Below the pieces are notes generated by a model that ran no database searches, was not told the DNA's origin, and was given only the letters and a program-made list of their open reading frames with translations. Made by a program: the position numbers and the translations under genes. From a virus: a stretch of 41,174 nt of DNA. Location of the stretch: IMG/VR virus record IMGVR_UViG_3300021373_001029, positions 1 to 41,174 of that record, one strand, 5' to 3'. Below are positions 1 to 41,174 of this stretch, piece by piece (within the stretch, counting starts at the first letter, position 1; the number at the start of each line of letters is the position of its first letter).

Positions 1-23
1 CAAGGTCCTGCGATAATTCTCAT
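1..23 (-). CDS. 5' end of a truncated gene, possibly KdsA-like sugar-acid synthase
   Basis: The minus strand reads ATG at 23-21 followed by codons for M-R-I-I-A-G-P and then TG at the window edge. The ATG overlaps the TGA of the upstream 90-residue gene (ATGA), and an AAAGGA ribosome binding site lies about 6 nt before it, so a coupled start is well supported. If the broken codon is Cys, the N-terminus is I-I-A-G-P-C. That is the start motif of the 3-deoxy-octulosonate 8-phosphate (Kdo-8-P) synthase / DAHP synthase fold, which condenses PEP with a sugar phosphate. Only seven residues are visible, so this is a hypothesis. The neighbouring KpsS-like transferases and cupins make a sugar-acid synthase sensible. 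Confidence 0.4.
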
Positions 24-292
24 TGTTTTTCCTTTATTACATAATAAGTTGTTACCAACTTGTCCATTAATTTTTTTAGTGTAGTGTTTGTTTCGCACAA
101 GTCGCACAAACGCATCCATTCGCTATAGTCGACAAGGTTGCCTTGCGCTCTTGCTACAGCACCAGGGTCACCGCCTATAATCCACCTGGGTTGGACGTTA
201 TAAGGGGGATCTCTATATTGAGCATATACTACACCGTTTGCTCTAGTGTATATAAGTGCAGCACCAGGTATTAAGTTATGTTGCTGAGCCAA
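20..292 (-). CDS. small conserved-type hypothetical protein (90 aa)
   Basis: I do not recognise this protein. It has 90 residues, no signal peptide or membrane segment, a Gly/Pro-rich N-terminal half and a charged helical C-terminus with a C-x2-C pair around residues 63-66. The only upstream start in frame is TTG at 292, inside the last codons of the cupin gene (17-nt overlap), with no good ribosome binding site, so the start is uncertain. Coupling to the cupin, or a frameshift product of it, are alternatives. Its TGA overlaps the ATG of the next gene. Its position between a cupin and a possible KdsA suggests a part in the same sugar pathway, but this is only context. Confidence 0.6.
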   Translation of the reverse strand: MAQQHNLIPGAALIYTRANGVVYAQYRDPPYNVQPRWIIGGDPGAVARAQGNLVDYSEWMRLCDLCETNTTLKKLMDKLVTTYYVIKEKQ

Positions 293-629
293 CAGTACGT
301 CTCACAATATCGTCATGATTGAATTCTGCCCAGTAAAGTTCAAAAGCAACACCGTCTTCTAAACCTTCAAACTGATGTACCTTTCCAGGTTTTACTTGCG
401 TGAATTCGCCAGGGCCAAGAATAGTTTCATCAACTAATCCTTCTTGATCATCTTGCCAAACACGGACAAGCATCTTGCCCGACTCAACAAAGAATCCGTT
501 CCATTTATATTTGTGTTCGTGTTCTGAACATTTGTATCCTGCTTTGTATTCAATACGGTGAAACTCTAATACACCGTTAGCATGGATTAATTCTGTTTGA
601 CCCCATATCTTTCCTGCTTTCATTGTCAT
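276..629 (-). CDS. cupin-fold protein (sugar isomerase-like)
   Basis: This 117-residue protein is a single cupin domain. A metal-binding H-E-H-K motif sits near residues 37-40, a W-x-x-F-x-V-x-x-G strand follows, and a second motif P-G-K-V-H-Q-F lies near residues 81-87. Small cupins like this resemble the C-terminal half of type II mannose-6-phosphate isomerase/GDP-mannose pyrophosphorylase and sugar-nucleotide epimerases. The exact substrate cannot be read. The start is ATG 629 with GGAGAAAGG upstream; a second ATG lies two codons downstream. It follows the 168-residue gene closely and overlaps the 90-residue gene. Two other cupins in this window (9038-9805 C-terminal half and 33272-33613) share the H-x-H/K/W spacing. 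Confidence 0.75.
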   Translation of the reverse strand: MTMKAGKIWGQTELIHANGVLEFHRIEYKAGYKCSEHEHKYKWNGFFVESGKMLVRVWQDDQEGLVDETILGPGEFTQVKPGKVHQFEGLEDGVAFELYWAEFNHDDIVRRTVGSAT

Positions 630-639
630 CGCCTTTCTC

Positions 640-1146
640 CTATAGCAAATTTGTATATTCTATTACTTCACTTTGTCTGCTTATATCCTTAATAAAATAT
701 GCACACAATGGTTCCGGACCATCATCGAGTGGTACTGCTAGTAATTGTCCGTTTTTAACTTTAGGAAAATACCACTTTACATCTGAATAAAAGTTTGTAA
801 TTTTTATATCACCAAAATCAAATTTAAAACTAGTTAAAGGATTGAATAAAAATGCTTCAAACCCTCTATCATTTATACTTGTTAATGGTAATATTTCTAA
901 GTCAGGACCAGCTTCAGAGTCTCCAACAGCGATATGCCAGTCAACGGGCATAGTAATTTCTTTTCCATTTATTTCTAATACCATTGCCGGAGCACTGAAT
1001 GATTCTAAAAAAATCATAGGTACAAAAAAGAAATCAGGATTTTTTGGATCTGAATTATCTAGTACAGCGAATCGAATTTCATCTTCTAGTTCATCCGGTA
1101 TTTGCTTTAACGGAAAAGTTTCGTTATCTAATGTTAATATTTGCAT
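640..1146 (-). CDS. hypothetical protein downstream of uvsW (168 aa)
   Basis: The family is not recognised. The protein has 168 residues and is acidic, rich in Phe/Pro/Asp and probably beta-rich, with no membrane segment or Cys cluster. Its ATG at 1146 lies one base after the TAA of uvsW, with TGGAATT as a weak ribosome binding site, so it is translationally linked to uvsW. A role accessory to replication or late expression is possible from position only. The middle of the protein (residues about 45-105) has alternating hydrophobic strands with conserved-looking Pro/Trp turns. Confidence 0.7.
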   Translation of the reverse strand: MQILTLDNETFPLKQIPDELEDEIRFAVLDNSDPKNPDFFFVPMIFLESFSAPAMVLEINGKEITMPVDWHIAVGDSEAGPDLEILPLTSINDRGFEAFLFNPLTSFKFDFGDIKITNFYSDVKWYFPKVKNGQLLAVPLDDGPEPLCAYFIKDISRQSEVIEYTNLL

Positions 1147-1147
1147 G

Positions 1148-2611
1148 TTAATTCCAGTCTACTTTTTCTATAGTGAAAGGATATTGTGCTTCCTTATAGA
1201 ATTTTTTACGTTGGGTTAAGTGTCGCTTTGCAAATTTGCACGTTGAAGTGATATCCCAAATTTGAACAAAGTCTTTGTCCTTTGCCTTTCTTACGCCTCT
1301 GCCTATAGACTGAATTACCCTGACAAAACTTTTGCCAGGCTCAATGAGAACAAGATTAAAAATACGCGGTATATTAATACCGACAGCCGCGACACCGTAT
1401 GTGGCGATAACGACGTGATTAGTTCCTTCATTGATTTCATCATACGCTTCCTTGCGATCTTTTAATTTTACATCGCCCTTTACAAATACACTTCCTGGTA
1501 TTAGTTCTTGTAGTATTTCACCTGCACTAATCCTGTCTACAAGGATAAGTGTATTTCCTGATTGTTTTACTGTAGTTAGTAGTTTGCCTATATATTCTAG
1601 CCTTGATTGATTTGTTGTTAAGTATTTTAATTCTGACTGATAATCTGAGTGTGATTGTGTGTCCAGTAGTTGTACTACATTAACGTGACATTGCGACAGT
1701 ACACCTTTATCTTGTAATTCTTTTGCGCTAATCTGTCCAATAACTGGTCCCAAACTAGCGTGTATACTTTCAAATTCAAACTTCTCTCTTGGTATTGTTC
1801 CTGTTAGTCCCCAACGTATTGGAGCATTTTTTAAATTACGTGTAAGTAAATTCTTTAGTACTTCTGCTTTGGCCTGGTGTACTTCGTCGACAATAACAGT
1901 GCTTACACCATCTAAGAACTCCGCTAGTGATAACACTGCTTCTCCGTCCTTGTGCTTCTTGTCAAGTATATTCAAACTTTGCCAAGTGCATATAGTGTGA
2001 GTCTTGCCTAGTTCTTTTCTGTCGCCGAAGTACACCCCAGCATCAAGTCCGCAGTTAATATAGTCTTCCTCTGTTTGTGTAACAAGACTCTTGTTAGGCA
2101 CAATAATAAGACTACGTCCATACGGCTCAGTTATGTGTGAAAGTGTTGCTGTAGTAATTGTTTTACCTGCACCAGTAGCAATCTGTTGCAAGCTCTGTGG
2201 ATGTTTTAAAAAGTTATTAATTGATTCTACTTGATAGTCACGTAGAATAATTTCTTCGCCTTCTGCTGAATGACCTTTAGGCCAACATACTCCTTGATCG
2301 GCCCAATATCGTTCTGTTACTGGCTGAAAGTTAAATTGTATAGGATGCCTGTTATCTTCAATGTCTATTATTTGTACATTATTTTTTTGCAAAACTTCAC
2401 TAACAACATCAAGATGATTAACGTAACCTGTACCGCCAATACCAAAAAAAGCAACTTTACCGTCCCATCGACCAAGTTTATACTGTGGCATATATCGTGC
2501 GTAAGGCACTTCGAACTTGAGAGCATTCGCCAGCTTTCTTCGTACATCAACTTCTAATCCTTCTAGTTTGATGTTTACTTCATCTTCAATTATTAGTTTG
2601 CAAGTTGCCAT
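1148..2611 (-). CDS. uvsW: UvsW-type SF2 DNA/RNA helicase
   Basis: This is a superfamily 2 helicase like T4 UvsW, which unwinds R-loops and branched DNA and moves replication from origin- to recombination-dependent mode. It has 487 residues from ATG 2611, close to the family length. An N-terminal DNA-binding region (about 1-115) is followed by the Q-type motif RDYQ, Walker A A-T-G-A-G-K-T (145-151), motif II D-E-V-H (242-245), motif III G-L-T-G-T (268-272) and the C-terminal RecA-like domain with G-R-G-V-R. An upstream in-frame TTG at 2641 would add ten residues. ATG 2611 is preferred because it forms TAATG with the preceding gene's stop and gives the usual N-terminus. The 168-residue gene follows after 1 nt. 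Confidence 0.95.
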   Translation of the reverse strand: MATCKLIIEDEVNIKLEGLEVDVRRKLANALKFEVPYARYMPQYKLGRWDGKVAFFGIGGTGYVNHLDVVSEVLQKNNVQIIDIEDNRHPIQFNFQPVTERYWADQGVCWPKGHSAEGEEIILRDYQVESINNFLKHPQSLQQIATGAGKTITTATLSHITEPYGRSLIIVPNKSLVTQTEEDYINCGLDAGVYFGDRKELGKTHTICTWQSLNILDKKHKDGEAVLSLAEFLDGVSTVIVDEVHQAKAEVLKNLLTRNLKNAPIRWGLTGTIPREKFEFESIHASLGPVIGQISAKELQDKGVLSQCHVNVVQLLDTQSHSDYQSELKYLTTNQSRLEYIGKLLTTVKQSGNTLILVDRISAGEILQELIPGSVFVKGDVKLKDRKEAYDEINEGTNHVVIATYGVAAVGINIPRIFNLVLIEPGKSFVRVIQSIGRGVRKAKDKDFVQIWDITSTCKFAKRHLTQRKKFYKEAQYPFTIEKVDWN

Positions 2612-3828
2612 TAAAGGGTCTCTATTTGTTTTCGTTTCCAAGGACTAATGTCAGAGTCATAATGCATTACAAGATCTAATGCCTCAATGTATGCATCTGT
2701 CTTTGCGCCAGCACTTCTATTTGAGGAAGTTGTTATAGCAGTAATTGGCTGCCAATCACTTTTTAACAAAGGCTTTGGAACTTTATTGTTACTAATATAC
2801 ACTATTTTTGTATTATTGTCAACCTTATTATTAAGATTATTAGCTTTAATGTATTGATTAAATTCCTCACCTTCTGAATTATTATCTAATCTAAATAATA
2901 CACTACAACTTTCGTTTGGTATTATGCCACTAAATGCTCTATGAAACTGTACTAATTCGTCATAGCATTGTTTTTCATTTAAAACTATTACTAAAGGAAA
3001 ACGATATAATTCAAGTATTACTTCTGCTAAATTATTAATTGTGTATTGTGACGAATTTACTAATACTTGGTGAAACTCTCTATTAACAATTTTTTGAGAT
3101 AACGGAGTTAGATGTTTTAAACTTTCAAGTAAATCGTCTTTATCAAAATGGTATAAACCTAATCGATCTTTTTGATCGTAAAATTGATACAAATTATCTG
3201 CTGTTGGAGTACCAACACTACTGATAGCATAGTCTAAACTTTTAGTATGTAAGTTTTTAAGTTGCATTCCGTATATGCCTGGTATATAATTCTGTTTATT
3301 GTTTTTCATTTCTTTTAACTTTTCAAAATATACAAGAAGTTCATCTTGAACTTCAAAATTAGTAACGTCTTTAAATGTGCTTACTACATTATATACGTTA
3401 CTTTCACTTAATTTAAAATAATGGATTTTATATTCTTTATCATAAAATGCGTCTTGCGAGTCTGACATTAGTCTTTTTAATTTATCAAGTTGTAGAATTA
3501 ATTTCTTTTGAAAAATAAATCTAATACCTATCCACAATTCGTTATCATTTAATTCAACAATCTTAATCCATCTACTTCTATCAATAGAACGCAAAGGCAT
3601 ACGCAACTGCGATAAATCGTTTACCTCATAGTTATTTTTTTCAAGTTGTTCTTTGTAATAACTAATTTTTGTTTTAGCAAGGTCACACTGCCTGTCAGTA
3701 AACGGTATACTATTTGATATTTGTTTTGCAAAACTAAACATAAGAGAATGGTCACTACTATCTAGTGTTATGTCTGCACTACCTTGGAATCCGGTAAGGA
3801 GTTCTATATAATCTTCTACTGTAAACAT
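2611..3828 (-). CDS. unknown 405-aa protein coupled to uvsW
   Basis: No family is recognised with certainty. The first half is Lys/Leu-rich and helical. The second half (about 255-395) alternates beta strands and helices, with V-I-V-L-N-E, V-L-F-R-L-D, K-I-V-Y-I-S-N and I-T-A-I-T-T-S-S-N-R-S segments that look like a RecA-like helicase second domain without clear Walker motifs. It could be a degenerate helicase or a UvsW partner. Its TAA overlaps the uvsW ATG (TAATG), so the two are translationally coupled. ATG 3828 is the start, 14 nt after the preceding glycosyltransferase. It is very AT-rich compared with uvsW. Confidence 0.8.
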   Translation of the reverse strand: MFTVEDYIELLTGFQGSADITLDSSDHSLMFSFAKQISNSIPFTDRQCDLAKTKISYYKEQLEKNNYEVNDLSQLRMPLRSIDRSRWIKIVELNDNELWIGIRFIFQKKLILQLDKLKRLMSDSQDAFYDKEYKIHYFKLSESNVYNVVSTFKDVTNFEVQDELLVYFEKLKEMKNNKQNYIPGIYGMQLKNLHTKSLDYAISSVGTPTADNLYQFYDQKDRLGLYHFDKDDLLESLKHLTPLSQKIVNREFHQVLVNSSQYTINNLAEVILELYRFPLVIVLNEKQCYDELVQFHRAFSGIIPNESCSVLFRLDNNSEGEEFNQYIKANNLNNKVDNNTKIVYISNNKVPKPLLKSDWQPITAITTSSNRSAGAKTDAYIEALDLVMHYDSDISPWKRKQIETL

Positions 3829-3842
3829 ATATGTAGTATACG

Positions 3843-4721
3843 CTAAACTATCTTAGATGTCAAGTGTTTAAGTGGTAAGCCTTGAGATATTTCTTCTACT
3901 GTATATTCAGTATGGGCATAGTCGTTTAGCCATTGTTGTCTATCTGGCATTAAAGGTTGTTCTATGTTGTGTAAAAAATCAATATCATTACCTACATCAT
4001 AAGCAAGAGAACTAGGACTAACAAAGCTAGGAACACCGGCGATGATACTATGTATCCCAGGGTTACTACTATGGCTGATAGTACAATGTATGTTACTAAA
4101 CCCCATATCAAAATCATCATAAGTATTGGCAATGTGTTGCGGCTCCTGTCTTGTAACGTATTTAAGACCTCGTTCAATATGTTCTAATCTGCATCGTGGG
4201 TGCGCTCTAAATATAATAGGTCGATCTGTGTGCTTACGTATTTCGTCATATGTATTTAAGAACCAATTGCTCATACGAGGCATATCTTGCCACTGTAAAC
4301 TTTTATCGTGTTGACCACATATTAAAATAGAATCCCCGTTGGATCTCCAAGGTTTACAAACCAATCCCAAACTAGTAGCCCTAGTGCTATCATTGTTGCC
4401 ACTACTAAAGTAGCCAGTTCTGTTAATTCCATTTAATCCTACCTTCCAAGTTGTGCCGCGTTTAATACCGCCAACTTCTAAAACTATAACTGGTTTATCT
4501 AACAAACGATTTTGTTCCCATACCGTTTTGTTTTTTGCCATTCTTCCGTTCCATAGTACACTCCATATAACAGCAACGTCATAGTTACTATAGTGATCGC
4601 CAATCCTGTAGGGTTCGTTGTATATTACTTTATGTCCAGCGTCAACTAAACTTTTTGCAAATGCTTCAAATACAGGCTTACTGTTTAGTGCGCCATAATC
4701 AGTGTAGAGGCAGAAAATCAT
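3843..4721 (-). CDS. KpsS/KpsC-like GT-B glycosyltransferase, paralog 1
   Basis: This 292-residue protein resembles the capsule polysaccharide synthesis (KpsS/KpsC-type) transferases, whose characterised members transfer Kdo from CMP-Kdo. It shares with four neighbours the block T-D-R-P-I (165-169) followed by R-A-H-P (172-175), a Ser/Asn-rich loop S-H-S-S-N-P-G (216-222) before a Gly-Val-Pro turn, and a C-terminal tail N-I-E-Q-P...R-Q-Q-W-L-N. No signal peptide or membrane span is seen, so it is probably cytoplasmic. It starts at ATG 4721 and is divergent from the plus-strand GT-A gene, with only 41 nt between the starts and a late-promoter motif on each strand. Donor and acceptor are unknown. 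Confidence 0.75.
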   Translation of the reverse strand: MIFCLYTDYGALNSKPVFEAFAKSLVDAGHKVIYNEPYRIGDHYSNYDVAVIWSVLWNGRMAKNKTVWEQNRLLDKPVIVLEVGGIKRGTTWKVGLNGINRTGYFSSGNNDSTRATSLGLVCKPWRSNGDSILICGQHDKSLQWQDMPRMSNWFLNTYDEIRKHTDRPIIFRAHPRCRLEHIERGLKYVTRQEPQHIANTYDDFDMGFSNIHCTISHSSNPGIHSIIAGVPSFVSPSSLAYDVGNDIDFLHNIEQPLMPDRQQWLNDYAHTEYTVEEISQGLPLKHLTSKIV

Positions 4722-4723
4722 TG

Positions 4724-4731
4724 GTTAAATA
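4724..4731 (+). promoter_or_regulatory. late-promoter motif, plus strand (GTTAAATA)
   Basis: GTTAAATA matches the T4-type late promoter core and ends 31 nt before ATG 4763 of the plus-strand glycosyltransferase. It is the mirror image of the minus-strand copy at 4743-4750. Confidence 0.5.
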
Positions 4732-4742
4732 CTCCATATACA

Positions 4743-4750
4743 TATTTAAC
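4743..4750 (-). promoter_or_regulatory. late-promoter motif, minus strand (GTTAAATA)
   Basis: The minus strand reads GTTAAATA, 21 nt before ATG 4721 of the first KpsS-like gene. With 4724-4731 it forms a symmetrical divergent pair. Confidence 0.5.
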
Positions 4751-4762
4751 AAGAGGACTCCT

Positions 4763-5608
4763 ATGACATCAATAACAGTGGTTACAACCTTTCATAAACC
4801 TGGATTAGACACATATGGTCAGAGATTCTTAGACAGTTTTGCACAACGAGTTAGTAAAAAAATAAAACTACTAGTGTATGCTGAGGATTGTAATCCAATC
4901 AATCCTGATCCAGATCAGATTACAATATTTGATGCAAAAGAAGTATTGCCTAAACTAAACGCTTTTAAAGAGAGGTGGAAAGATGATCCAAGGGCAAACG
5001 GCATACCTCCAGACGCTATTAAAGCACGTAGACCAAGGGATTGGCAAAAGAAATTTAAGTGGGATGCTATACGCTTTGCTAATAAAACATATGCTGTGTA
5101 TGACGCTTGTGAACGCTCTAAGGGCTGGTGTGTGTGGATGGATGCAGACACGTTTGTACATAGCGATTGGAGTCACAAAGAGTTTAATAATTTATTACCA
5201 AATAATACTTGGTTAACGTATGTAGGTAGAGGCAAAGGATCACAGACTTGGCCAGAGTGTGGGTTTTATGGAATGAACTTAAATCATCCTGTATGTCACG
5301 AATTTCTAAAAGAATTTGAAAGGGTTTACGAAGATGCCGATAATGGTATATTTAAATTGGAAGAATGGCACGACAGTTATGTGTTTGGACACATACTTAA
5401 TAATATGAAGAAAAACTTTCCTAATGTATTAGACTATTCAGCAGAAATGTATTTGCGCGAAGCTAAAACAGGTGGTGGCGGACATCCGTTAATTAATAGT
5501 GTGTTAGGTAAATGGATGGATCATATGAAAGGTGTGCGTAAAGACGAAGGTCGTAGTCGAACACAGGACTTAATGGTTAAAAGAACTGAAGGTTATTGGA
5601 ATAGTTAA
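4763..5608 (+). CDS. GT-A fold glycosyltransferase (DAD motif)
   Basis: This is a 281-residue glycosyltransferase. It opens with a Rossmann-like strand (T-S-I-T-V-V-T-T-F) and has the metal/nucleotide-sugar binding motif W-M-D-A-D-T (125-130). A later Gly-rich W-P-E-C-G-F-Y-G acceptor region and an E-E-W-H-D-S-Y-V block follow. An upstream ATG in frame (4655) lies inside the divergent gene. The start at 4763 is chosen because it has AGAGG upstream and lies downstream of the GTTAAATA promoter. It is the only plus-strand gene within a minus-strand block. Its TAA shares TTAA with the stop of the convergent paralog 2. The sugar donor is unknown. Confidence 0.85.
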   Translation: MTSITVVTTFHKPGLDTYGQRFLDSFAQRVSKKIKLLVYAEDCNPINPDPDQITIFDAKEVLPKLNAFKERWKDDPRANGIPPDAIKARRPRDWQKKFKWDAIRFANKTYAVYDACERSKGWCVWMDADTFVHSDWSHKEFNNLLPNNTWLTYVGRGKGSQTWPECGFYGMNLNHPVCHEFLKEFERVYEDADNGIFKLEEWHDSYVFGHILNNMKKNFPNVLDYSAEMYLREAKTGGGGHPLINSVLGKWMDHMKGVRKDEGRSRTQDLMVKRTEGYWNS

Positions 5609-6423
5609 TCTGTTAAGTACTTCCAGTGTATACCTTCTTTCATTTCTGATATAGTAAATTGACAATATGATAAGTGTGTTAGAAATGCAAACATTTCGTC
5701 TTTATTTGGAACTTTAGGATTTTCTATATTCTTAATATCTGTTTCGCATATGTTTTGTGCAGCATTTGGTCCTAGTGTAATAGCAGGTTTGCCTGCTAGT
5801 AGTGCTTCTGTAGCAGCAATACTATTGTATGTAACTAAACAATGAACATCATCTACTAGAGTATGTACAATACTTTTAACCGTTTGACGATCAGTTCTAC
5901 TAGGCTTCAATCTTACTTGTATAGGTCGATCAGTAAGTTGAGTTAACTGTTTAATAATATTATTAGTCCATTCTTCTGGACTTGGTTGATTAAAAAAGGA
6001 CATTACTTTTTTACTAGGAGGACATACTAATATTTTACGACCAGGAGTAATTGGGTTGTAAATGTCTTTCCATTTTGCTTGCATCTGTATTTCTAATCGT
6101 TCTACATTTTGTTGTTTTATAGTTTTTGTATTTTGTAATTCATTATATGTAACTCGATGCCATAATTTTTTCTTTCGATTGCCAAAGTAACCAGAATCAA
6201 TATAATAGAACGGTAAATTATTTCTCTGTGCATTATGAATCCAATGGCCTACAGATGCCGACATTCCTCTCGCTATTATAGGTATTGATTGTTCTACGGC
6301 TTGCGATGCAGGTAGCAATCGTTTATTGGCTCCTTTTGCAAATGCATCTAGAGCAAAGTCATATCGATATTTTGATTTACGAAAACCTTCTCTTAAATTA
6401 ATAGCAGCAGCCTTAGCAGACAT
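5605..6423 (-). CDS. KpsS/KpsC-like GT-B glycosyltransferase, paralog 2
   Basis: This 272-residue member of the local GT-B family has T-D-R-P-I (164-168), R-L-K-P-S-R (171-176), the loop V-T-Y-N-S-I-A-A-T-E-A-L (197-208) and G-K-P-A-I-T-L-G-P-N (211-220). The last two closely follow the capsule-synthesis signature for nucleotide-sugar binding. It is closest to the C-terminal half of the fusion at 7339-9051, including near-identical DNA stretches. The start is ATG 6423, which forms TAATG with the previous gene and has AGAG about 10 nt upstream. An upstream TTG at 6450 would add nine residues and is less likely. R-L-K-P replaces the R-A-H-P of paralog 1. Confidence 0.8.
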   Translation of the reverse strand: MSAKAAAINLREGFRKSKYRYDFALDAFAKGANKRLLPASQAVEQSIPIIARGMSASVGHWIHNAQRNNLPFYYIDSGYFGNRKKKLWHRVTYNELQNTKTIKQQNVERLEIQMQAKWKDIYNPITPGRKILVCPPSKKVMSFFNQPSPEEWTNNIIKQLTQLTDRPIQVRLKPSRTDRQTVKSIVHTLVDDVHCLVTYNSIAATEALLAGKPAITLGPNAAQNICETDIKNIENPKVPNKDEMFAFLTHLSYCQFTISEMKEGIHWKYLTD

Positions 6424-7352
6424 TATACATATTCTCTTATGTGTCTCCAAGCAGAGCCGTTTGATAATTCATCAAAGTTCCAATGAAACATACTAATACG
6501 CTCTAACCATTTTTGTCGATCAAATTGTTGAGGATTTTCTATTTTACTAAAGTCAGTATGTACTACTTCGGCACATTGACTTTTGATTGGATCAGTTATA
6601 AACCCCGGGTATCCTTGAATTAATGGTCCAACAATACTACTGCTATTATGATTTACTACTGCCCACGCTTTTGCAAGATCTTGATCTAACGGTGTTCCTA
6701 GTGCTGAAATTTTTATTTTATTATTATGTTGATACTTTCGGATTAATATTGGAAGGTAACTTGTTATAGCTTTTTTATCACCTGGATGCGCTCTAATTAC
6801 AATAGTTCTATCAGTATATTGAGTTATCTTTGCAATAGTAGTGTCTAGCCAATCAACAACAGACAGCGACCCCATACTCCAGCCTTGATTACGTTGTAGA
6901 CAAATTAATATATTTTTTCCTTTTACCCTTGGCTCTTGAATTTTAATACCTAAATGATTAGATATTTGTTGCCACCGAGACGGATTAGGATTATCATCAA
7001 AGTAGTTTCCAGTATTTGGAAACACGCCGTCAAAACTATATCTCAAATAGTGATGAGGATGATTTGTTTTGTTTGCATATAGAAATAGATTTGCGTCTGC
7101 TGTACACACTCGCTTGTTTGCTGTACGCTGCATTACACGTTGCCTTAATTGTAAATGCGGAGCATTTTTACCAACTTCGTGCTGCCAACCCTGAATCATT
7201 CCAACATCACATTGTTGTAGATCATACCCTTGATGCACGTAACCTTGGTCGCCAGCAGCATTAACTCCAGCTATAAATTTAGTTAAGATGTCAAACTTTT
7301 CTTGGCTTTTATTAAGAGAAGGTACGACATTATAGTAACTAATGACTTTCAT
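6423..7352 (-). CDS. KpsS/KpsC-like GT-B glycosyltransferase, paralog 3
   Basis: This 309-residue protein is probably cytoplasmic. It has Y-T-D-R-T-I-V-I-R-A-H-P-G near residues 188-200, the loop V-V-N-H-N-S-S-S-I-V-G-P before G-Y-P-G-F-I, and the family tail K-I-E-N-P...D-R-Q-K-W-L-E. The N-terminal half is quite different from paralog 2, as expected if acceptor specificity differs. It overlaps the upstream fusion gene by 14 nt and the downstream paralog by 1 nt, so the three form a coupled translation unit. The specific reaction is not known. Confidence 0.75.
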   Translation of the reverse strand: MKVISYYNVVPSLNKSQEKFDILTKFIAGVNAAGDQGYVHQGYDLQQCDVGMIQGWQHEVGKNAPHLQLRQRVMQRTANKRVCTADANLFLYANKTNHPHHYLRYSFDGVFPNTGNYFDDNPNPSRWQQISNHLGIKIQEPRVKGKNILICLQRNQGWSMGSLSVVDWLDTTIAKITQYTDRTIVIRAHPGDKKAITSYLPILIRKYQHNNKIKISALGTPLDQDLAKAWAVVNHNSSSIVGPLIQGYPGFITDPIKSQCAEVVHTDFSKIENPQQFDRQKWLERISMFHWNFDELSNGSAWRHIREYV

Positions 7353-9051
7353 TTACTATATCCCAGGCAAAACCGTTCATTAGCTCGCCTCTTGAAAACT
7401 GACAATAACTTAGATGAGCCATTAGTGCTGTCATTTCGTCTCTGTCTGGAATATGTAAATTTTCAACCTCTGCTAATGTAGTATTACACACCATTGATGC
7501 ACAATTTGGTCCTAATGCAATAGCAGGCTTTCCAAAATTTAATGCTTCTAAGGCAGCAATACTATTGTATGTAACCAAGCAGTGTACATCTTTTGCTAGT
7601 GCAGCTTCAATTGAGTCGTTGGCTATACGTTGTGTTCTATTAGGTTTTAGACGCACTTCGATGGGGCGATTGGTGTGTTGTTTTAACTGTTCTACTATTT
7701 GTTGTGTCCATTCTTCTGGACTTGGTTGATCAAAAAATTTCATAACCTTATCACTAGGAGGACATACTAATATTTTGCGACCAGGTTTAAATTTTCTAAA
7801 TTTCCAACCTAATAATCTATCTGTAGGACGTTCAATAATTGGCCCATAGTCTTGTAAGTTATTTTTTGTAACTCTATGCCAACCTTTTGATTTGCTTTTT
7901 GAATTACCAAAATATCCTGTATCAATAGCGTAAAAATCTCTGCCAGTTTCCCAACAGTGTTTAACTGCTTCTCTACTAGACTTTCCGACGCCACGAATAA
8001 TCAACGGAGTATCTGTATTTTTTTCTTCGTCCCAAGTACTTAATTTGCCGTTGCAACCTAATGAAAATGCTTCTAAGTATTCGTCGTAAACATAGTTTTT
8101 TCCGTTGTAGTTTAAATCATCGTTAAAAATTGCTGCTACTTTAGCAGTCTTTTCTTGTTGAAATTTGTTTTGTATTATCTTCATTGCACTTTCCTCAGTA
8201 TGACCGTAGTAAGTTCCTTTAGGGTCAATTGTTGCACATACAAAAGAACTAATTGTTTCTTTGAAGTCTTCTGGTAATGTTAAATTATTAATTAAATTAG
8301 GAGCTCGTTTTTCAGCCATCATTTTTGCGGTTACGTTTTGATATTCCTTTATAAGAAATTTACGTTCATTTTTATAATATTCATTTGAATACTCGCAGTC
8401 GTAATACTCCGGAAACCACGGGCCTCCTTCTGTGTAGTGTAAGAATTTAGGAGTGCCGTCTTCGGGCTCATTATACCAGCCTACTAACCAATTCCATTCG
8501 TGACTTATTTCGCCTATCTCTTCATCTTTAAGCCAACTAAATCTATGTAAGTATGCACCAGTAATATCTTCGTTATTAACTAACTCTGTAGTTAAGTTTG
8601 CATTACTAGGATGTCCGCAATTTATTAACATCATACTTGACCAATTTTTACGAGGATATTGATGTTGCTCTTTGCCGTCCATCTTAGTTCCTTGTTTGGG
8701 CGTATAGTCGTGCTTTGCACACATTACTGCATACTTGTCGTCTTTTTGATCAAACAATTTTTTAACATCGTCAAGAGCAATAAAGTCGCAATCAATAAAC
8801 AATGCCCAGCCTTTGTGTTGTCGCAGTGCCGGAACTAAGAAACGAGTAAATGTAAATTCTGTACTTGCAAGTTTGTCTTTGTCTCTCCAATATACACCTT
8901 TTTCTCTAAGATTTTTTTGTTTTAACGGAACAATATCTACGTTAACTGATGCAGTATCAATAATACTTTGCTTACAGGCTTGATATGCAATATCTTCTCT
9001 ACTATCCCAACCTATGTAAATTTTATAATCGTATTTGCTATTTTCTTTCAA
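7339..9051 (-). CDS. bifunctional GT-A + KpsS-like GT-B glycosyltransferase, paralog 4
   Basis: This is a two-domain enzyme of about 570 residues. The N-terminal domain (about 1-235) is GT8-like: Y-K-I-Y-I-G-W-D-S-R-E opening, donor motif F-I-D-C-D-F, and an E-W-N-W-L-V-G-W-Y plus H-Y-T-E-G-G-P end block. The C-terminal domain (about 285-570) carries T-N-R-P-I-E-V-R-L-K-P, V-T-Y-N-S-I-A-A-L-E-A-L and G-K-P-A-I-A-L-G-P-N. The likely start is TTG 9051, with a perfect GGAGG six nt upstream. GTG 9066 would add five residues but lacks a site. It overlaps the 3' end of the cytidylyltransferase-cupin gene. Fusion of two transferases suggests sequential addition of two sugars, an inference. Confidence 0.85.
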   Translation of the reverse strand: MKENSKYDYKIYIGWDSREDIAYQACKQSIIDTASVNVDIVPLKQKNLREKGVYWRDKDKLASTEFTFTRFLVPALRQHKGWALFIDCDFIALDDVKKLFDQKDDKYAVMCAKHDYTPKQGTKMDGKEQHQYPRKNWSSMMLINCGHPSNANLTTELVNNEDITGAYLHRFSWLKDEEIGEISHEWNWLVGWYNEPEDGTPKFLHYTEGGPWFPEYYDCEYSNEYYKNERKFLIKEYQNVTAKMMAEKRAPNLINNLTLPEDFKETISSFVCATIDPKGTYYGHTEESAMKIIQNKFQQEKTAKVAAIFNDDLNYNGKNYVYDEYLEAFSLGCNGKLSTWDEEKNTDTPLIIRGVGKSSREAVKHCWETGRDFYAIDTGYFGNSKSKSKGWHRVTKNNLQDYGPIIERPTDRLLGWKFRKFKPGRKILVCPPSDKVMKFFDQPSPEEWTQQIVEQLKQHTNRPIEVRLKPNRTQRIANDSIEAALAKDVHCLVTYNSIAALEALNFGKPAIALGPNCASMVCNTTLAEVENLHIPDRDEMTALMAHLSYCQFSRGELMNGFAWDIVNESH

Positions 9052-9805
9052 TATCTTCCTCCACACATTCTGTGCCGCGCTGTACTTCTAGTATATGGGC
9101 ATTTTGATTTCCTGGATTAGATGCCTGATGCCACACGCCAATGTCGATTCCGTAAGGACGACTGTCAGGTTTTAGTAGTAATGAGCTCTGTACATCGTTC
9201 CAGTTAGTATCCATTCTAACTTCGCCTTCTAGTATAGTCCACAGTTCTGATCGTTTAAAATGTCTTTGGTTGCTTAGACTTTTGCCGGGATATATTACAA
9301 GTTCTTTTACTTTATAACCTTTCTCTGGTTTGTGATCTAGCACACGCCAGTAACCCCAGTCACGTTCAGTCTTTTGTGTTTTCCATTCATCAAGTATCCA
9401 ACTACTCGAATTCATTTTGTTGTTGCCGCCAACGCCAAACACAAATTCTACATTATGCGCATCGGCATATGTTGTCATTTCTGGAATATTAGAATCTGTT
9501 CTGTCGCCACCGTTTGCAAAAATAATATGCGCACTGCTATTTGTTGCTAAAGTTTTATAAATTGCACCACAAGCAGAATCATCAGAGTCGTCAAAACTCA
9601 TTACATCATCTACTATTGTCATTTCTTTTATTAATGCAAGGCGTTCTTGGAAAGGCATAAAGGGCCTGCCTTTCTTGCGTGTTAACCATTCGTCACTGTT
9701 CAAACCAACAACAAGTTTGTCGCCTAGCTTCTTCGCTTCTTTAAAATACTCAATATGTCCTGAGTGTAAGGGATCAAATCCCCCAGTTACCAATACTAGT
9801 TTCAT
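9038..9805 (-). CDS. cytidylyltransferase-cupin fusion protein
   Basis: This 255-residue protein has an N-terminal nucleotidyltransferase domain (about 1-135) with T-G-G-F-D-P-L-H-S-G-H (7-17), containing the H-x-G-H motif. This is followed by a cupin domain (about 165-245) with H-F-K-R-S-E-L-W-T-I-L-E-G. The first half resembles the RfaE/HldE adenylyltransferase and glycerol-3-phosphate cytidylyltransferase family, which activates phosphosugars or polyols with CTP or ATP. The classical downstream S-T-T motif is not obvious. Fused to a cupin it could make and isomerise an activated sugar for the nearby transferases (inference). ATG 9805 lies 5 nt after the late motif AATAAATA, with no ribosome binding site. 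Confidence 0.85.
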   Translation of the reverse strand: MKLVLVTGGFDPLHSGHIEYFKEAKKLGDKLVVGLNSDEWLTRKKGRPFMPFQERLALIKEMTIVDDVMSFDDSDDSACGAIYKTLATNSSAHIIFANGGDRTDSNIPEMTTYADAHNVEFVFGVGGNNKMNSSSWILDEWKTQKTERDWGYWRVLDHKPEKGYKVKELVIYPGKSLSNQRHFKRSELWTILEGEVRMDTNWNDVQSSLLLKPDSRPYGIDIGVWHQASNPGNQNAHILEVQRGTECVEEDIERK

Positions 9806-9810
9806 ACTGA

Positions 9811-9818
9811 TATTTATT
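9811..9818 (-). promoter_or_regulatory. late-promoter motif AATAAATA
   Basis: Minus-strand AATAAATA followed by exactly five bases (TCAGT) and the ATG of the cytidylyltransferase-cupin gene. The predicted start of transcription falls at or next to the ATG. Confidence 0.5.
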
Positions 9819-9839
9819 AACTACTAGTATTATTATTTT

Positions 9840-10322
9840 TTAGATTGACTTTGAAAACTTAACGTGTAGATGCTTGCCTTTATTTCTAACGCAATATATG
9901 TTAGTAAAATTTTCTTCAGTAAGAATGTTCTGTAATGTATAAAGATTGTATCCACTTTTATGAATATCCCATACATCACTGTCGCCTTCTCTTTGCCAAC
10001 CCCAAAATCCTGCTTGAGCGTGTTCTATATGTTTTCCTGATATCCATTGTTGAATATGATAATCCATATTCGGTAACATCATTTCGCATATAGCATCTGT
10101 CTTCATAATATTATGCCAGGCACGTAATGTTCTGCGTCCTTGGTCAAATGTTAAATGTTCAAAGAAATGCCTAGAAAAAATATTATCTACACTACTATGA
10201 TTTATTAGTTTATCAATCTCCCAAGCAGGACATACAAAATCTATTTTTGGTAATTTTCTAATATCACAGGTTTTGAAACCTAATTTTGTTGGATTTTCTC
10301 CACACCCAAATTCTATGTCCAT
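9840..10322 (-). CDS. class I SAM-dependent methyltransferase (short)
   Basis: This 160-residue methyltransferase has motif I E-F-G-C-G-E-N-P at residues 4-11 and an acidic C-D-I-R-K-L strand (motif II). A V-D-N-I-F-S-R-H-F-F-E-H-L block (motif IV/V) follows, as in sugar and small-molecule methyltransferases of glycan clusters. It is truncated at the N-terminus compared with typical 200-250 residue members but complete through the Rossmann core. ATG 10322 has AGGAGTAATACAAA in front. It sits between GT-B paralog 5 and the cytidylyltransferase, so methylation of a sugar or glycan end is the best guess. DNA or protein as target cannot be excluded. Confidence 0.8.
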   Translation of the reverse strand: MDIEFGCGENPTKLGFKTCDIRKLPKIDFVCPAWEIDKLINHSSVDNIFSRHFFEHLTFDQGRRTLRAWHNIMKTDAICEMMLPNMDYHIQQWISGKHIEHAQAGFWGWQREGDSDVWDIHKSGYNLYTLQNILTEENFTNIYCVRNKGKHLHVKFSKSI

Positions 10323-10328
10323 TTTGTA

Positions 10329-11246
10329 TTACTCCTCTAACAAATGATACCACGGATCACCTCTAGAGATTTCATCCTCTCGCCATTGACAGTATCCTAA
10401 ATTATTTAACCATTGTTGTCTTTCAAACATAATTGGATTTTCAATGTTTGCTAAATCTTTATTGCTACAGTCCCAGGCCATAGAACTTGAACACATACTA
10501 AATGTAGGAATACCTTCGCATATACTTTCTGTTAGTGCATTTGAATTAAACCCTACTACAGCATATGCATCACGAAAGTCTTTATATAAACCGTCGCCGC
10601 CTTCTAATAGCCCTGCTGCCTGACCACTACCGAGAGTGTTTTCGCTAATATCAATATTAAAGTTTTTTAATACTTGCAATTGGCGGTCTTGGCGTAACGG
10701 ATGCATACGTACACGTATAGGACGATCAGTATGTTTTTTAATTTCATTTAGTGTAAATGTAAGAAAGTTTTCATAAGATCCGTGCTTTTCTAACAAATTC
10801 TTTAGACTACTATCACCAGGACGTTGTAATACTACGAGTATATATTCACCTGATGTACGCCAGTCTTTGATTTCTATATTTTGTTCTCGTTGTATACGCA
10901 ACCACCTATCACTCGGACTATTTTCGTTACAGTAGTTACCTTCGTCTTGGAAGTAACTTGTCCAGCTGTATCTATGATATGCTCCTGGACAGCCAGGTTT
11001 CTTCATATTTCGACGGAATACTGCACTTTCTGTTACTATAAAAGGCTTATTACTATCTAATATATATTGATAGTATTTTTTAAACTTTTTTCTCTTTTGA
11101 CTAATAATATTATTTTGTATTAAAACATCAGCAGATTGTATAGTATCTTGATCAGCCCAAGGCACAATTTTAAAGTTAGGAAGATCGGGTATAGGATGAT
11201 TCCTATACATTTCTTCTATACCGACTACTAAACTATTTTTGTTCAT
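10329..11246 (-). CDS. KpsS/KpsC-like GT-B glycosyltransferase, paralog 5
   Basis: This 305-residue protein belongs to the same local family: H-T-D-R-P-I-R-V-R-M-H-P near residues 168-179, a G-F-N-S-N-A-L-T-E-S loop near 235-245, G-I-P-T-F-S-M after it, and the tail N-I-E-N-P-I-M-F-E-R-Q-Q-W-L-N. The tail resembles paralog 1 most. It contains an unusual Gly-rich insert (G-L-L-E-G-G-D-G) before the Ser/Asn loop. It overlaps the upstream methyltransferase by 14 nt and ends 6 nt before the next methyltransferase, so a methyltransferase flanks it on each side. Confidence 0.75.
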   Translation of the reverse strand: MNKNSLVVGIEEMYRNHPIPDLPNFKIVPWADQDTIQSADVLIQNNIISQKRKKFKKYYQYILDSNKPFIVTESAVFRRNMKKPGCPGAYHRYSWTSYFQDEGNYCNENSPSDRWLRIQREQNIEIKDWRTSGEYILVVLQRPGDSSLKNLLEKHGSYENFLTFTLNEIKKHTDRPIRVRMHPLRQDRQLQVLKNFNIDISENTLGSGQAAGLLEGGDGLYKDFRDAYAVVGFNSNALTESICEGIPTFSMCSSSMAWDCSNKDLANIENPIMFERQQWLNNLGYCQWREDEISRGDPWYHLLEE

Positions 11247-11793
11247 TTCTAAATAACAAACCTGTACGTTTTATAAATTGATGTTTTCTTTTTTTACCCA
11301 TTGTAGAATGTTTACGCATATCTATAGTTAGTTCATTATCAAATATAAATCCGTAACTTAACATTGTATCAATCCAGTATTCTTGTGTATTACAGTTTAC
11401 GTGATGGTATCCATTGGCTCCTACAGGAGCATATGTCATTATTAAAAATTTACATTTTTGCATTGCTTGAACATAGTTTGGAATATATCTTTCGTATACG
11501 TGTTCTACAAATTCACAACTCCAGGCAAGATCGTACTGTTTACTTACTGGAGCAGGGCCGATTGTAAAATCGTGTATAATGAACTTGTTTGAATCGTATC
11601 TTTCTAATGTGTGATCGCCATCAATGCCTTCAGCATCAATGCCTATACTATTGGCAAGTTCAACTTGACCTCCTGGTCCGCATCCAACATCCAACATTGA
11701 GTTTGTATTTAGGTTTTTAATGGCCCATTGTAATACACCTTCGTCGGTATGTGTTACTCCGTTATGCCCTCCAAGATGTTCTTCTAAAATCAT
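11233..11793 (-). CDS. class I SAM-dependent methyltransferase
   Basis: This 186-residue protein has motif I M-L-D-V-G-C-G-P-G-G (33-42), the acidic ribose-binding strand G-I-D-A-E-G-I-D-G-D and a post-II block D-L-A-W-S-C-E-F-V-E-H-V. This is the FkbM/UbiE-like core seen in many polysaccharide clusters. The C-terminus is basic and Lys/Arg-rich (G-K-K-R-K-H-Q-F). It has no target-recognition domain of a DNA methyltransferase, so a glycan or small-molecule target is favoured. Its ATG overlaps the TGA of the GT-A gene upstream (ATGA), showing coupling. Confidence 0.85.
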   Translation of the reverse strand: MILEEHLGGHNGVTHTDEGVLQWAIKNLNTNSMLDVGCGPGGQVELANSIGIDAEGIDGDHTLERYDSNKFIIHDFTIGPAPVSKQYDLAWSCEFVEHVYERYIPNYVQAMQKCKFLIMTYAPVGANGYHHVNCNTQEYWIDTMLSYGFIFDNELTIDMRKHSTMGKKRKHQFIKRTGLLFRNEQK

Positions 11794-12440
11794 ACTATTC
11801 CTTGACTTTTGTATTTGTTATAGGTATTTAAAAACTTTTCTTTAAATTTTTGATCACCTTTTAGTGTTAAAAATACACTATTAGTTTTATTTTTTCCTAT
11901 TGACATCCATTGATTGCCAACTGACTGAAAATTAAATTTACCTGCAAATGTATTTAACACTATTTGATCTCGTCCCCATTTCCACTCGTCAAATGGAATT
12001 GATGTTAATTCTTCATATAGTTCTTGTCTAAGACTGTTTTGATTAAACACAACTAGTCCGGCTAGCCACCTATCTTCTTTATGATGTTTTAGAACGTGTT
12101 GTTTTTTAAACAAGTTGTTAATCTCAGTAGGATTAATTATTGAACGTGTACATATAGTGTCGCAGTCAAGAGTAACTACATTTTCATTATTAGAAAATTT
12201 TTCTTTTGCTACTAAAAATCGTACTCCTTGTAAATACGAAATTTTTGCTTCGTCGTTTACAAACTGTCTTTGTTCGGTGGTAATGCTTGCGTATTTTAAT
12301 TTATTAAGTTTTGTAGGATTTACAATATGACAATGTAGTCCAAGCCACGGGTTATGTCGATGTATACTTGATAGTAATGGTACTGCCCAAGTGTCGTAAT
12401 AAGTTTGATCACATCCTAATACTACATTATAAAGTGGCAT
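11790..12440 (-). CDS. GT-A fold glycosyltransferase (DCD motif)
   Basis: This 216-residue transferase has an opening strand Y-N-V-V-L-G-C-D, an L-L-S-S-I-H-R-H-N helix as in GT8-type enzymes, the donor motif V-T-L-D-C-D-T-I (89-96) and a late W-K-W-G-R-D-Q-I-V-L-N acceptor block. It starts within the last codons of uvsY (14-nt overlap), so the glycan cassette is read through directly from the recombination operon. This links its timing to uvsXY transcription. It is shorter than usual GT8 proteins (about 280-330) and may act on a small acceptor. The donor is unknown. Confidence 0.8.
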   Translation of the reverse strand: MPLYNVVLGCDQTYYDTWAVPLLSSIHRHNPWLGLHCHIVNPTKLNKLKYASITTEQRQFVNDEAKISYLQGVRFLVAKEKFSNNENVVTLDCDTICTRSIINPTEINNLFKKQHVLKHHKEDRWLAGLVVFNQNSLRQELYEELTSIPFDEWKWGRDQIVLNTFAGKFNFQSVGNQWMSIGKNKTNSVFLTLKGDQKFKEKFLNTYNKYKSQGIV

Positions 12441-12882
12441 CTTCCATACCCGCTACTCTTAGCTTAACTACGTTAGTAATTTGCCATTGTTTTTGATCAA
12501 GAGCTTTGAGTACACCTAACCATTTGTTACGCATTAGTGCGAATTCGTTAATGATTTTTTCATAGTCAACAACGTCTGCCTCACCGTCAACGTATTTTTC
12601 AACGTCACGGCTTGACAGAGCTCGTTGGTAGTTTTCAAGGTATTTTTTAAAGTATGAGCTACGCAATCTACGTAGCTCAATATTTAGATAGTTTAGTATA
12701 GCTTCAATCTCTTGAAGTTGATTAAATCGTTGTTCAACAATACCTGGCATACTTGCTGCCGCACGTTCTACATTGCCAACTAGTTTAACCTCTTTGCGAG
12801 CATCAACCATTTCGTTTTCAAAGTAAGCAACTGCTTGTGGTATTTTGTTTATATCACGAGATACTTCGCTATACCAACCCAT
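12427..12882 (-). CDS. uvsY: UvsY recombination mediator
   Basis: T4 UvsY loads UvsX onto gp32-covered single strands. This 151-residue protein has the expected size (T4: 137). The L-R-R-L-R-S-S-Y-F-K-K-Y-L segment (71-83) and A-L-S-S-R-D-V-E-K-Y-V-D-G-E block (88-101) are typical of marine T4-like UvsY, and the C-terminal K-L-R-V-A-G-M-E-D-A is also characteristic. It is mostly helical and charged. ATG 12882 forms TAATG with the small acidic gene upstream. The order uvsX - small gene - uvsY supports the call. Confidence 0.9.
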   Translation of the reverse strand: MGWYSEVSRDINKIPQAVAYFENEMVDARKEVKLVGNVERAAASMPGIVEQRFNQLQEIEAILNYLNIELRRLRSSYFKKYLENYQRALSSRDVEKYVDGEADVVDYEKIINEFALMRNKWLGVLKALDQKQWQITNVVKLRVAGMEDATL

Positions 12883-13115
12883 TATTCATCCCACTCTAGT
12901 TCTTCTTCTAATACATCATCTTCGTCAAGGTCTAGATAATAATTAATAGCAATGTCTAAAGCAGTATCGTGACCTAATGCAGATATAAGTTGCTGATCTT
13001 CAGTACCCATATCAGCCATTAAATCTACATAACGCTCAGCGGCCTGTTCAACGTGCTTTTTATCAACATACTCTTTAAACAATGTCCAAATATCAACTAT
13101 CTGTGTGTCGTCCAT
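12882..13115 (-). CDS. small acidic protein between uvsX and uvsY (77 aa)
   Basis: This is an unrecognised helical protein of 77 residues with a strongly acidic end (D-L-D-E-D-D-V-L-E-E-E-L-E-W-D-E). ATG 13115 has GAGGAG six nt upstream, and it is coupled to uvsY by TAATG. A role with UvsX/UvsY is likely from position. The acidic tail could mimic DNA or the gp32 C-terminus, but this is a guess. Confidence 0.8.
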   Translation of the reverse strand: MDDTQIVDIWTLFKEYVDKKHVEQAAERYVDLMADMGTEDQQLISALGHDTALDIAINYYLDLDEDDVLEEELEWDE

Positions 13116-13118
13116 ATT

Positions 13119-14210
13119 TTACTCCTCGATTAGTTGTGAGTCTTCTAGTTCTACTTCGTCAATAGTATCCTCATCAGAGGTATTTACCACAGTTGATTGT
13201 TTTACTAGGTAATCTGACATAACCTTGTCAAGGTTTTCGCCTACCCACTTTTTACGATAGTCAAGGATTTCTTCACCATCGAGTGTAGTGTACGCAAGTC
13301 TGTTGCCTTGCTTTTTAATAATGTCTTTTGCTTCAAATAATTCAAGCAATCCACTATAAGGATTCATTCCTGTTTCATAAGGAATTTTAACCTGTACACC
13401 TTCAAAGGGTTTAGCGTAACGAGTCTTCATAACTTTACAGCCAGCACGGATGCCCATAACTTGACTGATCTTGTTACCATCTTCGTCTTCTTTTAATTTT
13501 AGTTTCTTCATAGCAACAACAATACTTGATGCATAAATGAAACCTTGTCCACCACTGATCTTGTCATCTGGATCAAACATATCTTGTGATGCGTATGTGT
13601 GGTTAGTACATACAAGTCCTACATTATGTGAACCAATCATATTAACTGTATTACGCACAAGTGATGTTAGTGCCTTAGGCTTACGACCCATATCACCTTT
13701 CATATCACCTTTGTTAAACTGATCAACATCTGTAGGCGTTAACAACATACCTAAACTGTCAATTACAAACAACACTTTAGGACGTTCTTCTTCATCCATT
13801 GCTTTGTAGTCTGTCATAAATGTTGAAATAGTTTTTGCAACATCATCAATCATTGACATATTAAGTTTAAGTAGTTTATCCTCTGATGTATCAACGTCAA
13901 GTGCGTGTAGCCAACTTTCATCAAGTGCATTTTCTGAGTCAATAAGAACTACAAAAATACCTTGTTGTTGTGCTTCCTTTACAATGTTTCCTGCACAGAT
14001 ATATGATTTACCTGCACCAGATTCGCCTGCAAACACAGTAACCTTACCCATTGGAACACCTCTATGGAAGTCTCCTGAGATAAGATAATTAAGTGCATAG
14101 TTACCCGTACTAATCCAGTCAGTAGGGTCGTTAAAACCACTGCTCATACCTGAAATAGATTTTGTTAATGAATTCCGAAATTTCGTCGGATCGAACGATT
14201 TATTAGCCAT
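13119..14210 (-). CDS. uvsX: UvsX RecA-like strand-exchange protein
   Basis: This is the phage RecA/Rad51 homologue for strand invasion and recombination-dependent replication. It has 363 residues, close to T4 UvsX (391). Walker A is G-E-S-G-A-G-K-S (62-69), a V-L-F-V-I-D-S-L-G Walker B strand lies near 149-157, and a C-T-N-H motif follows near 200. The C-terminus is acidic. ATG 14210 has AGGAG. Its leader contains a 12-bp inverted repeat (14233-14302) that could control its expression relative to gene 32. Confidence 0.95.
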   Translation of the reverse strand: MANKSFDPTKFRNSLTKSISGMSSGFNDPTDWISTGNYALNYLISGDFHRGVPMGKVTVFAGESGAGKSYICAGNIVKEAQQQGIFVVLIDSENALDESWLHALDVDTSEDKLLKLNMSMIDDVAKTISTFMTDYKAMDEEERPKVLFVIDSLGMLLTPTDVDQFNKGDMKGDMGRKPKALTSLVRNTVNMIGSHNVGLVCTNHTYASQDMFDPDDKISGGQGFIYASSIVVAMKKLKLKEDEDGNKISQVMGIRAGCKVMKTRYAKPFEGVQVKIPYETGMNPYSGLLELFEAKDIIKKQGNRLAYTTLDGEEILDYRKKWVGENLDKVMSDYLVKQSTVVNTSDEDTIDEVELEDSQLIEE

Positions 14211-14232
14211 TTTTTCTCCTATTTAAAAGTTA

Positions 14233-14302
14233 GTCTCTACTAGTGTTTGGAACTTTGACAGGTAAACCGTGAATCTCTGTTCTCGATTTTACTAGTAGAG
14301 AC
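14233..14302 (-). repeat. 12-bp inverted repeat in the gene 32 - uvsX leader
   Basis: GTCTCTACTAGT at 14233-14244 pairs perfectly with ACTAGTAGAGAC at 14291-14302, around a 46-nt loop. No U-tract follows, so it is not a simple terminator. It fills most of the 103-nt gap between gene 32 and uvsX and ends 22 nt before the uvsX ATG. It may be an RNA regulatory structure. Confidence 0.75.
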
Positions 14303-14313
14303 GTCTTATTTTA

Positions 14314-15288
14314 TTAACCTTGACGTGATCTAATCATTGCTAGAATGTCTTGGGCATTGCCACCTTCTGCAGGAGCCGCTTCAGCCGCTGGTGCTGGAGT
14401 TACTTCTGGTGCTGCCGCTGGAGCAGTTTCTACTGGAGCACTTTGGCTTACAGCAGTTGCTTGTGGGCTTGCCGCTTTTTGTGGATCACCTGTGCGTTGT
14501 GCGAATCCTGCAGGACGGAAATACTGTCCCCAACGATCCATATCAAACGCTTCGCCATCTACTGAAGCTTCAAACATTTCTTGCATTACTTTTAGTTCTA
14601 TATCGCCTGGCTTCTTAGGAAGGAAGTCATCTAAATTAAACAAGCCGTGTGTATCAATAGCAGCCATTTCTGCATCATTTAGTGGACGATCTCTACGAGC
14701 CCAATTTGATGTTGAGTAATCTGCATATCCGCCTTTTGAAGTTTTGTTAAGACGGAAGTCTACACCAGCAGTATAATCTGTTGGCAGTTCTTCCATATCT
14801 GGGTCCATAAGCGCCTGCTTAATGATCTGGAAGATTTGTGGTCCAATAATAAACCTACGAATTGGATTCTCAGGTGTAGTATCGTCCGATAGTGGGTTAT
14901 CAGTTACAAACCCTTGGAAGATGTAAGAACGTTTCTTCCAATACTTACGACCCATATCTTCTAAACTTGGGTCTTTAAACCATCCACGTACTTCATTAAG
15001 AATGTTACAAGTTTCGCCGTACATTTCCATACACGGTACTTGTACTTGTACAGGGCGTGAATCAGTTTCGCCTTTTACGCCTGCAAATGGTAGTTTGATA
15101 ACAAGTCTTTCTTTCCAAAAGAATGTGTTATCTGCATTACCGTCTGGTAAGAAACGCATCGTTGCCGACTCGCCTTCTTTAATATTCCAAAATGGGTAAA
15201 TGCTGTTATCACCGCCTGACTGACGGTTTCCTGAAGCGCCTGCTTCTTGTGCTTTGAGCTTTGCTCGGATTTCTGCTAATGATGCCAT
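14314..15288 (-). CDS. 32: gp32 single-stranded DNA-binding protein
   Basis: This is a T4 gp32-type replication SSB of 324 residues (T4: 301). The N-terminal K-L-K-A-Q (10-14) resembles the LAST-type cooperativity motif. An OB-fold core contains C-M-E-M-Y-G-E-T-C and aromatic W/F/Y residues. Unusually, an Ala/Pro-rich linker (about 265-310) precedes a short Q-D-I-L-A-M-I-R-S-R-Q-G end instead of a strongly acidic tail. ATG 15288 has AGGAGG. The gene has its own consensus sigma-70 promoter at 15355-15383 and leads the uvsX-uvsY-glycan operon. T4 gp32 represses its own translation; the AT-rich leader here would permit that (inference). Confidence 0.95.
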   Translation of the reverse strand: MASLAEIRAKLKAQEAGASGNRQSGGDNSIYPFWNIKEGESATMRFLPDGNADNTFFWKERLVIKLPFAGVKGETDSRPVQVQVPCMEMYGETCNILNEVRGWFKDPSLEDMGRKYWKKRSYIFQGFVTDNPLSDDTTPENPIRRFIIGPQIFQIIKQALMDPDMEELPTDYTAGVDFRLNKTSKGGYADYSTSNWARRDRPLNDAEMAAIDTHGLFNLDDFLPKKPGDIELKVMQEMFEASVDGEAFDMDRWGQYFRPAGFAQRTGDPQKAASPQATAVSQSAPVETAPAAAPEVTPAPAAEAAPAEGGNAQDILAMIRSRQG

Positions 15289-15334
15289 AATTTATGCCTC
15301 CTATAATGCCTTTATGGTTATTTTATGTGCCTAT

Positions 15335-15377
15335 TTGTTTGTAGCACAGTTGTTATTATATGCTATTCTACAAACAA
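15335..15377. promoter_or_regulatory. 10-bp inverted repeat over the gene 32 promoter (operator-like)
   Basis: TTGTTTGTAG at 15335-15344 is the exact inverse of CTACAAACAA at 15368-15377. The right arm lies in the -35/-10 spacer and the left arm just downstream of the -10 box, so a bound dimer would block the promoter. Confidence 0.6.
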
Positions 15378-15383
15378 TGTCAA
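15355..15383 (-). promoter_or_regulatory. consensus sigma-70 promoter for gene 32
   Basis: TTGACA (15383-15378), a 17-nt spacer and TATAAT (15360-15355) on the minus strand make a perfect host-type promoter. A tandem AAGTTTTT repeat (15397-15412) gives an A/T-rich UP-like region upstream. Confidence 0.9.
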
Positions 15384-15433
15384 GTCTTTTTTAAAGAAAA
15401 ACTTAAAAACTTAATGGATTACTCATCCAATTC

Positions 15434-15441
15434 TATTTATC
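15434..15441 (-). promoter_or_regulatory. late-promoter motif GATAAATA upstream of gene 32
   Basis: GATAAATA contains the TAA stop of the 711-residue gene and lies upstream of the sigma-70 promoter, so gene 32 may also be transcribed late. Confidence 0.35.
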
Positions 15442-17557
15442 TCAGTCCCGCTAGTTCTTTCATTCTTTCGAATTCAGGTGTTACTTCTGGCTCTCTGTAT
15501 TCTTCTGTTACTTCATATACACGAGTAATAAATGCCTTTGCAGGTTCTATAAATTCGTTACCGTAGTCTTTTTCTACCATAGTAAGTATTGCTGTTTCGC
15601 CTTTTGGAAATTCGCCTGTTTCTTTATCATAATAAGAAAGTATAAACTCGCCTAATGGTGTTTTTTGTTCTTCTTTTTCTAACTTAATCTTTTCGCCGTC
15701 TGGACCATCAATTTCATCGCCCTTTTTCTTACCACTGTCTTTTGCTTTCTTCACAGCGTGTGCGTATGCATTACCTTCGTCCATATTATCGATCATTTGT
15801 TCAATAACGCCTTGGATAATATCATCTCTATCGTCGTCAGCGTGTAAGCCGTGTTCCATACCGTACTCGTTAATTTCTTGGTCAAGTTCTTGATCGCTTA
15901 TGCCCATTGCTTTTGCTAGTGCCGGTTCTCCACCTTTTTCATATGCTGTCATTAATTCGTCTGCTAGTTCAGCTTGTCTGCTTGGCTCCATTGCTGGATC
16001 AAAACTTTCATCTACATCAAATCCTGTAATCTCACTTCCTAAAATCTTAATTGCATCTTCAACGTTGTCCTCGTCAATTGCAGGTACACCCATTATTTTT
16101 GTGTATTCTTTTTGCATAGCGTCTGTAATAGGTAACAATTCGCTGAACAGTTTAGAGTCTTTAAAAAGTTTTTCTTCTGCTTCGTTTCTGTCACCGCCAA
16201 GTTTTTCAATTGCGTCACTTAATTCATTATCTTCTACACCGTCTGTCAAAATACCTGTGTCTGTGATGGCTCTGAACATTCCACCTGGTAACTTATCACC
16301 GTTACTGCCTTGATACTTGCTGTATTTGTTATACCAAGCCTCTAATTGATCTTTTTTATCATCTGTTTGAGTTTCATCTGCAAACTGGCCCATCATCTCT
16401 TCAAAGCCATTTTCTAAATCTGCTTCTTCTTTTGTCTTTAGATATTTGTCTTTGATTGCGCCCTTTTCTTCTTCGCTTGCGCCTTCACGTCCTGCTTTTT
16501 GTAATGCTTCGAAGCCTTTCTTGCCGTACTTCTTAATACCTGTATAACGTTGTAAGCCTGACTCGTCTAAGTCATCTGGATTAATTTCTTCTGCTTTACT
16601 TGCTTCACTTACTAGTTTATAAATGTATGGGAATACGTCTGCTAATTCTTCGTTAAACTGTCTAATAGTTAATTGATCAATCCAATTTTCAGCAACGTCA
16701 CTTGGTACATCTTCCATTACTGCCGGAGCATATGCTTCAAACGTTTCTTTATAAAATGACGGACGTTGTAATGATTCTAATGTCTTTTTAACTGTAGCAA
16801 TACGTTCTCTAACTACATCTACATACTCTGCTAGACTTTCTGCCATTACAGCTGAACGGCCCATATAAGTTTTAAACTTACGCAGTTTATTCATTTCTTC
16901 TGACATACTAACAATGTGCTTGCCAAAATCATCATAAGCATTACCGCCTTCTGCAACGTGTCGAGCCATTGCTCTTGCACCGGTTATGTGCTTATATGGA
17001 TATTTAAATCTTTCACCTTCTGCACTTTCAATATACAAAGAACCAACTTTCTTTGCTCTGCCACCGGCTGCTTCTTGATCAATACCTTCGGTGTGTTTGA
17101 TCATTAAACGTGCTCCATCAAAGTCTTGATAACTTATTTTTGATGTGCCATACATTTTAGATTCTGTCATTGTTCCATCCCCGTCACGGTTTTTTGCTAA
17201 AAATTTGTAGTCTCTACTATTTAAATTTGACTTAGTAATATCTCTTGTATCAAAGGTTAATGCTCGCTTTCTTGCAAACATCCTTAATTCTTTTAAAAAA
17301 TCATACCAGTTGTTTTTTGTTAAGTCAGATTCATTTGCAACTAAATCTTCGCCATATACAACTGCTACATTTTTATCATCTAGACTAATACTTACCTTTC
17401 CAACTGGTCGACCTTCGTTCATAAAATCAAAGTCAAAATAACGAGATTGTTTTGGTTCGTTAGTTACATTTCCTTCAGCATCACCAATAGTTACACTTGG
17501 AAAGCGGCCTCTTATTTTATTAAACAATTCGTTTGCTATTACGTCTAAATTCTGCAT
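15437..17557 (-). CDS. large unknown late protein downstream of gp17 (706 aa)
   Basis: I do not recognise a named family, though a long protein of this kind beside the large terminase fits marine T4-like late regions. The start is ATG 17557, giving 706 residues; an in-frame TTG at 17572 would add five. The N-terminal third is mixed alpha/beta. Residues about 125-285 are rich in Gly/Arg/Lys (M-Y-G-T-S-K-I-S-Y, G-A-R-A-M-A-R-H-V). The rest is very acidic and helical with long charged stretches. No catalytic motif or membrane span is seen. GATAAATA ends 5 nt before the ATG. A structural or internal head role is a guess. Confidence 0.85.
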   Translation of the reverse strand: MQNLDVIANELFNKIRGRFPSVTIGDAEGNVTNEPKQSRYFDFDFMNEGRPVGKVSISLDDKNVAVVYGEDLVANESDLTKNNWYDFLKELRMFARKRALTFDTRDITKSNLNSRDYKFLAKNRDGDGTMTESKMYGTSKISYQDFDGARLMIKHTEGIDQEAAGGRAKKVGSLYIESAEGERFKYPYKHITGARAMARHVAEGGNAYDDFGKHIVSMSEEMNKLRKFKTYMGRSAVMAESLAEYVDVVRERIATVKKTLESLQRPSFYKETFEAYAPAVMEDVPSDVAENWIDQLTIRQFNEELADVFPYIYKLVSEASKAEEINPDDLDESGLQRYTGIKKYGKKGFEALQKAGREGASEEEKGAIKDKYLKTKEEADLENGFEEMMGQFADETQTDDKKDQLEAWYNKYSKYQGSNGDKLPGGMFRAITDTGILTDGVEDNELSDAIEKLGGDRNEAEEKLFKDSKLFSELLPITDAMQKEYTKIMGVPAIDEDNVEDAIKILGSEITGFDVDESFDPAMEPSRQAELADELMTAYEKGGEPALAKAMGISDQELDQEINEYGMEHGLHADDDRDDIIQGVIEQMIDNMDEGNAYAHAVKKAKDSGKKKGDEIDGPDGEKIKLEKEEQKTPLGEFILSYYDKETGEFPKGETAILTMVEKDYGNEFIEPAKAFITRVYEVTEEYREPEVTPEFERMKELAGLR

Positions 17558-17562
17558 AAATG

Positions 17563-17570
17563 TATTTATC
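17563..17570 (-). promoter_or_regulatory. late-promoter motif GATAAATA, 5 nt before ATG
   Basis: GATAAATA-CATTT-ATG on the minus strand; it overlaps the gp17 stop codon. No ribosome binding site lies in between. Confidence 0.55.
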
Positions 17571-19149
17571 AATAGTTACTGCTAATAAAGATTGGCATTG
17601 GCGCTTCGTAATCTTCAAAATCTTCAGTTTGATTAAAAGTATTGTATACTCTAGGATCCCAATCTTTTAATACTTCCATCATTCTTAGTGCAAGTAATGT
17701 AGCACTAATTAAATCATCGTGAGCTCCTGATTTTGCAGTATAACTAGAACCGGTTGCAACAAAACTTTTTAGTTCGCCAATTAACGGTTTTGAACGAATA
17801 GTCATTTTATCGTTCTCGACCATAGTTTTTAGTCTACTACACGCTGTAACCTTTGTACCGTGTGTAGTGTTAAATCCTTTGCGGAACTTACGAACGTGTC
17901 CTTTGCGGATAGGCTCACTGACGAACAAACCCGGAATGTTCTCTTCGCCAAAGTCGTTTATAACGATAAGGGCAGCCTCGCCTAATCCATTGTTCTCCAC
18001 GCTCCAATAAATTCCTTGCGGGTTTTTTGTTTCTGATTCTATATATTTGCATATATCAGCAAGTACTCTTATTTGTCCTGGTATAGCAGTTTGGTTGTGT
18101 TGCCACTCTGCTACTTGTTCGTATGTAGGTAATTCATAAACTTGAATTGCAGCATTGTCGCCGCCTGTCCCCATACTAGGATCAAGTGCAATAGCATATG
18201 TAAATTGACTGGTTGGTTTTTTATACCAACGTGTTTGACCCATATTTAAAATAGGTCCCGATCCCTCCATTGCAGCAAGTTTGATCGAATTAATTAATGT
18301 TTCGTCAAATACTAAAAATTCACAGCCGTATTCGCGTCTAAATTTTTCTTCACCTATACGTCCAATTTCTGCTGCTTTCCATTCTTCGTCACGGTCAGGA
18401 TGTTCGTGCCATTCTGCAACAAAACTATGAAACCCATTTTCACCAACTTCTTGTTCATTTCCGTGTGCGTCAAATTTGTTTTCTGCTTGCTTCCAAATAG
18501 TAGCAAATGTATCTTCATCACTGTTAGGTGTACTAGTAATAATAGCACGACCACCTGTTGCTAGTGTAGGCGATATTGATGTCCAAAACTCTTCAGCAAT
18601 ATTAGGTTGTACAAATGCAAACTCGTCACAGTATAATAATGATATACTCATACCACGTCCTGTGTTACCTGTTGTTGTTTGCGAAACTATTCTACTACCG
18701 TTTTCAAATTCTATTGAGCCTTTATTATAAGACGTAACCCCTGCACGTATGTGGTCTTGGCAAGTTTCATAAACGTAACGTATACGTGCCATAATTTCTT
18801 GAGCACCTGTATATTTGTGTGCAGCAATAAGTATTGTTTGATCTGGATTAAACATTGCATACCAAGCAAGGTATATAGCAGCACAAGTAGTTTTGCCTGT
18901 TTGTCTAGGCATCATATTAATGTTAAATCTATAATTATGGTATGAATGCATCAATCGTAATTGATATTCGTAAGGATCAAATAACAACTTGCCTTGCACA
19001 GGGTGTTGAATGTATGCAAACTTACTAGCAAAATATAAGTATCCTTCATCAGGATCCATACACTTCATTAGATCTTCAACTTGTTCGTTTGTAAATGTTT
19101 CTTGTGTATTGGCTTTTTTAGTTAATACACCGTCTAAACTTTTGCTCAT
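17569..19149 (-). CDS. 17: gp17 large terminase subunit
   Basis: This is the packaging ATPase-nuclease that cuts concatemeric DNA and pumps it into the prohead. It has 526 residues (T4: 610). Walker A is R-Q-T-G-K-T-T (82-88), Walker B L-L-Y-C-D-E-F (171-177) and coupling motif I-T-S-T-P-N. The C-terminal RNase H-like nuclease carries A-L-D-P-S-M-G near residue 335, W-S-V-E-N-N and a final A-H-D-D-L-I. ATG 19149 lies 4 nt after the late motif GTTAAATA. Confidence 0.97.
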   Translation of the reverse strand: MSKSLDGVLTKKANTQETFTNEQVEDLMKCMDPDEGYLYFASKFAYIQHPVQGKLLFDPYEYQLRLMHSYHNYRFNINMMPRQTGKTTCAAIYLAWYAMFNPDQTILIAAHKYTGAQEIMARIRYVYETCQDHIRAGVTSYNKGSIEFENGSRIVSQTTTGNTGRGMSISLLYCDEFAFVQPNIAEEFWTSISPTLATGGRAIITSTPNSDEDTFATIWKQAENKFDAHGNEQEVGENGFHSFVAEWHEHPDRDEEWKAAEIGRIGEEKFRREYGCEFLVFDETLINSIKLAAMEGSGPILNMGQTRWYKKPTSQFTYAIALDPSMGTGGDNAAIQVYELPTYEQVAEWQHNQTAIPGQIRVLADICKYIESETKNPQGIYWSVENNGLGEAALIVINDFGEENIPGLFVSEPIRKGHVRKFRKGFNTTHGTKVTACSRLKTMVENDKMTIRSKPLIGELKSFVATGSSYTAKSGAHDDLISATLLALRMMEVLKDWDPRVYNTFNQTEDFEDYEAPMPIFISSNY

Positions 19150-19153
19150 ACTG

Positions 19154-19161
19154 TATTTAAC
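19154..19161 (-). promoter_or_regulatory. late-promoter motif GTTAAATA, 4 nt before gp17 ATG
   Basis: GTTAAATA-CAGT-ATG on the minus strand. It overlaps the end of the preceding 116-residue gene. Confidence 0.5.
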
Positions 19162-19507
19162 CTATTATATCGTCATAGTATCCTGTATCGAACCTAAGAT
19201 CAAACAACTTGCGTTTGTCTTGTTGTATTAGTACAGGTACAGGTGATGCATTAGAACCATTAGTAGGTTCACTCCATAACCATTCGTATTTTATATTTGT
19301 ATCAAGTTTTTTACACAATTTTTTTAAACGCCTGCGATTAAGACCAGGGCATATATAAACAATAGCTTGATTGCTGCCAAGAGATTCAACCTCTCCAGAC
19401 CATTGTGTAATTTTTATTTCACCTTTTTTATAAGCTGCGCCACTCCAAGGGCACACTGGCTTTATATGCTCAAAGTATTTAAACCAGTCAATATCATTTT
19501 GCTTCAT
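19157..19507 (-). CDS. hypothetical late protein upstream of gp17 (116 aa)
   Basis: No family is recognised. The 116-residue protein is basic in the middle (L-N-R-R-R-L-K-K-L-C-K-K-L), has several Trp, and contains C-P-W-S-G-A-A-Y and V-Y-I-C-P-G-L segments. ATG 19507 lies 5 nt after AGTAAATA and 15 nt after the terminator at 19522-19548, so it opens its own transcript that continues into gp17. A packaging role is plausible from position. Confidence 0.75.
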   Translation of the reverse strand: MKQNDIDWFKYFEHIKPVCPWSGAAYKKGEIKITQWSGEVESLGSNQAIVYICPGLNRRRLKKLCKKLDTNIKYEWLWSEPTNGSNASPVPVLIQQDKRKLFDLRFDTGYYDDIIG

Positions 19508-19512
19508 AAAGA

Positions 19513-19520
19513 TATTTACT
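19513..19520 (-). promoter_or_regulatory. late-promoter motif AGTAAATA, 5 nt before ATG
   Basis: AGTAAATA-TCTTT-ATG on the minus strand, directly after a terminator and without a ribosome binding site. Confidence 0.45.
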
Positions 19521-19521
19521 C

Positions 19522-19548
19522 AAAAAAATAGGACCCGAAGGTCCTATT
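19522..19548 (-). terminator. intrinsic terminator with UUCG loop
   Basis: On the minus strand a 9-bp perfect stem, AATAGGACC/GGTCCTATT, closes a TTCG tetraloop and runs into a T-tract. It ends the transcript of the 265-residue gene. Confidence 0.9.
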
Positions 19549-19572
19549 GAATAGTATTAGTTACGAGAATTA

Positions 19573-20370
19573 TTAACTACATCCGCAACTGCTACAAGCC
19601 ATTAATTTCTTTTTACCTGGCTTGCCGCATTTTGGACAATCAGTTTCTTTAATATCTTCAGTCTTGCCACGGCCTCTACTAGCCATTACTTTTTTCTTTT
19701 TGCCACGACCTTCGTCAAACTTCATATTGCTTAGTTTAGCCCAAAGCTCTTCTTTAATGCTAGATTCTAATGTAGCTTCTTCTTTTGCTTTACGTGCTAA
19801 TTCTTCTTGTGCTTCTGGACTTTTTCCTTTAATAGCATAAGTTGTTTCTTCTTCATCTTCAACAGCCATTGGATTATCGCCGTCTTGTGTAGCAGCATAT
19901 GCTTTCTTAGATCTATGTAAATCATCACCTGAATTAATTACATCGTCAATTGCTTTGTATTCTTCCTCAGGTTCGTTATCGTATTCAGCAACTGCTTCGT
20001 CGTCCATTTCAATGTCGTCCATACAGCTACTTGCACCAATATGTTTCTTACCGCATTTTGGACAAGGTTCGTCTTGAATGCCTGGTTTTAAATCGTCCAT
20101 ATCTTTTGGTTCGTCTACAATGTCGCGTAGCCTTTCCATATCTCTGCGCATTGGTAACATATCTGGTCCAACTGGTTCGGCGTCCTTAAGACCTGCGTTT
20201 TTCATCATATCAATTAAATCTGCTACGTGGTCTTTACCACGTGCATTTAATGAAACATTCATTGATACTGGATCGCCATCGTCTGTTGGCATTGGTGGAG
20301 CCATCGGTGGCATACCGCCTTCCATTGTGCCGCATTCATCTAGCGATTCTAATAGTTTTTTCATATCCAT
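19573..20370 (-). CDS. acidic Met-rich protein with Cys zinc-ribbon motifs (265 aa)
   Basis: I do not recognise the function. A Met/Pro-rich N-terminus (G-G-M-P-P-M-A-P-P-M-P) is followed by acidic segments and two Cys clusters: C-P-K-C-G-K-K-H (about 105-112, with a later Cys) and C-P-K-C-G near the end with C-S-S-C-G-C. These look like zinc ribbons. The start is ATG 20370 with GGAGG nine nt upstream; a GTG at 20412 would extend it into the upstream gene and is unlikely. A basic G-R-G-K-K-K-K segment precedes the last Cys cluster. A scaffold or packaging accessory role is conceivable. Confidence 0.8.
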   Translation of the reverse strand: MDMKKLLESLDECGTMEGGMPPMAPPMPTDDGDPVSMNVSLNARGKDHVADLIDMMKNAGLKDAEPVGPDMLPMRRDMERLRDIVDEPKDMDDLKPGIQDEPCPKCGKKHIGASSCMDDIEMDDEAVAEYDNEPEEEYKAIDDVINSGDDLHRSKKAYAATQDGDNPMAVEDEEETTYAIKGKSPEAQEELARKAKEEATLESSIKEELWAKLSNMKFDEGRGKKKKVMASRGRGKTEDIKETDCPKCGKPGKKKLMACSSCGCS

Positions 20371-20371
20371 T

Positions 20372-20884
20372 TTAGTTAGCCTCCGGTGCCGCAGCACTTG
20401 GATCGTGCTCACGTTCTTTACGAGCTGTTTCTAGCTCTTTTAGAAGATCCATAACACGGTTTCCGCCTACACTTTCTTGTGCGCTTTCGCCGCCCATATC
20501 TTCAGTAGTTAATTTTGTTTCATACGTAGTATCTTCTGGCATCTCTTGATATTTTTCTTGCATATCGCCAGGTTTACGTACAATAATATGTGCTTGATCA
20601 ATATTACAGCAATCACCAATATATTCTTGTAATACATCTGATGTTGATGCATAGTTAAGGGTTACATCAAAATATGTTACTTCAGTATTTTCTAATTGCG
20701 GAAAGTCTAAAGGTCTTTCCTGAACTGGGGTTCTTTTTCCCTTGCTCATTTCTACAACACTATATTTTTCTAAACAACTCTTTATACTCTCTTCACAGTT
20801 GTCAGGCAGATCTCCTGCAATACCAACTTTAAATTCGTATGTCTTTTTAGACTCGTTTAATAATTCTTGAAACCTTGTCATCAT
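20372..20884 (-). CDS. hypothetical late protein (170 aa)
   Basis: This 170-residue protein is of unknown family. A mixed alpha/beta N-terminal domain (about 1-108; F-K-V-G-I-A-G-D-L-P, T-Y-F-D-V-T-L-N-Y) is followed by a disordered acidic linker. A C-terminal helix (V-M-D-L-L-K-E-L-E-T-A-R-K-E-R) ends it. Two adjacent ATGs mark the start; GATAAATA lies 22 nt upstream and only a weak GGGA site is present. It ends one base before the ATG of the zinc-ribbon protein, so the two are probably made together. Confidence 0.8.
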   Translation of the reverse strand: MMTRFQELLNESKKTYEFKVGIAGDLPDNCEESIKSCLEKYSVVEMSKGKRTPVQERPLDFPQLENTEVTYFDVTLNYASTSDVLQEYIGDCCNIDQAHIIVRKPGDMQEKYQEMPEDTTYETKLTTEDMGGESAQESVGGNRVMDLLKELETARKEREHDPSAAAPEAN

Positions 20885-20905
20885 TTTACATATTCCCGTT
20901 ATATG

Positions 20906-21406
20906 TTATTTATCTTTATCGAGACCTTTAAGCCTCTCTAGTAGGCTATTGCGGTCTGTTACAACATAGCCTTCACCAGAAATCATACCGTCCTCACTAG
21001 GGCCGCCGTCTTGATCCATTTTTTGCTTTTTAAGTTGTAGCTCAATCATTTTAAGTTTTTTGTCTAGTTTAGCAGTTTTAGCATCTAAACTTGTTTTAAG
21101 TAATCCGCCAGCAACTTCAAATACTCTACCACTGTAACGACTTTCAACATTCATACCTAAATCCATTAGGTCTTCGTATGCTGTCAATGCACGTTGTGCA
21201 ATATCTTCAAGTTCTGCATCTGCTTTATCACCTAATCCTTTAACAGCAGGTAATGCACTAGCAATTTTATCAAACTCTGCTATATCACGAAAACTTTCTT
21301 GATGAGCTATTTCGTGTTTAGATTGTTCTTTTTCTTGTTGTTCAGCTTGTTTAATAATTTCTTTTGAATCATCCATATTAAGCAAATCTTCTAATTTTTT
21401 AGTCAT
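20906..21406 (-). CDS. 16: gp16 small terminase subunit (probable)
   Basis: This 166-residue protein is helical and charged. The central block E-S-R-Y-S-G-R-V-F-E-V-A-G-G-L-L-K-T (residues about 95-112), followed by an amphipathic coiled coil, matches the layout of T4 gp16 (164 residues; S-P-R-H-M-E-V-F then a helix). gp16 recognises DNA and regulates gp17. The start is ATG 21406 with GGAA upstream; a TTG one codon earlier is an alternative. GCTAAATA lies 26 nt upstream. Confidence 0.75.
   Translation of the reverse strand: MTKKLEDLLNMDDSKEIIKQAEQQEKEQSKHEIAHQESFRDIAEFDKIASALPAVKGLGDKADAELEDIAQRALTAYEDLMDLGMNVESRYSGRVFEVAGGLLKTSLDAKTAKLDKKLKMIELQLKKQKMDQDGGPSEDGMISGEGYVVTDRNSLLERLKGLDKDK
20907..20914 (-). 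promoter_or_regulatory. late-promoter motif GATAAATA for the 170-aa gene
   Basis: GATAAATA lies 22 nt before the double ATG at 20884 and overlaps the stop of gp16. Confidence 0.5.
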
Positions 21407-21432
21407 CAATTTATTCCATTAACTGCTACTAT

Positions 21433-21440
21433 TATTTAGC
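21433..21440 (-). promoter_or_regulatory. late-promoter-like motif GCTAAATA for gp16
   Basis: GCTAAATA lies 26 nt before ATG 21406 and overlaps the end of the gp4 gene. The same variant precedes gp18. Confidence 0.45.
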
Positions 21441-21873
21441 GTCTTTTACCGTTGTGAAATATATCTTGTTCAGTTATAATTCTAAAAAAGATACCTTTTT
21501 GCTTACAGTACGCTCTTGCTGCTTCCCATTTGGCTTGATTAACTATCCAAGCTGCTTGATTATGTCTACTACGACCTAATTTTTCTTTTATAGTTTGATT
21601 TTCAGGTTTGACTTCTATTAGTTCAACTCGTTGCTTGCCTTTTTTGTCAGCATATGCAATAAAGAAGTCCGGTACATATACTGTGTGTTTACCTGTTAAA
21701 GGATTTCTATAAGGAATTTTAATTGCTTCTGATGCCCATTTTGCAACACTAGGATGCTCGTCACAAAACTTCATAAATGTAAACTCCCAACTACTACGAT
21801 ATGTTGGTGTTTTGGTCCCTACATATTTGTCAGGGTTTTTGAGAGAATATTTTCCTTGTGCAAATCTTCCCAT
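21436..21873 (-). CDS. 4: gp4 head-completion nuclease-like protein
   Basis: This 145-residue protein fits T4 gp4 (150 residues), which completes filled heads before tail joining. M-G-R-F-A-Q-G at the N-terminus, Y-R-S-S-W-E (25-30), P-D-F (68-70) and E-V-K (87-89) make a TnsA/PD-(D/E)xK-type nuclease core. The C-terminus is basic. ATG 21873 has AGGATG. It lies 6 nt downstream of the 122-residue gene and close to gp16, consistent with the head-filling step. Confidence 0.85.
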   Translation of the reverse strand: MGRFAQGKYSLKNPDKYVGTKTPTYRSSWEFTFMKFCDEHPSVAKWASEAIKIPYRNPLTGKHTVYVPDFFIAYADKKGKQRVELIEVKPENQTIKEKLGRSRHNQAAWIVNQAKWEAARAYCKQKGIFFRIITEQDIFHNGKRR

Positions 21874-21879
21874 ATCATC

Positions 21880-22248
21880 CTAGTATAAAATATTCCTCTG
21901 TTCGAGTTTTTCGTATTTTGATTCTACCTTAAACCCTAGAGTACTAATTTTTTCCCTATCATAATTTAATACGTTTGCAACAATGTCACTCAATTGAACA
22001 TTAGTTAATCCTTTAAGTGTATCAATAAGCTCAAAAACATTTATACTATCGATCTTTGCTTGTTGCAGTAGTGCAGTTGCTACAGCGATAGCACTTGATT
22101 TTTCAAATCCTCTATTTTCAAAATATCCAATTACTGCATCAACTTCTGAAGCAGGATATTCTATTCTATCAGTAAGGTACTTATTAAAAAATTGTTTTAC
22201 TTCAGCGCCGCTGTCAGTTTCTTGTTTTTTTGGTAAGTTAGATGACAT
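21880..22248 (-). CDS. hypothetical late protein (122 aa)
   Basis: This is an unrecognised, mainly helical protein of 122 residues with a F-F-N-K-Y-L-T-D-R-I-E-Y block near 20-31 and Leu/Ile-rich amphipathic helices after it. It has no Cys and no membrane span. ATG 22248 forms TAATG with the preceding gene and has AGGAA. It is bounded by a tube-like protein and gp4, so a connector or tail-tube accessory role is suggested only by position. Confidence 0.8.
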   Translation of the reverse strand: MSSNLPKKQETDSGAEVKQFFNKYLTDRIEYPASEVDAVIGYFENRGFEKSSAIAVATALLQQAKIDSINVFELIDTLKGLTNVQLSDIVANVLNYDREKISTLGFKVESKYEKLEQRNILY

Positions 22249-23654
22249 TATGTATTTCCTAAAGGATTTTTCTGTGCAGGAACGGTACTAATATTTCCTT
22301 GGCCAGTTTCATTAAAGTTATTTACTATTTGATTTGCAAGTTGTACTATCTTTTGATTGCCGTTTTCAATGGCACTATCAACTTGGTTTAATAATGAATT
22401 TTTTTCTGTAGTGTTAAGTGTATCCCAAGTTGTTAAGTCCGCAGATATTTCTGTTGTTGTACTAATAGCACCGATTGCTAGTGATTTTTTAGCTAGTGTT
22501 TCTTTTAGTTGAGGATTATCGTTTAGTGTTTGTACAACTTCAATTGGAGGATATAATTTATTTTGTTTTTGGGTAATAACTGCTATTGCTTCAGTAGGTT
22601 GCGTTCCAGTACCTCCGCTCTTAGGAAAACTAGTATTTGCAAGACCACTTACGTTAGTTCCTGTTGCTGTTCTAATAGTTTGTCCTGCAACTTGAAAAGC
22701 TTCGTTACGTACACCTTCTTTTGTAAGATCTTTTGCATTTTTAACTGTGCGAGCTGCTGTAAGTAATGTACCCAAGTCTGCTTTGCCACTTGCTATGTCT
22801 CCAAGTACACTAGTTCCGCCTGCTAGTATGCCAGCACTTCCAAATAAACTTGACGAGCTACCTGCTGCAATAGGACTAGGAGTATTATCGTAATGTACTG
22901 TTCCAAACCCTTTAGGTGAGTTACCTTCGTCAATAGGCCCGTCTGCATAAAATACACTTTCGTATGCAACACTCATAGAATTTTGTACAGGATCAGCTCC
23001 AGCAGAATTTTCTAACGTATCGTGCTGCCAACTTTCAATTATTGGATTAACTAATGTTAATGTTAGATACTGATGTCTTGCCATTTGACTTATTTGTATA
23101 CTTGTAAAAAATGGTTCGTATTGATTATTATCTAGTCCAAATCTATCTCCATTGCGTGTTGCACCCATATATGTGTTAAATCTGTCATACGGTCTTGCTG
23201 TCTGATTAGGTGCTCCTGCACCGTCTCTGCTGCCGTATGTACCATCTGCAAAATAGTAGTTATAATATGCAGTCCATAATTGAGTAACAATACTATTGTT
23301 GTCATCGTGGAATACAATATTTACAGGAGAATAATCAATACGTGTTTGTAAATTCTTTTTACGATTGTATTTGTTCTTAGTTTCAGTTTGTATATCAAAC
23401 TTTGGCATAGTAACACTTTTAACTAACATATTAACTTCGTTACTATGACGCTGAACCCATCCAGGTAATACTTTGTTTACTACATTTTCATTTAAGTTAA
23501 GTGTTACGTGATATAGAAATTTTTGTTTAGGAGCAAGGCGAAAATTATCGTCAGTATACAATCTTGCCGCGTGTGTATAATCGGCCATATCCCCTTTGGG
23601 GCTAAGAGCGCCGTTAACTAAATTATCTAAGAATCCATTGAATATGTTTGCCAT
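22248..23654 (-). CDS. tail-tube fold protein, gp19/gp54-like (468 aa)
   Basis: Residues about 45-215 have the strand pattern of gp19-type tube proteins (V-K-S-V-T-M-P, Y-S-P-V-N-I-V-F-H-D-D, final L-T-L-V-N-P-I-I-E-S-W). The remaining half is Gly/Ser/Ala/Thr-rich and helical. T4 gp54 (tube initiator, 320 residues) is the nearest functional analogue by layout, but I cannot prove it. The ATG lies 5 nt after GATAAATA, behind a terminator that separates it from gp19, so it has its own transcript. It is not a portal protein, which T4 has next to gp19. Confidence 0.7.
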   Translation of the reverse strand: MANIFNGFLDNLVNGALSPKGDMADYTHAARLYTDDNFRLAPKQKFLYHVTLNLNENVVNKVLPGWVQRHSNEVNMLVKSVTMPKFDIQTETKNKYNRKKNLQTRIDYSPVNIVFHDDNNSIVTQLWTAYYNYYFADGTYGSRDGAGAPNQTARPYDRFNTYMGATRNGDRFGLDNNQYEPFFTSIQISQMARHQYLTLTLVNPIIESWQHDTLENSAGADPVQNSMSVAYESVFYADGPIDEGNSPKGFGTVHYDNTPSPIAAGSSSSLFGSAGILAGGTSVLGDIASGKADLGTLLTAARTVKNAKDLTKEGVRNEAFQVAGQTIRTATGTNVSGLANTSFPKSGGTGTQPTEAIAVITQKQNKLYPPIEVVQTLNDNPQLKETLAKKSLAIGAISTTTEISADLTTWDTLNTTEKNSLLNQVDSAIENGNQKIVQLANQIVNNFNETGQGNISTVPAQKNPLGNT

Positions 23655-23659
23655 ACTAA

Positions 23660-23667
23660 TATTTATC
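23660..23667 (-). promoter_or_regulatory. late-promoter motif GATAAATA, 5 nt before ATG
   Basis: GATAAATA-TTAGT-ATG on the minus strand; no ribosome binding site in between. Confidence 0.55.
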
Positions 23668-23690
23668 CAATGTTATTAAGTGCGTATAAA

Positions 23691-23715
23691 ATGAAAAAGG
23701 GGCAATTAAGCCCCT
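23691..23715 (-). terminator. intrinsic terminator after gp19
   Basis: The minus strand reads AGGGGC-TTAATT-GCCCCT followed by TTTTTCATTTT, 33 nt after the gp19 stop. Confidence 0.9.
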
Positions 23716-23747
23716 AATTCTGTTAGACTAATTAACTAGCTAAACTA

Positions 23748-24386
23748 TTAACTTACGCCGGTAGTTGATGCAATAGCTGCAACACTTCTACCAATTGCTG
23801 TACCTACTCCGCCGCCTGATGCGCCTTGAGTTTGTATAGCATTGTCATATTTAATAGTAAGTGCAACTGTTACTGGTTCGTTAGCACTGTATGCTAATGA
23901 ATTGTAGTTTGCACTTTCTAAATAACAACCGTATAATTCAAAAGTGTCTAGTGTTTCGGGTGCGTAGTTACCGTTACCACCGTCTAGAATTTCAATTCTA
24001 GTTACAAACTTATAGTCAATACCTGATGCTGCACTAGACTGTTCCATAAAGTCGAACTGTCTTTGTAGTTGTTCACCAACTAGTTTTTGTACTGCACCTG
24101 TTGCATCGTCTCTTAAAGTTAATGTAATAGCTTCCCAGGTGTGTTTACCTGCAAGATAAACTCTTGAGTTATACACGTCAACAGTCATTGTCTCGAAGCT
24201 TACGTTAGGTCTAGTAACATCCTGTACCTGTTTAGTTAGTTCAGTAACTTCGCCTGTGCTAACACCAAAGTTCTCCAAACTCACTCTAAAGCGATATTGA
24301 AGTTTTGGCATAAGCAACCCTTGTGTAGAGTTGCTTGCGTCCGAAGCTAATGGAACTGTGATTTTTGATAATGATGAAATAGCCAT
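23748..24386 (-). CDS. 19: gp19 tail tube protein
   Basis: This 212-residue tube subunit (T4: 163) has P-K-L-Q-Y-R-F-R-V-S-L, D-V-T-R-P-N-V-S-F-E and the long strand K-H-T-W-E-A-I-T-L-T-L-R-D-D. All are typical of phage tube/Hcp-like proteins, which stack as hexamers inside the sheath. It follows gp18 by 38 nt. ATG 24386 has AGGAG, and GATAAATA lies 26 nt upstream. A Gly/Ala/Ser-rich tail extends the C-terminus. Confidence 0.93.
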   Translation of the reverse strand: MAISSLSKITVPLASDASNSTQGLLMPKLQYRFRVSLENFGVSTGEVTELTKQVQDVTRPNVSFETMTVDVYNSRVYLAGKHTWEAITLTLRDDATGAVQKLVGEQLQRQFDFMEQSSAASGIDYKFVTRIEILDGGNGNYAPETLDTFELYGCYLESANYNSLAYSANEPVTVALTIKYDNAIQTQGASGGGVGTAIGRSVAAIASTTGVS

Positions 24387-24412
24387 TTACTTTGCTCCTA
24401 ATTTGTTATATA

Positions 24413-24420
24413 TATTTATC
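24413..24420 (-). promoter_or_regulatory. late-promoter motif GATAAATA for gp19
   Basis: GATAAATA lies 26 nt before ATG 24386, leaving room for a leader with AGGAG. Confidence 0.6.
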
Positions 24421-24424
24421 ATTT

Positions 24425-27400
24425 TTACAAGCCTGCTATCTCACCAGTATTTTTAAGTCTGAGTGGAATGTAAACAAACTCAACAGCCTTAACTGGTTCT
24501 ATGGCAATATCTAAGTATAGCTCGTTTCGATCAATACGTGCTGGAGTATTGTTGCTGTTATCACATACAACTAAGAAGTCGTATAATGCTCTAGCACCAA
24601 CTAACTCTAAACACAAGCTCTCTGCAGCCTGTTTGATTTGATCACGTGTGATCTTATCATTAGGTTCAAAGATGTAAGGTTTAGCTAACTTGTTCAATTG
24701 TGAACGTAAGTAGATAACCAAACGTGCTACATTGATTCTATCTAATGAACTTGCTGCTCTTGCACGAGTCTTTTGACCGTAGTTAACAAGACCTGCTCCA
24801 TTGATAAATGTAATTGGGTTAACGTTTACACTGTAAAGTGTGTCACGCTGTCCTTCGTTTAATGCAACTGAAGTAAATTCTCCTTCTGCGTTAACAAAAC
24901 CTGTTGCTGAAGCATTTGTAATGCCGCCTCTTCTTGTGCCTGCTGGTGCAAACCAAGGATAGCTAACCTGGTCACTTAATGCAATAGTACGTAGCATCAT
25001 ATGACTTGGTGGAACAACTACGTTGTTACCAGCATTATCGCTTGTAAAGCCCCAAGGATAAAATACACCTAAGTATTCGTCTCTACTAACAAGTCCGTCG
25101 TCATTGTCTTCAACTGCTAATTTAGTGTTCTGACCCCATTCGTTAAGTGTTGTAGCATCTGACGATAATCTAGCTGGAACATCACCTAATATAAATGCAC
25201 TTAACCCTCTATCAAAGTTTAAGCTAATCATTTCACCAATTAGTTCTGGATAACCTGGAGTAGCCATTACATTAAAGATTCTTGATTCGTCATCTCTAAT
25301 TTCTTGGTTACTGTTCATACCAGCTTGTAATCCTTGTACAACAACTTTACGCTGTGCGTGGCGACCAAATGATCCGCTACCGTCTTCTTGGTTAGCCGAT
25401 TCAGTAACCCAACGATGTGGATGGTAAAGTGCCATACTTTCATCGCTTTGTCTTGGATTATCAGCAGTAATATCAATAGCATTACGTACAAATTTCTTAA
25501 CATTAAATCCGCTTCTACGTAAGTTCCATAACAACATACCTTGTGGATATAGTGATGGATCTGGAGCATCTGGATCTAAGTGATCACTTAGTAGTAGATC
25601 TGCAATAGCACCTTCTGTGCTTAATGACCCTGCTGTTGACCAACGTGCATCTGCAAATAGTACGCCATCTTCAGTAGTTTGATCTGATTTATCAATCAAA
25701 TCCCAAACTGTAGTTGATGCATTATAACGATAAATTGTTGGATAGTTTTCTAAGTCTGCTGTACTAATCCAAAGATCGTTACCAGATGGTGCTGTAGGCT
25801 CTGTAGCCGCAGTAGTAATTTTTGCTCCTGCGTGAACGTTTTGATAACCCTTCCAAGTTGTACCATCGTGTACCATCATATCAACTTCGTCAACTACTGA
25901 ACTGTACCATAATGTACCGTCTGCTGTTGTTGATGTTGGTGCTGTACCCGAAGCAGTAAATGTTGACAATACTGTCCAGTTACTAATTACCGTTGCTGAA
26001 ATACCAATATCTGCAAGTGCGCCATCAGTATCAGTAATTTTAATATCACCACCTTTTGCGTGTGAAATAACAACTCTGTTAGTTGCATCAATCGAAGCAA
26101 CAACATTTGTAAATCCTGCACTGTTAATTGCATCTGCAATTAGTTCTGCATCAGTTGTTGCACCTGTTGCTACAACACTCATTGTTTTTGATGTGTATGT
26201 TGATACGCCTGTTTTTGTTTCTGCAAGTGTAAATCCGTATGTGCCAGCACTAATTGAACTTGCTGTTACTGCACTTGAAGTAACTTTTGAAGCACCTGCT
26301 GCTGATCTACGGAAGATTTTAAATTCTGCTAGTTCGTCTGCTGCTTCAGTCCAATTTGACTGTACATATAGACTGCCTACTGCAAGATTGGAACCGCCGC
26401 CTGCTTTGTCAAGTGCTAGTAATGCTTTTGCATTATCATCATATATTGGAGCAGGAGTTAAATCCCATAATGCTGTGTCTGCATTCCAAACTTTAACTCT
26501 CCAACGTGCTCCGCTGTTTGGTTCGGTTGTTTTAATCCAAACACTGCCTGTTGGACGTGGTTTAGCTGATGCTGTTTTCCACTGTGGAACTGATGTATGC
26601 GGATCAATTACTAGTTCTGGAATATAGTATGTACCTGCGGTAATACCAACTTCAGCTAGTAGACCTGTTCCTTCTGCAATTACAATATTATCTGCGTTAC
26701 TGCCATCGTTAAATATAGCAAGTTGTCCGTCAATATTTGCTGCTGAAACACCTGCGTTTGACAAGTTTGAAACAGCATTAAATGCTGTAACAACTGCATC
26801 TACGTCTGTGCCACTTACTGCAACAGTTTCGCCATCAACAGTAAATGTGTTTGCATTAGTAATTGTTGTTATTGCTCCACCTGTTACACTAGGTACTGTT
26901 CCTGTCCAAGTAGTTGTACCTACTTTAACCCAGTTACCTAAATAGTTTTTGTAGTATACAGTGTATGCTGTAGTTTGTCCTGCAACAATAGCATAGTCGC
27001 CAATAGCGCCAACTGAACCTTTTGGTACGCCGCCTGTTATTTGAGTTGCATCAGTAATTACAGTTGGTGCTTTAACTCCGAATGCTTGTCCGCCAGTTGA
27101 TGTTACGGCTGCGCCGTTCCATTCAAAAATACCAAATGCAGTTGATGCAGTATCTACCCAATATGCGCCATCTGTAGGTGCGCCTGCTGGTGCGTCTGCT
27201 GTTGCTTGTAATTGTCCTAGGTCTACGTCTGCACGTACAACCCAAGCTCTGTTTGAAACGCCAAGTAATGAGTAAGCTGCTTGCAATCCGTATTCATTTA
27301 GCTCTCCTGCGTGAATAGCATTGTTACTTGCGTCAGTATAAAAAATTGGATCTCCAAAAGTTTCTGTAAGGTCGCGCTGCGAAGTAAGCAAATAAGGAAT

Positions 27401-27565
27401 ACCTGCTTTAGCCTTTGTAGTACCTGGAGCAATACCTGTGCCAGCGCCATTCGTTTTGTTTTCGGCGGAAGCAACAAATATCAGTGGAACCGTACCCGGT
27501 TCAGCTGGTGTGTAAAAACTTTCGTCTACTACGCTAACCTGTACGCCTGGTGATGTTAGTGCCAT
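24425..27565 (-). CDS. 18: gp18 tail sheath protein with a large insertion (1046 aa)
   Basis: This is the contractile tail sheath subunit. Residues 1-120 (S-P-G-V-Q-V-S-V-V-D start) and about 640-1046 (G-M-L-L-W-N-L-R-R-S-G, P-W-F-A-P-A-G-T-R-R-G, final A-V-E-F-V-Y-I-P-L) are canonical. Between them lies an insert of about 500 residues, against 659 residues in total for T4. The insert holds two modules like the flagellar hook IN motif (about 235-315 and 435-530) and several short W-x-(D/N)-G-type strands. They would project from the sheath surface. ATG 27565 has AGGAG, with GCTAAATA about 40 nt upstream. Confidence 0.95.
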   Translation of the reverse strand: MALTSPGVQVSVVDESFYTPAEPGTVPLIFVASAENKTNGAGTGIAPGTTKAKAGIPYLLTSQRDLTETFGDPIFYTDASNNAIHAGELNEYGLQAAYSLLGVSNRAWVVRADVDLGQLQATADAPAGAPTDGAYWVDTASTAFGIFEWNGAAVTSTGGQAFGVKAPTVITDATQITGGVPKGSVGAIGDYAIVAGQTTAYTVYYKNYLGNWVKVGTTTWTGTVPSVTGGAITTITNANTFTVDGETVAVSGTDVDAVVTAFNAVSNLSNAGVSAANIDGQLAIFNDGSNADNIVIAEGTGLLAEVGITAGTYYIPELVIDPHTSVPQWKTASAKPRPTGSVWIKTTEPNSGARWRVKVWNADTALWDLTPAPIYDDNAKALLALDKAGGGSNLAVGSLYVQSNWTEAADELAEFKIFRRSAAGASKVTSSAVTASSISAGTYGFTLAETKTGVSTYTSKTMSVVATGATTDAELIADAINSAGFTNVVASIDATNRVVISHAKGGDIKITDTDGALADIGISATVISNWTVLSTFTASGTAPTSTTADGTLWYSSVVDEVDMMVHDGTTWKGYQNVHAGAKITTAATEPTAPSGNDLWISTADLENYPTIYRYNASTTVWDLIDKSDQTTEDGVLFADARWSTAGSLSTEGAIADLLLSDHLDPDAPDPSLYPQGMLLWNLRRSGFNVKKFVRNAIDITADNPRQSDESMALYHPHRWVTESANQEDGSGSFGRHAQRKVVVQGLQAGMNSNQEIRDDESRIFNVMATPGYPELIGEMISLNFDRGLSAFILGDVPARLSSDATTLNEWGQNTKLAVEDNDDGLVSRDEYLGVFYPWGFTSDNAGNNVVVPPSHMMLRTIALSDQVSYPWFAPAGTRRGGITNASATGFVNAEGEFTSVALNEGQRDTLYSVNVNPITFINGAGLVNYGQKTRARAASSLDRINVARLVIYLRSQLNKLAKPYIFEPNDKITRDQIKQAAESLCLELVGARALYDFLVVCDNSNNTPARIDRNELYLDIAIEPVKAVEFVYIPLRLKNTGEIAGL

Positions 27566-27604
27566 ATTATTTCTCCTATTAATAGTGTGAGCATTCGTTA
27601 CTAT

Positions 27605-27612
27605 TATTTAGC
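27605..27612 (-). promoter_or_regulatory. late-promoter-like motif GCTAAATA for gp18
   Basis: GCTAAATA lies 39 nt before the gp18 ATG; the leader contains AGGAG. Confidence 0.45.
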
Positions 27613-27667
27613 CTATATAAAATAAAACACCGCAATAAACACCTATAAAAAGGGACCAAAAAGGTGA

Positions 27668-27675
27668 GGTAAATA
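27668..27675 (+). promoter_or_regulatory. late-promoter-like motif GGTAAATA, 4 nt before ATG
   Basis: GGTAAATA-CAAT-ATG on the plus strand. It overlaps a possible GAGGT ribosome binding site, so promoter and site compete for the same bases. Confidence 0.35.
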
Positions 27676-27679
27676 CAAT

Positions 27680-28015
27680 ATGCGACCATTATGTAAATGC
27701 GGGCTACGTCCTGCGGCTATAAACTATAAAAAAGGTAAGAAAACTTACTATCGTAGCCTGTGCGAAAGATGTCTACGTAGTGGACTAGGTCACGGTATTC
27801 CTAAATGGAAACGGGCCGGATATCAAAAAAAGAATACTTGTGAAAAATGCGGATTTACTTCCAAACATCCAGAACAGTTTAACGTATTTCATATAGATGG
27901 AAATTTAGAAAATTGTCGTCCTACTAACTTAAAAACTATATGTGCTAACTGTCAGAGAACTCTTCAAAAAGCGGGAGTTGCGTGGAAACAGGGAGATCTT
28001 GTTCCTGATTTTTAA
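27680..28015 (+). CDS. HNH-like zinc-binding protein
   Basis: This is a 111-residue basic protein with two Cys pairs at each end: C5/C7 and C28/C31, then C54/C57 and C88/C91. Between the last pairs is F-H-I-D-G-N-L-E-N-C-R-P-T-N-L, the HNH nuclease core. The first His (H71) and the Asn residues are present. The last His of HNH, normally next to the final Cys, is Gln (Q92), so catalysis may be altered or lost. T4-like phages use such proteins as free-standing homing nucleases or packaging nucleases. It is convergent with, and overlaps by 71 nt, the kinase gene. Confidence 0.8.
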   Translation: MRPLCKCGLRPAAINYKKGKKTYYRSLCERCLRSGLGHGIPKWKRAGYQKKNTCEKCGFTSKHPEQFNVFHIDGNLENCRPTNLKTICANCQRTLQKAGVAWKQGDLVPDF

Positions 28016-28505
28016 ATAGCCGTTTAATAAGGACATCTACATTTTTTTCTAAACGCTCAAGTGTGCCATTATTATCAATTGTAAAATCACACATCCATTG
28101 CTCAATGCTCATCGAACTAGGATTCTCTGTAGGTAAATGATCTGTTCTATCTACCCAAAGAGCATAATCAAAAATACCTTCATTTTGCATTGCAAAAAAT
28201 TCACGTTTATTGCGTAATCCACAATATATATTATTTTGTGAAAATAAATTTCGCCCTAAACGTGCTAAGTCTTCACTACAATAATTATGAATCATATTGT
28301 ACCATTCAGTACGATGATTATGTCGGTCAGCATAGCATTCCTCTTCGTTAGTATATCCATACTTGTCTTTTAGATCATTAAAAATAAAAAGCTCAGAACA
28401 AAATTTACTTGATGATTGGAATGTATAACCGTATTTTTCTAACAGTTCGCATACAGTATCTTTGCCGTGTCGACCGTGACCTACAATTAATAACTTAGGT
28501 AGCAA
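27945..28505 (-). CDS. P-loop kinase, probable deoxynucleoside monophosphate kinase
   Basis: This 186-residue protein has an N-terminal P-loop, G-H-G-R-H-G-K-D-T (9-17), like T4 gp1-type dNMP kinases and phage adenylate-kinase relatives. A possible lid and base-binding region holds L-A-R-L-G-R-N and D-R-T-D-H-L-P. It would supply dNTPs for phage DNA synthesis. The start must be TTG 28505: the P-loop leaves no room for a later start, and GGAG lies 8 nt upstream. It has its own sigma-70 promoter at 28535-28563. Substrate (dCMP, dGMP or another) is not readable. Confidence 0.75.
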   Translation of the reverse strand: MLPKLLIVGHGRHGKDTVCELLEKYGYTFQSSSKFCSELFIFNDLKDKYGYTNEEECYADRHNHRTEWYNMIHNYCSEDLARLGRNLFSQNNIYCGLRNKREFFAMQNEGIFDYALWVDRTDHLPTENPSSMSIEQWMCDFTIDNNGTLERLEKNVDVLIKRLFKNQEQDLPVSTQLPLFEEFSDS

Positions 28506-28534
28506 AAGGTAATCTCCTATATAATATACTTTAC

Positions 28535-28563
28535 AGTATATACAATATCTATCCTTTTGTCAA
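28535..28563 (-). promoter_or_regulatory. sigma-70 promoter for the kinase gene
   Basis: TTGACA (28563-28558), 17-nt spacer and TATACT (28540-28535) on the minus strand, about 30 nt before the TTG start. Confidence 0.85.
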
Positions 28564-28577
28564 GTATAATTTACAAA

Positions 28578-28829
28578 TTAATCGTAGTGTCCACCCAAAA
28601 CAGCAACTTTTTTGATATCTTCGTTAAAAATTTCTGCTTCGCGTTCTTTCCAAGCCTGTTCAAACCCACGTTCACCATACTCGGCTCTTTCACAGTTTCC
28701 CCAAAGTCTTTTCATATATGAGTTATAAGTTGCTTCGGTATCTTTATCTGAAGTGTTTGGATGTAGTAAATGACCTTTTACTAACCAGTTTAATCGGTTG
28801 GCTTCTTTACGTACAAATGGACTGCACAT
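28578..28829 (-). CDS. small hypothetical protein (83 aa)
   Basis: This is an unrecognised helical, charged protein of 83 residues with an aromatic-rich middle (Y-N-S-Y-M-K-R-L-W-G-N). ATG 28829 has a very good AGGAGGT site, and TGTAAATA lies 26 nt upstream. It lies between the gp13 gene and the promoter of the kinase gene. Confidence 0.7.
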   Translation of the reverse strand: MCSPFVRKEANRLNWLVKGHLLHPNTSDKDTEATYNSYMKRLWGNCERAEYGERGFEQAWKEREAEIFNEDIKKVAVLGGHYD

Positions 28830-28855
28830 TGTGGGACCTCCTATTGCTGTATATG

Positions 28856-28863
28856 TATTTACA
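28856..28863 (-). promoter_or_regulatory. late-promoter-like motif TGTAAATA
   Basis: TGTAAATA lies 26 nt before ATG 28829 of the 83-residue gene, whose leader carries AGGAGGT. Confidence 0.35.
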
Positions 28864-28898
28864 GTATAATAAGAAGTTAGCGTTAACGTGTGGGGTTT

Positions 28899-29882
28899 TT
28901 AGCCTATTGTGAATCCGTAGCCGACGCCACCAGCAACTTGCATTGTAAGTTCTAATTCAAGTTTTTCCATTTCAGCGGCTGCTTCTGCTTTCAATGCATC
29001 ACCATTAAGTGCTGATCCACCTTGTGGTCCTGCAATTGTAGCAAATTTACTACGTGCTTCACCTAGCATATATTTACAACTAGCAAGTGTATAGTCTTTA
29101 ATCCATTGACTTGCTAGGTAGTCTTTAAGTAATTCACTATCAGGGCGATAGTTGTACACATATAATAAAATAGTTTCGTTTGCTCTAGGACGCTGTAGTA
29201 GTGTTAATTTTTTAGTTGTAGTGTTCCATTTGAATTCAATAAATGATCCAAACATTCTACCTACTAGTTCTTGATACTGACTAAACATATCATATGTTGC
29301 TAGTCCGCCTAAGTTAGAACTTGATAATAAATATGCGTTTGTGTATGCTAGACTAAAAGGATCAAATAAACTTCCGCCACCGTTTTCTCCACTGTCATAA
29401 AGTTTTATATTTACAACATCTCCAGTAGTTAATCCTGTGTTAAATGTAATAGTCCTTGCATCATTGTCAGTAGAATAATTTGTAGTAACTGTACCATTAA
29501 CTGTTACAACAATAGATTGTACTATTGCTAAATTATAATTTACATTAAATACTTGCTGAGAGTTTGTTGAAATTAAAGTAGTTGAATAAATTGGACCTCC
29601 TGATGCTGAGGTACTTGGACGTGATCCTATACTTCTACGAAATGACTTACGAACTTCTACCACTTCATTTGGTAATGTATACTCATTTTGATCAACTACA
29701 GTATCCATAAACAAATAGCTTTCTTCTACTGAGTTATCACTACGTTGTCTAAATTTACTAAGCGATTTAGTTAAAGCAGTTTCGTAATGGATAGGGTCTA
29801 GTTCAACATCAACCATACCTCCGCCTAAGAAAGCATTTACATAGTCAAATATTGCTTGTTTTTGTGTTTGTTCAACTGCCAT
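28899..29882 (-). CDS. 13: gp13 neck protein
   Basis: This 327-residue protein (T4 gp13: 309) belongs to the neck, which seals the filled head and joins the tail. The N-terminal helix (F-D-Y-V-N-A-F-L-G-G-G-M), D-V-E-L-D-P-I-H-Y-E-T-A-L and D-Q-N-E-Y-T-L-P-N-E-V-V-E-V resemble marine T4-like gp13. A beta-rich middle is followed by a C-terminal helical part with W-I-K-D-Y-T-L-A-S-C-K. ATG 29882 has GGAG; GATAAATA lies 20 nt upstream. It is divergent from gp14. Confidence 0.85.
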   Translation of the reverse strand: MAVEQTQKQAIFDYVNAFLGGGMVDVELDPIHYETALTKSLSKFRQRSDNSVEESYLFMDTVVDQNEYTLPNEVVEVRKSFRRSIGSRPSTSASGGPIYSTTLISTNSQQVFNVNYNLAIVQSIVVTVNGTVTTNYSTDNDARTITFNTGLTTGDVVNIKLYDSGENGGGSLFDPFSLAYTNAYLLSSSNLGGLATYDMFSQYQELVGRMFGSFIEFKWNTTTKKLTLLQRPRANETILLYVYNYRPDSELLKDYLASQWIKDYTLASCKYMLGEARSKFATIAGPQGGSALNGDALKAEAAAEMEKLELELTMQVAGGVGYGFTIG

Positions 29883-29902
29883 TTAAGTTTTCTCCGTCAT
29901 AG

Positions 29903-29910
29903 TATTTATC
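29903..29910 (-). promoter_or_regulatory. late-promoter motif GATAAATA for gp13
   Basis: GATAAATA 20 nt before ATG 29882. It forms the left arm of an 11-bp perfect palindrome (29903-29913 with 29925-29935). Confidence 0.6.
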
Positions 29911-29927
29911 GTAGTTGTTATCGTTAC

Positions 29928-29935
29928 GATAAATA
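29928..29935 (+). promoter_or_regulatory. late-promoter motif GATAAATA for gp14, 5 nt before ATG
   Basis: GATAAATA-TGTAT-ATG on the plus strand; it is the mirror copy of the gp13 promoter. Confidence 0.6.
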
Positions 29936-29940
29936 TGTAT

Positions 29941-31317
29941 ATGCCAAGATTAAGTTTATACAAACCAGAACGCGGAGCAGACTTTAAATTCTTAGACCGC
30001 CAAATTAACGAAATGTTCACTATAGGTGGAACAGATCTGTTTGTTCACAAATATATTGGAACAAATGACGGAACAACAGAAAAGGATCATACACAGATAC
30101 AAGATATGGTCTTTATGGAAAATCGTGATCGAAAATACGATAAAGACATTTACACTATTCGCGGAATATACAATGTACAAGACATTGATTTTGATCTAAG
30201 CCAATTTGGATTATTCTTAACTAATGATACGTTGTTTATGACTGTGCATATTCAAAGCAGTGTAGAGGCAATTGGTCGAAAACTTATGCCTGGAGATGTT
30301 ATAGAACTTCCTCACTTAAAAGACGAGTATGCGTTAAATGATTTTAGTGTTGCACTAAAACGTTTTTATGTAATTGAAGATATTAATAGAGCAGCAGAAG
30401 GGTTTAGTCCTACTTGGTATCCACATTTATATAGACTTAAATTAAAACAAATAATAGATAGTCAAGAATACAAAGACATACTTGATTTACCAGCAAGTGA
30501 AGACTACCCAGAAGATGGAACACTGCGTGATGTACTAAGTACATTTGAAGCAGAAATGCAGGTTAATAATGCAGTAGTGTCTGAAGCAGAAGCAAATACT
30601 CCTAAAAGTGGTTATGATGTTGACAGTAATTTTTATACATTAGCAGCAGACGAAACTACTGGTAGAGCAAAACTACAACAGGTTGATGCTGACGGTAGTA
30701 CTATCACAGACAAAGCAACTCCTACATCACACGGCTACAACGGTTTATTAATTGGCGATGAATTTGCTCCTAATGGTAGCAACTTCTCAAGCGGTATTAG
30801 TTTTCCTTTAAACAGTACAGAAGGTGACTACTTTTTACGTACAGACTTTTTGCCGCAGCGTATGTTTCGATGGGATGGCAAACGTTGGCTTAAAGTACAC
30901 GATGTTAAGAGAGCTGCAATGAATAATGATACTCCAAATACATTACGCGGATCGTTTGTTAATGACGTAAACACTTATTTGTATAATACTCCAATAGCAA
31001 CAGACTTTATAAGATTGAGTGTTGGTGCAACAGAACTTGAAACTGAAATTGCATATATGACTGCAAAATATATTCAATTAGAATTTACTGACGACCTTGC
31101 TCAAGACGGAAAATTTGTATTAACTTATGATACTGCATCAAATGCTGGTATGCTATCGTCTTACACAGGATCAGACGGCAGTACACAATTTGTAAAAATT
31201 ACGTTACCTGCCAATGCTGTTAAATACGAAGGACTATATACATTAACATTATATAATACACGAACACAACAGCGACAATCCATATCACAGGCGCTGCGAC
31301 CACAGGCGGATAATTAA
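29941..31317 (+). CDS. 14: gp14-like neck protein with C-terminal extension
   Basis: This 458-residue neck protein is longer than T4 gp14 (256). The N-terminal half (P-R-L-S-L-Y-K-P, I-N-E-M-F-T-I-G-G-T-D-L, L-S-Q-F-G-L-F-L-T-N-D) follows the gp14 layout. The rest contains a beta module with F-R-W-D-G-K-R-W-L (about 295-305) that looks added. Start choice: the ATG at 29935 overlaps the promoter itself, so ATG 29941 is more likely, 5 nt after GATAAATA. The stop overlaps gp15 (TAATG). Confidence 0.8.
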   Translation: MPRLSLYKPERGADFKFLDRQINEMFTIGGTDLFVHKYIGTNDGTTEKDHTQIQDMVFMENRDRKYDKDIYTIRGIYNVQDIDFDLSQFGLFLTNDTLFMTVHIQSSVEAIGRKLMPGDVIELPHLKDEYALNDFSVALKRFYVIEDINRAAEGFSPTWYPHLYRLKLKQIIDSQEYKDILDLPASEDYPEDGTLRDVLSTFEAEMQVNNAVVSEAEANTPKSGYDVDSNFYTLAADETTGRAKLQQVDADGSTITDKATPTSHGYNGLLIGDEFAPNGSNFSSGISFPLNSTEGDYFLRTDFLPQRMFRWDGKRWLKVHDVKRAAMNNDTPNTLRGSFVNDVNTYLYNTPIATDFIRLSVGATELETEIAYMTAKYIQLEFTDDLAQDGKFVLTYDTASNAGMLSSYTGSDGSTQFVKITLPANAVKYEGLYTLTLYNTRTQQRQSISQALRPQADN

Positions 31318-32825
31318 TGCAACATTTCTATGACGGACAAATAAGAAAGTATCTTGTGCAAATTATGCGCTTGATGAGTAATTTTGGATACAAAACAGGT
31401 GACGGTACTGAAGTTAAAGTTCCAGTTATGTATGGCGATATTACTAGACAAGTTGGGTCAATATTAAGAGATAATTCTGAAAATAAAATACCAAGTGCTC
31501 CGCGTATGGCTGTATATATTACTGGTTTGGAAATGGATCGTGATAGAACCAGTGATTCTAGTTTTGTAGGTAAAAGGCACGTTAGAGAACGTGCATACGA
31601 CGAAGCAGGTAATGAGTACGAAGACTTTCAAGGTCGAAATTATACAGTTGAACGATTAATGCCAAGTCCTTATAAGTTAACAGTTAATGTTGATATATGG
31701 ACTACAAACACTACAATGAAACTACAGATTATGGAACAGATATTGATGCTGTTTAATCCTAGTTTAGAAATACAAACTACAGACAACTATCTTGACTGGA
31801 CCAGTTTAACTACGGTAATGTTAGACAGTATAAACTTTAGTAGTCGAACTATTCCTACAGGAACTGAAAGCGAAATTGATGTTGCTAGTTTAACTTTTTC
31901 AACACCAATATACATTAGTGCTCCGGCTAAAGTTAAGCGTCTTGGTGTTGTTACTGACATTGTTACTAGTATTTTTGACGGTGATGGATATGTTGACTTT
32001 GAATCAATGCTTGAAGGTACTAACTTGTTTAGTGTTGGAGGATATACTTCGTCTAAGATAGAAGGTAATGATAATGTAGTAGATTCTGGAGTATTTCCAA
32101 ATGAAGGTAACGGTGAACTTGAAATATCTAGTCAAACTACTCGTCATTCAAAAGTTATAGTTGATAATCCATATCAAGAACGAATATTACTAATGAATGG
32201 TAAAGCATCAATACTTACAAACGGATTACCAGGTAACGAAAAATGGTCAACATTTATAGATGCACTTCCTGGTAGATATCAACCCGGGTTAAGTATTATC
32301 TATTTAAGAAAGCCAGATGTAAATGGATTAATTGCCGGAAGAATTACTCTTAATCCATTAGATGAAACACAACTAGTTATTGATTTTGATAGAGATACAT
32401 TACCTAGCAATAATACTATCCAAGGACCTGCTCGTGATGCAAATCAATATTCAAGTATTGACTACATTATTGATCCATTGCGATATGATCCCCAGTCTGA
32501 TACATCAAAAGCAGGAGTGCGTTTGTTACTACTAGGTTCTATCGGTAGCACTACAAACACCGACGGAGCAGATGCTTGGAAAAATGCTGATAATACAGAC
32601 TTTGTTGCAGGCGCAAATGATATCATTGAGTATGATGGGTCTAAATGGAACATTATATTTGATGCAAGTAAAGACTATTTGCCTTACAATGACACAACCA
32701 TTACAAAGTTATACACTACAAATCTTAATACAGGTGTACAATACTACTGGGACGGCGATCAGTGGCTACTAAGTGTAGACGGTGAATATGCCAAAGGTGA
32801 CTGGTCAATTAACTTATCTGGCTAA
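31317..32825 (+). CDS. 15: gp15 tail terminator / sheath stabiliser
   Basis: This 502-residue protein compares with 272 in T4 gp15, which caps the tail and connects it to the neck. The T4-type N-terminus F-Y-D-G-Q-I-R-K-Y and R-L-M-S-N-F is present. V-P-V-M-Y-G-D-I-T-R, a P-S-P-Y-K-L-T-V-N-V-D-I-W strand and L-M-L-F-N-P follow. The extra half is beta-rich and ends with Y-Y-W-D-G-D-Q-W-L, like gp14. Translation is coupled to gp14 (TAATG). Confidence 0.9.
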   Translation: MQHFYDGQIRKYLVQIMRLMSNFGYKTGDGTEVKVPVMYGDITRQVGSILRDNSENKIPSAPRMAVYITGLEMDRDRTSDSSFVGKRHVRERAYDEAGNEYEDFQGRNYTVERLMPSPYKLTVNVDIWTTNTTMKLQIMEQILMLFNPSLEIQTTDNYLDWTSLTTVMLDSINFSSRTIPTGTESEIDVASLTFSTPIYISAPAKVKRLGVVTDIVTSIFDGDGYVDFESMLEGTNLFSVGGYTSSKIEGNDNVVDSGVFPNEGNGELEISSQTTRHSKVIVDNPYQERILLMNGKASILTNGLPGNEKWSTFIDALPGRYQPGLSIIYLRKPDVNGLIAGRITLNPLDETQLVIDFDRDTLPSNNTIQGPARDANQYSSIDYIIDPLRYDPQSDTSKAGVRLLLLGSIGSTTNTDGADAWKNADNTDFVAGANDIIEYDGSKWNIIFDASKDYLPYNDTTITKLYTTNLNTGVQYYWDGDQWLLSVDGEYAKGDWSINLSG

Positions 32826-32833
32826 TTACTAGT

Positions 32834-33271
32834 ATGAGTAAGATAGTTTGTAGTGGTGCGCTTTTCTATGCACTAGACACAAAAAGATTTTTGTTTTTGC
32901 ATCGTGCTAATGGTAAAACTGCTGGCACTTGGGGACTAGTAGGCGGAGGAAATGAATTAGGTGAATCACCGTTTGATGGATTAAAACGTGAAATACAAGA
33001 AGAAGTTGGTGATATACCTAAGTTTGTAAAAACCATTCCATTAGAAACATTTGTATCTAATGATGAAAAATTTAACTTTCATACATATCTTGTTGTTGTA
33101 AAAAAAGAATTTTTGCCTAATTTAAACAACGAACACAATGGCTATGCTTGGACTAGTTTTGGAAACTGGCCAAAAACACTGCATCAAGGATTGCGTAATA
33201 CACTACAAAATAAAACTAATCTTAGTAAATTAGAAACCGTATTTCAAGTAATAGATTTATTAGAGGAATAG
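32834..33271 (+). CDS. Nudix hydrolase
   Basis: This 145-residue Nudix enzyme has the full box G-x5-E-x7-R-E-I-x-E-E-x-G at residues 38-59. Such enzymes cleave nucleoside diphosphates linked to another group (nucleotide sugars, dinucleotides, damaged or capped nucleotides). The substrate cannot be read. It lies 8 nt after gp15 with a weak ribosome binding site and directly before the cupin gene, so it is probably expressed with the late operon. Confidence 0.92.
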   Translation: MSKIVCSGALFYALDTKRFLFLHRANGKTAGTWGLVGGGNELGESPFDGLKREIQEEVGDIPKFVKTIPLETFVSNDEKFNFHTYLVVVKKEFLPNLNNEHNGYAWTSFGNWPKTLHQGLRNTLQNKTNLSKLETVFQVIDLLEE

Positions 33272-33613
33272 ATGACAGATAACGTAAAACAAACAGACTA
33301 TGGTTATGAAGTTGTTTGGACTGATAACGAACATTATTGTAGTAAGATATTAGTTTTTGAAGAAGAAAATAAGCAGACTCGATTACACTTTCATAAAAAC
33401 AAATACAAAAGTTGGTTTGTAAATGCAGGAAAGTTTGAAGTACAATGGGTTGATCCTAAAGACGGTAAAGCATATTCTAAAGAACTTCCAGAAGGTAGTG
33501 TTTTTGAAGTGCCTGCACTATTGCCAGTTACACTAAAAAGTTTAGCTGATAACAGTGCTATGGCAGAAACTAGTAATAGTAATGACCCAGAAGATTATTA
33601 TAGGTTAAATTAA
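33272..33613 (+). CDS. cupin-fold protein, second copy
   Basis: This 113-residue cupin has T-R-L-H-F-H-K-N-K-Y-K-S-W-F-V-N-A-G-K-F-E-V (about 36-57). The second motif has lost its His (L-P-V-T-L-K where V-H-Q-F stands in the cupin at 276-629), so metal binding may be incomplete. It starts right after the Nudix stop with GAGG. It ends with TAATG onto the next gene. Confidence 0.8.
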   Translation: MTDNVKQTDYGYEVVWTDNEHYCSKILVFEEENKQTRLHFHKNKYKSWFVNAGKFEVQWVDPKDGKAYSKELPEGSVFEVPALLPVTLKSLADNSAMAETSNSNDPEDYYRLN

Positions 33614-33876
33614 TGTTAAAAATAATCCAATCTAAAGAATTTAAAAAAGACTTTGCACAATATAAAAAAGACATTGACCAAATCACTAATGAAAGTGTAA
33701 AAGAAAAATGTAAAGATATTTTAAATGAGCTATCTAACGAATTCAATTACATTGATGCTACACACGATGTAATTAATAAATCAATTGACCCTACTAAGAT
33801 AAGAGAAAACGTAGAACGTAGTATTAAACTACGCCAAGAATTAAATAAAATAATTAAATATTCGAAAGATCTTTAA
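33613..33876 (+). CDS. small helical hypothetical protein (87 aa)
   Basis: This is an unknown Lys/Asp/Ile-rich, fully helical 87-residue protein, possibly a coiled coil. It is coupled to the cupin by TAATG. Its last 23 nt overlap the end of the convergent fibre gene. Confidence 0.7.
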   Translation: MLKIIQSKEFKKDFAQYKKDIDQITNESVKEKCKDILNELSNEFNYIDATHDVINKSIDPTKIRENVERSIKLRQELNKIIKYSKDL

Positions 33877-35785
33877 CTGTAATTGATCCAAACATTGAAG
33901 AGTGACTTTGGCACTGGTATACATACGTTCCGGGCGATCCTTCAGGAATTCTCCAATATAATGTTCCACTACTTTTACCTTGTGCATTTGAATTCGTACT
34001 TACTGTACCACCCGATGTAACGTGTACCAAATTACTAGTTAATGCAGTTAGTGTATTGTCTTGTATTTCAAATGGATGTCCCGAAATATTATCTAAGTCA
34101 AACGCAATTGTTGTTCCGCTTATAGCGTAGATAGTGGGGTTATTACCACTGTAATGACTAGGAAATGTATAAGCACTTGTTCCAACATTATCGACTCTTA
34201 GCATTGCTATAGCAGGCTCATATATTTTTCCTATATCTATGCTTGCTGTAGACGCATCACTTAGCGCACTAAATGTAGTTACACCAGTAGATGGTGTAGT
34301 AAATGATAAAACGCCACTATTTAATGTTAGTACTTGTCCGTTACTGCCTCTACTTGCCGGGAACCGATAATTAGTACCGCCAGTTCCTATAGTAAAAGTG
34401 CTTTCAACGGTTACATTGTTCATAGTTAACAATCCACTACCGGTAATGTTAAATGATTGTGCATCCAATGCTCCGCCAAGTTGCGGAGTAGTATCTTCTA
34501 CAAGATTATTAATGCCGCTGCCACCTGCTGAAACTGTTGTGAAGCTAAAGTTTCCAGCGCCATCTGTTGACAGGACTTGATTAGCACTTCCGTCTGTAAT
34601 GCCCAAATCAGTTAATGCTGTAGGAATAGTTGTATCGCCTGCTAGTGCTGTAGTACTGCTTGTGCCTAACTGTAGGGCATCAGTAATGCCGTATCCTGAT
34701 ATTGTAGTTGGCGTAGTAGTAAGATCGCTAAATGCTACACTAGTTAACGCACCAATACCAGCAGCAGTTGGCGGCGTATAACGAAACACACCTGTTGTGT
34801 TGTCATAGCTAACAGCGCCGTCTCCACTTGGTGTAAGTTCAACTCCAACACTTAAACTTGCTAGTGTAAGTATACTAGGCTTATTAGAAACATTATTCCA
34901 GTCAAGATAGTAAGAACCGTCAAAACCGTCTAGTGTGTCAGCATCGGTTCCTGCGCCACCTGTTGTTGCGTCAACACCTGGTGCCCATTTTGCACCGTCC
35001 CATTTTAAAACTTGCCCTGTTGTAGGTGCGCTACTAGTAGTATCAACATCGCTTAAAAAGTCAATACTAAATGCACTCATATTAATTGTTAGGTTGTCTG
35101 TATTTGATGCAATAGAAGTTGCTATGTTAGTGCCGCCTAAAATACTTAAAGTATCTGTTACAGCGTCTGCTGTGGTAGAACCGTCGTCACTTGTAATTGT
35201 AGCAAATAAATTTTGAGTTGATCCTGTTTCAGGTGCATCTGCAAAGGTAAAGTTGCCTGCACCATCTGTAGTTAAAATTTGTGTTGCAGAACCATCTGTG
35301 ATTCCTAAGTCTGTTAGTGCTGTAGGTATTAAATTTGTTGTGTCTGTTAGATCAGATAAGTCCGCAGGTATTAAATTTGTTGTGTCTGTTAATTCTGATA
35401 TGTCTGCAATAGAAGTAATGTCTGTTTGATTAGCAAGTTCTATCCAAGCACCTGCGTGTGCGTAGTATGCTTTGCCTGTGCCGTGTACGTGTGCAAACAT
35501 TCCGTGGTTATCAGTTGCACTAGGCAAATCTGCAAGTTCATCATAAGCTATCCAGCTTATATCGTCGTTTGTAAGCGTTATTTTTGCAGCCAACGTAGCA
35601 GGTGTTACATTATTTAGATCAGCTCTTGCTATTTCAAAGCCGCCAGCAAGTTTGCCACTGTAGACTCTTAAGCTATTAGTAACTTTATTAAAAAATACTT
35701 CGCCACTAGATCCTACATTACGATCTAAGAAATCGTCGGGTCTTGGTATAATTCTTATTCTATCTACAATCGGTGCTGATGACAT
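33854..35785 (-). CDS. tail-fibre-type protein with C-terminal cupredoxin domain
   Basis: This 643-residue virion fibre-like protein has several parts. The N-terminal part includes F-F-N-K-V-T-N-S-L-R-V-Y-S-G attachment-like strands. Then come repeats: a 14-residue unit L-T-D-T-T-N-L-I-P in tandem (about 130-160) and two copies of a D-L-G-I-T-D-G-S-A...T-D-G-A-G-N-F block. A V-L-K-W-D-G-A-K-W motif lies in the middle. Residues about 530-643 look like a type I copper cupredoxin, with H570, C625, H628 and M631 in the pattern Y-x-C-x2-H-x2-M. No cysteine-rich export signal is present. ATG 35785 has AAGGAAAG; GATAAATA lies 20 nt upstream. Confidence 0.85.
   Translation of the reverse strand: MSSAPIVDRIRIIPRPDDFLDRNVGSSGEVFFNKVTNSLRVYSGKLAGGFEIARADLNNVTPATLAAKITLTNDDISWIAYDELADLPSATDNHGMFAHVHGTGKAYYAHAGAWIELANQTDITSIADISELTDTTNLIPADLSDLTDTTNLIPTALTDLGITDGSATQILTTDGAGNFTFADAPETGSTQNLFATITSDDGSTTADAVTDTLSILGGTNIATSIASNTDNLTINMSAFSIDFLSDVDTTSSAPTTGQVLKWDGAKWAPGVDATTGGAGTDADTLDGFDGSYYLDWNNVSNKPSILTLASLSVGVELTPSGDGAVSYDNTTGVFRYTPPTAAGIGALTSVAFSDLTTTPTTISGYGITDALQLGTSSTTALAGDTTIPTALTDLGITDGSANQVLSTDGAGNFSFTTVSAGGSGINNLVEDTTPQLGGALDAQSFNITGSGLLTMNNVTVESTFTIGTGGTNYRFPASRGSNGQVLTLNSGVLSFTTPSTGVTTFSALSDASTASIDIGKIYEPAIAMLRVDNVGTSAYTFPSHYSGNNPTIYAISGTTIAFDLDNISGHPFEIQDNTLTALTSNLVHVTSGGTVSTNSNAQGKSSGTLYWRIPEGSPGTYVYQCQSHSSMFGSITVKDLSNI
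35324..35392. repeat. tandem 42-bp repeat in the fibre gene
   Basis: A perfect 26-bp sequence occurs at 35324-35349 and again at 35367-35392 (period 43-42, 14 codons), encoding two L-T-D-T-T-N-L-I-P units. It is a likely spot for unit gain or loss. Confidence 0.75.
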
Positions 35786-35805
35786 ATATCTTTCCTTAGT
35801 TTATA

Positions 35806-35813
35806 TATTTATC
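35806..35813 (-). promoter_or_regulatory. late-promoter motif GATAAATA for the cupredoxin fibre
   Basis: GATAAATA lies 20 nt before ATG 35785, leaving a leader with AAGGAAAG. Confidence 0.6.
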
Positions 35814-35830
35814 ATTTCTATTTAAGGCCT

Positions 35831-35855
35831 AGTAGTAGACAACATAAGTACTACT
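35831..35855 (+). repeat. 7-bp inverted repeat before the oxygenase gene
   Basis: AGTAGTA (35831-35837) and TACTACT (35849-35855) can form a hairpin with an 11-nt loop just before the AAAGGA ribosome binding site of the oxygenase. Confidence 0.5.
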
Positions 35856-35867
35856 AAAGGAAACAGA

Positions 35868-36407
35868 ATGACAAATTTAGAAATAATTGATAATTTTTTG
35901 CCGGCACATCAATTTAATAAAGTCCAACAAGACTTAATGTCTAATAAATTACCTTGGTTTGTTAACGATGATATTGTACATACAGATCTAGGAAATATTG
36001 CGTCTAATACAAAACATAATTGGCAGCTATTTCATCTTTTTTATTATAATCCTCTTATGCATTCTGAATATATTAGTGCTATTGAACCAATATTACAACA
36101 TCTAAATCCACTAGTGTTAATAAAGGCCAAAGCAAATACAAATTATGTTACCGAATCAATAGTTGAACACGGAATGCACATTGATATACAAAATCCTGAA
36201 TTAAAAACTATTTTGACTACAGGAATCTTTTATGTGAATAACAACGATGGTTATACGTTATTAGAAGATGGCACTAAAATCGAAAGTGTAGCAAATCGAT
36301 TTGCAAGTTTTTCAGCAGAAACTAAGCATAGCGGAACAAGTTGTACTAATACTAACCGAAGAGTTGTATTAAACTTAAATTATATTAAACAAACAGAAAA
36401 AATTTAA
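35868..36407 (+). CDS. 2-oxoglutarate/Fe(II)-dependent oxygenase
   Basis: This 179-residue dioxygenase of the prolyl 4-hydroxylase-like type has H104-x-D106 as Fe ligands, H154 as the third, and an R-R pair (164-165) for 2-oxoglutarate, followed by the V-V-L-N-L-N strand. Such enzymes hydroxylate proteins, nucleic acids or small molecules. The target here is unknown. ATG 35868 has AAAGGA. It is followed after 11 nt by the halogenase, so the two form an operon. The spacing of the ligands (H104 to H154) is normal for the family. Confidence 0.88.
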   Translation: MTNLEIIDNFLPAHQFNKVQQDLMSNKLPWFVNDDIVHTDLGNIASNTKHNWQLFHLFYYNPLMHSEYISAIEPILQHLNPLVLIKAKANTNYVTESIVEHGMHIDIQNPELKTILTTGIFYVNNNDGYTLLEDGTKIESVANRFASFSAETKHSGTSCTNTNRRVVLNLNYIKQTEKI

Positions 36408-36418
36408 TAGGAGAGCAT

Positions 36419-37855
36419 ATGCACATATGCATTATTGGCACTGGAGCAAGCGGCTGGATTGCAGCACACTTTCTTAAAAATAATCCAAAAATTAAAAAAA
36501 TTACAATTATTGGTTCTGATAAAATTCCAACTATTGGGGTAGGGGAAGCAACTACTCACAGTTTTAGAGAGTTTTTATTAAATCGATGTAATTTAACAGA
36601 AGAAGAATATACAAAATTCTTAATAGATTCTGATGCATCTTTTAAATACGGTGTTAGTTATGAAGGATGGAGCAAGAAGAAGTTTTTACACCCGTTTGCT
36701 ATAGGAAAGCACTTAGGATATCTATTAGGAAAAAAAGATCCTGATGATAATTATCACAAATATGTAAGTCCAATCCATAACGAAATTTATAATAATAAGG
36801 TGTATTTTGGCACAGATAAACACGAATATTCTTTTCACTTTGATGCTAATAAGTTTATTAGTGCAATGACAGAATTAGCTAAGTTAGATGATAAGATAAC
36901 ACACATAGTTGATACTGTTGTCGAAAGTCAATACGATGATCTAAATAATGTTAGTTCTATTATTACAGATTCAAAGAAAAAAATAACTGCCGATTATTTT
37001 GTTAGTTGTATTGGATCTCAAGCATTTAATAAAACTATCTTTAATGAAGAATATGTTTCATATAGTGATATACTTTTAACAAATAAGGCCGTGGCGTGTC
37101 CGTTAGCATATTCTGATAGAGCAACTCAGTCACATCCTTATACGGTATCTAAAGCAATGTCTAACGGTTGGCGTTGGATTACTCCTACATTGTCAAGGGT
37201 AGGCACCGGTTATGTTTTTAGTGATAACCACATAAGCGTAGACGAAGCAACAAGTCAGTTGTTAAATGATATTGGAGATCGAGAGCTTATAATTGATCCA
37301 TTTGTAGTTGATTTTACTCCTAGGCGAGTTAAAGAAGTTTTTAAATCAAATATTGCTACTATAGGAATGGCAGCTGGATTCTTAGAACCGTTAGACGCAC
37401 CAGGACTTGCATTAACTTTGAGATTTTTAACGTTTTTAGAAGATATATTAGATAACATAGAATCTAATGATATACAAAAAATAAAGACAACGTTAAACCA
37501 AGAAGCAGTTATTGATTATGATTTCTTTTGTAGTTTTATTTTACATCAGTATAAAACTTGTAACCGTAGCGACACTGAGTTTTGGATAGATCAAAAAAAT
37601 GTACAATTTGATCCTTACGATAAAATTTTACATCAAGTATTTGATCCTGTAATAACTGAAGCTAATATTCCTGTTTATCCACATTCTGTAAGAGAACCTT
37701 GGATGTTCTATAATAGTACTGCTGGCAAAGATATTAGATGGGAAGTAAAAATAGACGAAGACCTTACTGAAATTACTGAAACAAAGTTTAATGAAAATTT
37801 ATTGTTTAATCACAAAGAATTACTTGATAAAATGGTTAAGCAGTCGTTAAAGTAA
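36419..37855 (+). CDS. flavin-dependent halogenase (tryptophan halogenase family)
   Basis: This 478-residue FAD enzyme has an N-terminal dinucleotide motif G-T-G-A-S-G (7-12), G-V-G-E-A-T-T (40-46), a lysine at K76 in A-S-F-K-Y-G where the halogenase catalytic lysine is expected, and G-W-R-W-I-T-P (250-256) as in G-W-x-W-x-I-P. The block F-L-E-P-L-D-A-P-G (321-329) replaces the usual E-P-L-E-S-T: E is D and S is A. Family enzymes use FADH2, O2 and halide to form HOX. A cyanophage member (VirX1) is known to iodinate substrates. ATG 36419 has AGGAGAG. The substrate is unknown. Confidence 0.9.
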   Translation: MHICIIGTGASGWIAAHFLKNNPKIKKITIIGSDKIPTIGVGEATTHSFREFLLNRCNLTEEEYTKFLIDSDASFKYGVSYEGWSKKKFLHPFAIGKHLGYLLGKKDPDDNYHKYVSPIHNEIYNNKVYFGTDKHEYSFHFDANKFISAMTELAKLDDKITHIVDTVVESQYDDLNNVSSIITDSKKKITADYFVSCIGSQAFNKTIFNEEYVSYSDILLTNKAVACPLAYSDRATQSHPYTVSKAMSNGWRWITPTLSRVGTGYVFSDNHISVDEATSQLLNDIGDRELIIDPFVVDFTPRRVKEVFKSNIATIGMAAGFLEPLDAPGLALTLRFLTFLEDILDNIESNDIQKIKTTLNQEAVIDYDFFCSFILHQYKTCNRSDTEFWIDQKNVQFDPYDKILHQVFDPVITEANIPVYPHSVREPWMFYNSTAGKDIRWEVKIDEDLTEITETKFNENLLFNHKELLDKMVKQSLK

Positions 37856-37860
37856 CGTGA

Positions 37861-38316
37861 TTAGCCTTCTTGAGCGCCTTCGTATACTGAAATACTAGGA
37901 TCAACATACGGTTCGTTAACCTGTACAGTTGTCTCAGTTGATATTCCTTCGTATTCTAGATCCCATCGCTGCGCATCTTCGTTCCAAACATAATACTCGT
38001 CATCGTTGTTAGGAGTAGGTGAAGGTATCGGTGCTTCCCATTCTATTGTAGAAGTATTAAAGGTCCAACTAGGATAAGGCTTTGGCATAATAAATGCATC
38101 TAACTCACTGTTGTATGTGTGTCCAATACCAGCATAACAATTTCTAAAATTTCCATTATAGCTAGTTTGTAGCCAATGGCCTTTTAGTCCAAGAGATTTA
38201 ATATAATGCTGACCTAATGGTTCACTTTTGGGAAATTCTTCATTGTAAATATCGTCGTTGTGAATAACAATACAGTCTATTACTTTATTTTTTTTAATTT
38301 TAACAAAATGTGCCAT
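37861..38316 (-). CDS. phage protein of the M-A-H-F type, tail-associated (151 aa)
   Basis: This 151-residue protein has M-A-H-F-V-K-I at the start, W-L-Q-T-S-Y-N-G-N-F-R near 48-58, and P-Y-P-S-W-T-F followed by W-E-A-P-I-P. I recall this as a common small protein of marine phages next to tail fibre genes, of unknown function. AAAGG lies before ATG 38316. It ends 5 nt from the halogenase stop and is read after the LamG fibre. Confidence 0.8.
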   Translation of the reverse strand: MAHFVKIKKNKVIDCIVIHNDDIYNEEFPKSEPLGQHYIKSLGLKGHWLQTSYNGNFRNCYAGIGHTYNSELDAFIMPKPYPSWTFNTSTIEWEAPIPSPTPNNDDEYYVWNEDAQRWDLEYEGISTETTVQVNEPYVDPSISVYEGAQEG

Positions 38317-38330
38317 AGTTAACTTTACCT

Positions 38331-39749
38331 TTAGATGTTGTATTTTTTCTTTGCAACCTCATAACTTTTTCTAACGTCTCCAGCTGCCAATGCAGAATTA
38401 TAAATTCTAAACTGCTTCATATATCCTGTAAAGAAAAAGTTGGTGCTTTCAGCTCCAATTAGAACGTCAGATCCATCTGCGCCACTCCAAGTTCCTGATC
38501 CTACTTGTACTCCGTCTAAATATACAACTCCGGCAGTGCCACTTCTTGTGTAAGTAATTTGATGCCAATTTCCGTCCCAAGCATTTGTTCCAGCAGCTAC
38601 GTTACTATTGTAATTTCCATCTTGCACACCGATTTGTGTATTTCCGTTATTTTTACCTATAAAAAAGTCGCCACTTATATTACCAGCAAGAGCTTGATAA
38701 TTGGCACCGGTAGATCCAGTATATTTGTATAAAATACTAAATGTAAATCCTCCAAGAAGTAATTCATCTGATATACCAAATCTAGTTCTACAGTGTTCGT
38801 TGTTTCCATCAAATTGAACTGCTTGTTCGGTGTCATTATATGCTACCCAGTTTATAGCAGTTGCATCATTTCCGCCTACATAGTCTCTCCATTTATGATG
38901 ATTGTTGTTTAAGAGATCTTGTATACTAGGTTCTGTGCCGTCGCAAACATCAATCCTGGGATCCCAGTATTGTTGACTGGTTGATGTATTAGTTGAGTAA
39001 AATAAGTAACTTCTATGCATAGCATAAGTAGCACCGTCACGGTACACATAATCTCTACAGCTACCAATTTTGTCTCCACTTGTATTATATATGCCGGTAT
39101 GCGGATGATCGCTTCCGGTTTCACTTCGATAGGGCCAAGTATGTCCTACAAACAAAAACCATTCATTCGCGCCACCTGGCCAACCGCCAGAGTAAAAATA
39201 AGGGTTTGTTGTTCGGTTGCCGCTTGATCTAACGTCTACACCGTCATTGGATCGTGTCCCCATATAAGTTGAACCGTTACCTACTACACTTCTTTTCAAC
39301 CACATACTGTGTCTAGTAAATCTGAAATAGTCAATGTTAACATTACTACTGTTCCAGCCACCATCTGAGTTACTACCTGAATCGTTGCTAGGAGTGTCCC
39401 AAATAATAGCTGTATTTCCGTGAGGATCAGTTGACCAAATTCTTCTATTTTCTGCTACTGTGCCGTTTCGGCTCCAACCAGTTTCGCTACTATTACCAAG
39501 ATTCCAGTTTTGTATAGGTAGTATCGGAGCTCGATAATCTCTTTGAAACATTCCAGAATCATAATCAGCTATTAGCGTTTCGGTATTTTCTTCTGTAGGG
39601 GTCCAGTGTGATCCTTGATAATATTCAACTGCGGATGTTTCTGAATTAAATCTTATATCTCCTTGTACTGCGCTTCGTTGCGAAACATTGCCAGAAGGTA
39701 AATTAATAAATCCTGAACTGTTAACTACTGTATTTTTTAAAGTTGCCAT
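38331..39749 (-). CDS. tail fibre protein with LamG-type lectin domain
   Basis: In this 472-residue protein the first 55 residues (I-N-L-P-S-G, G-D-I-R-F-N-S-E-T, E-Y-Y-Q-G-S-H-W) are a shared N-terminal attachment type also found in the adhesin at 39762-40757. Residues about 310-465 form a concanavalin/LamG jelly roll: F-T-F-S-I-L-Y-K-Y, W-D-G-N-W-H-Q-I-T-Y, G-V-V-Y-L-D-G-V-Q-V, F-F-F-T-G-Y-M-K-Q-F-R-I-Y. This is a carbohydrate-binding candidate for host attachment. The middle part is Trp/Asn/Ser-rich. GAGG lies before ATG 39749. Confidence 0.85.
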   Translation of the reverse strand: MATLKNTVVNSSGFINLPSGNVSQRSAVQGDIRFNSETSAVEYYQGSHWTPTEENTETLIADYDSGMFQRDYRAPILPIQNWNLGNSSETGWSRNGTVAENRRIWSTDPHGNTAIIWDTPSNDSGSNSDGGWNSSNVNIDYFRFTRHSMWLKRSVVGNGSTYMGTRSNDGVDVRSSGNRTTNPYFYSGGWPGGANEWFLFVGHTWPYRSETGSDHPHTGIYNTSGDKIGSCRDYVYRDGATYAMHRSYLFYSTNTSTSQQYWDPRIDVCDGTEPSIQDLLNNNHHKWRDYVGGNDATAINWVAYNDTEQAVQFDGNNEHCRTRFGISDELLLGGFTFSILYKYTGSTGANYQALAGNISGDFFIGKNNGNTQIGVQDGNYNSNVAAGTNAWDGNWHQITYTRSGTAGVVYLDGVQVGSGTWSGADGSDVLIGAESTNFFFTGYMKQFRIYNSALAAGDVRKSYEVAKKKYNI

Positions 39750-39761
39750 CTATTACCTCAT

Positions 39762-40757
39762 TTATACTGGATATCTTATAATAACTACGCCGCTGCCTCC
39801 GCTGCCGCCTGCTTTTAGATATGTGGCAGTTCCACCACCACCACCGCCTCTGTTTGCCATTGCTGACTGTCCTGGTTCGCCACTGCCGTGTTGTCCTGTG
39901 CCGCCGCTTCCGCCTACGCCGCTGCCACCTTGTCCTACTGGTCCGGTGTTGCTATAGTTAGGTAGTGGATATACACCGCCACCGCCGCCACCAGCATAAT
40001 ATCTTAATTGTCCTGATATTGAAGAAGCAATGCCTGGGCCGCCGTTGCGACCATAACTTTCTGATAAGAACCAATAATCTGTTCCACCAGCTCCACCGCC
40101 GCCACCACTGGTATTTTGTTGACCGTCAATTTTGCTGCCGCCATCTGATCCTTGTCCTGCTGTGCCGGCTCCTCCGGTTGATCCATTAGACCAATTTTGA
40201 GTTCCGCCACCGCTGCCGCCTGCTGCGCCGCCGCCAGCATAGTTTCCTCCGCCTCCGCCACCTATAGCAGTTAAGCCAAATGCAGTTGAATTACCACCGT
40301 TGCCGCCGGTTCCGTAAGGTGTACTATTGGTTCCTGTGTTTGGTGCTCCACCGCCGCCTACAACAATAGCATTATTTCCTACAGCACGAGTCGAAGTACC
40401 TTGTAACAGTCCGCCTGCGCCACCACCACCGCCGTGATGTCTGCCGCCTGCTCCACCACCGGCAACGATCAAGTATTCAACTTCTCCTGCACACACTACG
40501 TTAAAACTACCAGTGCCAGTAAAAGTAAATATTTTATACCCACCGTGTATCTTTACGTCTACAGCTCCGGTTGCTGTTGCTTTGCATTTCTTATCTATAC
40601 AAATCCAGTTAGAACCATTATATAATTCTACATCGTTTATATCAGTATTAAATCGCATATAACCAACTTGTGGACTAGGTGGTCTATCACCTGTTATCCC
40701 TCTAGGTAGGGTAAGAGAACCTGTATCATTGATTGTTAATGTGTCTAGTGTAGCCAT
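39762..40757 (-). CDS. polyglycine-rich adhesin-like tail protein
   Basis: This is a 331-residue protein. Residues 1-60 share the attachment type of the LamG fibre (L-T-L-P-R-G, G-Y-M-R-F-N-T, E-L-Y-N-G-S-N-W). A small beta strand region ends in V-E-Y-L-I-V-A-G-G-G. From there to the end it is Gly-rich with repeated G-G-G-x-G-G runs and a final V-V-I-I-R-Y. The pattern recalls the polyglycine-II adhesin tips of T4-like receptor-binding proteins such as S16 gp38. The start is ATG 40757 with GGAGGG upstream; a GTG at 40775 is in frame but lies inside the previous gene. Confidence 0.82.
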   Translation of the reverse strand: MATLDTLTINDTGSLTLPRGITGDRPPSPQVGYMRFNTDINDVELYNGSNWICIDKKCKATATGAVDVKIHGGYKIFTFTGTGSFNVVCAGEVEYLIVAGGGAGGRHHGGGGGAGGLLQGTSTRAVGNNAIVVGGGGAPNTGTNSTPYGTGGNGGNSTAFGLTAIGGGGGGNYAGGGAAGGSGGGTQNWSNGSTGGAGTAGQGSDGGSKIDGQQNTSGGGGGAGGTDYWFLSESYGRNGGPGIASSISGQLRYYAGGGGGGVYPLPNYSNTGPVGQGGSGVGGSGGTGQHGSGEPGQSAMANRGGGGGGTATYLKAGGSGGSGVVIIRYPV

Positions 40758-41174
40758 TAGCTGCCAACCCTCCACTTAGTTGCATCGTATATTTGTTTAA
40801 TTTCTATAGCACTTAGTTCTCTGGTATAAACTGCCATAAAATATATCCATCCTTGCCACCTTGTACCAGTATAACCAACTCCGTGACGTATATCAGTAGT
40901 TGCATTTGCTGTAGTAGCATATCCGCCAGCGTCAGCTGATGTATACTGGGCACCATTTTTATACCAATATTGTCTATTTTTGATTTGATTTCTAGTACTG
41001 CATATAAATGCAGTTTCATTAACTGTACCTAGGAAGTTACCATCACTGCCTCTACCTACATAAGGTTGGCCATTAGGTCCGTTAGTTCCAAAGTAGTAAC
41101 TAACACTTCCGCTTGGTTCGTGTGTCCAAGTTCCTGAGCCACCATATGACTGATCGTGAAGATTTCTACGTCCA
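40757..41174 (-). CDS. 3' part of a LamG-like fibre protein (truncated at the window edge)
   Basis: An open frame of 138 codons enters from the right edge and ends at TAA 40759-40757, overlapping the ATG of the adhesin (TAATG). It carries N-G-P-N-G-Q-P-Y, a Y-W-Y-K-N-G strand, W-Q-G-W-I-Y-F-M-A-V-Y and the closing R-E-L-S-A-I-E-I-K-Q-I-Y-D-A-T typical of the end of LamG/concanavalin-like domains. The 5' part is outside the window. Confidence 0.8.
   Translation of the reverse strand, partial: GRRNLHDQSYGGSGTWTHEPSGSVSYYFGTNGPNGQPYVGRGSDGNFLGTVNETAFICSTRNQIKNRQYWYKNGAQYTSADAGGYATTANATTDIRHGVGYTGTRWQGWIYFMAVYTRELSAIEIKQIYDATKWRVGS

Follow-up and report, generated by a model that had tools for sequence, protein, structure and literature searches.

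Gene layout of the island

The window analysed here is the whole 41,174-nt stretch of DNA, which comes from a large marine virus of bacteria. In it, uvsY and uvsW bracket a glycan island that holds five GT-B domains, three GT-A-type domains, two methyltransferases and a cytidylyltransferase-cupin (Table 1), and the gene content, gene calls and coordinates of the original prediction are correct. The genes gp32 and uvsX, a 77-aa ORF (12882-13115), uvsY and the island genes from GTA3 to B are separated by overlaps or gaps of at most 103 bases, and a single transcript across this run is possible from the sequence. Because GTA1 lies on the plus strand, the same-strand run from gene 32 stops at gene B; in other relatives GTA1 is in line with the island genes, unlike the plus-strand GTA1 of the window. 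The T4-type late promoter TATAAATA is found nowhere across the whole window.

The search for the same cassette in related phages, suggested with the original prediction, shows that the island recurs in dozens of marine T4-superfamily contigs. A DNA-level comparison with known phages gave no match to the window, and the sole return of a genome scan for cellular relatives was a phage contig from the bin of an archaeal MAG. Where uvsY and uvsW stand in a Vibrio phage, a 268-aa gene was considered as a homolog of the 405-aa gene of the window, and the two are not homologous.

Table 1. Features of the glycan island and its surroundings in the window
Feature	Position	Strand	Remarks
kdsA start (Kdo-8-phosphate synthase)	1..23	-	truncated by record end; overlaps the preceding gene's stop codon
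90-aa gene	20..292	-	ahead of kdsA in relatives, directly or with a small cupin gene between
uvsW helicase	1148..2641	-	beyond the island as seen from uvsY
GT-B A	3843..4721	-	Gln and RXHP kept; Ser at nucleophile position; acidic Glu
GTA1, putative GT-A (GT2-like)	4763..5608	+	DXD invariant in orthologs
GT-B B	5605..6450	-	copy of D; weaker selection
GT-B C	6423..7352	-	Gln and RXHP kept; Gly at nucleophile position; acidic Asp
Fusion, GT8-type GT-A domain and GT-B D	7339..9066	-	Gln to Pro; HP to KP
HIGH-type nucleotidyltransferase and mannose-6-phosphate-isomerase-type cupin, fused	9038..9805	-	PF01467 and PF01050 above cut-off
MT1, methyltransferase-like	9840..10322	-	PHROG methyltransferase, E 2e-5
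GT-B E, predicted retaining CMP-Kdo transferase	10329..11246	-	Q141, D145, R180, H182, E73
MT2, methyltransferase-like (GCGPG)	11233..11793	-	Methyltransf_23, E 1e-4, below cut-off
GTA3, putative GT-A	11790..12440	-	DXD invariant in orthologs
uvsY	12427..12882	-	one island border; 14-base overlap with GTA3

Among the three GT-A domains originally claimed, that of the fusion is clear; its Pfam GT8 match is just over the cut-off, and GT8-type structures fill the PDB list of the fusion's structure model. In many relatives the fusion is present as two adjacent genes. The calls of GTA1 and GTA3 rest on the DXD motif and, for some orthologs, on weak matches to Pfam GT2/GT8. The nucleotidyltransferase-cupin scores 57 bits with PF01467 and 62 bits with PF01050, and the Pfam match of MT1 stays below the cut-off.

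The five GT-B domains form one family

Comparison by blastp links every pair among the five GT-B domains, which thus belong to one family; the refuting case named with the original prediction, five proteins from unrelated families, does not apply. The closest pair is B and the C-terminal half of the 575-aa fusion (49% identity, E about 1e-82), and the most distant pairs share 22-30% identity (E 1e-30 to 1e-6). There are four ancient lineages (A, C, D, and E), and B arose later as a copy of D; purifying selection is strong on A, C, D, and E and weaker on B. The motifs T-D/N-R-P/T-I, the Ser/Asn loop and E-N/Q-P/L are found in all five domains, as predicted. The last of these, described as a C-terminal tail, is located some 35-40 residues before the C-terminus, and the true C-terminal signature is E-x3-G. 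Different N-terminal halves had also been proposed for the five proteins, which does not apply to B and D, as these align over both halves.

No GT-B reaches the curated cut-off of Pfam Capsule_synth (PF05159), with B at 13.7 bits against 20, and only 2 of 104 GT-B family members match PF05159 with E < 0.1. A search of the family profile against PDB sequences likewise gave no relevant match, so the link of the GT-B domains to KpsC is structural only.

Gene E resembles the retaining Kdo transferases

We compared the family with the retaining beta-Kdo transferases KpsC (GT107, with KpsS), the N-terminal module of WbbB (GT99) and KrkA (GT140). The structure model of E is confident (pLDDT 92.5), and KpsC, WbbB and KrkA head its PDB list, in line with the structural check proposed earlier for KpsC and WbbB. 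KpsC is the top match (Z 15.0, rmsd 3.9, 249 residues), followed by WbbB (Z 13.2); KrkA has Z 10.7, the best other fold reaches Z 10.9 over about 130 residues, and the top 12 VIA rows are all KpsC or WbbB. As modelled, the relation of E to KpsC is a structural one, beyond the reach of sequence profiles.

The retaining Kdo transferases require QXXXD with a catalytic Asp and (K/R)XHP (PMC10148158, PMC12887879). Both the QXXXD nucleophile motif (Q141, D145) and the RXHP CMP-binding motif (R180, H182) are kept in all 20 clade E sequences. E73, also invariant (20/20), is a candidate base in the N-domain, and it is near KpsC Glu66 by position only. E is in all likelihood a CMP-Kdo transferase. Of the original description of five KpsS-like transferases, the fold relation holds for the family and the catalytic relation for E, not for A, B, C, or D. 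The catalytic Asp of the characterised enzymes is absent from four of the five GT-Bs, and in D and B the Gln and His of the donor site are missing as well.

Like KpsC, WbbB and KrkA, the phage family co-occurs with CMP-Kdo synthesis genes; in contrast to them, it shows no sequence-level match, is phage-encoded, comes without capsule export genes, and has four or five paralogs per phage genome, with the nucleophile in E only. Among well-characterised retaining glycosyltransferases, double displacement with a covalent intermediate is so far known only from the Kdo transferases, and the three known families of this type have negligible sequence similarity (PMC10148158, PMC12887879). The phage GT-B group looks like a fourth such family, and our literature search found no paper describing phage-encoded Kdo transferases.

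Altered catalytic sites in A, B, C, and D

At the nucleophile position, C has Gly in 22 of 23 sequences and A has Ser in 17 of 17; the Gln is kept in both, and (K/R)XHP is intact in A (17/17) and C (23/23). In D and B, the Gln of QXXXD is replaced by Pro and the sequence RXKP stands in place of (K/R)XHP. Beyond clades A, C, and E, 37 of 45 sequences show this change of the HP His to Lys. The nucleophile is kept in one paralog and replaced in the others, while Gln, HP and the acidic residue remain in two.

A and C may act by a changed, perhaps inverting, mechanism. The strong purifying selection (dN/dS about 0.1 for A) and the conserved acidic residue (Glu in A, Asp in C) make such a change a testable reading. 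Because ancient sisters lacking the nucleophile are under strong selection, gain or loss of the mechanism can be tested by swapping residues between paralogs.

Kdo synthesis genes at the window edge and in relatives

Kdo is normally a sugar of bacterial outer membranes and capsules. The left edge of the window is the first 23 bases of kdsA, a feature new relative to the original prediction; the gene is readable there over its first 7 codons only, as M-R-I-I-A-G-P-(TG). These bases are identical at 20-21 of 23 positions to the kdsA starts at the same place in seven relatives. At this site the relatives hold a complete kdsA and an adjacent kdsB-like gene. Their kdsA proteins are KDO8P synthases by NCBIfam and PDB comparison, and those of L105 and L100 score 334 and 319 bits with the KdsA equivalog (cut-off 242). 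For the KdsB-like proteins, the best models are all KdsB (110 bits against the 155-bit cut-off of TIGR00466), the nearest solved structures are KdsB, and the proteins score over the cut-off of PF02348, the general family. KdsD and KdsC were not found in seven relatives.

Each of the 11 records that carry E and were shown to extend to the site has kdsA. Some divergent relatives hold A, C, and D without E; among these, L067 and L072 also lack kdsA behind uvsW, and L084 has it. With kdsA at the edge and complete kdsA and kdsB-like genes in relatives, the donor is very probably CMP-Kdo. It is improbable that the donor of the GT-Bs is some other CMP- or NDP-sugar and that kdsA and kdsB serve a different purpose, even though a KpsS relative of Acinetobacter is reported as a pseudaminic acid transferase (PMC12887879), four of the five paralogs lack the nucleophile, and the island includes a HIGH-type nucleotidyltransferase. 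Against this alternative are the intact QXXXD and RXHP of E, the KDO8P type of the synthase, and the constant company of E and kdsA in the records shown to reach the site. With CMP-Kdo as donor, the kdsA and kdsB of marine viruses, until now counted as general LPS-type auxiliary genes (PMC10653327), can be tied to a specific enzyme, encoded by the same viruses, that would use their product. The original proposal that the phage builds its own glycan is strongly supported by the kdsA at the edge and the kdsA and kdsB of relatives; the carrier of this glycan we infer below.

Acceptor and proposed pathway

In Caulobacter phages, members of the GT-B family follow a tail-protein gene, in the tail-lysis region. 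By analogy with this gene neighbourhood in other phages, the only basis of the link, a virion protein is the acceptor to which we give middling confidence. Our ranking, which is unproven, places virion protein first, host LPS second and DNA as unlikely.

It is rather doubtful that Kdo and other sugars are instead added, at the inner membrane face, onto lipid A-core, capsule lipid or another envelope glycan of the host, with export of the product by host transporters. If so, the receptor would be hidden and competing phages would be excluded. The characterised relatives KpsC, KpsS, WbbB and KrkA all build envelope glycans, and sugar clusters of jumbo phages have been published as surface modification (PMC7824862). 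However, the island has no membrane gene, a lipid-specific enzyme was not found, and the GT8, GT2-like and methyltransferase genes within it amount to the set for a whole chain; the tail-lysis location in Caulobacter phages also speaks against the envelope. We found no flippase or ABC exporter, with an ABC ATPase over the cut-off in none of seven records from relatives (as long as 236 kb, possibly incomplete), and an exporter of its own would be unneeded if the phage used host LPS export.

A glycan attached to the DNA of the phage, a modification seen in T4 and other phages whose bases are hydroxymethylated, is highly improbable. Recombination genes are in the neighbourhood, and phage glycosyltransferase arrays that hypermodify DNA exist, according to the title of a reference cited in PMC12619734. 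However, the only thymidylate-synthase-family protein in ten relatives (one of 236 kb) resembles ordinary ThyA, having the dUMP-type Asn, and not a hydroxymethylase, and the fold group acts on glycans.

The five transferases and the Kdo genes suggest that a sugar chain containing Kdo is made by the virus itself. We infer the enzymatic activities, the step order and the acceptor as follows. KdsA and the KdsB-like enzyme, the latter seen in relatives, would produce CMP-Kdo, with arabinose-5-phosphate and the Kdo-8-P phosphatase step supplied by the host. E would transfer Kdo with retention: Asp145 would attack and Kdo would become covalently bound to the enzyme as an intermediate, the mechanism of KpsC and WbbB. 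A and C may draw on this CMP-sugar or a similar one by a different, perhaps inverting, mechanism; D/B and the GT-A proteins would attach other sugars, and the methyltransferases would modify the chain. The acceptor would most likely be a structural protein of the phage that receives its glycan in the cytoplasm. We put about even weight for and against the island being a phage assembly line whose product is an oligosaccharide that contains Kdo and is probably methylated, with a virion protein as the most likely acceptor. The joint reading, in which a retaining-to-inverting switch within one cluster and an own CMP-Kdo pathway lead to a Kdo glycan on virions, is tentative and on the unlikely side. 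What phages glycosylate with Kdo is now a directly testable question.

Related gene clusters in other phages

The sugar clusters of jumbo cyanophages (P-SSM2 type, S-SCSM2R) also encode sugar activation and several glycosyltransferases, but with other enzymes and at another genome place. S-SCSM2R has a GT8/GT24-type protein with 49% identity to that of the window near KdsB and KdsA, and no member of the window's GT-B family was found in this KdsA/KdsB stretch. Moraphages (PMC12619734), a lineage of large aquatic phages, have four core glycosyltransferase orthogroups whose glycosyltransferase type is not stated, a likeness by description. Genes 187-188 of Pelagibacter phage Mosig and genes of the Caulobacter Ccr phages (for example CcrSC gp170-172) belong to the same GT-B family and are annotated as hypothetical proteins or plain glycosyltransferase. 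Unlike the window, these phages have two GT-Bs only, at other genome places and without QXXXD. In Mosig, one of the GT-Bs adjoins a GT8-type gene, a pair that is fused in the window.

Organization and conservation of the putative glycan island

Gene calls place the island between uvsY and uvsW, and T4-superfamily core genes (uvsW, uvsY, uvsX, gp32, terminase, tail sheath, and tail tube) flank it. By UvsX (identity up to 66%), the nearest isolates are jumbo myoviruses, such as Vibrio phage 2.275.O, Sinorhizobium phage Phosso, and Agrobacterium phage Atu_ph07. Vibrio phage 2.275.O has a single 268-aa gene between uvsY and uvsW, and the annotation around uvsX in Phosso and Atu_ph07 shows no cassette of this kind; the island therefore resembles an insertion belonging to a branch other than that of the nearest isolates.

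The cassette first noted in the window was found in related phages as well. Gene E as the query retrieved 79 loci in IMG/VR, and comparison of gene order with the window shows that the island is conserved among relatives, which share the order uvsY-GTA3-MT2-E-CYT-GT8+D-C-GTA1-A-405aa-uvsW apart from genes gained or lost locally. The profile made from all five GT-B domains matched 220 domains in the fetched loci, and relatives of 236, 147, and 99 kb each carry exactly four family members, all within the island. In the window and several relatives GTA1 runs against the other island genes, but elsewhere it is in line with them, so this gene alone has flipped repeatedly inside the conserved island. 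From relative to relative the 405-aa gene is highly variable (29-96% identity), and a family search with it gave no match of weight. The contig NZDU01000029.1, assigned to a Pacearchaeota MAG, carries gp32, uvsX, uvsY, and a cassette of this kind; it is a mis-binned phage contig.

Features of the window, with the island in order from uvsY to uvsW, and of related records
Feature	Record	Coordinates	Strand
GTA3, putative GT-A	window	11790-12440	-
MT2, methyltransferase-like	window	11233-11793	-
Gene E, GT-B	window	10329-11246	-
MT1, methyltransferase-like	window	9840-10322	-
CYT, cytidylyltransferase-cupin	window	9038-9805	-
GT8/GT-B D fusion	window		-
GT-B C	window		-
GT-B B	window		-
GTA1, putative GT-A	window	4763-5608	+
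GT-B A	window		-
405-aa gene, before uvsW	window	2611-3828	-
90-aa gene	window	20-292	-
468-aa protein	window	22248-23654	
Tail tube	window	23748-24386	
Tail sheath	window	24425-27565	
E-like GT-B	L087 (MW202713.1)	4746-5567	
NodU-like gene	L104	2047-3513	
NodU-like gene	L106	12148-13635	

Gene E and its paralogs

The AlphaFold2 model of gene E (100 family sequences) has a pLDDT of 92.5 and a pTM of 0.90. As the original prediction led us to expect, KpsC and WbbB stand at the top of the structure comparison run for gene E: both Foldseek and VIA-align rank KpsC first (Z 15.0, rmsd 3.9, 249 residues), with WbbB (Z 13.2) and KrkA (Z 10.7) near the top; among all other folds the highest Z is 10.9, from a match that spans only about 130 residues. 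For KpsC, WbbB, and KrkA, all retaining CMP-Kdo transferases, a Kdo-enzyme adduct has been demonstrated, and they share the motifs QXXXD (nucleophile) and (K/R)XHP (CMP) (PMC10148158, PMC9587256, PMC12887879). Both motifs are complete in 20/20 representative clade E sequences, and the gene E stretch YILVVLQRPGDSS is in the same register as the published KpsC peptide around Asp160. The invariant E73 lies where an N-domain strand ends in the model and is a candidate counterpart of the KpsC base Glu66, near it by position, not by superposition. We assign gene E to the Kdo-transferase fold group but to none of its three sequence families.

The reading of the five GT-B domains as paralogs in one cassette is upheld by blastp, in which all match one another (E-values about 1e-82 to 1e-6). 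C retains Gln and RXHP (23/23 each) with Gly at the nucleophile position (22/23) and Asp as the acidic residue (23/23), and A retains Gln and RXHP with Ser at the nucleophile position and Glu as the acidic residue (17/17 each). In the remaining sequences (D, B, and outgroups), Gln is replaced by Pro in 36 of 45 and His by Lys in 37 of 45, and the acidic residue is kept in all 45. The description of five KpsS-like transferases therefore stands for E, which has the fold and both motifs, but needs qualifying for A, C, D, and B, which we class as relatives lacking the nucleophile. For A and C, a single-displacement mechanism using the conserved acid as base would fit.

In the tree, A, C, D, and E each form an ancient lineage, giving four in all. 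Gene B, a copy of D, occurs in the window and in two relatives (L007 and L082), and L052 has a more distant copy; the GT8-type domain and D are two adjacent, unfused genes in many relatives, as they are in Pelagibacter phage Mosig. Strong purifying selection acts to the same degree on A, C, and E in comparisons of the window with its nearest relatives (dN/dS 0.06-0.11), which indicates that A and C are not decaying; the ratio is about 0.1 for the GT8/D fusion, and selection is weaker on B (0.24-0.34).

Predicted donor supply

PF02348, to which CMP-Kdo and CMP-sialate synthetases belong, is present in 8/10 relatives, just behind uvsW in those read in detail. The genes there are kdsA (protein motifs MRIIAGPCQHES and FKASYDKANR) and then a kdsB-like gene. 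NCBIfam identifies the former product as KDO8P synthase over the cut-off (334 vs 242 bits); the best models for the latter are KdsB, with scores under their cut-off, and PDB comparisons agree with both assignments. kdsA is found in 11/11 E-bearing records shown to reach this site, the only records counted, since earlier-ending ones are uninformative. In L007, the closest B-bearing relative, a different gene follows the 90-aa gene before the record ends.

The last 23 minus-strand bases of the window, ATGAGAATTATCGCAGGACCTTG, encode M-R-I-I-A-G-P-(TG), overlap the stop of the 90-aa gene, and match the start of kdsA in seven relatives at 20-21 of 23 positions; the window phage thus begins its kdsA exactly at the record end. 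KdsD and KdsC were looked for in seven relatives and not found, and these steps would be supplied by the host. NodU-like carbamoyltransferase genes lie some kilobases behind kdsB in L104 and L106, and the sugar pathway may extend beyond the island.

Possible acceptor of the glycan

Searches of seven relatives gave neither a Wzx-type flippase nor an ABC ATPase over the cut-off; the product is therefore probably kept in the cytoplasm or exported by host machinery. DNA is unlikely as the acceptor, because the sole thymidylate synthase family member found in ten relatives resembles ordinary ThyA. The genes that follow a tail-protein gene and precede the lysis genes in Caulobacter phages include family members and a GT-A gene, an order that weakly favors a virion protein; the host LPS core is a serious rival to it.

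Related genes in other viruses and other features of the window

Lists of viral auxiliary genes in seawater include kdsA and kdsB (PMC10653327), published work describes jumbo cyanophage sugar clusters (PMC7824862), and four glycosyltransferase groups, of a type not stated, are core to one lineage of large aquatic phages (PMC12619734). We found no paper in an open-licence collection identifying phage Kdo transferases or the nucleophile-less paralogs. BFVD holds some members of the GT-B family, labelled uncharacterised or capsule-type. At least four same-fold BFVD proteins (A0A2P0VNK4, A0A2P0VP54, A0A2P0VP74, and A0A2P0VP72) come from Tetraselmis virus 1, a giant algal virus, and a eukaryotic virus may therefore also have a multi-copy set. 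The podovirus record L087 carries an unannotated E-like GT-B with QXXXD and RPHP, near a TibC-like glycosyltransferase and a methyltransferase gene and directly ahead of a PLP-enzyme and a terminase gene.

The T4 late-promoter consensus TATAAATA occurs 0 times in window positions 1-41174, where shuffles expect 7.4 (sd 2.7); avoidance of the motif, or a different late promoter in this lineage, may explain its absence. The 468-aa protein has a tail-tube-like domain, adjoins the ordinary tail-tube gene, and resembles an enlarged second tube protein. The tail sheath is 1046 aa long.
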